From Oscillospiraceae bacterium (GTDB lineage: Bacteria > Bacillota > Clostridia > Oscillospirales > Ruminococcaceae): a DNA stretch of 59,896 bases. The notes beneath the pieces were generated by a model. That model saw nothing but the letters and a program-made list of their open reading frames with translations. It was not told the DNA's origin and made no database searches. Where the stretch lies: the NCBI GenBank assembly GCA_017533485.1, contig JAFXIC010000041.1:1-59896 (forward strand), given 5' to 3'. A program made the position numbers and the translations under genes. Shown here piece after piece: positions 1 to 59,896 of the stretch (its first letter is position 1; each line of letters starts with the position of its first letter).

Positions 1-432
1 GAACTTTGTTCTCACGTCTCCCCCTTACCCTATGGTTTTCCCCTTTCAAACCCCTTTCCGTTACCCATCCCCCTCTATTCGCGTGCAACGCAGATAAAAT
101 AGTTTAGATGAATTTTGCGTGCAGATGATTTCTGGTCTGTATTAGGTGTTCTGATTGTAGGATACAGTAGAAAAATCATGGGTTCAGTATAAGAGAGGAG
201 GGGATGAGTTGGAAGGGGGTACAAGGGGGAAAACCAGAAGGGGAGGAGAGAATGCGCGGGAGCGCTCTTTCCTCCCCTATGGGTGTCCCCCTTGATTCTT
301 TTCACGAATATAAAAAGAAAGGAGAAAACCCCTTTCCGCTACCCATCCCCCACTACCCGCGTGCTCTTGCGATAAAAATGGTTATAAAAAATCCGCGTGC
401 AGATGATTGATGTTCTGGATTGGGTGCGGTTG
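1..432. repeat. Modular dispersed repeat, copy 1 (modules A-B-C)
   Basis: Three blocks recur at 24276-24720. Module A (36-120) matches 24636-24720 with about 4 differences in 85 bases. Module B (186-324) matches about 24416-24555 almost perfectly. Module C (about 324-430) is a diverged match to 24279-24384. The first bases (8-23) also match 24589-24604, so the element probably begins before the window. Modules A and C share the core CCCCTTTCCG(T/C)TACCCATC. No gene is credible here. Short open frames through module B follow the repeat and lack coding signs. Confidence 0.85.
222..294. repeat. Long nested hairpin in repeat module B, copy 1
   Basis: The outer arms CAAGGGGG (222-229) and CCCCCTTG (287-294) pair perfectly. 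The inner arms at 240-251 and 266-277 pair over 12 bases with one mismatch. They close on GCGC (254-257), a GGGA loop and GCGC (262-265). The same fold is conserved at 24452-24524. Confidence 0.8.
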
Positions 433-452
433 TTTGGGATATGACAGGAAAA

Positions 453-1433
453 TTATGATTCTGGCTTTGAGAAATCGACAAAGGATAAATTGAGATCCAC
501 ATCGCCTTCGATGCCCGCGACAGTCCCCTTACAGCTGTACTGCCACATATCATAATCATAAATATAAGTCGGGCCATCGCCATATTCCGCGAGCCAGAAC
601 GGGTATTCCCGAAGCCGCGGCAGGTCATATTTCAGGAGAGCAGTCCGCTTATTCTGATAAATCATCGGTTGATATCCGAATTGCTCCATATTCTGACAGA
701 AGGTGAGCGTGCAGTTTGTGAGGGTATCGACAGAAACCTGATCGGTGCGTGCGCCGTCTTCGTCATCAAAGATAATCTCCCAGTCATAAGCGACAGGGTA
801 ATCGAGCGAAAGCCCCTCGAGCTGCTGCGCGGTAAAAATCGCTTCCTCCGCAGCTTCTTCTTCGGAGATTGCCTGTGAGAAGAAATATGCGCCGATCTTG
901 AGCCCGGCAGCCTTTGCCGCCTTATAATTCTCGTGGAATTTCACATCTCCGCGAATTTCGCCGCCGCCATAGGTACGGTTGCCGACGCGCAGCATCACAA
1001 ACTCGATGCCGTCCGCTTTGACTGCATTCCAATCGGTTACCGTGTTATGCGCAGAAATGTCGATGCCGGTGATGGCATTGTGGTTGCCGGCTTCATCGAA
1101 TGAGTGCATCCGTTTCGTATCGGGATTTTCCTTGAGCCGTTCATTGGGGTGGGTTGAGAGCGGTACATCCGCCAGAACCGGAAGCCAGATCTGACCATAG
1201 GTCGGATCCTGGAGAAAAATCTTATGACCGGAAAGCTCGTAGTGGTGATCGACCTCCGCGGGGAGATATTCGCCGGAGGGTGCACGCCCCTGCGTGGTGT
1301 AGACGAGCATTTCATTGAGTTCTTTGGTGTGTCTGCGTTCGCGCAGAAGCGCAGCGGCAAGAATAGAAGTGCTGACAGCGAAGAACGCGGCGGAGCCGAG
1401 TAATGCCATCACACGAGCGGAATGGTTTGGCAT
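453..1433 (-). CDS. Membrane-anchored GH25 muramidase (lysozyme-like)
   Basis: The 326-residue product has a hydrophobic N-terminal segment (about residues 6-30), a linker region and a C-terminal glycoside hydrolase family 25 domain from about residue 120. GH25 acidic residues are visible in GIDIS (Asp125) and PVAYDWEI (Asp217, Glu219), with the usual barrel-strand spacing. The family hydrolyses the MurNAc-GlcNAc bond of peptidoglycan. The uncleaved N-terminus suggests action at the outer membrane face. I start at MPNHS because GAAAGGA sits just upstream; a frame-open upstream start would add 19 residues without a good site. A consensus promoter lies at 1476-1504. The stop codon lies about 20 bases from repeat module C. 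Confidence 0.85.
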   Translation of the reverse strand: MPNHSARVMALLGSAAFFAVSTSILAAALLRERRHTKELNEMLVYTTQGRAPSGEYLPAEVDHHYELSGHKIFLQDPTYGQIWLPVLADVPLSTHPNERLKENPDTKRMHSFDEAGNHNAITGIDISAHNTVTDWNAVKADGIEFVMLRVGNRTYGGGEIRGDVKFHENYKAAKAAGLKIGAYFFSQAISEEEAAEEAIFTAQQLEGLSLDYPVAYDWEIIFDDEDGARTDQVSVDTLTNCTLTFCQNMEQFGYQPMIYQNKRTALLKYDLPRLREYPFWLAEYGDGPTYIYDYDMWQYSCKGTVAGIEGDVDLNLSFVDFSKPES

Positions 1434-1475
1434 ATGGATTTCCTTTCTTGGGATTCGGGAAAATAATCTGAAAAT

Positions 1476-1504
1476 ATTATAACATAGCATTGTCGAAAAA
1501 GCAA
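1476..1504 (-). promoter_or_regulatory. SigA-type promoter for the GH25 gene
   Basis: On the minus strand, TTGCTT (1499-1504) and TATAAT (1476-1481) are separated by 17 bases, about 40 bases upstream of the start codon. Confidence 0.65.
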
Positions 1505-1584
1505 GGATTTTGCAGATTTTTTCCCGATATCATAAAGGAGAAGAAAGCCGCATAGAATTGGTTAGCATAGGGGAGGGATAGGAT

Positions 1585-2043
1585 ATGCGGGCGGTGTGGA
1601 AATCAGTGCTGACGGTAGGGATAATGGGGTCGGTGGCTGGAATGGCAGGAATGGCATGGCTGTACAGTGTGATAGATTTTCCGGTATCATGGCTTCGTGT
1701 GCTGGCGGCAATTCCGCTGCTGGGCGGTACTATCAGCTCCGGAGTGGTTGCCGGAAGAACAGCGCGGCGTCATGGGCTGTACATCGGCGGGTGGTGCGGC
1801 GTGATTCTGACCGCATTCTGGTACTGTGCGGCGAGTATCCATGCAGGCAGATTGGTGCTGCCATTTTTATTTTTCGTCATGATTCCTGCCGGTATGGCAG
1901 GGGGTACGATCGGCGTCAATCTTCCGCCGTATGCGATTCGTCGTCGGCTGCATTCCCCTCAGCGGATCGGAAGGCAGACAAAGCTTTGGCTGGCGGCACT
2001 GCGGAAGCCGCCGAAATACAAAAATCAAACCCCCGATGTATAG
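1585..2043 (+). CDS. Small polytopic membrane protein, TIGR04086/YrzE-like
   Basis: The 152-residue protein has four predicted membrane helices in its first 110 residues, with glycine-rich packing (LLGGTISSGVVAGR near residues 45-58), and ends in a basic cytoplasmic tail. Length and the helix-GxxxSG-helix pattern resemble the TIGR04086 family of uncharacterised Firmicute membrane proteins. No catalytic motif is visible. It is preceded by GGGAGGGATAGGAT before the ATG, and its stop codon lies inside a terminator hairpin. It appears monocistronic. Function is unknown. Confidence 0.7.
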   Translation: MRAVWKSVLTVGIMGSVAGMAGMAWLYSVIDFPVSWLRVLAAIPLLGGTISSGVVAGRTARRHGLYIGGWCGVILTAFWYCAASIHAGRLVLPFLFFVMIPAGMAGGTIGVNLPPYAIRRRLHSPQRIGRQTKLWLAALRKPPKYKNQTPDV

Positions 2044-2056
2044 AAACATCGGGGGT
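2029..2056. terminator. Bidirectional intrinsic terminator
   Basis: ACCCCCGATGT (2029-2039) and ACATCGGGGGT (2046-2056) form an 11-bp stem with T-rich flanks on both sides. It ends the 1585-2043 gene and also faces the small minus-strand ORF at 2083-2184. The hairpin loop contains the plus-strand stop codon. Confidence 0.85.
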
Positions 2057-2082
2057 ATTTTGGGTGAACTTTTCTGCTTTTC

Positions 2083-2184
2083 TCAGAACATATAAATCAG
2101 CATCGAAACGACCGAAATGACGGCGACACCGCTCCAGATTGCAGCAGGCTTGTTGGATGCCAAAGCAGACAATTTGTGTTTCAT
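2083..2184 (-). CDS. 33-residue single-pass membrane peptide
   Basis: A short minus-strand frame starts at an ATG with GGAGGG spaced 7 bases upstream. It encodes a basic N-terminus (MKHKLSALASNKPAA) followed by a hydrophobic segment (about residues 16-32) and stops directly after it. The good ribosome site, the membrane-peptide layout and the convergent terminator at 2029-2056 support a real gene. I recognise no family. It could be a small regulator of a membrane complex or a type I toxin-like peptide, but nothing decides this. Confidence 0.5.
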   Translation of the reverse strand: MKHKLSALASNKPAAIWSGVAVISVVSMLIYMF

Positions 2185-2548
2185 GCGCAATTCCCTCCAT
2201 TATTCACATATCTTTTCTCTGAGCCCCAAAAAATTTTCTTTCTTTTTAGATATAGCATATAAAACACTATATCCTGATTTGTCTATAATACCATATAAGA
2301 ATGAATTTGTCAAGGATGCCTTCTGTATTTTGGTAATATGAAATAAATGTGAACGGGAAAAATTGTTTCTTTGGTCAGAATGCTGGATAATATCGTGCGG
2401 AAATATCGTATTATCAGGCTTTTAGGAAAATGGGAATAAACGCCGGCACAGAGTGTGCCGGATTTTGTATGATGAAATATCGAATGTATGGCCTGCGGCG
2501 GATGGGAGAAAGCCGGAAATTCTTTGGGGAGAACCTACAAATAATGAC
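2185..2548. other. Non-coding gap upstream of the marR-like gene
   Basis: This AT-rich interval contains no ORF with a ribosome site. The only structure seen is a perfect hairpin at 2443-2461. Confidence 0.5.
2443..2461. terminator. Orphan hairpin resembling a terminator
   Basis: CCGGCACA (2443-2450) and TGTGCCGG (2454-2461) form a perfect 8-bp stem with a GAG loop, followed by ATTTTG. No gene reads into it on the plus strand, so it may end a small untranslated RNA or be a relic. Confidence 0.4.
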
Positions 2549-2577
2549 TTGACAATTTTTGCAAACTGCTGTATAAT
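2549..2577 (+). promoter_or_regulatory. Consensus promoter of the marR-ABC operon
   Basis: Perfect TTGACA (2549-2554) and TATAAT (2572-2577) are separated by 17 bases, about 50 bases before the marR-like start. Confidence 0.85.
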
Positions 2578-2609
2578 GTTCGAGTAGAAACTGTTCGAAG
2601 GCGAACATT
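2575..2609 (+). promoter_or_regulatory. Probable MarR operator overlapping the -10 box
   Basis: TGTTCG-AAGG-CGAACA (2592-2607) is a perfect inverted repeat. A further half site AATGTTCG (2575-2582) overlaps the -10 box and pairs with CGAACATT (2602-2609). Such placement is typical of autorepressed MarR promoters. Confidence 0.65.
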
Positions 2610-2626
2610 CGGAAAGAGGTGAAACT

Positions 2627-3064
2627 ATGTCACAGCAGGTAGGAATTACAAAAAAAATGTGTATGCTGAGCAACGCCATCCGAAAACATCTTTCCCGTTC
2701 CCCGATCCGACAGGAAGTCGAGGAGGTTACGGGTGCAAACGGCTGGATTATCGCATATTTGTGTGACAACGAGGAACGGGAGGTATATCAGCGCGACCTC
2801 GAGCGGGAATTCGGGATCAATCGCTCTACGACCTCGAAGATGCTGGCACGGATGGAAGCCAGCGGACTCGTCAGACGCGTCAAGGTCTTTGCGGATGATC
2901 GTCTGAAACGGATTGTGCTGACGGAAAAATCGAAACAGCTCGCGGAAAAAATCCGTGCGGACAATCTGCTGACGGAACAAAAGCTGCTGCAGGGCTTCAC
3001 GGCTGAGGAAATACGGCAGTTCGAGGATTATATGCAGCGGATGCTGAAAAACATTTCAGAATAA
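2627..3064 (+). CDS. MarR-family transcriptional regulator
   Basis: The 145-residue protein shows the MarR winged-helix layout. The recognition region is EREFGINRSTTSKMLARMEASGLVRR (about residues 60-85; DNA-binding helix NRSTTSKML), followed by a wing with DDRLKRIVLT. It very likely represses its own promoter and the two ABC exporter genes downstream, with a ligand relieving repression. The start is set by AAAGAGGTGAA before the ATG. The first ABC gene follows 20 bases after the stop, so the three genes form one operon. The ligand is unknown. Confidence 0.88.
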   Translation: MSQQVGITKKMCMLSNAIRKHLSRSPIRQEVEEVTGANGWIIAYLCDNEEREVYQRDLEREFGINRSTTSKMLARMEASGLVRRVKVFADDRLKRIVLTEKSKQLAEKIRADNLLTEQKLLQGFTAEEIRQFEDYMQRMLKNISE

Positions 3065-3084
3065 ACGGGAGGAAATCTGTACTT

Positions 3085-4830
3085 ATGATTCGAACACTTG
3101 GAAAATGTGTGCGGGAATATAAAAAGCCAGCCGTCCTGACGATCATATTTATCGTGCTCGAGGCGGTCATCGAAACCTTTATTCCCTTTATCACAGCCAA
3201 TCTTGTAAACAGTATCAAGGACGGAACGGAGATGACTGCAATCATCAAAACCGGTCTGCTTCTGATTCTGATGGCAGCCATATCGCTGGGCTGCGGTGCA
3301 ACAGCAGGCGTGACCTGTGCGAAAGCGTCCACAGGCTTTTCGAAAAATGTACGGCATGATGTATTCGCAAAGATCCAGACCTTTTCGTTCCGGAATATCG
3401 ACAAATTCTCGACGGCATCTCTGGTGACGCGGCTGACAACAGACGTCAATAACCTCCAGATGGCATTTATGATGCTGATCCGGATTGCAGTCCGTGCGCC
3501 TCTTTTGCTGATATTTGCCTTTGTCATGGCATTTGTGATGGGCGGAAAGCTCGCGGTAACCTTTGTCATTGTCATTCCGTTCCTGACGTTCGGACTGCTG
3601 ACGGTCGCACATTTTGCGATGCCGGCATTCCGCCGTGTGTTCAAGAAATATGACCGTCTGAATGAATCCATTGAAGAGAATGTCCGCGGAATGCGCGTCA
3701 TCAAGGGATTCTCGCGTGAGCCGTATGAAAAGAAGAAATTTGGTGCTGCGGCGGAAAGTATCTGTCAGGACTTTACGAAAGCGGAACGCATTGTTGCACT
3801 GAACGGCCCGATTATGCAGATCTGCGTATACTTCAATATGGTATTCATCCTGTCGGTCGGCTCGAAGCTTGTGATCTCTGATCTGGGCCAGACGATTGAT
3901 GTCGGTCAGATTTCTGCAATGCTGACATACGGTATGCAGATTCTGATGCAGCTGATGATGCTGTCGATGATTTATGTCATGCTGACCATGTCGGCAGAAT
4001 CCATCCGCCGACTTTGCGAGGTGCTCGACGAAACACCCGCAATCGCAAATCCGGAGAATGCCGTAACAGAAGTTCGTGACGGTTCGATTGAATTTACCGA
4101 TGTCAACTTCAAATATTCCGAAAAGGCAAAAAAATATGCGCTGTTTGATATTGACCTGAAAATCGAATCGGGAATGACAGTCGGTATCATCGGCGGTACC
4201 GGTTCCAGTAAATCAACGCTGGTACAGCTGATTCCGCGTCTGTATGATGTGACGGTCGGAAGCGTCAGGGTCGGCGGCGTGGATGTCAGAGAATATGACC
4301 TTGATACGCTCCGCAACAGCGTTTCGATGGTTTTACAGAAAAACGTGCTCTTTTCGGGTACCATCCGTGAGAACCTGCGCTGGGGCAATCCCGATGCAAC
4401 CGATGCGGAGATGGAGGAAGCGTGTAAGCTTTCCCAGGCGCATGAATTTGTGATGGGATTTGCCGACGGGTATGACACAAAAATCGAACAGGGCGGTACG
4501 AATGTATCCGGCGGTCAGAAACAGCGGCTTTGTATTGCGCGTGCATTGCTGAAAAAGCCGAAGATTCTGATTCTGGATGATTCCACGAGTGCGGTTGATA
4601 CAAAAACCGATGCGCTGATTCGTGCCGGCTTCGAGAAATATATTCCGGATACGACAAAGATTATTATTGCCCAGCGTGTTGCGTCGGTACAGAATGCCGA
4701 TCTGATTCTAGTGATGGACAACGGAAAGATTTCTGCGATGGGTAAGCATGACGAGCTGCTGAAAACGAGTGAGATTTACCGCGAGGTATATGAACAGCAG
4801 ACGAATGGAGGTGACGGAGATGCCGCGTAA
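3085..4830 (+). CDS. ABC exporter half-transporter with degenerate ATP site
   Basis: The 581-residue type IV (B-subfamily) exporter half has an N-terminal six-helix membrane domain and a C-terminal ATPase domain from about residue 330. The P-loop reads GGTGSSKST and the signature NVSGGQKQR. The Walker B end is LILDDSTS, with Asp where the catalytic Glu normally sits, and the switch histidine is replaced by Gln (IAQRVAS). This is the pattern of the non-hydrolysing partner in heterodimeric exporters such as LmrCD or TM287/288. It overlaps the next gene by 11 bases, which fits a fixed 1:1 pair. The cargo may be a drug, lipid or peptide. Confidence 0.9.
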   Translation: MIRTLGKCVREYKKPAVLTIIFIVLEAVIETFIPFITANLVNSIKDGTEMTAIIKTGLLLILMAAISLGCGATAGVTCAKASTGFSKNVRHDVFAKIQTFSFRNIDKFSTASLVTRLTTDVNNLQMAFMMLIRIAVRAPLLLIFAFVMAFVMGGKLAVTFVIVIPFLTFGLLTVAHFAMPAFRRVFKKYDRLNESIEENVRGMRVIKGFSREPYEKKKFGAAAESICQDFTKAERIVALNGPIMQICVYFNMVFILSVGSKLVISDLGQTIDVGQISAMLTYGMQILMQLMMLSMIYVMLTMSAESIRRLCEVLDETPAIANPENAVTEVRDGSIEFTDVNFKYSEKAKKYALFDIDLKIESGMTVGIIGGTGSSKSTLVQLIPRLYDVTVGSVRVGGVDVREYDLDTLRNSVSMVLQKNVLFSGTIRENLRWGNPDATDAEMEEACKLSQAHEFVMGFADGYDTKIEQGGTNVSGGQKQRLCIARALLKKPKILILDDSTSAVDTKTDALIRAGFEKYIPDTTKIIIAQRVASVQNADLILVMDNGKISAMGKHDELLKTSEIYREVYEQQTNGGDGDAA

Positions 4831-6745
4831 TCCGAAAGTCTACGGTGCACCCAAAAAACCGGGCGAAGCTTTGAAATCACTGAAACGGATTGTGAAAATG
4901 CTGTATGGCTTTTATCCGGTGCTGGTTCCCGTTACAATCTTCTGTATTATCTTTTCGGCAGCCGTTTCCTCTGTGCCCGCAATCTTCGTTCAGAAGGTGA
5001 CGGCGGATATCGCAGAGTATTCCCAGACGGGCGACTGGGAAGCAGCAAAGGCTGTGATCTTCCCGAAAATCGGGATTCTGATCGGACTGTATGTCCTTTC
5101 GATTGCCGCGATTACGATCTATCAGCAGCTGATGGCGTATATGACGCATGGCTTCCTCAATCATATGCGCTGTGCAATGTTTGACGGGATGCAGGATCTC
5201 CCGATTTCCTATTTCGATACCCATAAGCACGGCGATATCATGAGTTATTATACGAATGATATCGACACACTCCGCCAGCTTGTATCCCAGTCGATCCCGA
5301 CGCTGATTCAGGCAGGCTCGATTGTACTGTTTGTGCTTTCGATTATGCTCTATTACAGCATCTGGCTGACGCTGGTGGTGCTGGGCGGTGTATTTCTGAT
5401 GATGCTGGTTTCCGGAAAAGTCGGCGGCGGCTCCGCGAAATACTTTGTCCGCCAGCAGCAGTCTGTTGGTAAACAGGAAGGCTTTGTACAGGAGATGATG
5501 AACGGTCAGAAGGTCATCAAGGTCTTTTGTCATGAGACGGAAAGCCGCGAAGCATTTGACGCACTGAACAATACGCTTTGTGAGGATAGTTACCGTGCAC
5601 ACGCCTATGCAAATATTCTGGGGCCTGTGATCATGAATATCGGTAATGTGCTGTATGTGATTATTGCAACAGTCGGCGGTTTGTTCCTGACCTGCGGGCT
5701 GAAGAATTTCAGCCTTTCGGGAATTGCGTTCGGCATTGATATCGTGGTACCGTTTCTGAATATGACAAAGCAGTTTACCGGTAATGTCAATCAGGTTTCA
5801 CAGCAGGTCAATTCCATTATCATGGCGGTTGCAGGTGCCGAGCGTATCTTCGGACTGATGGATGAAAAGCCGGAAACGGATGATGGTTATGTGACGCTTG
5901 TGAATGCAGAAATTGACGCGGACGGAAATATCACCGAAACGACTGCGCGCACGCATCAGTGGGCGTGGAAGCATCCGCATACCGCAGATGGTACTGTGAC
6001 TTATACACCGCTGCGCGGAGAGGTGACGATGAACGAGGTGGATTTTGCGTATGTAGAGGGAAAGAATGTCCTCCACGACGTTTCCGTATACGCAGAACCG
6101 GGTCAGAAAATTGCATTTGTCGGTGCGACGGGTGCGGGAAAAACAACAATCACCAACCTGATTAACCGTTTCTATGACATTGCCGACGGAAAAATCCGGT
6201 ATGACGGAATCAATATCAATAAAATTAAAAAATCGGATCTGCGGCGATCCTTAGGTATCGTGCTTCAGGAAACGAATCTCTTTACGGGAAGTGTAATGGA
6301 CAATATCCGTTACGGAAGACTGGACGCAACCGATGAAGAATGCCGGGAAGCCGCGCGTCTGGCGGGCGCAGATGATTTCATCTCCCGACTGCCGGAGGGA
6401 TATGAAACCGAGCTGACGAATAACGGCGCGAACCTCTCACAGGGTCAGCGTCAGCTGATTGCGATTGCAAGAGCCGCTGTTGCCGATCCGCCTGTCATGA
6501 TACTGGACGAAGCAACTTCCTCGATTGATACGCGTACCGAAGCGATTGTCCAGCGTGGAATGGATGCACTGATGAAGGGAAGAACCGTATTTGTCATCGC
6601 ACACAGATTATCTACCGTCAAAAATTCCGATGTCATCATGGTACTCGACCACGGACGGATTATCGAACGCGGCAGCCATGAGAAGCTGATTGCCGAGAAA
6701 GGCACATATTATCAGCTCTATACCGGTGCATTCGAACTCGAATAA
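4820..6745 (+). CDS. ABC exporter half-transporter with intact ATP site
   Basis: The 641-residue partner has a six-helix membrane domain and an ATPase domain with GATGAGKTT, NLSQGQRQL, ILDEATSS and IAHRLST, so every catalytic motif is complete. Between the two domains (roughly residues 345-395) lies an insertion rich in Thr, Asp and Trp, also seen in LmrD/TM288-type subunits. The ATG at 4820 has GGAGGTGACGGAG in front of it; upstream in-frame starts lie inside the preceding gene and lack such a site. The heterodimer probably exports the compound sensed by the MarR protein. Confidence 0.9.
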   Translation: MPRNPKVYGAPKKPGEALKSLKRIVKMLYGFYPVLVPVTIFCIIFSAAVSSVPAIFVQKVTADIAEYSQTGDWEAAKAVIFPKIGILIGLYVLSIAAITIYQQLMAYMTHGFLNHMRCAMFDGMQDLPISYFDTHKHGDIMSYYTNDIDTLRQLVSQSIPTLIQAGSIVLFVLSIMLYYSIWLTLVVLGGVFLMMLVSGKVGGGSAKYFVRQQQSVGKQEGFVQEMMNGQKVIKVFCHETESREAFDALNNTLCEDSYRAHAYANILGPVIMNIGNVLYVIIATVGGLFLTCGLKNFSLSGIAFGIDIVVPFLNMTKQFTGNVNQVSQQVNSIIMAVAGAERIFGLMDEKPETDDGYVTLVNAEIDADGNITETTARTHQWAWKHPHTADGTVTYTPLRGEVTMNEVDFAYVEGKNVLHDVSVYAEPGQKIAFVGATGAGKTTITNLINRFYDIADGKIRYDGININKIKKSDLRRSLGIVLQETNLFTGSVMDNIRYGRLDATDEECREAARLAGADDFISRLPEGYETELTNNGANLSQGQRQLIAIARAAVADPPVMILDEATSSIDTRTEAIVQRGMDALMKGRTVFVIAHRLSTVKNSDVIMVLDHGRIIERGSHEKLIAEKGTYYQLYTGAFELE

Positions 6746-6757
6746 TCCCATATCAAA

Positions 6758-6796
6758 AAAACACCGCTCCGAAAATCATACGGAGCGGTGTTTTGT
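6758..6796. terminator. Bidirectional terminator between convergent genes
   Basis: AACACCGCTCCG (6760-6771) pairs with CGGAGCGGTGTT (6781-6792). T runs follow on both strands, so it serves the ABC operon and the minus-strand DHHW-like gene. Confidence 0.9.
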
Positions 6797-6810
6797 ATCT
6801 GCGGAAGGGT

Positions 6811-7848
6811 TCAGGTTTCGGGTTCCAATGCAGCAAAGCCATTGGCAGAAGCGAGGGTATCCGCACTGCAAAGGAGAAGTACCTGTGAATAGACATCCGC
6901 ATAGACCGAATGCAGATCTTTTGGCGTGGCAGAATTGAGATTTACAAAAGTCAGCGAACGATAATGCTGGGTCAGGAACGGGACAAAATTACTGCCGTAG
7001 CCGTCACTGATGACGAGGAGACTTTTGTCGTTATGCACGCCGGTCTCGACATTGAGAATCGGTTCCTGTTCAGCAAGGAAGATGCTGTGGGGATTTTCCG
7101 CAGTCGGTTCCTGGAAGAAGGAATCATAGGAAATACCGCTGAGCGGCGCGGTAATGGACTTGATTTCGGCACCGTCCTGACAGTAGTAGAGGTCGATGAT
7201 ATCGGCGTCAATCCCATCATATTGCGTTTCCTGATAAAAGACGCCGCGGAAGTCATTGATCCGGTGTTCGATATCATAACGGTCGAGACCGAGGTTTGCA
7301 AGCCCAAGCTTACGGATCGCGGTTTTATATGCACAAAATGCGCCGTAGCTTGTCCAGCGCGGATCGGTTCGGTAATATGCGTAGGAATCCCGTGCCGCAT
7401 ACATGGTGCCGTAGAGGTCGATCCAGCTGACATTTTCTCCGACTGCCTGTGCAGTTTCGGAAAGGAGTGTCTGTTCGCTTGCCTGCGGCGCATAGCTCGA
7501 AAGCGTATCGGAATAGATGCCGACAGCGGTCGGTGCAACCATCCAGTAGAGCGTACCGGAGAGGGAATCCGCATAGCTGTTGACGAGCCCGATATTATGC
7601 TGAACGGTTTCGGGATCGTAGCCGTAATTCTGGCGGATGATACGGTTATCGGTGATAAAATAGGAACCGATACAGTCTTTTCCGAGTGCAAGTGAGAGTT
7701 TCTGATAGCTCTGCTGGAGCTTCCGATAGAGCGGAACACATTCCGGTGTGTTTTTCAGCAGACCGCCGTTGATGACCGTGCCGATGGAAAAGAATGCTGT
7801 GGAAGCACAGATCACGGCTGCCGAGAGGAATGCAGTCAGGCGTTTCAA
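6811..7848 (-). CDS. DHHW-family protein lacking catalytic residues (pseudo-enzyme)
   Basis: The 345-residue protein has an N-terminal signal anchor (residues 3-25) and an AlgX/AlgJ-like SGNH fold of the DHHW family. Where the family has DHHW it reads TDPRW (residues 161-165). Where the nucleophile serine sits in KDSYG it reads SDGYG (281-285). The histidine and serine of the triad seen in AlgX are therefore both absent, although the surrounding sequence matches the intact paralogue at 9605-11512 (for example YRTDPRWTSYGAF against MRTDHHWSALGAF). A binding or scaffold role is inferred. The start is TTG with AGGAGG ten bases upstream. It is co-transcribed behind the GNAT gene. Confidence 0.75.
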   Translation of the reverse strand: MKRLTAFLSAAVICASTAFFSIGTVINGGLLKNTPECVPLYRKLQQSYQKLSLALGKDCIGSYFITDNRIIRQNYGYDPETVQHNIGLVNSYADSLSGTLYWMVAPTAVGIYSDTLSSYAPQASEQTLLSETAQAVGENVSWIDLYGTMYAARDSYAYYRTDPRWTSYGAFCAYKTAIRKLGLANLGLDRYDIEHRINDFRGVFYQETQYDGIDADIIDLYYCQDGAEIKSITAPLSGISYDSFFQEPTAENPHSIFLAEQEPILNVETGVHNDKSLLVISDGYGSNFVPFLTQHYRSLTFVNLNSATPKDLHSVYADVYSQVLLLCSADTLASANGFAALEPET

Positions 7849-7896
7849 GGATTTTCCGCCTCCTTTTGTTTTAGAAATGATGGGTATATGCTGTCC

Positions 7897-8337
7897 TCAA
7901 TGCTGTCTGAGGCCTTTGGTATCGGTGAGATCGAGGAGTACGAGTGTATCATTGGACGCCGGTTCGGGACGGAATCCGATTTTCTGAGCGAAAGCGGCTG
8001 CTTCATCCGTATCGGGGGATTTTGCGCGGAGAAAATATGCGCCCATTTCCATCACGGCACCGGCGGCGAGTCCGACGAGCATTCTTCCGACGCCCTGTCT
8101 GCGGTATTCGGGCAGTACGAACAGTCCGCAAAGCATTCCGCCTGTTGGCAGGAGATTCGGGAGTTTTCCATCGAGTGCGGCGAGTGCAATGATCTGACCA
8201 TCGAGTGTGGCAGCGAATACGATTTTATCAGCATCCGGCTGTAACGAGAGATTTGACGGGAGCATGGCGGTAATTGCCTGTGCGGACCAGTCGGTTTGTG
8301 TCATTTGATCTTTGCTGAGCTTTGCAAAGGTGAGCAT
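7897..8337 (-). CDS. GNAT-family N-acetyltransferase
   Basis: The 146-residue protein carries the acetyl-CoA-binding motif LFVLPEYRRQGVGRMLVG (about residues 71-88), preceded by a beta-strand and followed by AAAFAQKIGF, the usual GNAT motif B region. The family transfers acetyl groups to amines; the substrate here is unknown. GGGAGG lies seven bases before the ATG. A promoter diverging from birA is at 8377-8405. The DHHW-like gene starts 48 bases after its stop, so the two probably share a transcript. Confidence 0.8.
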   Translation of the reverse strand: MLTFAKLSKDQMTQTDWSAQAITAMLPSNLSLQPDADKIVFAATLDGQIIALAALDGKLPNLLPTGGMLCGLFVLPEYRRQGVGRMLVGLAAGAVMEMGAYFLRAKSPDTDEAAAFAQKIGFRPEPASNDTLVLLDLTDTKGLRQH

Positions 8338-8376
8338 AGAGATGCCTCCCTGTGATTGATATAGAATATTACCTCT

Positions 8377-8405
8377 ATTGTATCATAAATCGCGGAGAAA
8401 GTAAA
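8377..8405 (-). promoter_or_regulatory. Promoter of the GNAT gene
   Basis: On the minus strand, TTTACT (8400-8405) and TACAAT (8377-8382) are spaced by 17 bases. Confidence 0.5.
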
Positions 8406-8444
8406 GAGAACGGGGGCGTTTGTCAATCTTTTGTTACTTTTGGC

Positions 8445-8473
8445 TTGCACATTTGACCGGATTGCGGTATAAT
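8445..8473 (+). promoter_or_regulatory. Promoter of birA
   Basis: TTGCAC (8445-8450) and TATAAT (8468-8473) are separated by 17 bases, 37 bases before the chosen birA start. Confidence 0.75.
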
Positions 8474-8510
8474 ATAGGAGAATGCGTGAGATTTTTTGGA
8501 GGAGAATGCA

Positions 8511-9263
8511 ATGGGAGCACAGTACACGGTTGAGATTTTCGATACACTTCCTTCTACCAATGAATATGTCCGTCAGCTTGCGGAAGCGGGCGCACCATCC
8601 GGTACAGCAGTGCTTGCGCGGCATCAGACGGAGGGAAAGGGGCGGCTGGGGCGGAAATTCTATTCCCCGACCGGTACCGGCTTATATATGAGTCTGCTGC
8701 TGCGGACAGATTTATTGCCGGAGGATGCCCTGCTTCTGACGCCGATGGCGGCAGTCGCCGCAGCGGAAGGGATTGAAGCGGTAACGGGAAAGCATACCGA
8801 AATCAAGTGGGTGAATGACCTGATATACCGCGGAAAAAAGGTCTGCGGGATTCTGGCGCAGTCAAAACTTTCGGCGGATGGAAAAAAGCTTGCGTATGCC
8901 GTAATCGGAATCGGAATCAATCTGACAGTACCGCAGGGAGGATTTCCGGCGGAGCTTCAGGAGATTGCCGGCGCACTCTATGATACGGACGAATCGCCGG
9001 ATGCACAGCTTTTTGAAAGGCTTGCGGAGGCTGTCCTTTCACGAATGATGGCGGAGAGCGGAAACCTGACCGCACGTACCTATCTTCCGTCCTATCGGGA
9101 GCGGCTATGTGTACTTGGGAAGCCGATCATCGTCGTGGAAGATGACAAATTGTATGACGCCGCCGCAATCGCATTGGATGATGATATGCGGCTGCTGGTG
9201 GAATATGCCGACGGCAGCAGAGCATGGCGTTCGACCGGTGAGATACGGATCCGCCTTTCCTGA
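8511..9263 (+). CDS. birA: Biotin--[acetyl-CoA-carboxylase] ligase, monofunctional
   Basis: The 250-residue enzyme attaches biotin to carboxyl-carrier proteins through biotinyl-AMP. Motifs are visible in order: EGKGRLGRKFYSPTGTGLY (adenylate loop, about residues 43-61), EIKWVNDLIYRGKKVCGIL (about residues 100-118) and a C-terminal SH3-like domain. The N-terminal DNA-binding domain of E. coli BirA is missing, so this is a class I ligase without repressor function. The ATG at 8511 is chosen because GGAGGAG lies just before it; an in-frame TTG at 8496 sits on that site. It is monocistronic, with its own promoter and terminator. Confidence 0.93.
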   Translation: MGAQYTVEIFDTLPSTNEYVRQLAEAGAPSGTAVLARHQTEGKGRLGRKFYSPTGTGLYMSLLLRTDLLPEDALLLTPMAAVAAAEGIEAVTGKHTEIKWVNDLIYRGKKVCGILAQSKLSADGKKLAYAVIGIGINLTVPQGGFPAELQEIAGALYDTDESPDAQLFERLAEAVLSRMMAESGNLTARTYLPSYRERLCVLGKPIIVVEDDKLYDAAAIALDDDMRLLVEYADGSRAWRSTGEIRIRLS

Positions 9264-9268
9264 ATCAA

Positions 9269-9316
9269 AAAACACGGAGAATCTCTGGGGGTTCAGAGCT
9301 TCTCCGTGTTTTGTGT
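9269..9316. terminator. Bidirectional terminator between birA and the ACP gene
   Basis: AACACGGAGA (9271-9280) pairs with TCTCCGTGTT (9301-9310), with a nested CTCTG/CAGAG stem. T-rich tracts flank both sides. Confidence 0.88.
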
Positions 9317-9331
9317 TTTTGGGGGGGACAG

Positions 9332-9580
9332 TTATGATTTTGCGCCGCGTGCGAGGATGATATCGACAAGCTCTCCGACATTCTTCATACCGGATACTTC
9401 ACGCATCTGGAAACGGAGCTTGAATACGGATTCCACTTCGGAGATGAGGTTGAAATGCTCGACGCTGTCCCAGCCCTCAACATCTGCCGCAGTGGTATCC
9501 TCGGAAAGTGTGATTGCATCGTCATCAAAGACATCACAAAAGACTTCGGTCAGTTTTTCGAATACTTCGGCTCTGGTCAT
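9332..9580 (-). CDS. Acyl carrier protein, envelope acylation operon
   Basis: The 82-residue acidic four-helix carrier has the phosphopantetheine site GWDSVEHFNLI, with Ser39 as the attachment residue. It is the last gene of an MBOAT-DHHW-ACP operon, 24 bases after the DHHW gene. That position, rather than a fatty-acid operon, implies a dedicated carrier that hands an acyl group to the membrane O-acyltransferase, as DltC does for DltB. No adenylating ligase is encoded nearby, so the charging enzyme is unknown. AAGGAG precedes the ATG. Confidence 0.88.
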   Translation of the reverse strand: MTRAEVFEKLTEVFCDVFDDDAITLSEDTTAADVEGWDSVEHFNLISEVESVFKLRFQMREVSGMKNVGELVDIILARGAKS

Positions 9581-9604
9581 GGAAATGATCTCCTTTGGAA
9601 TGGA

Positions 9605-11512
9605 TTATTGTCTGCGGATACGGTCAATCTGTTTGCAGTTTCCTCCGGTTGCGCTGAATGTATTCATCGCAAAGAGCACATCGGTTGCACCGACCTCACG
9701 GAGATACTGGACTGCATTGCGTTTGAAATAGCGGATATCAATGACATAGATATGCTCGAAAGAGGAGGTGAGCCACGGAATGAGTGCATTGCCGTAGCTA
9801 TCCTTAAAGACAGCAAGGGTTCTTCCGTTTTTCACTTCGGTTTCGATATGTGTGACGCGTTCATCTCCGCCGAGATAAACGAGATACCAGTTTACGGGGC
9901 TTCCGAGGCGGTCGATGTTCATGAGAAGATTACCGCTGTGGCCATTGCGGGCGGAGGTATTATAATATGTGGTTGTATACTGGGCTTTTGGCTGATAGAA
10001 GAAGAATTCTTCGGGATTTTTTTTGAGTGTGATCGCACCCGAATAGCCGTACATCGTACCGACATAGCCCTCTCTGGACACCCGTTCATATTCCGAAATC
10101 GGAGCAAAGGGAACACGAGCGGCCGCGGAAAATTCTTCTGCGGCATAGAATGCGCCGAGTGCCGACCAGTGGTGGTCGGTCCGCATATAGATATACTCAT
10201 CGGAATGGGCTTCGAGCGCACCGTAAGCGTCTACGGGGATGACATCCACAAGATGTTCGTTGATATGATTGATGTTGTCGCGTTCACTGCCGATACGTTT
10301 CCGGTATTCTTCGGGGGTATAGAAGGAGCAGGGCGTCGGGATTACCATCGAATAGATGTTGACATCCTTTCCGAGCTCTGATTTGTAGCGGTTCAGGTAG
10401 GACGCATAGTTTTCCCCGACACTGAAGCTGCCGCCGTAGAGCGAGATGGCACGCTTCTGATAAATGAGGATATTGTTGCTCAGCTCACCGCCCTCATCCA
10501 TCGGTTCCTCTGTGGGGGCTGCGGCCGTGGTGGAATCGGCAGGTTCGGTTTCAGAGCTGCTTGTTGTTGTGACCGAAACCGCAGGATCTGCTGTGGTGAC
10601 AGCGGTCGTGGTGGTTGTTGTTTCGGGTTCGGAATCCGGGGGTGCAGCGGTTGTCTGTGCAGGCTGAGATTCCTGAAAAATGGATGCGTCGCCGTGGAAA
10701 ATCAGTGTATCATCATCATTCCAGCCCATATTTCTGCGGATTGCGGCGGTCATGTTTTTAAAGAGCGAGCGCATTGGTACCGTATCATTGTAATAGGCAG
10801 CGACGCCTGCGGTATATTCACCGCTGAAATAGGCTTCCGGAGAAAATTCGGGCATGGTTGCGAGATTTCTGTTTTCGATATCGGAAACGGTGGGGCGTTC
10901 GAGTACGAGCATCCCCACGGCAATTGCGGCAACCAGTGAGAGGCTGACCGCGATATTGACGCCGCCGATGATGCGTTCGGTGCGCGGAAGTACATTTTTC
11001 GCATGGAACGCTTCGGCTTCCCGCCGCCATGCATGATCGCTGTGACGGCGGAGTTTTTTACAGGTATGCTTTGCGGCGAGGGTGGCGGTGCGGTATTCCT
11101 TTGCAGCCACCTTGAGTGCTGCGTCACGCCTTGCGATACGCTGTTTTTCGTAAAAATGGGCTTCTTCCGCCGCCCTGACGCGCTCCAGCAGATCGGATTC
11201 GGAGATGGGACGTGCAGGTTCCTCCGGTTGTTCAGGCTGCTGGGGTTGTTGGACAGGGAGCGAGAATTTTGTATTTCTGCGTTCTTCGCGGCGTTTTCCG
11301 GCTTCTTCGCGGCGTTTTGCTCTTGCACGGGCAATTCGTTCGCGATGGGATTCTGTTTTGAGGGGTTGTTCTTTGGGAAGCTCGATATCAATCTGGTTAT
11401 TGTCATTGCCGAGAAGGCTGGATGCGGAGCGTACCGGTTTTGGCTTTGGCGGCTCAGGCAGACTGACATCAATCGGGTTATTATCATTCCCCAGCATACT
11501 GGAGTCGAGCAT
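9605..11512 (-). CDS. DHHW-family membrane protein, putative O-acyltransferase partner
   Basis: The 635-residue protein has a long charged cytoplasmic N-terminus (residues 1-180), one membrane helix (about 181-204), an extracellular Thr/Ser/Pro/Glu linker (about 285-345) and an AlgX/AlgJ-like domain. The catalytic motif MRTDHHWSALGAF (Asp446, His448) and nucleophile motif FKDSYGNAL (Ser572) are intact. Such proteins receive acyl groups exported by MBOAT partners and pass them to polysaccharide. The N-terminus carries a near-identical duplicated motif, SSMLGNDNNPID (4-15) and SSLLGNDNNQID (31-42), then a basic coiled segment. AAGGAG precedes the ATG, 18 bases after the MBOAT stop. Confidence 0.85.
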   Translation of the reverse strand: MLDSSMLGNDNNPIDVSLPEPPKPKPVRSASSLLGNDNNQIDIELPKEQPLKTESHRERIARARAKRREEAGKRREERRNTKFSLPVQQPQQPEQPEEPARPISESDLLERVRAAEEAHFYEKQRIARRDAALKVAAKEYRTATLAAKHTCKKLRRHSDHAWRREAEAFHAKNVLPRTERIIGGVNIAVSLSLVAAIAVGMLVLERPTVSDIENRNLATMPEFSPEAYFSGEYTAGVAAYYNDTVPMRSLFKNMTAAIRRNMGWNDDDTLIFHGDASIFQESQPAQTTAAPPDSEPETTTTTTAVTTADPAVSVTTTSSSETEPADSTTAAAPTEEPMDEGGELSNNILIYQKRAISLYGGSFSVGENYASYLNRYKSELGKDVNIYSMVIPTPCSFYTPEEYRKRIGSERDNINHINEHLVDVIPVDAYGALEAHSDEYIYMRTDHHWSALGAFYAAEEFSAAARVPFAPISEYERVSREGYVGTMYGYSGAITLKKNPEEFFFYQPKAQYTTTYYNTSARNGHSGNLLMNIDRLGSPVNWYLVYLGGDERVTHIETEVKNGRTLAVFKDSYGNALIPWLTSSFEHIYVIDIRYFKRNAVQYLREVGATDVLFAMNTFSATGGNCKQIDRIRRQ

Positions 11513-11530
11513 GAGATGACGCTCCTTTCC

Positions 11531-12943
11531 TTAGAATCTGAAATAGAGGAATGGGTTATTGGTTGCATCCACAAGGAGGATGCTGCTGGTCAGGAGCAGG
11601 AGCACATTGGCGATGACCTGACCGGAGCTGATTGCGAGTGCAAGACCGCTGTGGCGGAGCTTGAGCTTCTGGAGTCCATCGTAGATGGGGAAGCAGCAGA
11701 CGACTGCGGCGAGGAGAAGCCAGCAATAATTCTGCATCGAAAGCAGTACCAGCGGATCGGAAAGTTTGTTGCCGTTACAGCCGACAAGGTTCCGGAAGAA
11801 TTGCAGCAGCCGATCGAAATCCTCGAAATAGAAGATGCCGAAGCCGATAAAGATAATGATCTTACTGGAGATATGGCGTAAAACCAGCGGAATTTTCCGG
11901 ATACGTTTTTTACCGACGAGCTGTTCGAAGAAGATAAAGAGACCGAAATAGAGTCCCCAGATGACATAATTCCAGCTTGCGCCGTGCCAGAGTCCGGTAC
12001 AGAACCAGACGAGGAATAATCCGCCGTACTTGCGGCGTTTTCCGAAGATCGGAATATAGAGCAGGTAGTCGCGGAAGAAGGAGCCGAGGGAAATATGCCA
12101 GCGCTGCCAGAATTCCGAGATATCGCGGCAGAGGAAGGGGTGTCTGAAGTTCTCATCGAAATGAAAGCCGAACAGATAGCCCATGCCGATTGCCATATCG
12201 GAATAGCCGGAGAAATCGAAATAAATCTGCATCGCATAAACGATTACGGTATACCATGTACCGAGGACAGAAATCTGTGAAATATCGCCGCCGAAGAAGG
12301 AATCGACAATGGCAGAGAGGTGGTTTGCGAGAATCACCTTTTTCGAAAGGCCGAGAATGAGTCGGGTAATGCCGTTGCTGAAATCGGTGAGTGTGACATG
12401 GCGTTCTTGGATTTCCTGTTCGATGGCGGAATATCTCACGATCGGGCCGGCGACAAGCTGCGGGAACATGGCGATATAGAGTAAAAACCGGAACGGACTG
12501 CGCTGAACCTTCACATTCCCCCAGTAGAGGTCGATGATATAGGAGAGGATCTGGAAGGTATAGAAGCTGATTCCGATCGGGAGGGTGATTGTCGGAACAG
12601 GCAGTTCGATATATGGGATCAGATTCAGGTTCTCGACGATAAAGCCGCTGTACTTGAATACGCCCAGCAGCCCGATGTTGAAGACGAGAGACGTACCGCA
12701 CCAGAAGCCTGCAAGCTTTGGGTGATTTTGCTGCTGTGCCTTACCGATTCCGAGTCCGAGGAGGTAGTTTATGAGAACGCTCCCCAGCAGCAACAGAATA
12801 TAGAACGGTTCTCCCCAGGCATAAAAGACGAGGGAAAAGAGGATGAGTACCGCGTTTTTCGCGCGCAGCGATGGAAAAAGCCCGTAGCAAAGCAAGCATA
12901 CGGGCAAAAACAGATATAGAAAGATCAGGCTTGAAAAAACCAT
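11531..12943 (-). CDS. MBOAT-family membrane O-acyltransferase (AlgI/DltB-like)
   Basis: The 470-residue polytopic protein shows the MBOAT signature: FPQLVAGPIVRY, YFDFSGYSDMAIGMGYLFG, DISEFWQRWHISLGSFFRDY and WFCTGLWHGASWNYVIWG, which includes the conserved active-site histidine of WHG. The family moves acyl groups across the membrane onto polysaccharides or teichoic acids. I start at MVFSS because GCAGGAG lies upstream; an earlier in-frame start would add a polar 13-residue stretch. It is the first gene of an operon with the DHHW protein and the carrier protein, and has a consensus promoter at 13042-13070. Confidence 0.92.
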   Translation of the reverse strand: MVFSSLIFLYLFLPVCLLCYGLFPSLRAKNAVLILFSLVFYAWGEPFYILLLLGSVLINYLLGLGIGKAQQQNHPKLAGFWCGTSLVFNIGLLGVFKYSGFIVENLNLIPYIELPVPTITLPIGISFYTFQILSYIIDLYWGNVKVQRSPFRFLLYIAMFPQLVAGPIVRYSAIEQEIQERHVTLTDFSNGITRLILGLSKKVILANHLSAIVDSFFGGDISQISVLGTWYTVIVYAMQIYFDFSGYSDMAIGMGYLFGFHFDENFRHPFLCRDISEFWQRWHISLGSFFRDYLLYIPIFGKRRKYGGLFLVWFCTGLWHGASWNYVIWGLYFGLFIFFEQLVGKKRIRKIPLVLRHISSKIIIFIGFGIFYFEDFDRLLQFFRNLVGCNGNKLSDPLVLLSMQNYCWLLLAAVVCCFPIYDGLQKLKLRHSGLALAISSGQVIANVLLLLTSSILLVDATNNPFLYFRF

Positions 12944-13041
12944 TTTGTTTTGCTCCTGCTTATTATTTTTACATTGCTCCACATCATGCGTAGGCGGGAA
13001 ACGGCGGATGCCGCACAGCTTCCCAGTATATATCTTTCCCC

Positions 13042-13070
13042 ATTATACCGCATATTTCGACAAGTTTCAA
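13042..13070 (-). promoter_or_regulatory. Promoter of the MBOAT-DHHW-ACP operon
   Basis: On the minus strand, TTGAAA (13065-13070) and TATAAT (13042-13047) are separated by 17 bases. Confidence 0.75.
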
Positions 13071-13129
13071 GGGGGTGATGCAATTTTCTTAGATTTTCAC
13101 AAAGAACAGGATGAAAAAACGTAGGTTTT

Positions 13130-13184
13130 TACATAAACAAAACATCCGCAGCAGGAACCGGATTCATGTCCTGCTGCGGATGGA
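13130..13184 (-). terminator. Terminator of the foldase gene
   Basis: CATCCGCAGCAGGA (13143-13156) pairs with TCCTGCTGCGGATG (13169-13182) in a 14-bp perfect stem. On the minus strand it is followed by TTTTGTTT. Confidence 0.9.
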
Positions 13185-13213
13185 GATAGGTGCTCAGGGG
13201 ATTCTGTGGATGC

Positions 13214-14677
13214 TTAGTATTTGAGCTGGTTGATGACATTGATATTCTGTGCGACGCTGAAGTTATCGGCGATGGTATCGAGCGCGTCGATTTCCTTTTT
13301 ATAAAGCGCCTGATATGCGGCGGCTTTATCGGCAGAATACGGGTTATCTGCAACAAAATAGCCGATTACGACCTGAGAATCCAGCTCGAAGATTTCGGTA
13401 TCACCGGGTTTGCGGTCGGAAGCGAATGCCCAGTCGCGGAATTCCTCGCCGTATTCCATGGATTCCTCAGAAAAACCGATATAAAGACCGCGGGTATTGA
13501 TGAGGTTGAATGCACTGGAATTATTCAGTGCGAATTCACCGAAGAGTGTTTCCGTACCGCCTGCGGCTTTCCAGTCGTCCAGAAGTGTCTGTGCTTCGGA
13601 AACGGTCAGCGATTCATCCGCAGAAGAAGCCTTGTTGAGGGTGATGACACGGACATCGACTGCATCGGACTGATTGATGGTCGGTTCCGAGGTCAGCATA
13701 TAGACGACAACATTACAGTTGTCCTTATATTCGAGTACCTTCGTATCATATTGCTTGGCGTCACCTTCGAGCACCCATTCTGCGATTTCCGGATCAAAGC
13801 TGTCGCCGGTGACGTTCACATCAATCGCGTCGAGCATTTTCTTTGCGGTATCTGTTGTTTTGCTGCGTTCTTCAATCAGGAAGCGGTAGACTTCATTTTT
13901 GAAGGCTTCGGGTGTTGTACAGGCAGTCAGCTTATCGACTTCCTTCATAACATCCTTATAAGACTGCGGGACTTTCTCGTTCGTAGAACCATCTTTCCAG
14001 GCGATGCTGAAACAGAGCATATCCCAGTTTGCGTAAGCACCGGAATTCTTTTCGTAATATTCGTTGAGTTCTTCCTCTGTGATCTCGATATTCTCCGCGG
14101 CATAGATTTCATAATCGTTTGCGAGGCGTTTGAGTTTTAAGACCTCGGTGACATCTGCAACCTGGATGCCATCGGAATATTTCGAGAGATCCATGCTCTG
14201 GGCTTCCGCTTCACATTCGGCGATCTGTGCATCGGTGAGGGAATAATCCGCTTCGTAAGCTGCCTCACACATCTTGAGGGTCTGGGTCATGGAATAGGAA
14301 GAAGCCTGGACGAGGTAATCGAACCATGTCTGATCGGCACCATAGTGCTGTTTTTTTAAGGATTTTCCCTTAATCGGGCGATCGGCATTCTTATTTCCCT
14401 TTACGGAATCGAGGTAGTTCTGGTAGGTGGTGTCGATGAGGTAGCTCATCATCGCGTTATTGACTTTATAATGCGTGGATTCCATTGCGGTACCCTGGAG
14501 ATGCACACCGCTGCTGCGGTAGATTTTCACGACAGCAAAGGCGACTGCACCGATGACGACGAGACCCGTACCGCAGAGTGCGGCAATGGTACGTGCGGTT
14601 TTCTGTTTTTGTTTTTTCGCAGCCCGTTGTTTTTCGAGTTTTTTCTCGATGGGCTGTGCGGATGACTGGTTACTCAT
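13214..14677 (-). CDS. Membrane-anchored parvulin/PrsA-like foldase (probable)
   Basis: The 487-residue protein has a very basic N-terminus, one membrane helix (about residues 30-51) and a large extracytoplasmic part. The helical region around residues 60-200 resembles the SurA/PrsA chaperone N-domain. Near the C-terminus, VRVITLNKA...LFGEFALNNSS...FRDWAF...GDTEIFEL follows the parvulin strand-helix order, but the classic parvulin histidines are not evident. It probably helps fold secreted proteins; prolyl isomerase activity is uncertain. The start MSNQS follows GAAAGGA; upstream in-frame residues would cover the promoter. It is monocistronic. Confidence 0.6.
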   Translation of the reverse strand: MSNQSSAQPIEKKLEKQRAAKKQKQKTARTIAALCGTGLVVIGAVAFAVVKIYRSSGVHLQGTAMESTHYKVNNAMMSYLIDTTYQNYLDSVKGNKNADRPIKGKSLKKQHYGADQTWFDYLVQASSYSMTQTLKMCEAAYEADYSLTDAQIAECEAEAQSMDLSKYSDGIQVADVTEVLKLKRLANDYEIYAAENIEITEEELNEYYEKNSGAYANWDMLCFSIAWKDGSTNEKVPQSYKDVMKEVDKLTACTTPEAFKNEVYRFLIEERSKTTDTAKKMLDAIDVNVTGDSFDPEIAEWVLEGDAKQYDTKVLEYKDNCNVVVYMLTSEPTINQSDAVDVRVITLNKASSADESLTVSEAQTLLDDWKAAGGTETLFGEFALNNSSAFNLINTRGLYIGFSEESMEYGEEFRDWAFASDRKPGDTEIFELDSQVVIGYFVADNPYSADKAAAYQALYKKEIDALDTIADNFSVAQNINVINQLKY

Positions 14678-14739
14678 ATCTGTATTTCCTTTCGATTGTT
14701 GTATTGCGGCAGCACACCTGCCATACAAATCCGATATTC

Positions 14740-14768
14740 AGTATACCACAAAGCTTATTCTTTTGCAA
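14740..14768 (-). promoter_or_regulatory. Promoter of the foldase gene
   Basis: On the minus strand, TTGCAA (14763-14768) and TATACT (14740-14745) are separated by 17 bases. The rest of the 14678-14990 gap shows no other feature I can support. Confidence 0.65.
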
Positions 14769-14990
14769 GCGTTTTCGCAGACTTTTCACGTGATTTCAAG
14801 AAACTTGTAACATTTTCTCCGAAACCTGACACATTCTAATCGAAGCGGCTCGGACGGGATTGGTGACATCTTCCAAAAAGCGAAGTGCGTTCTTGTGCAG
14901 GCTGCTGAAATTTGGCGGATCGTGCACATATTGGTCGGTTTCATTCGTATATAAAGATGAAGGACAAATCCGGAAGGAGCACGATACGAG

Positions 14991-16448
14991 ATGAAAAAGA
15001 TATGGATATTGCTGTGCAGCATGGCGATTCTGACGGGCTGCGGTGTAAAAAATATTGAGAATATAGAAAACCCGGAGGAGACGGAACCTGTTTCCACGGA
15101 TTCTCCGGAACCCGAAACTACCACAGCGCCATCGGAAAGCCTGCTTGCCACAGCGCAGCAGACCACAACCGTTTCGAAGGATACGACGGCAATCTGTACC
15201 GAAGCTGCCGTCTCCTTCATTCAGGCACCCGAAACCGTTCCGGTCGAAGAACGCATGGACAGCGAAAAGTATCGCTTCCTCAGCGGATGGAATTTTTCAG
15301 GCGATTATGTGACGGATGAGAACGGAGATGTCGAACCGGTATACGGCAATGCAATCCTGACGATCGGGGATGGCAATTATCTGGTCAGCTTCCCGAAAGA
15401 AGCGGATACGCGTGTAGAAATCCGGCTCTGTAATTTAGTTTCCGGTGAGCTGGCACGGATGACGGTGGATGCGCAGCCGACGCTGACGCATACGGGCTTC
15501 TGGACATTGAAGCTTGCGGCGGCGGACGAGCCTGCGGTGGAATATCAGGGCAAACGCTATTCCAAAATCCAGTTCTATTCGTATAATTTTCAGCTTGCAC
15601 GGAGTCTGGATATCAGTACGCTGGAACGCGCCGATCACCTCTTTTATGATGAAACGAAGGACACGCTTTATGCCTTTACAGGAGAGGAAGAACGGTTTGT
15701 GCTGAAAAAGCGCGTCCTCTCCGCCGCAGAATTTGAAACGGCAGGAGAATGGAAGCGCACCGACACGGCGGTTTCGGAAGTCGAACAGCTTCATTATACA
15801 AGCTGGGGCTTTCTCTTTACCGGAAAGACAACTGCCGCAGACGGTGAGGGACGGGCAGCATATGGTGTGATTTCGCCGGATGTAACGATGACGATCTCCG
15901 GAATCAGCGAAACGGCGGATTCCTATGGACTGGCACCATTCTGGGAGGGCGCGTATATATATGGAGAGCAGTGTGAAACAGGAAAGGTGCTGCGGCTCTA
16001 CGGCGGTGCCGAACAGACGATTACCCTTTCGCATAAGCCGTCCACCGCAGTCTTTTCCGCATCTCCGAGCGGTGCATATCTGATTGCCGGCGATGTGGTG
16101 CTGGAACAGAAAGAAAAGCGCAGAAATCCGCGCTTGAAATCCACGCTTTATCAGTACTGGCAAAAATATTACTGGCTGCTGGCGTATGATTCGGGCGGAA
16201 CGCTGATCGGAAAATCCGCGTCGATTGGCGCAGGCTTTGAAAAGCTGGAGAATGCGGAAGCCTCACGTGATCTGGAGGATCTTCGGTTCCAGTTTTTCTA
16301 TGACGAACAGCGCGCGGAGGTATTTTATGCGGCGGATCGGGAGGATTCCGGTTCTATGCTGCCGATTGGTGGTATGATGGAATGTATGGATATGCGGACA
16401 ATTGACAAATTACCGTTTGGAGAGAAAGAATCCGAAGATGAAACATGA
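14991..16448 (+). CDS. Lipoprotein of unknown function, tandem copy 1
   Basis: The 485-residue protein begins with a lipoprotein signal (MKKIWILLCSMAILTGC, lipidated Cys17), then a Thr/Glu/Pro-rich linker to about residue 80, then a beta-rich domain resembling a propeller or sandwich (repeated strands such as GNAILTIGDGNYLVSF). No catalytic motif is seen. The downstream neighbour has the same architecture and 15-base spacing, and a shared local pattern (GNYLVSF against GAYLLCF), suggesting an old tandem duplication. AAGGAGC precedes the ATG. It may bind a ligand at the outer face of the membrane. Confidence 0.7.
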   Translation: MKKIWILLCSMAILTGCGVKNIENIENPEETEPVSTDSPEPETTTAPSESLLATAQQTTTVSKDTTAICTEAAVSFIQAPETVPVEERMDSEKYRFLSGWNFSGDYVTDENGDVEPVYGNAILTIGDGNYLVSFPKEADTRVEIRLCNLVSGELARMTVDAQPTLTHTGFWTLKLAAADEPAVEYQGKRYSKIQFYSYNFQLARSLDISTLERADHLFYDETKDTLYAFTGEEERFVLKKRVLSAAEFETAGEWKRTDTAVSEVEQLHYTSWGFLFTGKTTAADGEGRAAYGVISPDVTMTISGISETADSYGLAPFWEGAYIYGEQCETGKVLRLYGGAEQTITLSHKPSTAVFSASPSGAYLIAGDVVLEQKEKRRNPRLKSTLYQYWQKYYWLLAYDSGGTLIGKSASIGAGFEKLENAEASRDLEDLRFQFFYDEQRAEVFYAADREDSGSMLPIGGMMECMDMRTIDKLPFGEKESEDET

Positions 16449-16463
16449 ATAAAGGAGTATGCG

Positions 16464-17624
16464 ATGAAAAAGATCGCGGCATTGCTGATCTGTACGGTGT
16501 TTCTGAGTGCCTGTACCGATCCTGAGCTGCCGGAGGGGGCGGAATCCCAGCAGCCGCCGGCACTCGGTACGACATCCGAAGTCTCGGAGATGACGCAGCA
16601 ATCGGCTGATACCACGGCTGCGGTGCACGATGGTGCATATGCGCTGCTGAGCCAGTATTTAGAGCGAAAGCCGGAGACATCTGTGCTGAAGAACTGCCGG
16701 ATGCTCGGCGGGGGCGCATATCTGCTCTGTTTCGAGCAATCAGACCATAGCTATGAAATTGAATATACCACGCTGTCGCACGGAAAACAAATCTATACGA
16801 TGAGCGACGGCGCTGCACATTCTGCGGCGGATGGCTTTTGGGTACTCAGTCAGGCGAGTGAAAGTACAGCCGCCGCAATGGAATGGCAGGATATCCGCTA
16901 TCAACGGCTGCGCGTTTATCAGGATTCGCTGAGTCTGGAAGCAGATGTAGACGTATCGCCGCTTGGAACGATTGACGCATTCGCTGTGGATATTGACGAG
17001 CGGGATGTGTATGCGGCAAGGCATACGGCGGAAGGATTACAGATTGAACGGCTGGGATTTTTCGCTGATACACCCGAAACAGTTTGTGTGATCGGGGCGT
17101 CCGGCGAGAATGCATACTTGCAGACAATCCGTTCGATGCATATGGGTGACGGGCTGCTGCTGGTCGTCGGAGAGGCATCTGAAAACGGAGAAACGGTGCC
17201 CTGTTTCGGGAGTATTTCTCTGCGGCGCGGCACAGTCTGGCTGCATACACGAAAAAACGGAGGTGCTTTCGAAGCGGCACCCTATGACGGCGGCGCGTAT
17301 TTTTATGACGCGGAGCACCCGACCGGTATCATCTATCGGATCGGGGATGCCAGAGAATCGGAACTGACGCTTGGATATGCCGCGGAGAGTATGCAGGTTT
17401 TTTCGGCACAAAGCGGTGCATATTTCGCAACCTGCATGAAGATCTCGGAAACTGCCGCAGAAATTACGGTGTATGATTCCGAAGGCGGACGGATTACAAA
17501 ATCAATTTCTCATGAATCCGCCCCGATTGCAGCACGTTCGGAAATCCGGATGTATTTTGATGAGGATGCAAGAAGACTGCTCTACTGTGTGGCAGACAAT
17601 GACTGGCGGGAGCTGCTCTATTAA
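16464..17624 (+). CDS. Lipoprotein of unknown function, tandem copy 2
   Basis: The 386-residue protein has a lipobox LSAC (Cys17), a low-complexity Ser/Thr/Glu linker to about residue 52 and a predicted all-beta domain. It looks like a shorter paralogue of the upstream lipoprotein and is in the same operon. AAAGGAG lies upstream of the ATG. I recognise no named family. Both lipoproteins lie just before the kinase/phosphatase operon, but a terminator at 17667-17714 separates them. Confidence 0.68.
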   Translation: MKKIAALLICTVFLSACTDPELPEGAESQQPPALGTTSEVSEMTQQSADTTAAVHDGAYALLSQYLERKPETSVLKNCRMLGGGAYLLCFEQSDHSYEIEYTTLSHGKQIYTMSDGAAHSAADGFWVLSQASESTAAAMEWQDIRYQRLRVYQDSLSLEADVDVSPLGTIDAFAVDIDERDVYAARHTAEGLQIERLGFFADTPETVCVIGASGENAYLQTIRSMHMGDGLLLVVGEASENGETVPCFGSISLRRGTVWLHTRKNGGAFEAAPYDGGAYFYDAEHPTGIIYRIGDARESELTLGYAAESMQVFSAQSGAYFATCMKISETAAEITVYDSEGGRITKSISHESAPIAARSEIRMYFDEDARRLLYCVADNDWRELLY

Positions 17625-17666
17625 CGCCGTACCGTACAGCTTTTTTCTGGAATAGATTTCTGTCAG

Positions 17667-17714
17667 ACGTCCGACAGTGTGTGAAATATCGCACGGTCGG
17701 GCGTTTTGTTTTTC
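17667..17714 (+). terminator. Terminator after the lipoprotein pair
   Basis: ACGTCCGAC (17667-17675) pairs with GTCGGGCGT (17696-17704), allowing G-T pairs, with an inner GTGTG/CGCAC stem and a TTTTGTTTTT tail. The stretch from here to 17880 shows no gene. Confidence 0.75.
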
Positions 17715-17880
17715 TATATAAATAGTATGGAGCTTTGTCAACCGATGGCGACAGGAGAAAGATGTACGGGAAGATTCATTCTTGTTTCAGGTTTCAGTCA
17801 TAATATTTTTATTTATGCACAAACAAAGTCAGGGTGTTTTGTGCTATTTAAATGAAAACATTCAGAATATGAAAAAAGTC

Positions 17881-17909
17881 TTGACATGATTCACGAAAGG
17901 TGGTATACT
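17881..17909 (+). promoter_or_regulatory. Consensus promoter of the kinase/vWA/PP2C operon
   Basis: TTGACA (17881-17886) and TATACT (17904-17909) are separated by 17 bases, leaving a leader of about 75 bases before the first gene. Confidence 0.82.
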
Positions 17910-17990
17910 AAACATGATGGCAGTTTGCGTGACAGGAGCTATTTTAGATCAAACATAAAACCATATTACGAACAGTCAGGAGGGATTCTC

Positions 17991-19019
17991 ATGCGATGCG
18001 AGAAATGTGATGCGCCGCTGGAAGCGAAGCTGTCGGGATGTCCGAAATGCGGTGCACCGGTTCCGCAGAATATTGAGGGTTTTGATACAACGATGGAGTT
18101 TCAGAAGGCGCTGCGTGCCATCGTCGTTCAGTATGGTCCGGGTGCTGTCGTGAATCCTGCACGCTTTATCGGACTGCTGAATGATTATGTCCCCGATTAC
18201 GACAAAGAACGCCGCCTGCTGATCAATATGTATCAGATGGGCGTTTTTAAAATGCTGATCAGCGAACCGAACCGTGAAATCGCAGTCATGAAGATCAAGC
18301 GGTATATGACTGCGGATCTGTATCTGGCGGAATATGCGGCAGAATTCGTAACTGCCTGCTTTACATATCTGATGGGATGGGTATATGAATCGCCGCTGAA
18401 GGTTGTGGCGGACGAAAAGCCGGAAACGGAGAAGAAACCACAGCCGAAAAAACCATCCTTTATCATCGAGGACATGAGCTTTACCCCGATGGCAGCCCTC
18501 AAATACCGGCTCAGCGGCAATATTACGATACCGGAAGGCTATACACGGATTGACGCATTCTGTTTCGATAAATTCAGCTCGCTCCGGACAATCCGTCTTC
18601 CGAATACCCTGATGATGATCGGGGAGTATGCGTTTTCATCCTGTAAGCGGCTCAGGGGCTTAGAGCTTCCCGAAGGACTTCGGGTGATTAAGGCGGGCGC
18701 ATTCAGCCAGTGTACCAATCTGGTTGTCGTCAAGATTCCGGACGGCGTGATTGAAATCGAGGACAGCACCTTCTCGTTTTGTACAAGCCTTGCGACGCTG
18801 ATCGTCCCCGACAGCGTCAGCAGCATCGGTGCAGAGGCATTTTCGGGCTGTGAAGCACTCCGGAAGCTGTATCTTCCGGAGAGCGTGAAATTTATCGACA
18901 CAAATGCATTTTCGTACTGTCCGAATCTGGTGATCCATTGTCCGGAAAATTCATATGTACATAAATACTGTCTGGTGAACGGAATTCCGCACCAAATCGC
19001 TGCACAAGCTGAGGAATAA
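17991..19019 (+). CDS. Zinc-ribbon / BspA-type leucine-rich-repeat protein
   Basis: The 342-residue cytoplasmic protein starts with a zinc ribbon (two CxxC pairs, CEKC and CPKC, in the first 25 residues). A helical domain follows (about 30-140), then a Lys/Pro linker, then a C-terminal LRR_5 array of about five repeats of the form L..I.LP..L..IG..AFS.C. No signal peptide is present, unlike most secreted BspA proteins, so it probably acts inside the cell as a protein-binding platform. The start MRCEK follows AGGAGGGATTCTC; an upstream ATG overlaps the -35 box and is rejected. It is the first gene of the kinase operon. Confidence 0.8.
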   Translation: MRCEKCDAPLEAKLSGCPKCGAPVPQNIEGFDTTMEFQKALRAIVVQYGPGAVVNPARFIGLLNDYVPDYDKERRLLINMYQMGVFKMLISEPNREIAVMKIKRYMTADLYLAEYAAEFVTACFTYLMGWVYESPLKVVADEKPETEKKPQPKKPSFIIEDMSFTPMAALKYRLSGNITIPEGYTRIDAFCFDKFSSLRTIRLPNTLMMIGEYAFSSCKRLRGLELPEGLRVIKAGAFSQCTNLVVVKIPDGVIEIEDSTFSFCTSLATLIVPDSVSSIGAEAFSGCEALRKLYLPESVKFIDTNAFSYCPNLVIHCPENSYVHKYCLVNGIPHQIAAQAEE

Positions 19020-19066
19020 TTGATTTGCAGATTACGAAGATATCGACTTAGAAAGGATGAGGTCAT

Positions 19067-20410
19067 ATGATAGAGCTTGAAATTGGTCAGGAAGTCGAAA
19101 TGGAATTCGGCGGAAAAGCCAAGGTTTTAAGCGTAATCGGAAGCGGCGGACAGGGTACGGTCTATCTCGTGCGGTTCAATGGTCAGAAATGGGCATTGAA
19201 ATGGTACGATATCGACAAAATGAAAAAACCTAAGGCGTTCCGGAAAAATCTGGAGGATAATATCAATGACGGTCCGCCCAGCAGCCAATTTCTCTGGCCG
19301 AAATATCTGACGAAAGAAACGGAGGACGGGACATTCGGTTATATTATGGAGCTGAAGCCCGAGGGATTCGATTCGTTCGTCGATATTCTGAATACATATA
19401 AATTGGAAGTGGATTCACTGACAGGTCATGCGCTCAAGAAAAACGTGCGGTTCGCAAGCCTGAGCGCGATGGTAACCGCAGTCATCAATATCGTGAATGC
19501 CTTCCGTCAGCTCCACAGAGTCGGCAAAAGCTATCAGGATCTGAATGATGGCGGCTTCTTCATCAATGTCAATACGGGTGCGGTACTGGTCTGTGACTGT
19601 GATAATATCGCACCCGACGGCAGTAATTTCGGCATCGGCGGAAAACCCGGGTATATGGCACCCGAGGTTGTGAGAGGCATCGCCCAGCCGAATGTACAGA
19701 CAGATAAATATTCCCTCGCAGTCGTCCTATTTAAGCTTCTCTTCCGCGGCGATCCGATGGAGGGAGAAAAGGTTGTGCGGGATGTTTGTCTGACGGAATC
19801 CGCGGAGCTTCGCCACTACGGCCAGAATGCCGTGTTTGTCTATGACCCGGCGGATACCTCGAATCGTCCGGTTCGCGGAATCCACGATAATGTCATCCGA
19901 TTCTGGCGCATCTATCCCGATTATGTAAAGGATGTATTTATCCGCTCCTTTACGATCGGTATTGCCGATCCGACAAAACGTGTGATCGAGAATGAATGGC
20001 AGAAGCTCTTTTTGCGGCTGCGGCTGGAGATTATCCAGTGCGGCTGCGGAAGAACCAATTTCAGCTCCATGTTTGTACAGGAAAGCGAGACGAAATTCCG
20101 TTGTCCGAAATGCGGCATGGAATTTGCGACGATGGGATTCAGTCACCGTACCACAAGACTTCCGCTCTATCTGGGCTGTAAATTCTATGCCTGTGATATC
20201 AGCCCGGACTCCGAGGACTTTATGACAGTTGCCGGAGAGCTTGTGGAAAATAAGCTGAAGCCCGGCGTCCTCGGAATTAAGAACTGTTCGGAGTTCAAGT
20301 GGAAAGCGAAGATGCCCGACGGCGTTTTCTACGACATTTTCCCCGGAAAAGGCTTTCCCGTCTGGCAGGGACTTGAAATTGATTTTGGTCAGATTACAGC
20401 AAAAATCTAA
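19067..20410 (+). CDS. Protein-kinase-like protein with C-terminal zinc ribbon (TerY-P-triad type)
   Basis: The 447-residue protein has a Ser/Thr-kinase fold in residues 15-310. Visible are the glycine loop GSGGQGTVY (25-33), the ATP lysine in ALKWY (Lys45), catalytic Asp158 in YQDLNDGGFF, metal Asp179 in CDCDNI and MAPE (197-200). The HRD arginine is Gln, the loop Lys is Asn and the usual Asn is Gly, so the catalytic loop is atypical. A zinc ribbon (Cys325, Cys327, Cys346, Cys349) and a C-terminal domain follow. Kinases of this type pair with vWA and PP2C proteins in TerY-P triads, and both genes follow immediately. The likely role is phosphorylating the vWA protein or an associated substrate. 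Confidence 0.85.
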   Translation: MIELEIGQEVEMEFGGKAKVLSVIGSGGQGTVYLVRFNGQKWALKWYDIDKMKKPKAFRKNLEDNINDGPPSSQFLWPKYLTKETEDGTFGYIMELKPEGFDSFVDILNTYKLEVDSLTGHALKKNVRFASLSAMVTAVINIVNAFRQLHRVGKSYQDLNDGGFFINVNTGAVLVCDCDNIAPDGSNFGIGGKPGYMAPEVVRGIAQPNVQTDKYSLAVVLFKLLFRGDPMEGEKVVRDVCLTESAELRHYGQNAVFVYDPADTSNRPVRGIHDNVIRFWRIYPDYVKDVFIRSFTIGIADPTKRVIENEWQKLFLRLRLEIIQCGCGRTNFSSMFVQESETKFRCPKCGMEFATMGFSHRTTRLPLYLGCKFYACDISPDSEDFMTVAGELVENKLKPGVLGIKNCSEFKWKAKMPDGVFYDIFPGKGFPVWQGLEIDFGQITAKI

Positions 20411-20459
20411 GCTGCTCTCCGTCCCTCGGACAGCATAATCAGAAAGGATGAAAGAACGT

Positions 20460-21272
20460 ATGAGCAATGAAAAGTTTACAGATCCGGCATTGGACGCAAT
20501 GGACGATAACCTGCTGGATTTTGATGATGATCCGCTGAGCGCAACAGGCGTTTCCCGAAAAAGTCTTGTAATCTTCTTCCTCATAGATACATCCGGCAGT
20601 ATGAAGGGTAAGAAAATGGGCGAGCTGAATACCGTGATGGAGGAGCTGATTCCCGAAATCCGGAGAGTCGGCGAGGCAGATACCGAAGTAAAGATTGCCG
20701 TCCTGACCTTCTCGACCGAGGTTCAGTGGATGTATGCAAACCCGATTCCGATCGAGGAATTCGAATGGGCAAGACTCCGCGCAAACGGTGTGACGAGCCT
20801 CGGCGCCGCATTCAGAGAACTGAACCAGCGGATGTCGCGCAACGGCTTCCTCAATTCTCCTTCGCTCTCCTTTGCCCCCGTGATCTTCCTTATGACAGAC
20901 GGCTATCCGTCGGATGACTATAAGGCTGGGCTTGAAGAGCTTCAGGGCAACAGCTGGTATAAATACGGACTGAAAGCCGCACTCGGTATCGGTCAGGAAG
21001 CCAATGACAATATTCTGGCAGAATTTACCGGCTCTGCAGATACCGTTGTCCACGCGTATTCCGGCGAACAGCTCGCACAGATGATCAAGATTATCGCCGT
21101 TACATCCTCTCAGATCGGAAGCAAGAGTATGACGCTTTCGGATGATACCGGAAAAGAACTCGGCGAGGATGATGTGTTCGCGGCAAAACAAAAGCTCCTC
21201 GGTCAGCAGATTCAGGAGCTTGTCAGCAGCCAGACCGATGGAAGCGATATTCCTTTCGATACAGGCTGGTAA
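20460..21272 (+). CDS. von Willebrand factor A domain protein (TerY-like)
   Basis: The 270-residue cytoplasmic protein has an acidic N-terminus (about 30 residues), then a vWA domain. The metal-ion site is complete: DTSGSM (Asp43, Ser45, Ser47), Thr112 in GVTSLG and Asp147 in MTDGYPSDD. The C-terminal 60 residues form an extra segment. TerY-like proteins bind partners through this metal site and occur with a kinase and a PP2C phosphatase. The start at 20460 is chosen because AAAGGATG lies about 12 bases upstream, whereas the earlier ATG at 20448 overlaps that site. Spacing to PP2C is 36 bases. Confidence 0.88.
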   Translation: MSNEKFTDPALDAMDDNLLDFDDDPLSATGVSRKSLVIFFLIDTSGSMKGKKMGELNTVMEELIPEIRRVGEADTEVKIAVLTFSTEVQWMYANPIPIEEFEWARLRANGVTSLGAAFRELNQRMSRNGFLNSPSLSFAPVIFLMTDGYPSDDYKAGLEELQGNSWYKYGLKAALGIGQEANDNILAEFTGSADTVVHAYSGEQLAQMIKIIAVTSSQIGSKSMTLSDDTGKELGEDDVFAAKQKLLGQQIQELVSSQTDGSDIPFDTGW

Positions 21273-21308
21273 CATCCCGATCAGCTTATCGGAAGGAGGT
21301 CAGGAACA

Positions 21309-22220
21309 ATGTTCAGCGGCTTCAGCCATTCGGTCAGAGGCGCAAGTCATGAAAAGACCGGTCTGGTTTGTCAGGACAGCTCCGCCTTTAAACTCGGTGA
21401 ACAGTATGCGGTTGTGGTGGTCGCGGACGGCCACGGCAGCAAGAAGCATTTCCGCAGCCATCTCGGTTCTCGGTTTGCCGTAGAAGCTGCGATCGAAGCA
21501 ATCGACAGATTCTATGAAAGAAGCGAAGAACTGGAAGCGAATCTTCCTGAAAACCATGCGCGAATTATCCGGAATATCGAAAAACAGATTATCTCCAACT
21601 GGAATCGCCGGATTGATGAACATCTGGCAGAATGTCCGGTGACGGAGGAAGAAAAAAGTAAATTCAAACCCGAAGATTTTGCAGCAATCCCCCCGGAGTC
21701 CTACTATGGTTCCACATTGGTTGCGGCAGTTGCCGGAGCGGACTATACGTTCGGTCTCCAGATCGGTGACGGAAGTCTTGTGGCAGTCCTCGAGGACGGA
21801 AGCGCAGTGATGCCGATGGCGTATAATGAATCTGCGCCCGCGAACGTCACCGCTTCCATCTGCAATTCCAATGCGGCGAAAATGTTCAGCAGCTTCTACT
21901 TGCCGAACAGCCGACTGATCGCGCTGTTTGGCTCAACCGACGGGCTTTATACCTCGTTCGGAAGCGAATATGATTTTCTCGATTACCATTCGATTATTAC
22001 AAGCCGGCTGAACGATTCGGGTACGTTCGGAAATGTCATTCTCCAGAATCTTAAAAAACGTACCCACTACGGCACAGAAGATGATATCTCGCTGGCGTGT
22101 GTGTTCCATACGAAGCTGCTCGAGGAAAAACTGGGGCTGCTGCAGGAAAAGGTTTCGGAGAATAAAGCGCGTTCCGCACAGAGAAAAGCCGAACAGCTTT
22201 CGAAAAAAGCTCCGAAGTAA
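21309..22220 (+). CDS. PP2C-family Ser/Thr phosphatase
   Basis: The 303-residue phosphatase shows the PPM metal-binding motifs: QD (Asp23), VADGHGS (Asp40-Gly41), IGDGS (153-156), STDGLY (Asp211) and GTEDDISL (Asp258, Asp259). All metal-binding Asp residues are present, so it should be an active Mn/Mg-dependent phosphatase. The C-terminal 40 residues form a charged helix. It presumably reverses the action of the kinase two genes upstream. AAGGAGG lies before the ATG. Confidence 0.9.
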   Translation: MFSGFSHSVRGASHEKTGLVCQDSSAFKLGEQYAVVVVADGHGSKKHFRSHLGSRFAVEAAIEAIDRFYERSEELEANLPENHARIIRNIEKQIISNWNRRIDEHLAECPVTEEEKSKFKPEDFAAIPPESYYGSTLVAAVAGADYTFGLQIGDGSLVAVLEDGSAVMPMAYNESAPANVTASICNSNAAKMFSSFYLPNSRLIALFGSTDGLYTSFGSEYDFLDYHSIITSRLNDSGTFGNVILQNLKKRTHYGTEDDISLACVFHTKLLEEKLGLLQEKVSENKARSAQRKAEQLSKKAPK

Positions 22221-22260
22221 CAGGGAAATCACGCAGAAATGCGTGTAATAATTCAGAAAA

Positions 22261-23490
22261 GTGGTGTTTGTTTTGGATATTGGTTCTTTCTATCAAACGG
22301 CTAAAAATTTTGCAATGACAGTCAAGCAGCAGAAGCCTGAATTTGCAAAGGATGACGCGTGCTTATGTCTGATTATCACAGATTCGGGTGATATCTATTC
22401 CGGTGTCACAGGAATCTCCATCAATGAAGGTACCGTCGCTGCACTTTCTGCCGAAAAGATTGCGGTTATGTCCGCTGTGACAGCGCAAAAGGTCATATCA
22501 AAGCAAATGATCCTCATTTCTTTGGATGACTTCTGTATCCTCCAGCCGGAAGATGATGCGCTGGCAATGCTGGTGCGTTCGGGCGTGGATAACAGCAGTT
22601 GTCAGGTTGTGACATCACTCGAGGAGAGTGTTTCCGCGGCAAGCCTCGTTCCTTCCGCTGCCGTATCGGATTTCCTGAGCGGCTATGATGATGCGGAAGC
22701 TCCGACGCTTGGTGCACCCGCAGATTTTGCAAACGGTGTCCGCGTGGATGCGGCAAATCCGTTCGGCAATGCGCCTGCTGCGTCGGCATCGGGTCAGCCC
22801 GGCGGCGAAAATGTCAGCTTTCTCTATGAAAAGCCCGAAGAAGCCCGCCTTCAGGGTGCAAGTGGGTTCCAGACGCTGTACGCGCAGCAGACAGGCTATC
22901 CGCGGCAGGGGGCTTATCCCCAGCAGAATGCTTACCCCCAGCAGCCAAATGGTTATCCGCAGCAAAACGGTTACCCCCAGCAGCCAAATGGCTATCCCCA
23001 GCAAAACGGTTATCCCCAGCAGCCAAATGGCTATCCGCAGCAGAATCCTTACCCTCAGCAGCCAAATGGCTATCCGCAGCAGAACCCTTATCCCCAGCAG
23101 CCCAATGGCGGCTATCCGCAGCAGAACCCTTATCCCCAGCAGCAGCCGTTCCAGCCGCAGAATCCTTACCAGAATCCGGCATATGCCCAGAATATGAATG
23201 CGGCGCCGTATCCGCAAAACGGATATCCCGGCGTTTCGGTTCCGATGCAGCCCACACCGGCAGCCGGCGCATTCCAGCAAAGCAGTCAGGTTGTATCAGC
23301 CGGGCCGGGCGGAAATGCCTTTATGAAGCGGCTGAACCGATTCTTGGATGAGGAGGATACGGAGGATACCGCGGCGGAAAACGATGCTCCCGCAGCAGCC
23401 GAGGGAATGTCCCGGGAAGAAATGCTGAAACACGCAATGGACAGAAAAAAGGTTGCAAAAGCCAATCTGAATCTGAAAAAAATGGATTGA
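22261..23490 (+). CDS. Degenerate cytidine-deaminase-like domain fused to a prion-like Pro/Gln/Asn/Tyr tail
   Basis: In this 409-residue protein, residues 30-132 follow the cytidine deaminase pattern: LIITDSGDIYSGVTGI aligns with the first strands and SAEKIAVMSAV (63-73) with the CAE helix. QPEDDALAML (95-104) aligns with PCGACRQVI and LVPS with LLPG. The zinc ligands are replaced (Cys to Ser63; both later Cys lost), so deaminase chemistry is unlikely. Residues 212-322 are repeats of YPQQNGYPQQPNG type, strongly disordered and prion-like. An acidic and then basic helix ends the protein. The start is GTG at 22261; TTG at 22273 is a real alternative. The domain call rests on pattern reading. 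Confidence 0.7.
   Translation: MVFVLDIGSFYQTAKNFAMTVKQQKPEFAKDDACLCLIITDSGDIYSGVTGISINEGTVAALSAEKIAVMSAVTAQKVISKQMILISLDDFCILQPEDDALAMLVRSGVDNSSCQVVTSLEESVSAASLVPSAAVSDFLSGYDDAEAPTLGAPADFANGVRVDAANPFGNAPAASASGQPGGENVSFLYEKPEEARLQGASGFQTLYAQQTGYPRQGAYPQQNAYPQQPNGYPQQNGYPQQPNGYPQQNGYPQQPNGYPQQNPYPQQPNGYPQQNPYPQQPNGGYPQQNPYPQQQPFQPQNPYQNPAYAQNMNAAPYPQNGYPGVSVPMQPTPAAGAFQQSSQVVSAGPGGNAFMKRLNRFLDEEDTEDTAAENDAPAAAEGMSREEMLKHAMDRKKVAKANLNLKKMD
22894..23226 (+). repeat. In-frame tandem repeats encoding YPQQNGYPQQPNG units
   Basis: The 39-base unit CAGCAGCCAAATGGCTATCC and variants repeats about seven times with few changes, giving a Pro/Gln/Asn/Gly/Tyr-rich tract. Near-identical DNA between units suggests recent slippage, so copy number may vary between strains. 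Confidence 0.85.
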
Positions 23491-23502
23491 TTCCGTGACA
23501 GC

Positions 23503-23520
23503 CATCCCGACAGCGGGATG
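23503..23520 (+). other. Intergenic hairpin inside the operon
   Basis: CATCCCG (23503-23509) and CGGGATG (23514-23520) form a perfect stem with an ACAG loop, without a T tract. It may process or partly stop the transcript before the last gene. Confidence 0.45.
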
Positions 23521-23607
23521 CGATGTCATCGCCAACAACATCTCTAACCTTAAAAGCTTCTAGATTTGAGAGCATAAGAACAGATAAAAAGATATGGAGG
23601 GTGTACT

Positions 23608-24138
23608 ATGACTTATTTGCTCAATATTGATGAAGCCATCGACAGAAAGTTCTTGGTATTGAAATCCATGAAAGGTCAAGCGGATACCGGTACCATCATC
23701 CATGTTATGGATGCTATGAATGCACAGGATTTCATTATTGTAAACTATCGCGTCGCGCGCTTCAACGAAAAATTCCATGATTATCAGGATTATACTGCAA
23801 AGTTTGATGACTTGGCGCAGTTTTGTAAGTGGGCACAGCCTGATAATTTTATTGCCCGGAACTATGAGAACATCAACATTAAGGATATCCAGCATTATAT
23901 TAAGGTAAAGAACAGGACGCTCGTATCATTCTGTCTGCCTGTCATTCTGGTATTGACGCTCATCATCTGGGTAGGATCGTTCCTGCTTCTGCCGGATCTG
24001 GCAGCGTTCCTCCTGAGCATTGTGCTGAGTGTTGGTGCCGCAGTTGCTGTGCTTTATGATTTCAAGAGCCAGAAGAAGAAAGAAAAAATGCGTCTCTATC
24101 GTAAGATCGGATCGAAGTGGGGCGTTGTATTTAAATAA
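23608..24138 (+). CDS. Two-TM membrane protein, last gene of the kinase operon
   Basis: The 176-residue protein has a soluble N-terminal domain (about residues 1-110), two adjacent membrane helices (about 112-150, SFCLPVILVLTLIIWVG and a second one) and a short basic cytoplasmic tail. I recognise no family. The N-domain lacks catalytic signatures. TATGGAGGGTG lies upstream of the ATG. The position before the operon terminator suggests it couples the kinase/phosphatase module to the membrane; this is inference. Confidence 0.65.
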   Translation: MTYLLNIDEAIDRKFLVLKSMKGQADTGTIIHVMDAMNAQDFIIVNYRVARFNEKFHDYQDYTAKFDDLAQFCKWAQPDNFIARNYENINIKDIQHYIKVKNRTLVSFCLPVILVLTLIIWVGSFLLLPDLAAFLLSIVLSVGAAVAVLYDFKSQKKKEKMRLYRKIGSKWGVVFK

Positions 24139-24140
24139 TG

Positions 24141-24190
24141 AAAAAAGCCATACATCGGCGCAGAAAAGGCGCTGGGTATGGCTTTTTTAT
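24141..24190 (+). terminator. Operon terminator
   Basis: AAAAAAGCCATAC (24141-24153) pairs with GTATGGCTTTTTT (24176-24188), with an inner GGCGC/GCGCT stem. It is the strongest terminator in the window and closes the 17881-24138 transcript. Confidence 0.93.
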
Positions 24191-24275
24191 GGGGATTATT
24201 TTTTGGGGATGCAAAAAGAAAAGGGGAGCATGGGATTTGGTATGCCTATGTTTATCGTGCTAAAATAGAACGAAA

Positions 24276-24720
24276 GGGGAAAACCCCTTTCCGTTACCCA
24301 TCCCCCTCTATTCGCGTGCACTTACGATAAAAATGGTTGAAAAAATCTGTGTGCGGAGGATTTGTATTCTGGATTGGGTGCGGTGCCTGTAAGTAAGTGC
24401 GTTCTGATAAGGTGTAGTATAAGAGAGGAGGGGATGAGTTGGAAGGGGGTACAAGGGGGAAACCCTGAAGGGGAGGAGAGAATGCGCGGGAGCGCTCTTT
24501 CCTCCCCTATGGGTGTCCCCCTTGATTTATTTTCACGAATAAAAAAAGAAAGGAGACAACCAAGGGAAAGAGGGCGTGTTCGAGGGATGTTCTCACGTCT
24601 CCCCACATACCCACGGGCAATCAATTGCCCACTGTTTTTCCCCTTTCAAACCCCTTTCCGTTACCCATCCCCCACTACCCGCGTGCAACGCAGATAAAAT
24701 AGTTTAGATGGATTTTGCGT
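24276..24720. repeat. Modular dispersed repeat, copy 2 (order C-B-A)
   Basis: Module C' (24279-24384), B' (24416-24555) and A' (24636-24720) lie in the same orientation as copy 1 but in a different order. B' keeps the nested hairpin (24452-24459 with 24517-24524, and the inner arms). Between B' and A' an added palindrome GGGCAAT-CA-ATTGCCC (24615-24630) replaces the short spacer of copy 1. No gene is credible in 24191-24734. The element stops about 15 bases before the stop codon of the hydrogenase-like gene. Confidence 0.85.
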
Positions 24721-24734
24721 AGAGGCGTTTTGGA

Positions 24735-26423
24735 TTAAGAATCGGAAATGTCGGTTTTGATGAGCGTATCATTGATTTTCTCGACGAGAGAAACAATATT
24801 GTCGATCGAATCGTGAATCATACCGGAGTGCTCATTCGTAATTCCGACATTATCATCCAGTGCGCTGAATGCAGAGATCGTGGTTTCGAGGATGCTGATG
24901 AGCTGAGAAACACTGCTCTGATCCATCGTCGGATTATTGGAACAGAATACGACAATATTTTCGAGCAGCTCCTTGACGACTGCGGCACGCTCACTGGTTG
25001 CGGCGGTAGATTTTCCGATGGTGGTCATGCTGTCGGTAATTTTCGCGATATCATCCTTGAGCTGATCGGAGAGATCGAGACATTCTGTGGTGATATCGGT
25101 GAGCCGGAGATGTTGTTTTGTGAGGAGGGAATGGCGTTCATTGAGGATTGTTTTCGCGTGGATGATGCAGTTATCGGGTGTATTCAGTCCGCGGTAGATT
25201 GCGGTTGCCATATCGCGGCAGGTCTTATATCCGCAGGCGCGGCAGTCATAACATCGTTTTTCCTCGGCACCCATGCCCATTTCCTCATAAATCCGCTGGA
25301 GCTGAGCAGCGCTGGGTGACGGGGAGGGCATCGTCGGCTTATAGTTACGGAGGAAGTCCACAACCCGCAGCTCTTCGTCAAATTTTTTGAATAGTCTGTC
25401 CTCGCCGCGTCCCATCATACCGGTCATCTTCCGGCGGCTTTTTGCAGCAGTTTCGATGCCGCGCATGGTTGCCATAATATCGAACGCACTCTGTGCACTT
25501 CCGGTTGCGGGGCCCATGTTGCAGCCGTGTTCACAGGAGAGGACGTCAAAAACCTGGGGATGTTTATTCTCCGGCATTTTCGCATACATTTTAATTTCGG
25601 AGAAGACTCTCCGGACGCCGTCGGAGCTTGCGATATTGAGGTCGGGCTGATGCGTCCAGAGATTATCGCGCAGTCCGCCCGGACGAGAAAAGATGGAACC
25701 GAGCTGACCCTGCGGTTCATCAAATTTATATTCAAAGGAATCATCCGGATCGACGGCAATATTGATGCCGTTGCGCTTGAAATATTCCATGAGCTTCTGG
25801 ATGGTGATGCTGTAATCAATCAGTTCGGTGGCTTCGGCTTCCTGTTTCATGGCGATACAGGGAGAGATCACCGCAATGGGATTGGTTCTTCGGAGATATT
25901 TTTTGACATAGATTGCGGCACATCCGGCAGGGCTCTGGATGGGGGAGAGGTTCTGTACAAGCTTCGGCTGATAGATTTCGATGTATTTGACGACAGCCGC
26001 GCACTGCTGGGTAATGACATTGCCCATATTTCCCTGATCTATCGTGCGGAGATGCGCCCAGGTACAGATATCTGCACCGAAAGAAACGTCGAGGATGACG
26101 CATCCTTTTTCGCGAAACCAGTCGAGTACGCCGCGCCATTTGTTCGGGAGCGCAGTCTGGAGTGCAGGGGATGCAAGGATTGTGACCTTTTCCTTCGCCA
26201 TCTGTGCGATACATTCCTCGGTGTCGTCGATATAGTCTCTTGCGCCGTGGTTGCAGCTCTTGATGCACTGACCGCAGGCGATACATTTATCGGGGTTAAT
26301 CATGGTGGTATATCTGCCGTTATCGAGTTGTTTGGTAAGGTTTGCTTCCGGTGACGGACAGCTTCGGATACAGGCATTGCATCCGATACATTTTTCAGGC
26401 TTTACAATAATAATTTCATTCAT
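24735..26423 (-). CDS. Ferredoxin / hydrogenase-like / [4Fe-4S] protein with chemoreceptor-like tail
   Basis: The 562-residue soluble protein starts with two [4Fe-4S] ferredoxin motifs (Cys12/15/18/22 and Cys47/50/53/57). An [FeFe]-hydrogenase large-subunit-like domain follows (about 75-330). Of the H-cluster motifs, L2 is ISPCIAMK (Cys189) and L3 is LSCEHGCNMG (Cys297, Cys301). The usual L1 TSCCP reads LSPIQSP, so an H-cluster Cys is absent and a sensory role is likelier than catalysis. A further Fe-S domain (Cys391, 394, 397, 402, 419) precedes a helical tail (440-562) with the heptad look of methyl-accepting chemoreceptors. It is co-transcribed behind the coiled-coil gene, with a 40-base gap. 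Confidence 0.82.
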   Translation of the reverse strand: MNEIIIVKPEKCIGCNACIRSCPSPEANLTKQLDNGRYTTMINPDKCIACGQCIKSCNHGARDYIDDTEECIAQMAKEKVTILASPALQTALPNKWRGVLDWFREKGCVILDVSFGADICTWAHLRTIDQGNMGNVITQQCAAVVKYIEIYQPKLVQNLSPIQSPAGCAAIYVKKYLRRTNPIAVISPCIAMKQEAEATELIDYSITIQKLMEYFKRNGINIAVDPDDSFEYKFDEPQGQLGSIFSRPGGLRDNLWTHQPDLNIASSDGVRRVFSEIKMYAKMPENKHPQVFDVLSCEHGCNMGPATGSAQSAFDIMATMRGIETAAKSRRKMTGMMGRGEDRLFKKFDEELRVVDFLRNYKPTMPSPSPSAAQLQRIYEEMGMGAEEKRCYDCRACGYKTCRDMATAIYRGLNTPDNCIIHAKTILNERHSLLTKQHLRLTDITTECLDLSDQLKDDIAKITDSMTTIGKSTAATSERAAVVKELLENIVVFCSNNPTMDQSSVSQLISILETTISAFSALDDNVGITNEHSGMIHDSIDNIVSLVEKINDTLIKTDISDS

Positions 26424-26463
26424 AATATCAGAACACTCCTTGTAGCAGCGGGTTCATGCATTT

Positions 26464-27531
26464 TCATTTCTTTATTTCAGGTTTTCCGATGGCATTGGCT
26501 TTTGCGGTGAGTGCGGCAAGGTCAATCCCACCGCTTTTCTTTTCCGGTTCCGAAGGTTTTGCATCTTCTGACTCGGCATCGGATTTCGGCTGTTGTTTGC
26601 TTCCGAGCGCATTTGCCATCTGCATCAGCTTATCCAGTTCCTGTTGTTTCTTATGTTTTTCCTCGGAATCGGACGCCGCCTCACGCCGTTTCTGCGAAAG
26701 GGGCTGGGGCGGAGCAGGAAGCTCCGGTTCATAGTGTTTCGGTTCACGGAATACGGGTACGCCGCCTTCCGTGAGGGTCTGCCTTGTTTTGGCGAGCAGC
26801 CGTTCGGTCTGATTGAGGCGTTCCATACCGCCGTGATGGAAGGAGCTGAGGATATTCTGCATGGTATTGATTTCGTCTTTCAGCGCATTGACATCATTCA
26901 GGACAGCGGCTCTGAGATTATTGGATGCAGCACCCATCTGTTCGGCTTTATTCTGTGCGTCCGCGATAATCGTTTTCGCAGATTTATTGGCTTCGAAGAT
27001 AATCTGTTCGGCATCGGAATTGGCTTCTTCGACAATCGAGACCGCAAGCTTCTTTGCATTTTCTTCGAGCGCGGCACATTTTTCCTTCGAGGATTCTTCG
27101 AGCATTTTCGAAGATTTCTGCGCTTCGATAAAGACATTGCTGAGCGCGACGGCTTCATTTTCCGTCTGAAGTGCGCGAAGCTTTGTTTCGGTATCCTTCA
27201 AGGTGTTTTCGAGCTCAGCGAGTGTTTTCCTGAGGTTTTTGATTTCGAGTACATAGTTACGGTTTTCTTCCTCGGAGGCTTTGAGCTTAGTGGTGAGGGT
27301 ATCGTTCTGAACCTGTGCCTGCGTCAGTCTGGCACGTTCTGCCGAGAGAATGGTTTCATGCGCTTTTTCCTCGTCGGTACCTTTTTTATAGGCATCGAGG
27401 AGCGCTCTGGATTCTGTCAGCTTATTGCTCAGGTCATGTACTTGTGTATTGAGATGTTCGAGTTTCTGGATGACGCTTGTTTTCTCATATCCGCCGAAAG
27501 TGACGGTTTTGATGAATCTAGCTTCCGCCAT
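26464..27531 (-). CDS. DivIVA-like coiled-coil protein
   Basis: In this 355-residue protein the N-terminal segment (FGGYEKTSVIQKLEHLN) resembles the DivIVA membrane-binding start. A long coiled coil follows (about residues 25-235, regular heptads, with an Ala/Glu/Lys-rich stretch 140-205), then a Pro/Glu/Lys-rich disordered tail. No enzyme motif is present. Proteins of this kind mark poles or septa and recruit partners. AAAGGAGG lies before the ATG. The downstream gene encodes the Fe-S sensor-like protein, so this one may position that sensor in the cell. Confidence 0.72.
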   Translation of the reverse strand: MAEARFIKTVTFGGYEKTSVIQKLEHLNTQVHDLSNKLTESRALLDAYKKGTDEEKAHETILSAERARLTQAQVQNDTLTTKLKASEEENRNYVLEIKNLRKTLAELENTLKDTETKLRALQTENEAVALSNVFIEAQKSSKMLEESSKEKCAALEENAKKLAVSIVEEANSDAEQIIFEANKSAKTIIADAQNKAEQMGAASNNLRAAVLNDVNALKDEINTMQNILSSFHHGGMERLNQTERLLAKTRQTLTEGGVPVFREPKHYEPELPAPPQPLSQKRREAASDSEEKHKKQQELDKLMQMANALGSKQQPKSDAESEDAKPSEPEKKSGGIDLAALTAKANAIGKPEIKK

Positions 27532-27635
27532 ATTTGACCTCCTTTACGCCGCGGCGGGCGATGCTGATTGGGCTGATGCAAGCATTTTCCCGAATGGGGA
27601 TCAGACACCCATAAGTAAATGTTTACATATTAATT

Positions 27636-27664
27636 ATTATACCGCAATCCCAAAAGATAGTCAA
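27636..27664 (-). promoter_or_regulatory. Promoter of the coiled-coil / Fe-S operon
   Basis: On the minus strand, TTGACT (27659-27664) and TATAAT (27636-27641) are spaced by 17 bases. The leader to the start codon is about 100 bases and GC-rich near its end. Confidence 0.78.
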
Positions 27665-27901
27665 TATAAAAAATGCACAAATTACGAAGTGATTTTATAG
27701 AAAATATCCAAAAGAAAAAGATAAAACTTAAAAATGTTTAAAATTTCTGGGGATAAAAACGGAAATGTTCGCCCGGCGCATATCGGTAAAATCGAAAATT
27801 CATTTGCAATATAATTAGAAATTTTTTTGGATTGAGAGGAAAACTGTGCACATCAACAAAAGCCTGCTGGAAAGTTTGTGAATTATTTTTTTTAAAAGAA
27901 C
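27665..27901. other. AT-rich divergent intergenic region
   Basis: Very A/T-rich spacer between two divergent promoters. I see no gene and no conserved RNA motif. Confidence 0.4.
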
Positions 27902-27930
27902 TTGACACCGTTTCGGATTGGTGTTAGAAT
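27902..27930 (+). promoter_or_regulatory. Promoter of the secreted-protein gene
   Basis: TTGACA (27902-27907) and TAGAAT (27925-27930) are separated by 17 bases, and AAAGGAGG precedes the start codon downstream. Confidence 0.75.
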
Positions 27931-27993
27931 ATATATAGCGAATGTCCACAAAAAAAATAAAAAGCTGCAAAAATTTAAAGGAGGTTGTACTAA

Positions 27994-29268
27994 ATGAAGA
28001 GAAACAAAAAGATGGTAATCGCGATGCTGGCGCTCGCGATTGCTGCCGGATCAGGTGCTGTCCCGATGACGGTCAGTGCGGCGAATGCAACCGGCGTGGT
28101 TTCCGAAGCACTCGGCGGCTATACATATTCTGTTGCCGGCGACACCTTCGATTTCTATGACCACGACAATCGCATCACAATCCTCGGCGGTGTGCTCAAA
28201 GGCGGAAAGGATATCTCCTACTATGGTCTGAACGATGACGGAGATCTCGCGACTGTCTATTTCAACACACAGGCAGACGAGGGCAAGGGTGTCGTTATTA
28301 CAAACGATACGATGACTTATATCACGTATGCCGGCGGTGCGATGACCGAAATACAGCGTGATATCGGAACCATCGAGCTGTTTGGCTTTGATATGAGCCT
28401 TGCCGACAGCTCTATGGAAGGCATGATGAAGGTCTTTAATGCAAGCCTCGGCAGCTTTGTACAAGCTTATGCCGGAACCTTGATGGACTACTCATCCCTC
28501 AGCTCCACCGGCAATCATACCGGTGCTGTTGAATATGTCAAAGGCTCGAAAACAACCCTGTCGCTGATGGACGATAATTTTATCACCAATCTTGACGGCG
28601 ACGCTGATGAAGCATTCCTCGCGAATGAATGGGGCATTTACAGCGGCTACCAGATCGTGGACGATGTGGATTATAACTCCTTCTGCTTCTTCGGCACGAA
28701 CAACGATATCTATTATTATGGCTATGCAAAGACCGAGAGCGGCTATCAGGTTCTGACCATGAAGGGTACTGTTTCGGATGTCAGCGACAGAGAAAAGACT
28801 GTTCAGCTCGTTCCCGTCGATATGACCAAGACCTCCGACGACGCTTCCCAGTATATCACCAAAATGGCAAGCTGTCTGATGGGTGCACAGGGTCATACCA
28901 GCCTCAATCTCGATACGCTGGAGCTCAAAGCCCACGAGGGCGGAAAGCATCATAAGAATGCCAGAATCGAAGTATCTACCTCGACAGCATCCGGTGTGCT
29001 CGCTTATGACGCAGAAACCGATTCCTATGTCGGAACAATCGCGGATGAAAACGGCAATACCGAAGCGCTCAGCATTCAGATCAAGAAGAATACGTTTGTT
29101 GTAAATGCACAGACCACCGGCGTATTTACGATCGCAAAGAAGGGCTGCAAGGGTTCTCTGGCTGCTGCAAATCCGGCAGTACAAAAGTCTGAAAAGCCTG
29201 AAAAGCCTGAAAAACCGGTAAAGCCCGGAAAGCCTGCTGAAAAGCCCGGTAAGCCCGGCAAGAAATAA
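27994..29268 (+). CDS. Secreted protein of unknown function with KPEKP/KPGKP tail
   Basis: The 424-residue protein has a clear signal peptide (residues 1-30, cleavage near VSA-AN), a beta-rich body rich in Asp, Gly and Tyr, and a C-terminal lysine/proline tail of repeated KPEKP and KPGKP units (about 392-424). Such basic tails often bind the anionic cell wall. I see no catalytic motif, sortase signal or dockerin. It is monocistronic with a strong promoter and a ribosome site, so it may be abundant. Function is unknown. Confidence 0.75.
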   Translation: MKRNKKMVIAMLALAIAAGSGAVPMTVSAANATGVVSEALGGYTYSVAGDTFDFYDHDNRITILGGVLKGGKDISYYGLNDDGDLATVYFNTQADEGKGVVITNDTMTYITYAGGAMTEIQRDIGTIELFGFDMSLADSSMEGMMKVFNASLGSFVQAYAGTLMDYSSLSSTGNHTGAVEYVKGSKTTLSLMDDNFITNLDGDADEAFLANEWGIYSGYQIVDDVDYNSFCFFGTNNDIYYYGYAKTESGYQVLTMKGTVSDVSDREKTVQLVPVDMTKTSDDASQYITKMASCLMGAQGHTSLNLDTLELKAHEGGKHHKNARIEVSTSTASGVLAYDAETDSYVGTIADENGNTEALSIQIKKNTFVVNAQTTGVFTIAKKGCKGSLAAANPAVQKSEKPEKPEKPVKPGKPAEKPGKPGKK

Positions 29269-29276
29269 GTAAATTC

Positions 29277-29307
29277 CGGATGCGGAGCGAACGCAGCTCC
29301 GCATCCG
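29277..29307 (+). terminator. Hairpin after the secreted-protein gene
   Basis: CGGATGCGGAGC (29277-29288) pairs with GCTCCGCATCCG (29296-29307), a 12-bp perfect stem, but no T tract follows. It is a terminator or a 3'-end stabiliser. Confidence 0.55.
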
Positions 29308-29414
29308 ATATCCTTACGGATGAAACTGTTTCTCTATCTACATCTATCTGTGATTGTTGCTTTTTATGATACAGCATACCTGCTAAAATCTAAATAAGAG
29401 AGGAATTATTGAAT

Positions 29415-30674
29415 ATGGCATTATTGGATCGTATATTTAAGAAAACTGAGGATGGAAAGAAAATCGAAGGTTATAGTCCGAGAATGTATCTCCAGATGAA
29501 GATCGTGTATGTTCTCCTTTCTATCCTGAATATCATCGTTGTACTGGTTTCGTTCTATAAGCTCGGCTGGGCAATGTATAATGCACAGCTTTCGTTCGGT
29601 GCGATTGCACGCGCGGACGAGAAGCTCTTACAGTCAAATACTGCCGTTATGGTCATGCTCTCCGATACCGAACAGATGCCCGCACAGATTGAAAAGCTGG
29701 AAGGTCTGTTCCGTGAAATGGACGAAGCCGTTGTGGATTTCAATGCAATCGGCTCGGTTGACGAAGGCGTGAAAGAACGCTTCGATCAGTCGATGGAGGC
29801 TGTCGGAAAGTATCGTACCGGTCTCCAGCTCTGCCAGCAGCAGTATGAAACGGCTGTGGGCAACGCAGAAAAGCTCGAAAATTTTGAAACCAATATTCTC
29901 GCACTCTATCATTCGGATGTTGAACCGCTGATGAACGAAGCGACAAAGCTGATGAGCGAAACGATGGATTATCAGAAACAGAGTGCGATCGACACATTCT
30001 TCGAGAAGGCACGCTCTGTGCTGATCGTTCTGGCGCTGATGATTCTGATTCTTGCGGTCGGCGTGATTGCAATTACCATGATGGATCGTGCGGCAAAGCG
30101 TGCGGCAATCGAATTGCAGAAGCGCGCACAGGAAATCGAGGAAACCTCCAAGAAGCTCTTCCAGTCCAGAAATAAGACGAAGGCGATGGCGTTTACGAAT
30201 GTGCTGACGGGACTGAAAAACCGCTATGCACTCGAAGAAGATCTCGGAAGCCGACTGGAATCCGAAAGCTTTAATATCGCAAACTTCGACTTTGATGGAT
30301 TCCGTAACTTCAATGAAGTATATGGCCGTGATTTCGGTGATGAATTCCTGTCTACGATCGCGGAACAGCTGAAAGCACAGTTCTCTGAGATTGCCGAAAT
30401 CTATAATATCACAAGCGATGAGTTTACGTTCGTGTTCCAGCCGAGCGTCACCGGTAATCAGGTGATGGGCATGGCACAGCGTATCGCAGAAGTGATGTCT
30501 GCAAGCTATACGGTATATAATGTTACCGTCCAGCTGACCGTTTCCGGATGTGCATACCGTTATGCGGCAGGCGAATGTCTGAGTCTGAACTCGCTGCTGA
30601 GTAAGATGGACGGCGTGATGCATACCGTGAAGAATAACGGCGGCAATGCAGTCCTCGAAGTCAATCGAATCTGA
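29415..30674 (+). CDS. Membrane sensor with degenerate GGDEF domain
   Basis: The 419-residue protein has two membrane helices (about 30-52 and 195-220) that flank an extracellular helical-bundle sensor (about 55-190), a short coiled linker and a C-terminal GGDEF-fold domain (about 255-419). LTGLKNRYALEEDL and FDFDGFRNFNEVYG match the family, but the active-site loop reads ITSDEF instead of GG(D/E)EF, so cyclic-di-GMP synthesis is doubtful. It may bind GTP or act as a protein-protein relay. The start is ATG at 29415; TTG at 29409 is nearly as good with the AGAGAGG site. Confidence 0.8.
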   Translation: MALLDRIFKKTEDGKKIEGYSPRMYLQMKIVYVLLSILNIIVVLVSFYKLGWAMYNAQLSFGAIARADEKLLQSNTAVMVMLSDTEQMPAQIEKLEGLFREMDEAVVDFNAIGSVDEGVKERFDQSMEAVGKYRTGLQLCQQQYETAVGNAEKLENFETNILALYHSDVEPLMNEATKLMSETMDYQKQSAIDTFFEKARSVLIVLALMILILAVGVIAITMMDRAAKRAAIELQKRAQEIEETSKKLFQSRNKTKAMAFTNVLTGLKNRYALEEDLGSRLESESFNIANFDFDGFRNFNEVYGRDFGDEFLSTIAEQLKAQFSEIAEIYNITSDEFTFVFQPSVTGNQVMGMAQRIAEVMSASYTVYNVTVQLTVSGCAYRYAAGECLSLNSLLSKMDGVMHTVKNNGGNAVLEVNRI

Positions 30675-30699
30675 CCTGAATCATAAAATCCCCCTGTTT

Positions 30700-30734
30700 G
30701 CAGCCTCCGACTTTGTTCGGGGGCTGCTTTTTTC
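30700..30734 (+). terminator. Terminator after the GGDEF-like gene
   Basis: GCAGCCTCCGA (30700-30710) pairs with TTCGGGGGCTGC (30716-30727), followed by TTTTTT. Confidence 0.9.
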
Positions 30735-30801
30735 AGTAGAAAGTGTCCGGAAACCGAGAATTTTTTTCGGAATACAGACTCGTTTTTTTCGGTGGGGGTA
30801 C

Positions 30802-30830
30802 TTGACGAATGCGGGATTTTGTAGTACAAT
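30802..30830 (+). promoter_or_regulatory. Promoter of pduL
   Basis: TTGACG (30802-30807) and TACAAT (30825-30830) are separated by 17 bases. Confidence 0.72.
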
Positions 30831-30908
30831 AATAGAGGTTATAGACGTATGCCTATACTGGCCCATTGTAAGATGGTGAAAATATCATAATCTCGGAGGT
30901 ATTCCAAA

Positions 30909-31484
30909 ATGAACTTTATCGTTGAAACTTCTGCGCGTCACGTTCATGTGACTGCCGAAACACTCGCTGTGCTGTTTGGTGAAGGTCATGCCCTGACCAA
31001 CAAGAAAGATCTCTCCCAGCCCGGTCAGTTCGCTTGTGAAGAGCGTATTGACGTTGTCGGCCCGAAGAATACACTGAAGAATGTCTCGATTCTGGGACCG
31101 GTTCGCCCCGCAGATCAGGTCGAGCTTTCCGCAACCGATGCCCGTTCGATCGGCATCGCAGCACCGATTCGTGAGTCCGGCGATACCGCAGGTTCTCCCG
31201 GCTGCAAGCTGGTCGGCCCGTGCGGCGAAGTCGAAATCAGCGAGGGCGTAATCGTTGCAAAGCGTCATATCCACATGACGCCCGCAGACGCAGAGGCACT
31301 CGGCGTCGAGGATAAGCAGATCGTCTGGGTCAAGATTGATACCGACGGCAGAAAAGCAGTTCTGGGTGATGTTGTGGTTCGTGTATCCGATAAGTTCAAG
31401 CTTGCGATGCATATCGACACCGACGAGTCCAACGCTGTTTCCTGTGCACGCGACCAGATGGGCGAAATCATTGAAATTGGCTGA
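30909..31484 (+). CDS. pduL: PduL-type phosphate acyltransferase
   Basis: The 191-residue enzyme interconverts acyl-CoA and acyl phosphate, here probably acetyl-CoA and acetyl phosphate in fermentation. The two PduL zinc-site motifs are visible, SARHVHVT (residues 8-15) and AKRHIHMT (about 117-124). Many Oscillospiraceae use PduL in place of the unrelated Pta/EutD enzyme. No microcompartment genes or N-terminal encapsulation peptide are present, so it should be cytosolic. CGGAGG precedes the ATG, and the gene has its own promoter and terminator. Confidence 0.88.
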   Translation: MNFIVETSARHVHVTAETLAVLFGEGHALTNKKDLSQPGQFACEERIDVVGPKNTLKNVSILGPVRPADQVELSATDARSIGIAAPIRESGDTAGSPGCKLVGPCGEVEISEGVIVAKRHIHMTPADAEALGVEDKQIVWVKIDTDGRKAVLGDVVVRVSDKFKLAMHIDTDESNAVSCARDQMGEIIEIG

Positions 31485-31510
31485 TTGATAAGATTGATAA
31501 TGCTCTAAAA

Positions 31511-31550
31511 CGGCACTTTCCGTCCATGGGCGGAAGGTGCCTTTTATTTA
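31511..31550 (+). terminator. Terminator of pduL
   Basis: GGCACTTTCCGTCC (31512-31525) pairs with GGGCGGAAGGTGCC (31528-31541), followed by TTTTATTTA. Confidence 0.9.
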
Positions 31551-31578
31551 TAAAACACTATGAAAGCGAGGTTGTTCT

Positions 31579-33054
31579 ATGGAACATGAAGCACGCGGAT
31601 CGCTGCTTGCCGTCCGGAATCTCACAATGCTTGTGGATTTTTATGAGCTGACAATGGCAAACGGCTATCTCGAAAACGGACTGACCGATACATTAACCTG
31701 TTTTGACCTCTTTTTCCGAAGAGTCCCCGATCAGGGCGGTCTTGCTATTTTTGCAGGTCTGGAACAGGTGGTTGAATTCCTGCGGAATCTGCGGTTTACC
31801 GATGAGGACCTGGAGTATCTGCGCGAGAAGAATCTGTTTTCAGAAAAATTCCTCGCTTATCTTGCGGATTTCCGCTTTGCCTGTGATGTATGGGCAATCC
31901 CCGAGGGTACGCCGATCTTTCCGCAGGAACCGCTGATTACGGTCCGCGGCCCTGCGATTCAGGCGCAGTTTATTGAAACCATGCTGCTGCTGACAGTCAA
32001 TCACCAGAGTCTGATTGCGACAAAAGCAAGCAGAATCGTTCGTGCCGCAGAAGGAAAACCTGTGATGGAATTCGGTTCGCGCCGTGCACAGGGCAGCGAT
32101 GGTGCGCTGTATGGTGCGAGAGCGGCATATATCGCCGGCTGTGCCGGAACCGCCTGTGCCATTACAGACCGTGAATTCGGCGTGCCGGCACTCGGTACGA
32201 TGGCGCATAGCTGGGTACAGATGTTCCCGACCGAGCTGGAAGCGTTCCGGGCATATGCGAAGGTGTATCCCGATGCGTGCACCTTGCTGGTCGATACGTA
32301 TCATGTGCTGAAATCGGGTGTGCCGAATGCGATTACCGTATTTCAGGAACTGAAGGCTGCGGGTCATACGCCGCAGGGTATCCGCATCGACAGCGGTGAT
32401 ATTGCATATTTATCGAAGAAAGCCCGTATTATGTTGGATGAAGCAGGACTTTCGGAGGTGAAGATTGTCGCGTCGAATTCGCTGGATGAATATATTATCC
32501 GCGACCTGCTGGTACAGGGCGCGAAAATCGACAGCTTCGGCGTTGGTGAGCGGCTTGTGACCTCGCGCTCCGAGCCGGTATTCGGCGGTGTCTATAAGCT
32601 TGTTGCGGCAGGTACGCCGGATAATCCCGATGCGCTGATTCCGAAAATCAAGCTTTCGGAGAATGCCGTTAAGATCACCAACCCCGGCTTCAAAACACCA
32701 TGGCGGCTGTTCGATAAGGAAACAGGTATGGCGATTGCCGATGTGATTACGCTGGCGGATGAAGTGATTGATGACAGCAAGCCCTATGTTATTTTCGATC
32801 CCGAGTTTACATATAAACGTAAGAAGCTTGAAAACTTTACCGCAAAGCGTTTGCAGGTTCCGGTGTTCGAAAAGGGCGTTTGTGTGTATGAATGTCCGGA
32901 TATCCAGGAGATTCGTGCGTATTGTGCCGCACAGATGGATACGATCTGGGATGAAGTAAAGCGTTTTGAAAATCCGCACGCATATTATGTGGATTTGTCG
33001 GAGCCGCTCTGGAAGCTCAAGCGCGAGATGCTGGACCGGTATTTCGCGGAATGA
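31579..33054 (+). CDS. pncB: Nicotinate phosphoribosyltransferase
   Basis: The 491-residue enzyme joins nicotinate and PRPP, with ATP, to give nicotinate mononucleotide in NAD salvage. Family marks are DFYELTMANGYLENG (near residue 20), FGSRRAQG (about 168-175), the substrate histidine region MAHSWVQMF, IRIDSGDIAYLSKK and FGVGERLVTS. Length is normal. It overlaps the following HAD gene by four bases (ATGA), so the two are translationally coupled. AAGCGAGG lies upstream of the ATG. Confidence 0.93.
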   Translation: MEHEARGSLLAVRNLTMLVDFYELTMANGYLENGLTDTLTCFDLFFRRVPDQGGLAIFAGLEQVVEFLRNLRFTDEDLEYLREKNLFSEKFLAYLADFRFACDVWAIPEGTPIFPQEPLITVRGPAIQAQFIETMLLLTVNHQSLIATKASRIVRAAEGKPVMEFGSRRAQGSDGALYGARAAYIAGCAGTACAITDREFGVPALGTMAHSWVQMFPTELEAFRAYAKVYPDACTLLVDTYHVLKSGVPNAITVFQELKAAGHTPQGIRIDSGDIAYLSKKARIMLDEAGLSEVKIVASNSLDEYIIRDLLVQGAKIDSFGVGERLVTSRSEPVFGGVYKLVAAGTPDNPDALIPKIKLSENAVKITNPGFKTPWRLFDKETGMAIADVITLADEVIDDSKPYVIFDPEFTYKRKKLENFTAKRLQVPVFEKGVCVYECPDIQEIRAYCAAQMDTIWDEVKRFENPHAYYVDLSEPLWKLKREMLDRYFAE

Positions 33055-33953
33055 GAATCGAGCCGAATTTGGAACTGACTCAAGGACGGTGTGAAACCAA
33101 CCGGATCAGGCGGCTCTATGTCACAGATCTGGACGGAACGCTTCTGAATGCGGACGCGTCGCTTTCTGCACGTTCCGTCTGTATATTAAAGGAATTGCTG
33201 GAGGAGGGGCTTGCGCTGACCGCGGCAACGGCTCGTACCTATTACTCGGTGATTCCGATGCTGAAAGAGCTTCCGATTGCATTGCCGCTGATTCTCCAGA
33301 ACGGTGCATTGCTCTATGATATGGCGCAGCGGAAGATTCTGCACGCAGAGACCATCGCGCCGGATGCATTCCGGACGGTTTGTGCGGCGATGCGTGCCCA
33401 TCATGTGTATGGCTTTGTGTACTGCGCGGAGGAAGGAAAGCTTCGCTGCTGCTATGAAACGATTGCGACAGATTCGATGCGGCAGTTTTATATGGAGCGG
33501 CGGAACCGGTATGAAAAACCGTTTGTACAGACGGAGGATCTATCGGCGCTTGCCTGCTGCAATCCGGTCTATGTGACGATGAATGCACCGAAAGAAGTGC
33601 TCGAACCGCTTGTGGAGCAGCTGCGCGGCGAGAAGAAGCTGACCCTTTCGTATTACAGGGATGTATACCGCGAGGGGATCTGGTATCTCGAAATATCTGC
33701 GGATACCGCCAATAAACAGCATGGAATTGAAATGCTCCGTGCGATGTACGGCTTCGAGGAAGCGGTCGGCTTCGGCGACAATGCCAATGACTTACCGCTG
33801 TTTGCGGCGTGCGAACGGAAAATCGCAGTCGCAAATGCGGCGGATATCCTCAAAGAACAGGCGGATGTCATCATCGGACGCAATACCGAAGACGCTGTTG
33901 CAGAGTATTTACAGCAGGAATGGAGGACGCTATCATGGAAAAAAAGTATATAA
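33051..33953 (+). CDS. HAD-family hydrolase, Cof type
   Basis: The 300-residue phosphatase has HAD motif I DLDGTLL (near residue 25), motif II TAAT, the C2-type cap domain in the middle and motif IV GFGDNANDLP. Cof-type enzymes hydrolyse sugar phosphates, nucleotides or FMN. Coupling to pncB suggests a nucleotide or PRPP-related substrate, which is inference. It overlaps pncB by four bases and the next gene by 19. Confidence 0.87.
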   Translation: MRIEPNLELTQGRCETNRIRRLYVTDLDGTLLNADASLSARSVCILKELLEEGLALTAATARTYYSVIPMLKELPIALPLILQNGALLYDMAQRKILHAETIAPDAFRTVCAAMRAHHVYGFVYCAEEGKLRCCYETIATDSMRQFYMERRNRYEKPFVQTEDLSALACCNPVYVTMNAPKEVLEPLVEQLRGEKKLTLSYYRDVYREGIWYLEISADTANKQHGIEMLRAMYGFEEAVGFGDNANDLPLFAACERKIAVANAADILKEQADVIIGRNTEDAVAEYLQQEWRTLSWKKSI

Positions 33954-34552
33954 TCGGTGCGGCGGCGGCAATCGCGGCAGCCGGTGTGATTTTTGGCGGC
34001 GTCGCACTCTATATGGGTGCTTACCAGAAGGGAAAACAGGACGGCGACCTCATCGGCAGAAAAGAAAGCTATCAGTCAGGTATGGATACCGGCTATCAGC
34101 GCGGATATGAAGAAGGCTATGCACAGGGCAGTCTTGCGTCAGGCGGCAATACAGGAGATCCTTCTTCTGTCGGCGGAAACGCTTCCGAAAGCCAGAGCCT
34201 TTATGCCGAAGGAGATTTCAGCGGCCAGTTTACGGTCACCGTGCATGAGATTCTCCCCGGATATGCGTTGGATCCGACCAAAGATATGTTCGCGGCCGTT
34301 TCGTTTTTCCAGAATACACCCTTCTTGCTTCGGCTGGAACCGGAACAGCTCCCAATGCTGGAAACCGGAAAAACCTATACGATGACACTTGCACCACAGC
34401 CGCTTGTCGGCGTACCGAAATGCTATGTGTATGACGGTGCGGCAAGCCCTGAAGTGCTGAGATTCTGTGCCCATGCCGATATATCGGAAATTCGCCTTGC
34501 GACAGAAGCAGAAACCGGGCTGGATATGCCCGATCTGGTTTATACGGAATGA
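33935..34552 (+). CDS. Anchored extracytoplasmic protein with Gly-Tyr-rich segment
   Basis: The 205-residue protein has an Ala/Gly-rich N-terminal membrane helix (about residues 5-27) and a glycine/tyrosine-rich segment (29-66, such as YQSGMDTGYQRGYEEGYAQG). A Ser/Gly/Asn linker and a small beta-rich C-terminal domain (about 85-205) follow. No known family. The start MEKKY follows GGAGGACGC inside the end of the HAD gene, so the pair is translationally coupled. Confidence 0.65.
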   Translation: MEKKYIIGAAAAIAAAGVIFGGVALYMGAYQKGKQDGDLIGRKESYQSGMDTGYQRGYEEGYAQGSLASGGNTGDPSSVGGNASESQSLYAEGDFSGQFTVTVHEILPGYALDPTKDMFAAVSFFQNTPFLLRLEPEQLPMLETGKTYTMTLAPQPLVGVPKCYVYDGAASPEVLRFCAHADISEIRLATEAETGLDMPDLVYTE

Positions 34553-34598
34553 GCCTTGACAGAAATTGCGATAGATTTTGAAAGGAATGAATGAAAAT

Positions 34599-36326
34599 AT
34601 GAAAAAACTGATGCTTGGTAACGAAGCATTCGCAAGAGGCCTCTATGAAGCAGGCTGTCGGTTTGCGTCAAGCTACCCCGGCACCCCCTCTACGGAGATC
34701 ACTGAGGAGATTGCAAAGTTCGAGGAAGTGTATGCGGAGTGGGCACCTAACGAAAAGGTTGCGCTCGAATCCGCACTCGGCGCGTGCTTTGCCGGCGCAA
34801 GAGCCTTCGCTGCAATGAAGCACGTTGGACTGAATGTTGCGGCAGACCCCCTCTATACCGCTTCCTATACGGGCGTGAACGGCGGTCTGGTCATTGCTGT
34901 TGCGGACGACCCCGGTATGCATTCTTCCCAGAATGAACAGGATTCCCGCCATCATGCAATTGCGTCCAAGGTTCCGATGCTCGAACCGTCCGATTCTCAG
35001 GAATGCAAGGATTTTGCAATGCTGGGCTACGAGATTTCCGAGCAGTTCGATACACCGGTTCTTGTGCGTACCTCTACGCGTGTCGCACATTCCCAGAGTG
35101 CTGTGGAACAGCTTCCGCGCAGCGAAAAGGAACTCAAGGCATATGAAAAGAATCCTTCGAAATACGTGATGATGCCGGCGTTCGCTAAGGGCAGACATAT
35201 TGTTGTCGAGGAGCGGACAAAGAAGCTCATCGCATATGCGGAAACCACCCCGATCAACAGAATTGAGGACAATGGTGCAGAAATCGGCGTGATTACCTGC
35301 GGTGCGGCATATCAGTACGCCAAGGAAGCACTCGGAGATACTGCGAATTACTTAAAGCTCGGTATGACCAATCCGCTGCCGGAAAAACTGTTTTTGGATT
35401 TCGCGGCAAAATGTAAGACACTTTATGTCATCGAGGAGCTGGACGGCATTCTCGAAACACATATCAAGAATCTCGGCATTTCCTGTAAGGGAAAGGAGAT
35501 CTTCGGCTGTATCGGCGAGCTGAATCAGGTCATGATTGCAGAAAAGCTGCTTGGAAAAACACCGGAAGCATCCGCATATCCCGAACAGCTTCCGATCCGT
35601 CCGCCTGTGATGTGTGCCGGATGTCCGCACAGAGGCGTCTTCTATAACCTCGCAAAGCATAAGATCCGTGTATCGGGCGATATCGGCTGCTATACGCTTG
35701 GTGCTGCACAGCCGCTTTGTGCAATGGACTGGACAATCTGCATGGGCAGCTCGATTTCCTGTCTGCACGGCTTCAATAAAGTCCGCGGTGAGGAGTCCCA
35801 GGACAAGAGTGTTGCAGTCATCGGTGACTCGACCTTTATGCATACCGGTCTGAACAGCCTTGTGAATGTTGCGTATAATGCGTCCAATTCGACGGTTATT
35901 ATTCTTGATAATTCGATTACCGGTATGACCGGCCATCAGCAGAACCCGACCACCGGCAAGAACCTGAAGGGTGATCCGGCTGCAGCCGTGGATCTCGAAT
36001 CGCTTTGCCGCGCAATCGGTATCCGGCGCGTCCGTGTCGCAGATCCCTATAAGCTGGCGGAAATGGAACAGGCAATCCTCGAAGAACTTGCAGCAGACGA
36101 GCCTTCCGTGATTATCAGCCGCAGACCGTGTGCGCTGCTGAAGCACGTGAAGCACAATCCGCCGCTCCGTGTAGACGCAGAATCCTGTAAGAGCTGTAAG
36201 ATGTGCTTGAAGCTTGGATGTCCTGCAATTTCGATGAAGAACGGAAAGGCGTCGATCGACCATACACAATGTGTCGGCTGCGGTATCTGCGAGGAGCTCT
36301 GTAAGTTTGGCGCAATCGTCAAATAA
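34599..36326 (+). CDS. iorA: Indolepyruvate:ferredoxin oxidoreductase, alpha subunit
   Basis: The 575-residue TPP enzyme has an N-terminal pyrimidine domain (GNEAFARGLYEAGCRF), a TPP domain (MCAGCPHRG, GDIGCYTLG, GDSTFMHTG) and two C-terminal [4Fe-4S] motifs (CKSCKMC and CVGCGICEELC). With IorB it interconverts arylpyruvates and arylacetyl-CoA using ferredoxin. The start MKKLM at 34599 fits homologues and puts AAAGGA at proper distance; earlier starts crowd or overlap that site. Length is slightly below the usual 600. It is the first gene of a five-gene cluster. Confidence 0.93.
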   Translation: MKKLMLGNEAFARGLYEAGCRFASSYPGTPSTEITEEIAKFEEVYAEWAPNEKVALESALGACFAGARAFAAMKHVGLNVAADPLYTASYTGVNGGLVIAVADDPGMHSSQNEQDSRHHAIASKVPMLEPSDSQECKDFAMLGYEISEQFDTPVLVRTSTRVAHSQSAVEQLPRSEKELKAYEKNPSKYVMMPAFAKGRHIVVEERTKKLIAYAETTPINRIEDNGAEIGVITCGAAYQYAKEALGDTANYLKLGMTNPLPEKLFLDFAAKCKTLYVIEELDGILETHIKNLGISCKGKEIFGCIGELNQVMIAEKLLGKTPEASAYPEQLPIRPPVMCAGCPHRGVFYNLAKHKIRVSGDIGCYTLGAAQPLCAMDWTICMGSSISCLHGFNKVRGEESQDKSVAVIGDSTFMHTGLNSLVNVAYNASNSTVIILDNSITGMTGHQQNPTTGKNLKGDPAAAVDLESLCRAIGIRRVRVADPYKLAEMEQAILEELAADEPSVIISRRPCALLKHVKHNPPLRVDAESCKSCKMCLKLGCPAISMKNGKASIDHTQCVGCGICEELCKFGAIVK

Positions 36327-36347
36327 TACGAGGAGACTGCTTTTACG

Positions 36348-36584
36348 ATGAAGAATTACAATGATCTGGATGCGCGCGGAAAATTTATCCGTACCGTATG
36401 GTTTCTCGCAGTGACTGTGATGATCTGTATCGGGCTCTGGTATGTGCTGCTGACCTGGTTTACGATGAGCAGGGGCTTTTTCGTAAAACTGGTGGTTGGA
36501 ATGGTTCTGATCGCAGTCGTCGGTACTTGGCAGCTCGTTACAACCTACCGTGCATGGCAATCGGAGAAAAACGATATCTATTAA
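36348..36584 (+). CDS. Small two-TM protein in the ior operon
   Basis: The 78-residue protein has two membrane helices (about residues 17-37 and 43-64), with charged ends. GAGGAG lies before the ATG. It separates iorA and iorB, which is unusual as the pair is normally adjacent. I recognise no family. It might tether the oxidoreductase to the membrane. Confidence 0.6.
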   Translation: MKNYNDLDARGKFIRTVWFLAVTVMICIGLWYVLLTWFTMSRGFFVKLVVGMVLIAVVGTWQLVTTYRAWQSEKNDIY

Positions 36585-36681
36585 CGGGATTTCCATGCTT
36601 TTTCGGTATGGAATTGCGGGGAATTGAAAAATTCCGGATTTATTCATCCTATATTTTTAAGAACGAAAAGGAGTTCTGTAA

Positions 36682-37257
36682 ATGGAAACGAAATCAATTA
36701 TGATCGTCGGCGTCGGCGGACAGGGTTCTCTGCTTGCCAGCCGTATTCTCGGCAATGTCCTTCTCCAGCAGGGTTTTGCCGTTAAGGTCAGCGAGGTGCA
36801 CGGTATGTCACAGCGCGGCGGTTCGGTTGTCACCTATGTAAAATACGGCGATGCCGTTTATTCACCGGTTGTCGAAAAGGGGGAAGCAGACGTCATCATT
36901 TCATTCGAGCTGCTCGAAGCGGCACGCTGGGCTTCCTGTCTCAAAAAGGGCGGTAAGATTGTCACCTCAACCCAGACGCTGGATCCGATGCCGGTCATTA
37001 CGGGCGCAGCCGCCTATCCCGAGGAGATTGTCGAAAAGCTTACGGCAATGGGTATTGACGTCACCGCAGTCGATGCGCTGACGCTCGCGGAACAGGCAGG
37101 CAGCGCAAAAGCCTCCAATGTAGTCCTGATGGGCGTTGTATCGAAGAAAATGGAGTTTGACGAGTCGATCTGGCAGGAAGCACTCAATCAGTGTGTACCG
37201 CCGAAATTTATTGAAATGAATCGAAAAGCTTTTGCGCTGGGAAGAGAGGCTATGTAA
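36682..37257 (+). CDS. iorB: Indolepyruvate:ferredoxin oxidoreductase, beta subunit
   Basis: The 191-residue gamma-domain protein of the POR family reads GVGGQGSLLASRILGN near its start and SEVHGMSQRGGSVVTY (about residues 40-55), both diagnostic. It pairs with IorA to form the active oxidoreductase. AAAAGGAG is present before the ATG. The paaK start codon follows its stop directly. Confidence 0.93.
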   Translation: METKSIMIVGVGGQGSLLASRILGNVLLQQGFAVKVSEVHGMSQRGGSVVTYVKYGDAVYSPVVEKGEADVIISFELLEAARWASCLKKGGKIVTSTQTLDPMPVITGAAAYPEEIVEKLTAMGIDVTAVDALTLAEQAGSAKASNVVLMGVVSKKMEFDESIWQEALNQCVPPKFIEMNRKAFALGREAM

Positions 37258-38565
37258 ATGGAACGTTATTGGAATGAAGAAATGGAGCGGATGGACCGGA
37301 AGTCCCTCGAAACGCTCCAGAGCTATCGGCTGATGCGGACAGTCCGCCGCGTCTATGAGAATGTGCCGCTGTATCGTGAGCGGATGGATGCGGCCGGCGT
37401 CAAGCCGGAGGATATCCGTTCAGTTGCGGATCTCCATAAGCTTCCGTTTACCTATAAGCAGGACCTTCGTGATACCTACCCTTACGGAATGTTTGCAGTT
37501 CCGATGAATGAGGTTGTCCGTCTCCATGCCTCCAGCGGTACGACCGGCAAGAAAATTGTTGTCGGCTATACTGCGAATGACCTTGATATGTGGGCGGAAT
37601 GCTGTGCGCGTGCCCTGACGGCAGCCGGCGCAGACAGCAATGACTTTATGCACGTTTCCTATGGATATGGTCTGTTTACCGGCGGTCTCGGACTGCACGG
37701 CGGTGCAGAAAAGGTTGGAATGACGGTAATTCCGGTTTCTACGGGAAATACCAAACAGCAGGTCACCATCCTCAAGGACTTCGGCTCGACCTATATCTGC
37801 TGTACACCGTCCTATGCCCTGAACCTTGCGGAAACGATGAAGGAAATGGGGATCACAAAGGATGAGATCCAGCTTCGTGCCGGACTCTTCGGCGCAGAAC
37901 CGTGGACAGAAGAAATGCGTCAGGATATCGAGGATAAGCTTGGACTGAAAGCACTCGATATCTACGGACTGACCGAAATTCTCGGACCGGGCGTCGCATA
38001 TGAATGCTCGGCACAGACCGGTATGCACATCAACGAAGACCACTTTATTGCGGAAATCATTGATCCGGATACGGGCGAGGTGCTTCCCGACGGCGCACAG
38101 GGCGAGCTGGTCTTTACCTGTATTTCCAAGGAAGCATTCCCGATGCTCCGTTACCGCACAAGAGATATCGTCCAGCTCGAACGCGGCGTATGCTCCTGCG
38201 GCCGTACCTTCGTGAAGATGAAGAAGCCGATGGGAAGAAGCGACGATATGCTGATTATCCGCGGCGTCAATGTATTCCCGTCCCAGATCGAAAGCGTGCT
38301 GCTGTCGCTGGGCAATACCGCACCGTATTATCAGATTATCGTGGATCGTGTGAACAACACCGATACCTTCGAGATTCAGGTCGAGATTTCCCCCGAAATG
38401 TTCACCGATACCGTCAAGAATCTTGAGGAACAGGCCAAACAGATTCGTGAAGCCGTCCATACCACACTCGGCATTCAGGCGAAAATTACACTCGTCGAGC
38501 CGAAAACAATCCCGCGTACAGAAGGAAAAGCTGTACACGTTGTTGACCACAGAAAGCTGCATTAA
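37258..38565 (+). CDS. paaK: Phenylacetate-CoA ligase
   Basis: The 435-residue enzyme activates phenylacetate or other arylacetates to CoA thioesters via the acyl-AMP. Visible are the ATP loop HASSGTTGKKIVVGYT (about residues 90-105), YGLTEILGPG (near 240) and YRTRDIV (near 300), plus the small C-terminal domain. The start touches the iorB stop, implying coupled translation. With IorAB it can link arylacetates to arylpyruvates in either direction. Confidence 0.92.
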   Translation: MERYWNEEMERMDRKSLETLQSYRLMRTVRRVYENVPLYRERMDAAGVKPEDIRSVADLHKLPFTYKQDLRDTYPYGMFAVPMNEVVRLHASSGTTGKKIVVGYTANDLDMWAECCARALTAAGADSNDFMHVSYGYGLFTGGLGLHGGAEKVGMTVIPVSTGNTKQQVTILKDFGSTYICCTPSYALNLAETMKEMGITKDEIQLRAGLFGAEPWTEEMRQDIEDKLGLKALDIYGLTEILGPGVAYECSAQTGMHINEDHFIAEIIDPDTGEVLPDGAQGELVFTCISKEAFPMLRYRTRDIVQLERGVCSCGRTFVKMKKPMGRSDDMLIIRGVNVFPSQIESVLLSLGNTAPYYQIIVDRVNNTDTFEIQVEISPEMFTDTVKNLEEQAKQIREAVHTTLGIQAKITLVEPKTIPRTEGKAVHVVDHRKLH

Positions 38566-38580
38566 GAGAGGAGGATTTTT

Positions 38581-39015
38581 ATGTTAATCCGTCAGATTTC
38601 TATCTTTATCGAAAACCGTCCGGGAAGACTTGCCGCTGTGACACAGCTTCTCGGAGACGCAGGCATTGATATCCGTTCGCTTTGTCTTGCGGATACAAGA
38701 GATTTCGGAATTCTGCGTCTGATCGTGAACCAGCCCGATCGTGCCATCGGCGTGCTGAAGGATGCCGACTGTACCATCACGGTGACCAATGTTGTGGGTG
38801 TAAAAATTCCCGACAGACCGAACGGATTGGCAGAAATTCTGCAAATCCTGAACCGTGCAGACGTCAATGTGGAATATATGTATGCCTTCGTGGGTCAGAC
38901 CGGCGACTGTGCGAACGTCATCTTCCGTGTGGATAACGAGGAAAAGTGTGTACAGGTATTACAGGAAAATGATGTTGCTGTTTTAACAAATCAAGAGGTT
39001 TCCGGCGACTGCTGA
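38581..39015 (+). CDS. Tandem ACT-domain protein
   Basis: The 144-residue protein consists of two ACT domains (ENRPGRLAAVTQLLGDAGID near the start and DRPNGLAEILQILNRADVNV near residue 75). ACT domains bind amino acids. Its place 15 bases after paaK in an aromatic-acid operon suggests that it senses aromatic amino acids or aryl acids to control the pathway, a role also suggested for similar proteins elsewhere. GAGAGGAGG precedes the ATG. Confidence 0.88.
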   Translation: MLIRQISIFIENRPGRLAAVTQLLGDAGIDIRSLCLADTRDFGILRLIVNQPDRAIGVLKDADCTITVTNVVGVKIPDRPNGLAEILQILNRADVNVEYMYAFVGQTGDCANVIFRVDNEEKCVQVLQENDVAVLTNQEVSGDC

Positions 39016-39096
39016 TATCTCTGATTCCATTTTGTATATTGTGCTGTAATTCGAACTGCTTTTTGTATGAAAACGCCGAAATACTGACCACTCCTC

Positions 39097-39124
39097 TTGA
39101 CATTTTTCGAAAATAGTGTATAAT
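39097..39124 (+). promoter_or_regulatory. Promoter of the zinc-ribbon gene
   Basis: TTGACA (39097-39102) and TATAAT (39119-39124) have a 16-base spacer. The leader to the start is about 125 bases. Confidence 0.7.
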
Positions 39125-39253
39125 ATTGTTATAGGCAATGTGGGTGAATTGACAGAAAGCAGAACCTTTCATCAATTTCCGGCTGTTTATTATATCATCG
39201 AAGAATTTCGATTTCGCAAATCGTTTTTCTTTGCCTTATAGGAGTGTGTGAAT

Positions 39254-39694
39254 ATGGGAGTGCTTGATTCAATCCGTGATACAGGCAGAAATGCGACCGA
39301 AAAAATTTCCAATATTTCTGAGGTCAATAACCTGAAGCGTAAGATCCTCTATGAGGAGGAGCGTATTGTCGAAATCTTCGCGGATTTGGGCAAAAAGTAT
39401 TATAAGAATCCCGATGAAGATCCGGCAGTGTTCCGTGATCTCTGTGACGATATCGACGCCAGACGCCGCCGTATCAAGAAAATGAAGTTCGAGCTGAATA
39501 CATTGCGCGGCTACAAAATGTGCCCGAAATGCGATGCACAAAACAGCGAGAAGAGCATTTTCTGTAATGTCTGCGGTGCAAGACTTCCGGATCCGGAGGA
39601 TGAGGATTTCAGCTCCCTCCAGGAAAACGATTACTATACCGAAAGCAGCAATCAGTTCTTCAATGCTGACAGCACAGGCAATATCGGTATCTGA
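39254..39694 (+). CDS. Coiled-coil / zinc-ribbon protein
   Basis: The 146-residue protein has an amphipathic N-terminus, a helical coiled-coil region (about residues 20-80), a zinc ribbon (CPKC and CNVCG, residues 90-110) and an acidic tail. No catalytic motif. The ATG at 39254 is chosen because AGGAG is ten bases upstream; GTG at 39248 is too close. It is monocistronic. The function is unknown; scaffolding or membrane-associated regulation is possible. Confidence 0.7.
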   Translation: MGVLDSIRDTGRNATEKISNISEVNNLKRKILYEEERIVEIFADLGKKYYKNPDEDPAVFRDLCDDIDARRRRIKKMKFELNTLRGYKMCPKCDAQNSEKSIFCNVCGARLPDPEDEDFSSLQENDYYTESSNQFFNADSTGNIGI

Positions 39695-39710
39695 TTCCAT
39701 AGCAGCAAAC

Positions 39711-39748
39711 AGACCGTTTCGCGATCATTCGCGGGACGGTCTTTTTTT
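39711..39748 (+). terminator. Terminator before the spoIIIA operon
   Basis: AGACCGTTTCGCG (39711-39723) pairs with CGCGGGACGGTCT (39730-39742) with two G-T pairs, followed by a T run. Confidence 0.9.
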
Positions 39749-39774
39749 ATCTCCGGACGAATCGTGCGGCTTAC

Positions 39775-39803
39775 GCATATCTTGTCCGTCTCCCGCATAG
39801 GAT
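39775..39803 (+). promoter_or_regulatory. Candidate SigE promoter of spoIIIA
   Basis: GCATATC (39775-39781) and GCATAGGAT (39795-39803) sit 13 bases apart, close to the SigE pattern. In Bacillus, spoIIIA is SigE-driven in the mother cell, and this lies 34 bases before spoIIIAA. Confidence 0.4.
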
Positions 39804-39836
39804 GAAACAGGAAACGAAAGGTGGGGGACTTGATTG

Positions 39837-40751
39837 ATGAGCAGTTTTTTGAATGTGCTTCCATATTTTCCGGAGGTGCTGCGCGGGCCGCTTGAGAAGA
39901 TTGCGCCCGAGCGACAGGATACGATACAGGAGCTTCGGCTGCGGGCCTTGCGTCCGATACAGGTGGTGTGCGGAAAAGATACCTATTTACTGGAAAAAGA
40001 TGGGGGACTGGGACATCGGAGCGGAATTGTCATCAGCCGATTGATGCTGGACGCTGTGTTTCAGAATATCTGTGAGCATTCCATCCATAGCTATCAGCAG
40101 GAGATTCAGCAGGGCTATGTCACGATTGCAGGCGGAAATCGCGTCGGGCTTTGTGGGAGTGCCGTCATCGGAAACGGAAAAATTGAGATGCTGCGGTATA
40201 TCAGCGGTATGAATGTCCGGATTGCACGCGAGGTGCGCGGATGTGCCGAGTCGCTCGCCGGACAGGTCTTTTCAGACGGCTTGTGCGGCTTGCTGGTCGC
40301 AGGCCCGCCGTCTTCCGGAAAAACAACCATTCTGCGTGATTTATGTCGGATTCTCGGACGGAAATACCGCATCAGTGTCATGGATGAGCGCGGAGAACTT
40401 GCGGCAATGCAGCGCGGAGAATCTCCGTTTGATTTAGGTGAACAGACCGATGTATTCGATGGATTTCCGAAGGCAGAAGGCATTGCTGTTGCCGTTCGTG
40501 TGATGTCGCCGGAAGTATTGCTTTGTGACGAAATCGGTGGTGCAGAGGAAACCGAAGCACTCCTTCCGGTTTTACATACGGGTGTCCACCTGATCGCGTC
40601 GGTACACGCCGGCAGTATCGCGGAACTGTATGCCAGACCACAGGTCAAACGGCTGCTGGAAGCGAATGCATTCTCCTATGCGGTGATGCTTGGGACAGGC
40701 AGCGACTGCGGACAGGTTCGGACAATTCGCTGTGTGGGTCATCCGATATGA
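39837..40751 (+). CDS. spoIIIAA: Stage III sporulation ATPase SpoIIIAA
   Basis: The 304-residue secretion-type ATPase of the mother cell powers the channel to the forespore. The Walker A motif GPPSSGKTT and Walker B region EVLLCDEIGG are visible in its C-terminal half. GGTGGGGG lies before the ATG; the TTG three bases earlier is less likely. It heads the eight-gene spoIIIA operon. Confidence 0.95.
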   Translation: MSSFLNVLPYFPEVLRGPLEKIAPERQDTIQELRLRALRPIQVVCGKDTYLLEKDGGLGHRSGIVISRLMLDAVFQNICEHSIHSYQQEIQQGYVTIAGGNRVGLCGSAVIGNGKIEMLRYISGMNVRIAREVRGCAESLAGQVFSDGLCGLLVAGPPSSGKTTILRDLCRILGRKYRISVMDERGELAAMQRGESPFDLGEQTDVFDGFPKAEGIAVAVRVMSPEVLLCDEIGGAEETEALLPVLHTGVHLIASVHAGSIAELYARPQVKRLLEANAFSYAVMLGTGSDCGQVRTIRCVGHPI

Positions 40752-41242
40752 TACGGACAGTCGGACTGCTGATGCTGCTGATTGCCGCGGCACTCGCCGG
40801 AAATACAGCCGCAAAAGGCTTGGAAGGGCGTGTCAGGCGGCTTCAGATGCTGGAATTATTCTGTGAAGCGGCAGGAAGTGAGCTGAAATATCTGCTGCCG
40901 ACGGTGAAGGAACTGCTGTGCAGTCTCGCGCAGCGAGCGGATTTTCAGTCGCTTTTGTTTTTGCAGAATGCAGCGGCGGCACATACGCCTTTTCCGGAAA
41001 GCTGGCACAATGCGGTCGAAACGGACAAGACATTGTGTGCGGACGAGCGTGAAATCCTCCGCACAATCGGTGCAACCCTCGGCAGTACGGAACTTTCTGC
41101 ACAGCTTTCTGCATTAAAGCTTTGCGGCGAGCGATTCCAACGGCTGCGCGAAACAGCAGAAACGGAAGTGCTGCGGCGCGGACGGCTCTATCGGAGTATG
41201 GGGATACTGACAGGGATTTTTCTGGTGATTTTATTGCTGTAA
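40748..41242 (+). CDS. spoIIIAB: Stage III sporulation protein AB
   Basis: The 164-residue protein has an N-terminal membrane helix (residues 3-20), a helical body with RLQMLELF and GSELKYLLPTVKE, and a C-terminal hydrophobic helix. This matches SpoIIIAB, a relative of GspF-type platform proteins. It overlaps spoIIIAA by four bases. Confidence 0.92.
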   Translation: MIRTVGLLMLLIAAALAGNTAAKGLEGRVRRLQMLELFCEAAGSELKYLLPTVKELLCSLAQRADFQSLLFLQNAAAAHTPFPESWHNAVETDKTLCADEREILRTIGATLGSTELSAQLSALKLCGERFQRLRETAETEVLRRGRLYRSMGILTGIFLVILLL

Positions 41243-41263
41243 TAAGGAGCATGGAGCGTTTCA

Positions 41264-41461
41264 ATGGACATTGACTTGATTTTCAAGGTGGCTGGCATCG
41301 GTATTATTGTTGCGGTACTGAATCTTGTGCTGAAGCGTGCGGAGCGTGAGGAACAGGCGATGCTGACAACGCTGGCAGGCCTGATTGTGGTGCTGATGCT
41401 GATTGTCACACAGATACAGGAGTTGTTTGATACGGTGAAGACGGTGTTCGGGCTATGGTAA
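41264..41461 (+). CDS. spoIIIAC: Stage III sporulation protein AC
   Basis: The 65-residue protein has two membrane helices and the pattern IDLIFKVAGIGIIVAVLN, followed by KRAEREEQA, typical of SpoIIIAC. It overlaps spoIIIAD by seven bases. Confidence 0.92.
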   Translation: MDIDLIFKVAGIGIIVAVLNLVLKRAEREEQAMLTTLAGLIVVLMLIVTQIQELFDTVKTVFGLW

Positions 41462-41856
41462 CGGCATTGCAGGTGGCAGGATTATCGCTGACGGCATTGC
41501 TCCTGGCAAAGGTATTGCAGCGATATGCGGCAGAACAGGCAATGCTGCTGACGATGCTGCTTTGTATCGGCTTTACGGGAGCAGCAGTATTGTCGCTGAC
41601 GCCTGTGCTGGAACGGATGGACACGCTTTTGCGTGCAGGCGGACTGGCGGCTGACGAAACCGCAAAGCTTAGTAAGGCAATCGGCATCTGTATTGTGACG
41701 GAGCTTGCCTCGGACAGCTGTAAGGACGCCGGAGAATCTGCACTCGCAACGGCTGTGACGATGACCGGAAAAACAGCATTGCTGTTATTGTCGCTGCCGC
41801 TGATGGAATCGCTGCTTCATGTGCTTCAGGAGGTGTTTGGATGTACCGGAGGTTAA
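41455..41856 (+). CDS. spoIIIAD: Stage III sporulation protein AD
   Basis: The 133-residue polytopic membrane protein contains AAEQAMLLTMLL and GICIVTELASDSCKDAGESALA, a stretch characteristic of SpoIIIAD. It is related to SpoIIIAC by its N-terminal part and overlaps both neighbours. Confidence 0.92.
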   Translation: MVTALQVAGLSLTALLLAKVLQRYAAEQAMLLTMLLCIGFTGAAVLSLTPVLERMDTLLRAGGLAADETAKLSKAIGICIVTELASDSCKDAGESALATAVTMTGKTALLLLSLPLMESLLHVLQEVFGCTGG

Positions 41857-42983
41857 TCCGGCTGGTATTTCTGTGCGTGGCGGCGGTCTTTTTATCTGCC
41901 GCATGGCTTCATGTACGTTCTTTGAGCGTGTGCGCATCCGATGGGCTGGAGGGACTGCATGACGCGGCGGCAGAGGTTGTGCTTCCGGAGGGCGCAGAAT
42001 CAGCTTTTTCGGATATCGGGATTTCTGCGGAAGATCCGACAGCAGTACTGGAATTATCACCCTCGGAATGGATCGGGATGCTCTGGGATACGGCAAAAAG
42101 GGAAATTACCGCACCGATTGCCTTGCTGAGTGCGTTACTGACGCTGATTCTGCTGTCATCAACGCTTGCGGGGATGCAGGATACGGTGGCGTCAGGTGAA
42201 ATGCGGAAGCTTTTGGATATGCTCTGTGTGCTGGTCTGTGTCGGAGCATCCGCAGAACCGTTTTGTACCTGTCTGCGGCGGACTGCCGATGCATTGACCG
42301 AGGGCAGTGTGTTTATGGGGAGTTTTGTGCCGGTATTCGGCGGATTTCTCGCCGCAGGCGGCGCGGTCGCATCGGGAACCTCCTATCAGATGCTTGTGCT
42401 GTTTCTGACGCAGGCGATGCAGCAGCTCACGCGACATCTCTTATTTCCGCTGCTGGAATGCGCCGCCGCACTCGGCATTGCGGACGCGGTCAATCCATCT
42501 CTCCGGCTGAACGGAATGGTAGGAGGGCTGCGGAAGGCTGTGACATGGATTCTGGGGTTCCTGATGACGGCATTCGCCTCACTGCTGTCGATCCGGAGCT
42601 TTGTCGCAGACGCCGCGGACGGGCTTGCGGTCAAGACCGTCCGACTGATGACATCCAGTCTGATTCCGGTGGTCGGGGGAGCGGTATCGGAGGCTTACGG
42701 CTCGGTACAGGGCAGTATCCGGCTGATGCAGAGTGGAACGGGTGTGATCGGGATACTTGGGATTGTCTGGCTGACGGTACCGCCGCTGATTTCCGCCGTC
42801 TGCTATCGGGCGGTGTTCAGCCTTGCGGGTATTGCGGCGGAGCTGACGGGGACGGACGCAGTACGCGGACTTTGTCGGGACATCGAAGGGGTGCTCGGTG
42901 CGGCATTCGCTATGCTGGTGACATATGCCGTGATGCTGATTTTCTCGACCGCGATTATGCTGATGCTGGTGGGGAACGAATGA
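41841..42983 (+). CDS. spoIIIAE: Stage III sporulation protein AE
   Basis: The 380-residue multi-pass membrane protein of the channel has an N-terminal signal-like helix, then a region with multiple helices (about residues 85-375), including LLSIRSFVADAADGLAVKTVR. AGGAGG is found seven bases before the ATG, inside spoIIIAD. Confidence 0.92.
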   Translation: MYRRLIRLVFLCVAAVFLSAAWLHVRSLSVCASDGLEGLHDAAAEVVLPEGAESAFSDIGISAEDPTAVLELSPSEWIGMLWDTAKREITAPIALLSALLTLILLSSTLAGMQDTVASGEMRKLLDMLCVLVCVGASAEPFCTCLRRTADALTEGSVFMGSFVPVFGGFLAAGGAVASGTSYQMLVLFLTQAMQQLTRHLLFPLLECAAALGIADAVNPSLRLNGMVGGLRKAVTWILGFLMTAFASLLSIRSFVADAADGLAVKTVRLMTSSLIPVVGGAVSEAYGSVQGSIRLMQSGTGVIGILGIVWLTVPPLISAVCYRAVFSLAGIAAELTGTDAVRGLCRDIEGVLGAAFAMLVTYAVMLIFSTAIMLMLVGNE

Positions 42984-43002
42984 CAGGGGAGGAGGCGTGG
43001 AA

Positions 43003-43464
43003 ATGGATGTGCTGGAAAACGGTATCTTCTGCGCGTGTATGACGGCAATGGGACTGCGGCTGGCGGAGGGTGTTCTGCCGATGGCACGCTTTTCAAAGCA
43101 GATTCGTACCCTGTTTATGACATTTCTGCTGATTTGTATGCTGAGACCGCTGGTCGGGCTGGAGCTGTCATCGGTTGTTCAGGAAGTGCCGATCATGGAT
43201 ATCAGTGAAGAACTGTCTGCGATGGGGGAGGCTGCACGCTGCGAAGCGGTTGCCCAAAGCATCCGGAAAAGTCTGGACGCGGAACTGCACGCGCATCATG
43301 TCGAATGTGAGGTAGCGGAGGTTGCTGTGCATATTACGGAGGAAGGCGGCATAGTGATAGATGAGGTATGGATTACCGGAAGCACCCTGACCGGTACGGT
43401 CTATCTGCGGGAATGGCTGGACGAGGGCGTGAAAATCACGCCGCGAAAGGAGGCATCGGAGTGA
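43003..43464 (+). CDS. spoIIIAF: Stage III sporulation protein AF
   Basis: The 153-residue protein has two N-terminal membrane helices and an extracytoplasmic domain of the SpoIIIAF ring-building type. The ATG at 43003 has GGAGGAGG at seven bases; the GTG at 42997 is too close to it. It overlaps spoIIIAG by four bases. Confidence 0.85.
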   Translation: MDVLENGIFCACMTAMGLRLAEGVLPMARFSKQIRTLFMTFLLICMLRPLVGLELSSVVQEVPIMDISEELSAMGEAARCEAVAQSIRKSLDAELHAHHVECEVAEVAVHITEEGGIVIDEVWITGSTLTGTVYLREWLDEGVKITPRKEASE

Positions 43465-44006
43465 AATATATCGAGGCAGTCCGGCAATGGTGTAAGGATG
43501 GCGGCAGTATTCGGATTGTTGTGCTGCTGGGGCTGAGTGCGATGGCATTGCTTCTGCTTTCGGGCTTGCCGGAAACGGACAAGGCGGAATCGGAAGATAT
43601 GGAATGTGCTGTGACGGAAGTACAGGATTCCGCGGCGGAATATGCGGCAGAAACCGAGCGGCGGCTGACGGCGCTTCTGAAACAGATGGATGGCGTCGGC
43701 GCAGTTTCCGTGATGGTTACGGTATGCGGCACGAAGGAACAGATTTATGCGGAGGAAGCGCGTATCTCGGAAAGTGACCACAGTTCCCAGTCCGAATATA
43801 CATATGTCATCACGAAATCCGGCGGCGAAGAATCCGCATTGGTGTCCCAGACTCGCTATCCCAAGGTCGCAGGTGTTGCAGTGCTCTGTACGGGCGGCGG
43901 CAGCGCAGCGGTACAGGAGCGTGTCATTCTTGCAGTATCGACTGTGCTGGGGATTCCGTCCTCTGATATCTACGTCGGGCGGCAGACGCCTGTGCCGACA
44001 TCCTGA
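43461..44006 (+). CDS. spoIIIAG: Stage III sporulation protein AG
   Basis: The 181-residue protein has one membrane helix (about residues 20-36) and the ring-forming domain with ERRLTALLKQMDGVGAVSVMV and YPKVAGVAVLCTGG, a SpoIIIAG signature. It forms a large ring in the intermembrane space. The start is GTG, set by AAAGGAGG upstream. Confidence 0.93.
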   Translation: MKYIEAVRQWCKDGGSIRIVVLLGLSAMALLLLSGLPETDKAESEDMECAVTEVQDSAAEYAAETERRLTALLKQMDGVGAVSVMVTVCGTKEQIYAEEARISESDHSSQSEYTYVITKSGGEESALVSQTRYPKVAGVAVLCTGGGSAAVQERVILAVSTVLGIPSSDIYVGRQTPVPTS

Positions 44007-44022
44007 AAGGAGCGATTTTTCT

Positions 44023-44640
44023 ATGAAAAAACCAACTGTTATTATTGGCAAGCGCCAAATTATCCTGAGCTGTCTGACTTTAATTCTCGGCATTGCGGTG
44101 TATCTGAATTATGTGCTGGCGGACGGCGAATCCCTGATGCCGAAGAATCCGTCGCCGGGGCGTATGGGAAGCTTGTCCGCAGAAAATTCTGAAAATGCGG
44201 AAGCGGCGGCGGTCGGTGCCGGCGCAGAGGGAGAGAGCCTTGACGGCTATGGCGCTGCGGAACTGGTGAATGCTTCGGCGAACGCGGATTTCTTTGCACA
44301 GGCAAGAATGGAAAAGCAGACAAGCCGCGATCAGGCGGTGGAAACCCTCCAGAGTATCATCGGCGGCGGCGACCTGAGCGATGATGAGATGGTTGTGAAT
44401 GCGATTGACGCGGTGAGCGTATCCAAACAGATTGAGAGTGAAAGTGTGATTGAGAGCCTCATTCTCGCACAGGGCTTTTCGGATTGTGTGGTATATCTCG
44501 ACGGTACGAGCGCAAAGATTGACGTCGAGAGCAATGGGCTGGAGGCGGCACAGGCGGCTGCCATCAAGGATATTGTGCTGACGGAAGCAGAAGTGCCGGC
44601 GGAGGGAATCCGGATTTTTGAGGTCGCCTCCCAGCAGTAA
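44023..44640 (+). CDS. spoIIIAH: Stage III sporulation protein AH
   Basis: The 205-residue mother-cell membrane protein has a helix at residues 12-28 (IILSCLTLILGIAVYLNY) followed by a long acidic linker and the YscJ/FliF-like domain. It normally binds forespore SpoIIQ. AAAGGAG precedes the ATG at 44023; a longer upstream frame overlaps spoIIIAG and is not used. Confidence 0.93.
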   Translation: MKKPTVIIGKRQIILSCLTLILGIAVYLNYVLADGESLMPKNPSPGRMGSLSAENSENAEAAAVGAGAEGESLDGYGAAELVNASANADFFAQARMEKQTSRDQAVETLQSIIGGGDLSDDEMVVNAIDAVSVSKQIESESVIESLILAQGFSDCVVYLDGTSAKIDVESNGLEAAQAAAIKDIVLTEAEVPAEGIRIFEVASQQ

Positions 44641-44749
44641 TTGCAGCAAAATAATACGCCGGAATCCTTTTTTCTGAAACCGGCGGCAGGGAAATGGCAG
44701 GCGTTTCCAAAACTTTTTTCGGATTTCTGTTCTTTTTTTGAAAAAAAGG

Positions 44750-44778
44750 TTGTACAAAACGAAAAAATTTGCTATAAT
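44750..44778 (+). promoter_or_regulatory. Promoter of the asp23-nusB housekeeping run
   Basis: TTGTAC (44750-44755) and TATAAT (44773-44778) are spaced by 17 bases. The leader contains a stem (GGTGCGG with CCGCACC). Confidence 0.68.
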
Positions 44779-44885
44779 AGAAATGTATAAATTCTGGGGG
44801 ATACGGTGCGGTGCCGGTGAAAACAGCTGCCGCACCGGAGCCCTCCGGATTGTTCACATCATCATAAGAAATGGAGATTTGAACT

Positions 44886-45227
44886 ATGAGTAATCAATAT
44901 CCCAGAAAACAGGAAACTGCCGGTCGTGTGAAGATTTCCGAATATGTCATCCGCTCGATCGCACAGGTCACCGCACTTGAAGTTGAGGGCGTCGAATCCC
45001 TCGCGGAACAGAAGAATCTCTTCCTTCGTCCTTCGAATCCCGTTACGATTTCCGTTTCGGGCGATATGGTCGAAATCACGCTGAAGCTTGTGCTGAAAAG
45101 CGGATACCGTCTCCCGAAGGTCGCGGAACAGGTTCAGATGACGGTAAAGGAAAATGTACAGAACATGACAGGCGTCGTTGTGTCGAAGGTACACGTAGTT
45201 GCTGCCGGACTGGCATTCGACAATTGA
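44886..45227 (+). CDS. Asp23/Gls24 family envelope stress protein
   Basis: The 113-residue protein carries the family motif GRVKISEYVIRSIAQVTALE (residues 13-32) and EGVESL. Asp23 proteins are abundant peripheral membrane proteins linked to envelope homeostasis. The gene is next to nusB, a common arrangement in Clostridia. Confidence 0.9.
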   Translation: MSNQYPRKQETAGRVKISEYVIRSIAQVTALEVEGVESLAEQKNLFLRPSNPVTISVSGDMVEITLKLVLKSGYRLPKVAEQVQMTVKENVQNMTGVVVSKVHVVAAGLAFDN

Positions 45228-45252
45228 GTATACCGCGAAAGGAACGAAATTT

Positions 45253-45675
45253 ATGTCAAGACGTGAAGTCCGGGACAGCGCATTTAAGCTGATGTATGAA
45301 AAGCTGCTGCGCGACGACCCGATCGAAACCCTTTACAGCATTGTGGAAGAAGAAAATATTGACGAGATCATCCTCAATGATCAGGTCAGAGAACTGGTGG
45401 ACGGAACCCTCCTGCACGCGGATGAGCTGGACGGAATTATCGCCCGTTACAGCAAGACGCGTGCGCTCAATCGTGTTCCGAAGCTGAATCTCGCGATTCT
45501 CCGCATCGCGCTGTACGAAATCCTCTATGACGATGGAACGCCCCAGAGTGCTGCCATCAACGAAGCGGTCGAGCTTGCGAAGAATTATACCTATCAGGAA
45601 GATGTCAGCTTTATCAACGGATTGCTGGGCGCATACGCAAGAGATCATGCACAAACGGAGCATCCGACAGCATGA
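45253..45675 (+). CDS. nusB: Transcription antitermination factor NusB
   Basis: The 140-residue all-helical RNA-binding protein acts in rRNA antitermination with NusE. It contains RREVRDSAFKLMYE at the N-terminus, then NRVPKLNLAILRIALYEI and AINEAVELAKNY, both conserved in NusB. The ATG at 45253 follows AAAGGAACG. The last bases overlap the next gene by four. Confidence 0.93.
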   Translation: MSRREVRDSAFKLMYEKLLRDDPIETLYSIVEEENIDEIILNDQVRELVDGTLLHADELDGIIARYSKTRALNRVPKLNLAILRIALYEILYDDGTPQSAAINEAVELAKNYTYQEDVSFINGLLGAYARDHAQTEHPTA

Positions 45676-46631
45676 GAGTGCTCGGGATTGACACCAGCAA
45701 TTATACAACATCCTGTGCGCTGCTCGATACGGAGTGCATGGAGATTTTACAGCAAAAACAGCTGCTGCCCGTACCTGTCGGTCAGGCGGGTCTGCGCCAG
45801 AGCGACGCCGTCTTTCACCATGTCAGACAGCTTCCGATGCTGATGGAGCAGCTTTTTTCCGGGTCGGATGGTGCAGCAGCGGATGCGGTGGGTGTATCGA
45901 CACAGCCGCGCTCCGAGGAAGGTTCGTATATGCCGTGTTTTCTCGTCGGTCAGGGTACCGCCCGGATTCTTTCGGCAGCTTCCGGTGCGCCGCTTTACGA
46001 AACATCCCATCAGATGGGGCATATTCTCGCAGCCCTCTATTCGGCGGACAGGCTTTCCTGGTGTGAAGCCGGACATTCGCCGTTTCTGGCGTTTCATGTC
46101 AGCGGCGGTACCACGGATTGTGTGCTTTGTACCCCCGATCGTGAGCGTGTACTTCGGATTACACCGATCGCGCAGTCGCTTGACCTCAAGGCAGGACAGG
46201 CTGTGGATCGTGTGGGGCTGATGCTGGGGCTGGAATTTCCGTGCGGCATTGCGCTGGAAGCACTCGCAATGCAGAGCCATTCCCGAAAACACGCCAAAAT
46301 CACATTGAAAAACGGCTGCTGTTCACTTTCGGGACTCCAGAACCAATGTGAAATGATGCATCAGAAAGGCGAAGCTGCGGAAGATATCGCACGGTACTGC
46401 CTCAATACAATTGCGGCGGCGATTTCGGAAATGACAAAGGCTGCGGCGGAATGCACCGGTCAGACTGCTGTGCTCTATGCCGGTGGTGTGATGTCGGATG
46501 TGCTGATTCAGAATCAGCTGGCGGCGCTGCCTTATGAAACCGCGTTCGCAAAGCCTGCGTTTTCGTGCGATAATGCCGCAGGTGTTGCGATTTATGCTGC
46601 GTTGCAGGAGAAATATTCATGTCGATTTTAA
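45672..46631 (+). CDS. TsaD/Kae1-domain paralogue
   Basis: The 319-residue ASKHA-fold protein resembles TsaD (N-terminal VLGIDTSNYTTSCALL, metal-ligand HQMGH with His113 and His117, and the C-terminal AGGVMSD). It is divergent and sits between nusB and xseA, where such a second Kae1-like gene occurs in related Clostridia. The true tRNA-modifying TsaD is usually elsewhere. A role in tRNA t6A is not established here, and the substrate is unknown. Confidence 0.8.
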   Translation: MRVLGIDTSNYTTSCALLDTECMEILQQKQLLPVPVGQAGLRQSDAVFHHVRQLPMLMEQLFSGSDGAAADAVGVSTQPRSEEGSYMPCFLVGQGTARILSAASGAPLYETSHQMGHILAALYSADRLSWCEAGHSPFLAFHVSGGTTDCVLCTPDRERVLRITPIAQSLDLKAGQAVDRVGLMLGLEFPCGIALEALAMQSHSRKHAKITLKNGCCSLSGLQNQCEMMHQKGEAAEDIARYCLNTIAAAISEMTKAAAECTGQTAVLYAGGVMSDVLIQNQLAALPYETAFAKPAFSCDNAAGVAIYAALQEKYSCRF

Positions 46632-47839
46632 CAGTCAGTCAGCTGAACCGCTATGTCGCGATGCGCTTTCAGGCGGATCCGAAGCTGCGTCTGGTGCTGA
46701 TACGCGGAGAAATTTCGAATTTCAAGTGTAATTTCAGCTCCGGACATTGCTATTTTTCCGTCTGTGATGCGGAATCTACCGTGCGTGCGGTGATGTTCCG
46801 CTCCTATGCGTCACGCCTGAAATTCACCCCCGAAAATGGAATGCACGTGATTTTACAGGCGTCGGTGACCGTTTATGAACCGAGCGGCGTCTATCAGCTC
46901 AATGTCACCGATTTGCAGCCCGACGGACTCGGTGCACAGGCACTCGCCTTACAGCAGCGGCGTGAAAAGCTCGCAAAGCTCGGGTATTTTGATGCGGAGC
47001 GGAAGCGTCCCATCCCGCCGATGCCGAAAAAAATCGGCATCGTCACCTCTGCAAGCGGTGCCGCAAAACATGATATGCTGCAAATTCTGGAGCGGCGCTA
47101 TCCGCTCGCAGAAGTCTGTGTATACCCCTGTCTTGTACAGGGCGATTCTGCGCCCCAGTCGATTGCCGAGGCGTTAACCATTGCCGGAAATGATGGCTGT
47201 GATGTGATTTTAATGGGACGCGGCGGCGGTGCTTCCGAGGATTTATCTGCGTTTCAGGAGGAAATTGTTGCCCACGCGATCTACTGTTCGCCGGTTCCTG
47301 TCATCAGTGCGGTCGGGCATGAAACCGATCACTGTATTGCGGACGCGGTGGCGGATCTGCGTGCACCGACCCCTTCGGCAGCGGCGGAACTCGCAGTCCC
47401 CGATATCCGTGTATTGGCACAAACCCTCGCGCTCCGGAAAAAACAGCTCGATGGGGCATTCTTTGCGCTGTTCGATCAGAAACAGCAGAAGCTTTCCCGT
47501 CTGATGAACCGTTTGCAGATGCAGGCGGTCGATCGTCGGGTCGAAATCCAGCAGGAACGATTTTTATCGCTGAACCGCCGCTTCCGTGCAGCAATGGAAC
47601 GGACGCTGACCGCGAAACAGCAGGACTGGCAGATGCTTTGTGCAAGACTCGAAACCGTCAGCCCGATTGCGATTTTACAGCGCGGTTATTCGCTGGTGTA
47701 TGATCCGGAGGGAAAGCTGATACGGTCGTCCGGTGATCTAAGACCCGAGGACAGGCTCGAAATCCGCTTCGCAGAAGGAAGCTGTACGGCTGTGGTAAAG
47801 ACGGTAGAATTGCAGGAGGAATCGTCCGATGAAATTTGA
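46619..47839 (+). CDS. xseA: Exodeoxyribonuclease VII large subunit
   Basis: The 406-residue nuclease subunit has an N-terminal OB domain (ILTVSQLNRYVAMRF start, GEISNFKCNFSSGHCYF), then the catalytic domain with KKIGIVTSASGAAKHD and GRGGGASEDLSAF, and a C-terminal coiled coil. It degrades single-stranded DNA with XseB. It overlaps both neighbours. Confidence 0.95.
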   Translation: MSILTVSQLNRYVAMRFQADPKLRLVLIRGEISNFKCNFSSGHCYFSVCDAESTVRAVMFRSYASRLKFTPENGMHVILQASVTVYEPSGVYQLNVTDLQPDGLGAQALALQQRREKLAKLGYFDAERKRPIPPMPKKIGIVTSASGAAKHDMLQILERRYPLAEVCVYPCLVQGDSAPQSIAEALTIAGNDGCDVILMGRGGGASEDLSAFQEEIVAHAIYCSPVPVISAVGHETDHCIADAVADLRAPTPSAAAELAVPDIRVLAQTLALRKKQLDGAFFALFDQKQQKLSRLMNRLQMQAVDRRVEIQQERFLSLNRRFRAAMERTLTAKQQDWQMLCARLETVSPIAILQRGYSLVYDPEGKLIRSSGDLRPEDRLEIRFAEGSCTAVVKTVELQEESSDEI

Positions 47840-48017
47840 AGAAGGTATGCAGAAACTCTCGGAAATCACCGAGAAGCTTGAAAAAGGCGGTCTTTCGCTC
47901 GAAGAAGCCGTCGCACTCTACGGCGATGGCGCCAAGCTTGCGGCGGAATGTCAGGCAGAGCTGGAACAGGCAAAGCTGACCGTCACGGAATATATAAAAA
48001 CAATGGAAACGGAGTGA
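47829..48017 (+). CDS. xseB: Exodeoxyribonuclease VII small subunit
   Basis: The 62-residue helical protein reads FEEGMQKLSEITEKLEKGG and SLEEAVALYGDGAKL, the whole XseB pattern. It overlaps xseA by 11 bases and packs on its coiled coil. Confidence 0.94.
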   Translation: MKFEEGMQKLSEITEKLEKGGLSLEEAVALYGDGAKLAAECQAELEQAKLTVTEYIKTMETE

Positions 48018-48024
48018 TGATATC

Positions 48025-48918
48025 ATGATGCAGGATGCCATGAATGTGCGGATGCAGGCGGATATCAAGCTGATTGAAGATACGATGTCTGCTTTGCTCC
48101 CGCCGCGGACAGATTGTGCCCAGCGGAAGCTGGTGGACGCGATCTATTATTCGCTGGAAGCCGGCGGAAAACGAATCCGCCCGATGCTCGCAGTCGAATT
48201 CTGTCGGATCTGCGGCGGAACGGATGATATGGTGCTGCCGGCGGCTTGTGCGCTGGAGCTTTACCATACGTCAACGCTGATTCATGATGATTTGCCGGAG
48301 ATGGATAATGATGTGCTGCGGCGCGGAAAACCATCGTGCCATATCGCATACGGAACGGCCACCGCATTGCTGGCGGGCGATACGCTGATGATGCTGCCGT
48401 TTGCATGGATTGCGAATACCGAAACGATTGATGATACGAGAAAAATCGCATTGGTTCGGGAGCTTGCGGAAGCCGGCGGATTGTATGGTGCGTGCGGCGG
48501 TCAGCAGATTGACCTCCAGAACGAGAACCGTACCGATGTCACAGCAGAAGAACTGGAGGAAATGTATTCGTATAAAACGGGCGCACTCCTTGTCGCTGGC
48601 TGTCGTATGGGCTGTATCGCCGCAGGTGCGGATGAAACGACGATTGCAATTGCAGAAAGCTATGCGAAGAAAATCGGTCTTGCGTTCCAGATTGTCGATG
48701 ATATTCTGGATGTGACGGCGGACGAGAAAGCACTCGGAAAGCCGGTCGGAAGCGATGTGGAACAGAATAAAAATACCTTCGTCAGCCTCTATGGCATTGA
48801 ACAGGCAAAGGAAAAGGCAAGATTGCTGACGGAAGAAGCGGTTTCGCTCCTTTCGAAGCTTCCGGACTCCGAGTTCCTGCGCGCATTGACGGAGTTTTTG
48901 CTGACCAGACAGTTCTGA
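48025..48918 (+). CDS. ispA: Polyprenyl synthetase (farnesyl diphosphate synthase type)
   Basis: The 297-residue prenyltransferase has the first aspartate-rich motif HDDLPEMDND and the second FQIVDDILD, with GGKRIRP near the start. It condenses isopentenyl diphosphate with allylic diphosphates to farnesyl (or geranylgeranyl) diphosphate for quinone and undecaprenol supply. It lies next to dxs, the first MEP-pathway gene. GGAGTGATG lies before the ATG. Confidence 0.93.
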   Translation: MMQDAMNVRMQADIKLIEDTMSALLPPRTDCAQRKLVDAIYYSLEAGGKRIRPMLAVEFCRICGGTDDMVLPAACALELYHTSTLIHDDLPEMDNDVLRRGKPSCHIAYGTATALLAGDTLMMLPFAWIANTETIDDTRKIALVRELAEAGGLYGACGGQQIDLQNENRTDVTAEELEEMYSYKTGALLVAGCRMGCIAAGADETTIAIAESYAKKIGLAFQIVDDILDVTADEKALGKPVGSDVEQNKNTFVSLYGIEQAKEKARLLTEEAVSLLSKLPDSEFLRALTEFLLTRQF

Positions 48919-48945
48919 CGGAAATCTTCATGCATGGAGTAAAAA

Positions 48946-50826
48946 ATGAGTAAGGAAAATTATATTCACGCAGCGGGGGATGTATCTCTGGAACAGATGC
49001 AGCTCCCGGAAAAACTTGCGGGGCTGAGCATACCGGAATGTAAGCTGTTATGTGAAGAAATCCGCGAGCTGCTGATTCGTACCGTCACCACAACCGGCGG
49101 ACATCTTGCGTCCAATCTGGGTGTGGTGGAGCTGACACTCGCCCTGCACCGGCAGTTTGAATCGCCGAAAGACCGTATCGTATGGGATGTCGGTCATCAG
49201 GCGTATGTGCATAAATTACTGACCGGGCGTGTCAGACAGTTTTCCGGACTTCGTCAGGAGGGCGGACTTTCCGGCTTCCCGAAGCCCTGTGAATCCCCGC
49301 ACGACGCCTTTATTACCGGCCACAGCAGTACGGCGGTATCCGCTGCCTGCGGAATTGCCGAGGCATTCCGGATTCAGGGCAGCCCCCATTATGCGGTGGC
49401 TGTGGTGGGAGACGGCGCCGCAACCGGCGGTATGTTCTTCGAAGGACTGAATAACGGCGGAAAAACACGCAGCAACCTGATTGTCGTGCTCAATGACAAT
49501 GAGTGTGCGATTTCGAAGAATGTCGGCGCAGTCGCGAAATATCTCGCCGATATGCGTACAAGCAAAGGCTATGTCCGGACGAAATGGGCAGTCGAACGCG
49601 TACTCGGAAAAACGCCTGTTGTCGGAAAGCCGATTGCCAGCATCCTCAAAAAAACCAAGGACAAGCTGCGCCAGAATATTGAGCAGACTACGATGTTCGA
49701 GGACATGGGCTTTGTGTATCTGGGGCCTGTGGACGGTCACGATATTGAGGAGCTGGACGAAGCATTGGCGGTTGCCAAAAGCTATCAGCGTCCGGTCCTC
49801 GTTCATGTCAGAACCGTCAAGGGAAAAGGATATGCGCCGGCAGAAGCGAATCCCGGCGAATATCACGGCATTCCCCGTATTGATGTCGAGTCGAAGAATC
49901 CCGAAATCTCAACCGATGAATGCTTCTCGACTGTGTTCGGCAGAGAGCTTGTACGGCTTGCAAAGGACGATAAGCGGATCTGTGCGGTGACGGCAGCCAT
50001 GAAATACGGTACGGGTCTTCAGTTCTTCAGCGCGGCATATCCACAGCGGTTTTTTGATGTCGGAATCGCCGAACAGCACGCCGTGACATTCTGCGGCGGA
50101 CTTGCAACAGAGGGCCTGATTCCTGTATTCGCGGTCTATTCGACTTTTTTACAGCGTGCCTATGACCAGCTTCTGCATGACGTTTCCATTGCAGGACTGC
50201 ATATGGTGCTGGGGATTGACCGTGCCGGTATTGTCGGCGAGGACGGGGAAACCCATCAGGGTATTTTCGATGTGCCGATGCTGACCGCGATTCCGCATAT
50301 CCGTGTCTATTCTCCGGCAAATTATGCGGAGCTGATCGGATGTCTGCGGAAAGCCGTACACGAGGATACAGGACTTTGTGCAGTCCGGTATCCGAGAGGA
50401 CGGGAGCCGAAACGATGCTTTGACGGAACCGGAAACATTGATTTTTCCCATATTCCGGGCGGCAATACTTTGCTTGTGAGCTATGGAAGAATTTCCGCGG
50501 AGGTCTATACGGCTGCGGAACAGCTCCGGCATGAGGGTATCGAATGCGGTATCTTAAAGCTGACAACAATCTGGCCGCTTGCCGATACGGTACTGGAAAT
50601 TGCAAAGGAATATGAAAATGTATACTTTTTCGAGGAAAGCGATGAGCTGGGCGGGATTGGTGAACGAATGGCTGCAATGCTGCTGGAGAAAGGCTACCGC
50701 GGTACCTATCGCCATAACGCAATCCATGGTTTTGTACGCCATGCCAGTGTGGAACGCTGTCTGGAAAAGGTCGGTCTGACTGCAAAGCAGATTGTAACAT
50801 TCGTAAAGGATCATCGGAATGCGTGA
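48946..50826 (+). CDS. dxs: 1-deoxy-D-xylulose-5-phosphate synthase
   Basis: The 626-residue TPP enzyme joins pyruvate and glyceraldehyde 3-phosphate to give DXP, the entry to the MEP isoprenoid pathway. Visible are VWDVGHQAYVHKLLTGR, the TPP motif GDGAATGGM with NDNECAISKN, GHSSTAVSAACG, and the transketolase C-part with VGIAEQHAVTF and RAGIVGEDGETHQG. Full length. It overlaps tlyA by eight bases. Confidence 0.96.
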   Translation: MSKENYIHAAGDVSLEQMQLPEKLAGLSIPECKLLCEEIRELLIRTVTTTGGHLASNLGVVELTLALHRQFESPKDRIVWDVGHQAYVHKLLTGRVRQFSGLRQEGGLSGFPKPCESPHDAFITGHSSTAVSAACGIAEAFRIQGSPHYAVAVVGDGAATGGMFFEGLNNGGKTRSNLIVVLNDNECAISKNVGAVAKYLADMRTSKGYVRTKWAVERVLGKTPVVGKPIASILKKTKDKLRQNIEQTTMFEDMGFVYLGPVDGHDIEELDEALAVAKSYQRPVLVHVRTVKGKGYAPAEANPGEYHGIPRIDVESKNPEISTDECFSTVFGRELVRLAKDDKRICAVTAAMKYGTGLQFFSAAYPQRFFDVGIAEQHAVTFCGGLATEGLIPVFAVYSTFLQRAYDQLLHDVSIAGLHMVLGIDRAGIVGEDGETHQGIFDVPMLTAIPHIRVYSPANYAELIGCLRKAVHEDTGLCAVRYPRGREPKRCFDGTGNIDFSHIPGGNTLLVSYGRISAEVYTAAEQLRHEGIECGILKLTTIWPLADTVLEIAKEYENVYFFEESDELGGIGERMAAMLLEKGYRGTYRHNAIHGFVRHASVERCLEKVGLTAKQIVTFVKDHRNA

Positions 50827-51544
50827 GAGAGTGGATACCGCACTCGTCACACGCGGTCTTTCGGCAACGAGAAACCGCGCAAAAATGTCGATTGCGGAAG
50901 GAAATGTGACGGTGAACGGGATCGTCTGTATGAAGCCGTCACAAATGGTGGACGACTGCGATGTATTGCATATGACAGAGCCGCTTCCCTATGTCGGGCG
51001 CGGCGGACTGAAGCTTGCATATGCGCTGGCAGAATTCCGTTTATCGGTCAGCGGTCTGCAATGTCTGGATATTGGCGCGTCTACCGGCGGATTTACCGAT
51101 TGTATGCTCCAGAACGGCGCGGAACACGTACTGGCGGTAGATGTCGGACATGACCAGCTGGCACCGGAACTGCGTGCAGATAAACGGGTCACGGCGCTGG
51201 ACGGTATGGACATCCGGAATCTTCCGCCGGAAAGCGAGGGGCTTCCGGCAGAATTTGCAGCGTGTGACGCATCGTTTATCTCGCTCAAATATATTCTTCC
51301 GGTTCTGCCGCCGCTGCTGTGTGACGGCGCAAAAGCCGTGATGCTTGTGAAACCGCAGTTTGAGGCGGGAAGAAGCGCACTGTCCAAGAACGGAATTGTG
51401 CGTGACGCGAAAATCCGTGCAAGAGTCCTGGCGGAGATTCGTGCGGAAGCCGTACGCGTCGGATTCAAACCGCTGGCGGACTGTGAATCACCTGTCAAGG
51501 GCGGAAGCGGCAATACAGAATTTCTGCTGCTGCTGGAAAAATAA
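50819..51544 (+). CDS. tlyA: TlyA-family rRNA 2'-O-methyltransferase
   Basis: The 241-residue protein has an N-terminal S4 RNA-binding domain (about residues 1-60) and an FtsJ/RrmJ fold with the SAM motif LDIGASTGGFTDCML. In other bacteria TlyA methylates 16S/23S rRNA cytidines. It is common next to dxs and nadK in Firmicutes. Confidence 0.94.
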   Translation: MRERVDTALVTRGLSATRNRAKMSIAEGNVTVNGIVCMKPSQMVDDCDVLHMTEPLPYVGRGGLKLAYALAEFRLSVSGLQCLDIGASTGGFTDCMLQNGAEHVLAVDVGHDQLAPELRADKRVTALDGMDIRNLPPESEGLPAEFAACDASFISLKYILPVLPPLLCDGAKAVMLVKPQFEAGRSALSKNGIVRDAKIRARVLAEIRAEAVRVGFKPLADCESPVKGGSGNTEFLLLLEK

Positions 51545-51650
51545 AGGAAATACCGCACAGAGCTTGTGCGGAAGATGCCTGAAAAAAAGCCCGGCCGGGA
51601 TGATTGCGGATATGCAGAACCAAACGGACGGAAGTGTGGGGAGGTGTGCC

Positions 51651-52523
51651 ATGAAAATCGTCATTGGCCCGAATCTGGAAAAACGAAATGCTTTTGAAAC
51701 AGCCGTTTCGGTTTGTGAACGGATCGCGCGGCATCCGGATGTGCGGATTTGCATGGAACCGGCGCTGCGGGATGCATTCGGGCATCTTGGGTATATCGAA
51801 TTTCTGACGAAACCGGCACTGTACCGGGAAGCAGATTTTGTGGTTGCGATCGGCGGTGACGGCACGATTCTCCGTGCGGCATCGGATATCTTTTGTACCT
51901 CGCCGGCAAAGCTTGTCGGCATCAATACGGGCAGACTCGGATTTCTTGCCGCATTCGAAGCGGATGAGCTGGAGTTGCTTGAACAGCTTTTTACCGGCGA
52001 TTATGCCATCAGTCAGCGTATGGTGCTGCGGATGGCGGTCGGGGATGCGGATACAGAAAAGACTTCCTATGCGGTGAATGATATTTACGCGTCAAGACTG
52101 GGCGGAAGAATCTGTGATTTTTCAGTGTTTGTGGATGAAGCGCTGATCGGCACATTTCGTGCGGACGGTATCATCTTTTCTACCCCAACCGGTTCTTCTG
52201 CTTACGCACTTTCTGCGGGCGGGCCTGTGATGGAGCCGGATTTGTCGCTGATTGAGATGAACCTGATTTGTCCGCATTCTCTCTTTGCCCGACCGATGCT
52301 GTTTTCTCCGAAGCGGAAGATCCGTGTGAAATACAGCGTTCCGGGTGAGAGCGGACTGATTGTACACGTAGACGGAAGCGAGGAAGTGACGCTTGCGGAT
52401 GGCCAGTCTTTCGTCGTGACGGCAGCAGAAGAACGTGTGCCGTTTGTAGACTGTAAGGGAAGCGCGTTTTATGACGCACTCAACGGAAAGCTGATGCGGC
52501 CGATTAAAAGCATCGGCGAATAA
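51651..52523 (+). CDS. nadK: NAD kinase
   Basis: The 290-residue enzyme phosphorylates NAD to NADP. GGDGTILRA, GINTGRLGFLAAF and TPTGSSAYALSAGGPV are the conserved binding motifs. The ATG at 51651 has GGGGAGGTG in front; an upstream open frame extends into tlyA and is not used. Confidence 0.94.
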   Translation: MKIVIGPNLEKRNAFETAVSVCERIARHPDVRICMEPALRDAFGHLGYIEFLTKPALYREADFVVAIGGDGTILRAASDIFCTSPAKLVGINTGRLGFLAAFEADELELLEQLFTGDYAISQRMVLRMAVGDADTEKTSYAVNDIYASRLGGRICDFSVFVDEALIGTFRADGIIFSTPTGSSAYALSAGGPVMEPDLSLIEMNLICPHSLFARPMLFSPKRKIRVKYSVPGESGLIVHVDGSEEVTLADGQSFVVTAAEERVPFVDCKGSAFYDALNGKLMRPIKSIGE

Positions 52524-52543
52524 AAGGAAAGGTGGGTGTCTGT

Positions 52544-52978
52544 ATGCCGAATTCCAGACAAAAAGCAATTCTCCGGCTGATTACCGAACAGGAAATCGGC
52601 ACACAGGAAGCACTGCGAGATCTGCTGACCGCGGAAGGCTTTTCTGTGACACAGGCAACGATTTCCCGTGATATTCATCAGCTTCAGCTCCGGAAGGTAC
52701 GCGGAAGAAACGGTTCGAAATATGCGCGTGCCGCTGTCAGCGATGCGCCGACAAAGCTGCTGGGGGATGTTGTGCAGAGAGTCGATTATGCGATGAATAC
52801 GGTTGTCCTGCACTGCCATTCCGGTACGGCACAGGCGGCTGCTGTGGTGCTCGACCATATGCAACTTCCGGATATGGTCGGCTCGATCGCGGGAGATGAT
52901 ACGATTTTTCTCCTCGCACGAACTGAGGAGGCTGCAAAATCCCTTGCGGATGCACTCAGCATCCGGATATGGGGATAA
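52544..52978 (+). CDS. argR: Arginine repressor family protein
   Basis: The 144-residue regulator has the winged-helix domain with TQATISRDIHQLQL (about residues 37-50) and a C-terminal arginine-binding and oligomerisation domain with SIAGDDTIFLLA. It controls arginine metabolism, and Firmicutes often place it between nadK and recN. The start at 52544 fits AAAGGTGG; the upstream in-frame ATG is too close to that site. Confidence 0.93.
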   Translation: MPNSRQKAILRLITEQEIGTQEALRDLLTAEGFSVTQATISRDIHQLQLRKVRGRNGSKYARAAVSDAPTKLLGDVVQRVDYAMNTVVLHCHSGTAQAAAVVLDHMQLPDMVGSIAGDDTIFLLARTEEAAKSLADALSIRIWG

Positions 52979-53002
52979 ATCGTAAAGTGGAGAAGACCAT
53001 TC

Positions 53003-54676
53003 ATGTTACAGGAATTATCAATTCAGAATCTCGCTGTAATTTCCGGGGCGGAGATTCCGCTCGGAACAGGCCTGAATGTATTTACCGGTGAAACCGGTGC
53101 GGGAAAGTCAATTCTGATCCACGGAATTCAGGCAGTGCTCGGACAGCGTGTCTATAAGGATATTGTGCGGTCGGGCTGTAAAAAGGCGAGCGTTACCGCA
53201 CGCTTTTCTCCGCTGGGCGAGGAAACAAAGAAAGTGCTTGCGGAACATGGTATATCGTGTGAGGATGATGAAATCTTCCTGACGCGTGAAATTTCGGCGG
53301 ACGGCGGAAGTACGGGACGGCTCAACGGAAAAGCAGTTCCGGTCGCGCTGCTGCGCGAGCTCGGCGAAACGCTGGTCAATATCCATGGCCAGCACGACAA
53401 TCAGATTTTGCTGAGAGCGGAACGTCATCTGGAAGTGCTCGACCATTTCGGTGAGGATGATACGCTGCTGCGCGAATATCAGTCCGAGTTTGCTGCGCTG
53501 CAAAAGACGGCAAGAGAACTGGGTGCGCTTCGGAAAACCGAGGAACAGAAAATGCTGCGGCTTCGGGAGCTCCAGGCCATCCTCACAGAAATCGGAGAGC
53601 TTGATCCCCAGCCGCAGGAGGATGTGCAGCTGGAGGAGAAATACCGTGCGGCGGTCACCGCACAGGCAACCGGAGAACAGGCGGATCAGATTTGTGAGAT
53701 GCTGACCGACGGTACGGAGAATATTTCGGATTCCCTCGCAAATGCGTGTGTCCGGCTGCATGAAATGGCTCGCAGTCTTCCGGAGGTCCAGACGCTTGCA
53801 AAACGGCTGGAGGCTGTGAATATCGAGCTTCGGGATATTGCGGACGAGCTTGCGGCATATGGCGGAGGCGGACTTTCGCCTGCCGAATTCCAGCAGCTTT
53901 CTGATCGCCGGAATCAGGTCAATACGCTTGCGGTCAAGTATCATACGGATGCGGACGGACTGCGGGAGCTGTTCGAACAGTCCGCAAAAGAGGTCGAATT
54001 GATTGAAAACAGCAGCGATCGCCTACGGATGCTGACGGAGGAAAAACAAAGCCGCCTGCATCGTGTGACCGAGCTGGCACGAAAACTCAGTGCGCACAGA
54101 AAAGTCCTTGCGGCACAATTTTCCGCACGCGTCGGAGAAGAACTTGCCTATCTGGATATGCCGCGCGTACAGCTGAGCGTTGCGTTTACACAAGGAAAAC
54201 TGACGCCGACCGGAATGGATCATGCGGAATTTCTGATTTCCGCGAATGCGGGCGAACCGCCGAAGCCGATTGCACAGATTGCGTCGGGCGGCGAATTGTC
54301 ACGGATGATGCTTGCCCTCAAGGCGGTGATTGCGAAACGGGATGCCATCCCAACGCTGATATTCGATGAGATTGATACGGGCGTCAGCGGCAGGGCGGCA
54401 CAGAAAATCGGCTATAAGCTGCGTGCGCTCGGTTCGCATCATCAGGTGCTCTGTGTGACTCATCTCTCCCAGCTCGCTGTGCAGGCACAGCATCACCTCC
54501 TCATCGAAAAGCACAGCGATGAGGCATCGACCGAAACAATGGTTACAGTGCTGGATGAAGGCGGAAGGATTGCCGAAATCGCACGTATCATGGGTGGTGC
54601 AAATCCGTCTGCGCTGATGCTCGAAACGGCGGCGGAAGCACTCAAGGAAAGTCAATCGGAGAGGGGATTATTATGA
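53003..54676 (+). CDS. recN: DNA repair protein RecN
   Basis: The 557-residue SMC-like ATPase has Walker A GETGAGKS near residue 32, a central coiled coil, the signature ASGGELSRMMLALK and Walker B LIFDEIDTGVSG. It acts early in double-strand-break repair. It overlaps the next gene by four bases. Confidence 0.95.
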   Translation: MLQELSIQNLAVISGAEIPLGTGLNVFTGETGAGKSILIHGIQAVLGQRVYKDIVRSGCKKASVTARFSPLGEETKKVLAEHGISCEDDEIFLTREISADGGSTGRLNGKAVPVALLRELGETLVNIHGQHDNQILLRAERHLEVLDHFGEDDTLLREYQSEFAALQKTARELGALRKTEEQKMLRLRELQAILTEIGELDPQPQEDVQLEEKYRAAVTAQATGEQADQICEMLTDGTENISDSLANACVRLHEMARSLPEVQTLAKRLEAVNIELRDIADELAAYGGGGLSPAEFQQLSDRRNQVNTLAVKYHTDADGLRELFEQSAKEVELIENSSDRLRMLTEEKQSRLHRVTELARKLSAHRKVLAAQFSARVGEELAYLDMPRVQLSVAFTQGKLTPTGMDHAEFLISANAGEPPKPIAQIASGGELSRMMLALKAVIAKRDAIPTLIFDEIDTGVSGRAAQKIGYKLRALGSHHQVLCVTHLSQLAVQAQHHLLIEKHSDEASTETMVTVLDEGGRIAEIARIMGGANPSALMLETAAEALKESQSERGLL

Positions 54677-55518
54677 CGCCACAGGAAAAATTGAATACTG
54701 CATATGAATATGTCGCAAAGCATATTGACTTTTGTCCGCGGCTTTTGCTGGTGCTGGGCTCCGGACTCGGCGGCTTCGCGGAGAAAATCGAAATCGTTGA
54801 AACACTCGATTATGCTGATATTCCGTGCTTTCCGAAATCTACCGTAACCGGTCATAAGGGAAGATTCGTGTTCGGATACTGTGAGGGCATACCGATTGCC
54901 GCGATGCAGGGACGTGTTCATATGTATGAAGGCTATGACGCTGCTGACGCGGTACTCCCATTGCGCCTGATGTGGATGATGGGTGCGGAAGTCCTGTTCC
55001 TGACGAATGCCGCGGGCGGAATTCAGGAGGGTATGCAGGCGGGCGACTTTATGCTGATTACCGACCAGATCGCAAGCTTTGTACCATCGCCGCTGCGCGG
55101 AGAGAATTTCGACCGGATCGGTACGAGATTTCCGGATATGACCGAAATATACAGCAGGCGTTTTCAGAAAATTATCCGCACAATTGCCGGAGAAGCCGGA
55201 ATTCCCCTGAAAGAAGGCGTGTATTTGCAGGCGGCAGGTCCGGCATATGAATCGCCGGCAGAAATCCGGATGTACCGGATGCTGGGCGCAGACGCTGTGG
55301 GGATGAGTACCGCGATCGAAGCGGTTGCCGCCCGTCATGCCGGAATGGAGGTCTGCGGAATATCCTGTATCTCGAATCTGGCGGCAGGTATTTCGCCGAC
55401 ACCGCTGAGTCATGAGGAAGTCAAAGCAGCGGCGGATGCGTCATCGGAAAAATTTGAACTACTGGTGCGAAAGAGCATCGCTGAGATTGGAAGGAGTCTG
55501 GAACATGGGATTGTTTGA
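54673..55518 (+). CDS. punA: Purine nucleoside phosphorylase
   Basis: The 281-residue trimeric-type phosphorylase has GSGLGGFAE, TGHKGRFVFGYCEG, MQGRVHMYEGY and MSTAIEAVAARHAGMEV, the latter with the purine-binding region. It cleaves (deoxy)guanosine or inosine with phosphate for purine salvage. A four-base overlap couples it to recN. Confidence 0.93.
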   Translation: MTPQEKLNTAYEYVAKHIDFCPRLLLVLGSGLGGFAEKIEIVETLDYADIPCFPKSTVTGHKGRFVFGYCEGIPIAAMQGRVHMYEGYDAADAVLPLRLMWMMGAEVLFLTNAAGGIQEGMQAGDFMLITDQIASFVPSPLRGENFDRIGTRFPDMTEIYSRRFQKIIRTIAGEAGIPLKEGVYLQAAGPAYESPAEIRMYRMLGADAVGMSTAIEAVAARHAGMEVCGISCISNLAAGISPTPLSHEEVKAAADASSEKFELLVRKSIAEIGRSLEHGIV

Positions 55519-55945
55519 CCGCAAGAAATCGAAAAAGACAAAACCGCAGGAGCCTGCTGTCCCCAGCACACTCGCAGAGGATATCGCAAAATCCTGCGAC
55601 TGGATTGTGGAGGCACTCAACGCCTCCGGCTATCGTGCAGACTATACCCTCGAAAGCATGAAGGAAATCGACCGGTTTTATAATGAACAGAACGGCCCCG
55701 ACGGCATTCTCGGAAAGAATCTCGGTACGATTATTTTTGCACTGGGAAGCTATGTCGGAGAAACGGTGATTCAGCTCTACGGCGGACAGTGGCTTTGTGA
55801 TGACAGCGATCCGGAGGGTGAAGTCAAGATTACCGTGGAGCTCGCGAACGGCTCCGTCATTTTCCCTGTGATGCGCTGTATGAAGCGATTCCATAACGGC
55901 GCGGAAGACAGTATTTATGCATATGTATACGCGTTAAAACAGTAA
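55505..55945 (+). CDS. Conserved hypothetical protein
   Basis: The 146-residue soluble protein has a basic N-terminus (MGLFDRKKSKKTKPQEP), then an alpha/beta domain with GKNLGTIIFALGSYVGE and GGQWLCDDSDPEGEV. It has no catalytic motif that I recognise and slightly resembles DUF3806-like domains. AAGGAG precedes the ATG, and its first codons overlap punA. Function is unknown. Confidence 0.68.
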   Translation: MGLFDRKKSKKTKPQEPAVPSTLAEDIAKSCDWIVEALNASGYRADYTLESMKEIDRFYNEQNGPDGILGKNLGTIIFALGSYVGETVIQLYGGQWLCDDSDPEGEVKITVELANGSVIFPVMRCMKRFHNGAEDSIYAYVYALKQ

Positions 55946-55949
55946 TTTC

Positions 55950-55990
55950 AGCCGCATCATACGAAAACAGTGTGATGCGGCTTCCGTATT
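55950..55990 (+). terminator. Terminator before the ribosomal operon
   Basis: AGCCGCATCATAC (55950-55962) pairs with GTGTGATGCGGCT (55970-55982), G-T pairs included. The tail is short and only partly T-rich. Confidence 0.7.
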
Positions 55991-56072
55991 GTCCGGAACA
56001 AAGGGCAAATCGCGCAAAACGGATACGAAAACAGTATGCAATTTGTGAAATAGGCAGAAATTTTCGGATACC

Positions 56073-56101
56073 TTGACAATTCGCGGAAAAAGGGGTATAA
56101 T
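56073..56101 (+). promoter_or_regulatory. Consensus promoter of rpsL
   Basis: TTGACA (56073-56078) and TATAAT (56096-56101) are separated by 17 bases, fitting a strong ribosomal-protein promoter. Confidence 0.88.
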
Positions 56102-56154
56102 ACTAGGGTATGCGAATGGACGCATATAATACTAAATAAAGAAGGAGGAAAATT

Positions 56155-56577
56155 ATGCCAACCTTTAACCAGCTCGTTCGTAAGGGCAGAAAGTCTCTGG
56201 CCGAGAAATCCACCGCACCTGCACTTCAGAAAGGCTACAATGCTCAGAAGAAGTCCCAGATTGACCTGAGCTCTCCTCAGAAGCGCGGCGTCTGCACTGC
56301 TGTAAAGACTGCAACCCCGAAAAAGCCGAACTCTGCAATGCGTAAGATTGCAAGAGTCCGTCTGACCAACGGTTATGAAGTAACTGCTTACATTCCCGGT
56401 ATCGGTCACAACCTGCAGGAACACAGCGTCGTTCTGATTCGCGGCGGACGTGTCAAGGACCTCCCTGGTGTACGTTACCACATCATCCGTGGTACTCTGG
56501 ATGCACAGGGCGTGAACGGCCGTTTGCAGGCTCGTTCCAAGTACGGCGCAAAGCGCCCGAAGGCAGGAAAGAAATAA
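56155..56577 (+). CDS. rpsL: 30S ribosomal protein S12
   Basis: The 140-residue decoding-centre protein has TPTFNQL-like start [21 protein letters not shown] (with the streptomycin-site lysines intact) and the C-terminal [10 protein letters not shown]. No streptomycin-resistance replacement is visible at the classical Lys. AAGGAGGAAAATT lies before the ATG. Confidence 0.97.
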
Positions 56578-56610
56578 TTCTTTTCGCCATCACTCAATTT
56601 CGCATTTACC

Positions 56611-56658
56611 CCACAAGGCTCTTGTGGATTTGATAGATAGCATAGATACTATTATAAA
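56611..56658 (+). promoter_or_regulatory. Hairpin plus candidate promoter between rpsL and rpsG
   Basis: CCACAAG-GCT-CTTGTGG (56611-56627) is a perfect hairpin. TTGATA (56630-56635) and TATAAA (56653-56658) follow, 17 bases apart. This 180-base gap could let rpsG-fusA be expressed partly apart from rpsL. Confidence 0.45.
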
Positions 56659-56757
56659 ATAGGGATGCTGCGTCTTTTCTGCATGGCCAAACACAGTTTC
56701 ACACACGATGACTGTGAGTACCTGTGAATTCATTCTATCATGAAGGAGGGAAGCGAG

Positions 56758-57228
56758 ATGCCAAGAAGAGGCAGTATCGCTAAGCGTGACGTTCTGGAAG
56801 ATCCGATGTATCATTCCAAGCTCGTAACACGGCTTATCAACAACATCATGCTTGACGGCAAGAAGGGCGTCGCACAGAAGATTGTTTACGGCGCATTCGA
56901 CATCGTCAAGGAAAAGACCGAGAGAGAACCTCTCGAAGTCTTTGAGCAGGCAATGGAAAACATCATGCCGCTGCTCGAAGTAAAGGCTCGCCGTATGGGT
57001 GGTGCCACCTACCAGGTTCCGATGGAAGTCCGTCCGGAACGCCGTCAGACCCTTGGTCTTCGCTGGATTACAAAGTATTCCAGACTGCGCAGCGAGAAGA
57101 CCATGAAGGAGCGCCTGGCAGGCGAAATCCTCGACGCTGTAAACGGTGTCGGCGGCGCTTGCAAGAAGCGTGACGATACACATAAGATGGCAGAAGCAAA
57201 CAAGGCTTTTGCACATTACCGCTGGTAA
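56758..57228 (+). CDS. rpsG: 30S ribosomal protein S7
   Basis: The 156-residue head protein of the small subunit has the typical start [16 protein letters not shown], then [16 protein letters not shown] and the C-terminal [20 protein letters not shown]. Length is exactly that of the family. GAAGGAGGG lies before the ATG; an in-frame start six codons earlier overlaps this site. Confidence 0.97.
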
Positions 57229-57325
57229 TTCTCTTGGCGCATTTTCCGCATAGTTTCTGCGGTTTTCAATTTGCGGAGAGAATACTTCGCAATGCTGCTT
57301 AGACGAATTTTTAGGAGGAAACTAA

Positions 57326-59410
57326 ATGCCAAGAGACTGTTCACTTGAAATGACCCGAAATATCGGCATCATGGCGCACATCGACGCCGGTAAGACAACT
57401 ACAACCGAACGTATTCTGTACTACACCGGTATTAACCATAAGATCGGCGATACCCACGACGGTACCGCGACGATGGACTGGATGGCACAGGAGCAGGAGC
57501 GTGGTATCACCATCACCTCCGCTGCAACCACTGCGTTCTGGAACGATCACCGGATCAATATCATTGATACCCCCGGTCACGTTGACTTCACCGTTGAAGT
57601 TGAGCGTTCGCTGCGTGTACTGGATGGCTCCGTTACCGTTCTTTGTGCAAAGGGCGGCGTAGAGCCGCAGTCTGAAACCGTTTGGCGTCAGGCTGATAAG
57701 TACCATGTGCCGCGTATGGTCTATATCAACAAAATGGATATCATGGGCGCGGATTTCTTCCGTGTCGTAGATATGATGAAAGACCGTCTGAAGTGTAATG
57801 CTGTTCCGATCCAGATCCCGATCGGCGCAGAAACCTTCTTCAAGGGTCTGGTTGACCTGCTTGAGATGAAGGCTTATATCTACCACGATGACATGGGCAA
57901 GGATATTTCCGTTGAGGATATCCCGCGTGAAGTCGCGGATCAGGCGGAAGAATACCGTAATAACCTCTTGGAAGCTCTTGCTGAGCTGGATGAGGACCTG
58001 ATGGAAAAGTACCTCGCTGAAGAGGAGTTCACCATCGAGGAAATGAAGAAGGTCATTCGTAAGGCTACCATCGCAAATGAGATGGTTCCGGTCTGCTGCG
58101 GTACCTCTTATAAGAATAAGGGTGTCCAGAAGCTCCTGGATGCAGTCGTTGACTATATGCCTTCTCCGCTGGACGTTCCCGCAATCAAGGGTATCAACCC
58201 CGATACCGATGAGGAGGAAGAGCGTCCGTCTTCCGACAGCGAGCCGTTCTCTGCACTCGCATTCAAGATTGCAACCGACCCGTTTGTTGGTAAGCTCTGT
58301 TATTTCCGTGTGTATTCCGGTAAGGTAGACGCCGGCACCACCGTTCTGAACGCCTGCAAGAAGCAGCGTGAGCGTATGGGCCGTATTCTCCAGATGCACG
58401 CAAACCACCGGAAAGACCTCGATACCATCTATGCCGGCGATATCGCTGCGGTCATCGGCGTGAAGTACACCACAACCGGTGATACGCTCTGCGACGAGAA
58501 CCATCCGATTATTCTTGAATCCATGGAATTCCCGGATCCGGTTATCGACCTCGCAATCGAGCCGAAGACCAAGGCCGGTCAGGAAAAGATGGGTATCGCA
58601 CTCGCAAAGCTGGCAGAAGAAGACCCGACCTTCCGTACATGGACAGACCACGAAACCGGTCAGACCATTATCGCAGGTATGGGCGAACTTCACCTCGAAA
58701 TCATCGTTGACCGTCTGCTGCGTGAGTTTAAGGTCGAGGCAAATGTCGGTGCGCCGCAGGTATCCTATAAGGAAACCATTCGCAAGAAGCTCGACACCGA
58801 ATATAAGCACAAGAAGCAGACCGGTGGTACCGGTCAGTACGGCCATGTCAAGATTACCGTAGAGCCGAATGAGCCGGGTGCAGGCTATGAGTTCGTCAAC
58901 GCAATCGTTGGCGGCGCAATCCCGAAGGAGTATATTCCTGCGGTTGATGCCGGTATCAAGAGCGCAATGGCTGCCGGAACTGTTGCCGGTTATCAGGTAG
59001 TTGACGTGAAGGTTACCCTCTGGGATGGTTCCTATCACGAGGTTGACTCTTCCGAAATGGCATTTAAGATCGCAGGCTCTATGGCATTCAAGCAGGCTAT
59101 GCGTCAGGCAGATCCTGTACTGCTCGAACCGCTGATGAAGGTTTCCGTATTCGTTCCGGAACAGTACATGGGCGATGTATTCGGCGATCTGAATGGCCGC
59201 CGCGGTCAGATTCAGGGTCAGGAGATCCATAACGGCGTTTCTCAGATCGACGCACTTGTTCCGCTGAGCAATATGTTCGGCTATGCAAGTGACCTGCGTT
59301 CCCGTTCTCAGGGCCGCGGTAACTATACAATGGAACCGCACAGCTTTGCTGAAGTCCCGAAGAGCATCGCAGATAAGATCAAGAGCGACCGCGGTCATGC
59401 TGACGACTAA
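57326..59410 (+). CDS. fusA: Elongation factor G
   Basis: The 694-residue translational GTPase catalyses tRNA-mRNA translocation. G motifs are [12 protein letters not shown], switch [17 protein letters not shown] and NKMD. Domains II to V follow in normal length, including the ribosome-contacting loops of domain IV. TAGGAGGAAACTAA precedes the ATG. Confidence 0.97.
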
Positions 59411-59420
59411 AATAAATATT

Positions 59421-59457
59421 CAAGCAGAAAACACGTAAACGCGCTGTTTTTTGCTTG
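59421..59457 (+). terminator. Hairpin after fusA
   Basis: CAAGCAGAAAACA (59421-59433) pairs with TGTTTTTTGCTTG (59445-59457), one G-T pair. T-rich DNA follows. It could end or attenuate transcription before tuf. Confidence 0.6.
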
Positions 59458-59492
59458 GTATACAGTTTTTTGAAGTTTTTTTCGAAAAACAC

Positions 59493-59521
59493 TTGCATTT
59501 TTCTCGGAAATCTGGTAAAAT
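59493..59521 (+). promoter_or_regulatory. Promoter of tuf
   Basis: TTGCAT (59493-59498) and TAAAAT (59516-59521) are separated by 17 bases, consistent with separate tuf expression. Confidence 0.6.
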
Positions 59522-59606
59522 ATAGATGTCAGGTCTTTGTCGTTTCCTGATAATGACCGCAAACCTATAATTTGCCGACAAATATGATTATTAGGAGGAG
59601 ATTCCA

Positions 59607-59896
59607 ATGGCAAAAGAACATTTCCAACGTACAAAACCCCATGTCAACATCGGTACGATCGGCCACGTTGACCACGGCAAGACCACCACTACTGCTGCGA
59701 TCACTAAGTATCTGGCAATGAAGGGTCAGGCAAAGTTTGAGGACTATTCCATGATCGATAAGGCTCCGGAAGAGCGCGAGCGTGGTATTACAATCAACAC
59801 TGCACACGTTGAGTATGAGACTGACAAACGTCACTATGCACACGTTGACTGCCCCGGACATGCTGACTATATCAAAAACATGATCACCGGTGCAGC
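59607..59896 (+). CDS. tuf: Elongation factor Tu (5' part, cut by the window end)
   Basis: Only the first 96 codons are in the window. They start [17 protein letters not shown] and contain the GTPase motifs GHVDHGKTT, the switch [12 protein letters not shown] and [21 protein letters not shown] lies before the ATG. The reading frame is open to the last base, so it continues outside. Confidence 0.96.

Follow-up and report, generated by a model that had tools for sequence, protein, structure and literature searches.

A TerY-P-type kinase, vWA and PP2C gene set with LRR and pseudo-deaminase partners as a candidate phospho-signalling hub in Ruminococcus and near relatives

Contig JAFXIC010000041.1 of an Oscillospiraceae bacterium, 59,896 nt long and hereafter the window, carries six genes (g1 to g6) in which a kinase, a vWA protein and a PP2C phosphatase stand together with three less familiar partners. 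The question is whether such a set represents a Ter stress system, a defence module or a signalling assembly. Judged from the sequences, it is best read as a phospho-signalling hub rather than as a Ter or defence system, and its signalling core is a known one, set unusually among uncommon partner genes and neighbours resembling sensors. More probably than otherwise, it is a TerY-P-type Ser/Thr phospho-switch, encoded on the chromosome and acting as a signalling hub in Ruminococcus and near relatives.

In the ORF reading of the window, all six genes lie on the + strand between one promoter and one strong terminator, and a six-gene operon is predicted from this layout (Table 1). The initial annotation had proposed such an operon, and the ORFs, the conserved promoter and the hairpin agree with it; g6 did not stand as a constant member. 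A gap of 117 bases separates g6 from g5. The promoter of g1 is the best of 11 sigma-70-like sites, the number of which is not above that in shuffles (mean 10.0). Upstream of g1, a site scoring 11–12 of 12 was found in 24 of 26 chosen sequences (the window and 25 loci) versus 4 of 1040 single-base shuffles, with no such promoter in the two remaining sequences, L143 and L089 (R. albus 8).

Table 1. Location of the operon features and of conserved neighbours in the window
Feature	Position	Strand	Basis or remark
Extended sigma-70 promoter TTGACA-17-TATACT	17881..17909	+	in 24/26 sequences, a site scoring 11-12 of 12 before g1
g1: zinc ribbon, helical adaptor domain (candidate), BspA-type LRR	17991..19019	+	Pfam, alignment
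g2: Ser/Thr kinase, catalytic loop YQDLNDGGFF, zinc ribbon, 88-aa C-terminal stretch	19067..20410	+	Pfam, alignment
g3: vWA protein, MIDAS motifs present	20460..21272	+	Pfam, motif counts
g4: PP2C phosphatase, metal-site motifs present	21309..22220	+	Pfam, motif counts
g5: degenerate cytidine-deaminase-like domain, YPQQ-repeat low-complexity region, basic tail	22261..23490	+	profile comparison
g6: 176-aa protein, two hydrophobic stretches read from sequence	23608..24138	+	
Intrinsic terminator	24141..24188 (within 24139-24195)	+	-28.5 kcal/mol, z -7.35
[FeFe]-hydrogenase homologue, sensory type, Fer4 clusters, FeS, helical-looking C-terminus	24735..26423	-	
Coiled-coil-like protein, sub-threshold DivIVA similarity	26464..27531	-	conserved beside hydrogenase homologue
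Membrane GGDEF protein, degenerate motif TSDEF	29409..30674	+	

The core of the set is formed by g2, g3 and g4. The kinase-like nature of g2 was supported by a match to Pkinase (PF00069, 3.9e-11) and by the zinc ribbon, whose C325, C327, C346 and C349 are invariant across 42 aligned kinase rows; its last 88 aa have no Pfam match. The g3 product matches VWA (PF00092, 3.4e-9), and the vWA motifs are present in 74–77 of 77 relatives (DxSxS in 77/77), with no TerY-specific model matched. A match to PP2C_2 (PF13672, 5.2e-36) bears out the phosphatase assignment of g4; PP2C motifs occur in 67–72 of 72 relatives (DGHGS in all 72), and the solved-structure search with PP2C gave nothing significant. 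The TerY-P triad is described in the available excerpts of PMC11090510 and PMC4978471 as vWA, PP2C and a kinase with a C-terminal zinc ribbon. The adjacent genes g2–g4 resemble it in all these components, so the earlier identification of the trio fits the description in these excerpts; the triad genes are adjacent in 62 of 65 loci. Unlike TerY-P, the set has fixed LRR and pseudo-deaminase genes and a kinase loop in which Gly replaces Asn; the conserved block has no recognised restriction or secretion gene, and no TerD was found in the genome.

TerD (PF02342) was detected in none of the 16 kinase-positive genus genomes and in G007 only among all 30 genus genomes. The initial annotation had noted that TerD is missing, and this holds for the window's genome (88% complete) as well as for the 15 other kinase-bearing genomes of the genus sample. 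A Ter stress system was rejected on the absence of TerD alone. When the operon genes and conserved partners were scanned with Pfam, none of them matched TerC, TelA or TerB. A kinase-PP2C-vWA set is also part of GAP1-N2 GTPase systems, a theme restricted to actinobacteria according to the available excerpts of PMC7159879; unlike those systems, no GTPase domain was found among the same scanned genes.

Relatives were collected by a scan with two peptide patterns, with a bias to close kin, and 80 of 113 were retained; the kinases in these loci are 76–90% identical to the query, and a single MAG supplied both L042 and L043 as separate contigs. Where a Ruminococcus-type locus has room around the kinase, order and strand of g1–g5 are kept in 62 of 65 cases; the other three miss PP2C alone. 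Replacement of PP2C by GGDEF in L111–L113 was set aside, as all three genomes encode a PP2C (60–61% identity) outside the fetched stretch. In a different set of 65 loci, those with 1.5 kb or more of sequence downstream of g5, g6 follows g5 in 60 and is on the opposite strand in 23. On this orientation, g6 was rejected as a fixed operon member, and from the gene orders it is rated an associate. Accidental neighbourhood of g1 and g5 was also rejected, given the order kept in 62/65 loci and the recurrence of eleven families described below. A lack of conservation of the flanking genes had been named beforehand as the finding that would speak against the set; the flanking genes proved to be conserved beside the trio.

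The g1 gene starts at ATG 17991, after a Shine-Dalgarno sequence common to relatives (the longest ORF begins at 17886). Its description as a Zn-ribbon/LRR protein agrees with the Pfam matches, LRR_5 at 3.8e-35 and, below threshold, a zinc ribbon with cysteines C3, C6, C17 and C20. The earlier stress on the LRR platform did not hold in that form: the telling part of g1 is an N-terminal helical domain at about 18072–18410, common to partners of other triads. Against Pfam, this domain gave stray matches only (best 0.0049) and no convincing model, and its solved-structure search gave nothing significant. Distant kinases were fetched for 8 of 14 mid-tier family matches, 4 of 5 non-family ones (G877 later) and G069, and the domain was searched for in 12 distant loci, with L127 (4.8-kb contig) and G877 left out. 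It adjoins all nine distant full triads examined, carried by varied partner proteins, and is near one of three distant loci having the kinase only; at L124, L126 and L128 the kinase is present with no vWA or PP2C seen at the locus. The unrefined g1 profile matches 8 of the 12 loci at E 0.01, and L131 and L133 were gained only by iteration. Three copies surround the triad of G069, which supplied no row to the model. Apart from self genomes and G069, one genome of the 299-genome sample matches the model, weakly. Six of eight kinase-positive order-level genomes that match had supplied rows to it; the other two are G436, which shares its genus with a supplier, and G877, where the domain is on a different contig from the triad. 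Matches without a nearby triad were found in G646, G641 and G753. The domain resembles effector-associated adaptor domains (EADs), as given in the excerpts of PMC7159879, in being a small helical-looking domain that recurs in variable partners of one signalling core, and differs from them in that, in the loci examined, the profile matches partner proteins only and not the kinase, vWA or PP2C. It is a candidate triad adaptor.

The likely start of g5 is TTG 22273, the codon opposite the ATG of most relatives in the alignment. No Pfam match was obtained, and the N-domain matches a paralogue carrying the motifs HAE and PCxxC (profile-profile comparison in hhalign, 97.5%, E 6.8e-12), in line with the degenerate deaminase suggested initially. 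The paralogue itself reaches dCMP_cyt_deam_1 with 1.3e-4 and 22.3 bits (cut-off 25), and solved-structure searches with both gave nothing significant. The g6 protein has nothing over the Pfam cut-off and nothing significant in the solved-structure search. From the domain content, an assembly with an LRR platform, a disordered scaffold and a membrane link is plausible.

The block size of six genes given before was too small. Eleven families recur around the kinase in 45–79 of 80 loci, and the next family in 10/80; these counts are undercounts, as antisense ORFs displaced some genes, and the single-linkage GGDEF cluster merges two kinds of GGDEF protein. Recurring families include an [FeFe]-hydrogenase homologue, a coiled-coil protein, GGDEF proteins and a sugar-binding lipoprotein, and the flanking genes of the block occur in several arrangements. 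In the window, no sugar-binding lipoprotein lies beside the operon, and the eleventh family is also absent. The four ligand Cys of the H-cluster are aligned in 59/59 hydrogenase relatives; the position of CpI C299 is Gln in the window and not Cys in all 59. This follows the rule applied here for sensory [FeFe]-hydrogenases, as far as the published excerpts give it, that H-cluster cysteines are kept and the C299 position is usually not Cys. Like the Group C3 phosphatase-linked enzymes of HydDB (excerpts of PMC5037454), this sensor candidate is tied to a Ser/Thr phosphatase gene; unlike them, it is tied to a kinase-vWA-PP2C set, with no PAS match in Pfam up to E 0.1.

Within the genus, the hydrogenase homologue is present in 16/16 kinase-positive versus 0/14 kinase-negative genomes. 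In the family sample it is present in 18/27 versus 1/270 (Fisher 2.9e-21). None of these co-occurrence counts is independent, because the genomes are related. Six of the nine kinase-positive family genomes without a close homologue have one at 35–38% identity, and G577 has the homologue without the kinase. The co-occurrence also holds where the genes are separated by about 24 kb (G006) or lie on other contigs (G340 and G377), and the latter cases could be mimicked by the fragmentation of draft genomes into contigs. It is rather unlikely that the system is g1–g5 only, with the hydrogenase, coiled-coil, GGDEF and sugar-binding genes as neighbours by shared ancestry. The gene order is common to related genomes, the window has different genes upstream, and the nine genomes mentioned would fit such a restriction; against it, flanks past the eleven families are not conserved, the block genes remain near each other in different arrangements, and the co-occurrence over distance is retained. 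Still more improbable is a module for defence against phages or stress, in which g1 and g5 would be the effector parts. The available excerpts of the literature tie TerY-P to type IV restriction and describe TerY-P-like stand-alone defence, the kinase matches PADLOC PD-T4-6 (7.6e-13) and mad6 (9.5e-12), and in the distant triad of L133 the adaptor domain begins a DEAD-helicase protein. However, Pfam recognised no nuclease, helicase or mobile gene in the conserved families, PADLOC gave nothing for g1, g3, g5 and g6 and, for g4, AbiEi at 0.011 only, and the neighbourhood is constant in 80 loci with closely similar kinases, whereas defence islands are patchy and swapped. Four of the eleven families are without a Pfam match above the cut-off.

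The kinase itself raises the remaining alternative, a pseudokinase g2 in a complex that would work through bound ATP or serve as a scaffold, where PP2C acts on phosphates placed by other kinases. Position 163 is Gly instead of the metal-binding catalytic-loop Asn in 35/35 rows of the g2 branch, which takes in the window and distant L124. The remaining 7 of 42 rows retain Asn; they are 7 of the 8 distant kinases aligned (8 of 13 distant rows were used; L125, L129, L130, L131 and L027 were left out), and the division is a single branch with support 100/97. Because this Asn is lost, activity of g2 is not assured, and L137, a second kinase copy in G476, has lost the catalytic Asp too. Against a pseudokinase, K45 and the DFG-equivalent D177 are retained in 42/42 rows and the catalytic D158 in every row except L137, with strong constraint throughout, and only a small probability is given to it. 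Asn in the catalytic loop is outside the published TerY-P definition.

In the preferred phospho-switch, the kinase and PP2C would together control how far a scaffold (g5, the vWA complex or both) is phosphorylated, and g1 would dock to the triad by its N-terminal helical domain and offer the LRR to a client. The hydrogenase homologue (for H2 or redox), the sugar-binding protein or both may supply the inputs, and GGDEF proteins could be input or output partners. A wider scheme is tentative: TerY-P might be a general phospho-switch core docking LRR, Sel1, DUF6273, DUF1292 or helicase partners via the adaptor, and the Ruminococcus hub a domesticated form that reads H2/redox by a sensory hydrogenase and sugars by a lipoprotein, addresses GGDEF second-messenger proteins and has altered kinase metal chemistry. 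Ruminococcus flavefaciens and R. albus are rumen and gut fibre degraders, and the currency that they hand on to methanogens is H2. If true, a hub tied to a sensory-hydrogenase homologue and GGDEF proteins would be a concrete candidate for H2/substrate sensing in Ruminococcus. The adaptor domain would be a handle on partner choice by TerY-P triads, and the Asn-to-Gly kinases a naturally occurring test of metal chemistry in kinases.

In 15 of the 80 loci, the operon contains an extra GGDEF gene immediately upstream of g5. L034 and L041, with the GGDEF gene beyond g6, are excluded from this number. The GGDEF motif was found in 12 of the 15, and no GGDEF string is present in the extra gene of L077, L111 and L112. 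Seven copies of the extra gene are present in L140.

The kinase-vWA-PP2C core of the operon is already known, and its embedding is a new variation. A core of this kind, here g2 (kinase), g3 (vWA) and g4 (PP2C), was described as the TerY-P triad (excerpts of PMC11090510 and PMC4978471), and PADLOC recognized similarity at the level of the kinase only. TerD, which the initial annotation had noted as absent here, was not found in any of the 16 genomes from the genus that have the kinase. The GAP1-N2 systems, in the excerpt of PMC7159879, have the kinase-PP2C-vWA set in common with the operon, but Pfam recognized neither a GTPase nor a nuclease or mobile gene in the block described below. In open-licence literature, judged by title and the start of the abstract, no description of the Ruminococcus block was found among the matches listed; the founding TerY-P paper (Anantharaman 2012) may mention parts of it. 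The mechanism proposed for the block is one that we infer with moderate confidence.

All six ORFs were called at the positions first assigned to them. In a Pfam scan, g1 matched LRR_5, g2 Pkinase, g3 VWA, and g4 PP2C_2; g5 had no match and g6 none above the cut-off. The terminator after g6 folds with -28.5 kcal/mol (z -7.35), and a weaker hairpin (z -2.6) is in the gap between g5 and g6. Eleven sigma-70-like sites were predicted in the operon region, a count no higher than chance (10.0 in shuffles). Of 26 sequences (the window and 25 chosen loci), 24 have a site 5' of g1 that is of the extended -10 type and as good as the best of them, versus 4 of 1040 shuffled ones.

Coordinates of features in the window and in loci fetched from relatives (L-numbers)
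Sequence	Coordinates	Strand	Feature
Window	14991-17624		Two adjoining, mutually related lipoprotein-like genes, directly 5' of the operon
Window	17881-17909		Predicted operon promoter, best of the 11 sigma-70-like sites
Window	24735-26423	-	Hydrogenase homologue
L014 (genome G012)	8873-8944		Relative of g5; codon 24 is an in-frame stop, which may be genuine or an error in the sequence
L109	2121-2705		194-aa family, near the coiled-coil gene; also in 44 other loci
L137 (genome G476)	8516-10747		Second kinase-PP2C pair; kinase without catalytic Asp and without Asn
L140 (wider family)	11951-18733		Run of seven short genes for membrane GGDEF proteins, after PP2C and before g5; motifs altered
L149	9211-11472		754-aa protein with adaptor domain

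PP2C as query matched in 11 of 24 same-genus relatives, and the kinase alignment in 16 of the 30 genomes sampled from the genus. A scan of named genomes yielded 113 relatives, of which 80 were kept as loci; their titles are Ruminococcus (including R. flavefaciens and R. albus strains), Oscillospiraceae, Clostridia, or Clostridiales. Where enough sequence flanks the kinase (65 loci), genes g1 to g5 have the same order on one strand in 62. The three exceptions (L111-L113) are without g4 only; beyond the part that was fetched, each of the three genomes has a PP2C gene with 60-61% identity. Another set of 65 loci has 1.5 kb or more 3' of g5; in 60 of these g6 follows, on the same strand in 37 and on the opposite one in 23, and it is absent within 3 kb in five. 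The suggested six-gene neighbourhood stands for g1 to g5; g6 does not always share their strand or locus.

The operon as first outlined holds and is richer than stated. When ORFs of at least 80 aa were clustered across the 80 loci, a block of eleven families emerged: g1 (79 loci), g2 (78), g5 (69), g4 (68), g3 (67), g6 (56), GGDEF (61, two kinds of GGDEF protein pooled), coiled coil (60), hydrogenase homologue (58), sugar-binding lipoprotein (58), and a family of 194-aa proteins that Pfam does not match (45). The twelfth-ranked family is present in 10 loci only. Downstream of the operon, the window has the genes for the hydrogenase homologue, the coiled-coil protein, and a GGDEF protein; the sugar-binding lipoprotein gene is not beside the operon, and the window lacks the 194-aa family. 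The two lipoprotein-like genes of the window had no matches in the 80 loci. In the GGDEF protein of the window, whose gene is not in the operon, the motif is degenerate (TSDEF). In 15 of the 80 loci, including both named R. albus strains, a second GGDEF gene is within the operon immediately 5' of g5, after g4 or, in L111-L113, after g3; the GGDEF string is present in 12 of these. An array of such genes was seen in L140.

The hydrogenase homologue has Pfam matches to Fe_hyd_lg_C (7.7e-27), Fer4-type clusters, and an FeS domain, and none to NCBIfam hydrogenase models at cut-off. Compared with a solved [FeFe]-hydrogenase, it has Gln at the CpI C299 position. Across 59 relatives, the residue there is Pro (38), Gln (19), His (1), or Ser (1). 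It is never Cys, and all four cysteines that serve as H-cluster ligands are retained in 59/59, a pattern in agreement with sensory hydrogenases, since only 17% of these have Cys at the C299 position (excerpt of PMC10055695). The excerpt of PMC5037454 (HydDB) names a putative phosphatase-linked [FeFe] class C3. The distribution of the hydrogenase homologue in the genus is identical to that of the kinase (16/16 kinase-positive versus 0/14 kinase-negative genomes). In the family sample it was found in 18/27 kinase-positive versus 1/270 kinase-negative genomes, at tiers set by the analyst (kinase >600 bits, hydrogenase homologue >690 bits; the split gene of G588 included). P values for this co-occurrence are too strong, as the genomes are related.

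The profile of g2 matches solved kinases. Of 42 aligned kinases, 35 (that of the window included) have DGGFF and seven distant ones GNFF. One branch splits the two (support 100/97), in a tree whose deep order is uncertain because of long branches and whose alignment covers 8 of 13 distant loci. The residue lost in DGGFF kinases is equivalent to the metal-binding Asn of standard kinases. Lys45 and Asp177 are retained in all 42 rows, and Asp158 in all except L137. For the second kinase-PP2C pair of genome G476, to which the L137 kinase belongs, no vWA gene was found.

The designation of g5 as a degenerate deaminase proved apt. Homology links its N-domain to a deaminase-like paralogue found after g6 in 6/80 loci. 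Five rows of this paralogue (four distinct) retain HAE and PCxxC. In 20 rows of g5, His and the first Cys are kept in none, and Cys is at the second place in one; catalysis is therefore unlikely, judged from sequence, and a binding or scaffold role may be considered. YP[QM] repeats number at least eight in 53 of 75 relatives and zero in nine. One relative has an early stop (L014).

The N-terminal helical domain of g1 (residues ~28-140), without a convincing Pfam family match, may be read as an adaptor, a candidate docking part of TerY-P triads. It is alike in logic to the EADs of PMC7159879 (excerpt), but was seen on no core component in the loci examined. Its profile matched in 8/12 loci with distant kinases, and in 10/12 (18 ORFs in total) once iterated. 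These are 9/9 loci with the full triad, plus L124; there was no match at L126 and L128, where the kinase is the sole triad gene found. Partner proteins bearing it also have LRR_5 and DEAD helicase (L133), Sel1 (L132), DUF6273 (L129), or DUF1292 (L135) domains. The 80 Ruminococcus loci hold 1273 ORFs, of which the profile recognized g1 only (79). No triad accompanies the protein in L149 over the 19 kb that were fetched. In the order sample of 295 genomes, the domain was found in 11, namely 8/8 kinase-matching (1e-20), six of which had given rows to the profile, and 3/287 others. In the phylum sample of 299 genomes, it was found in the window's genome, in G156 (weakly), and in G069 (three copies), which gave no row to the profile. 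G069 is also the only genome of this sample besides the window's with a strong vWA match, and its adaptor copies are on both sides of the kinase-vWA-PP2C set.
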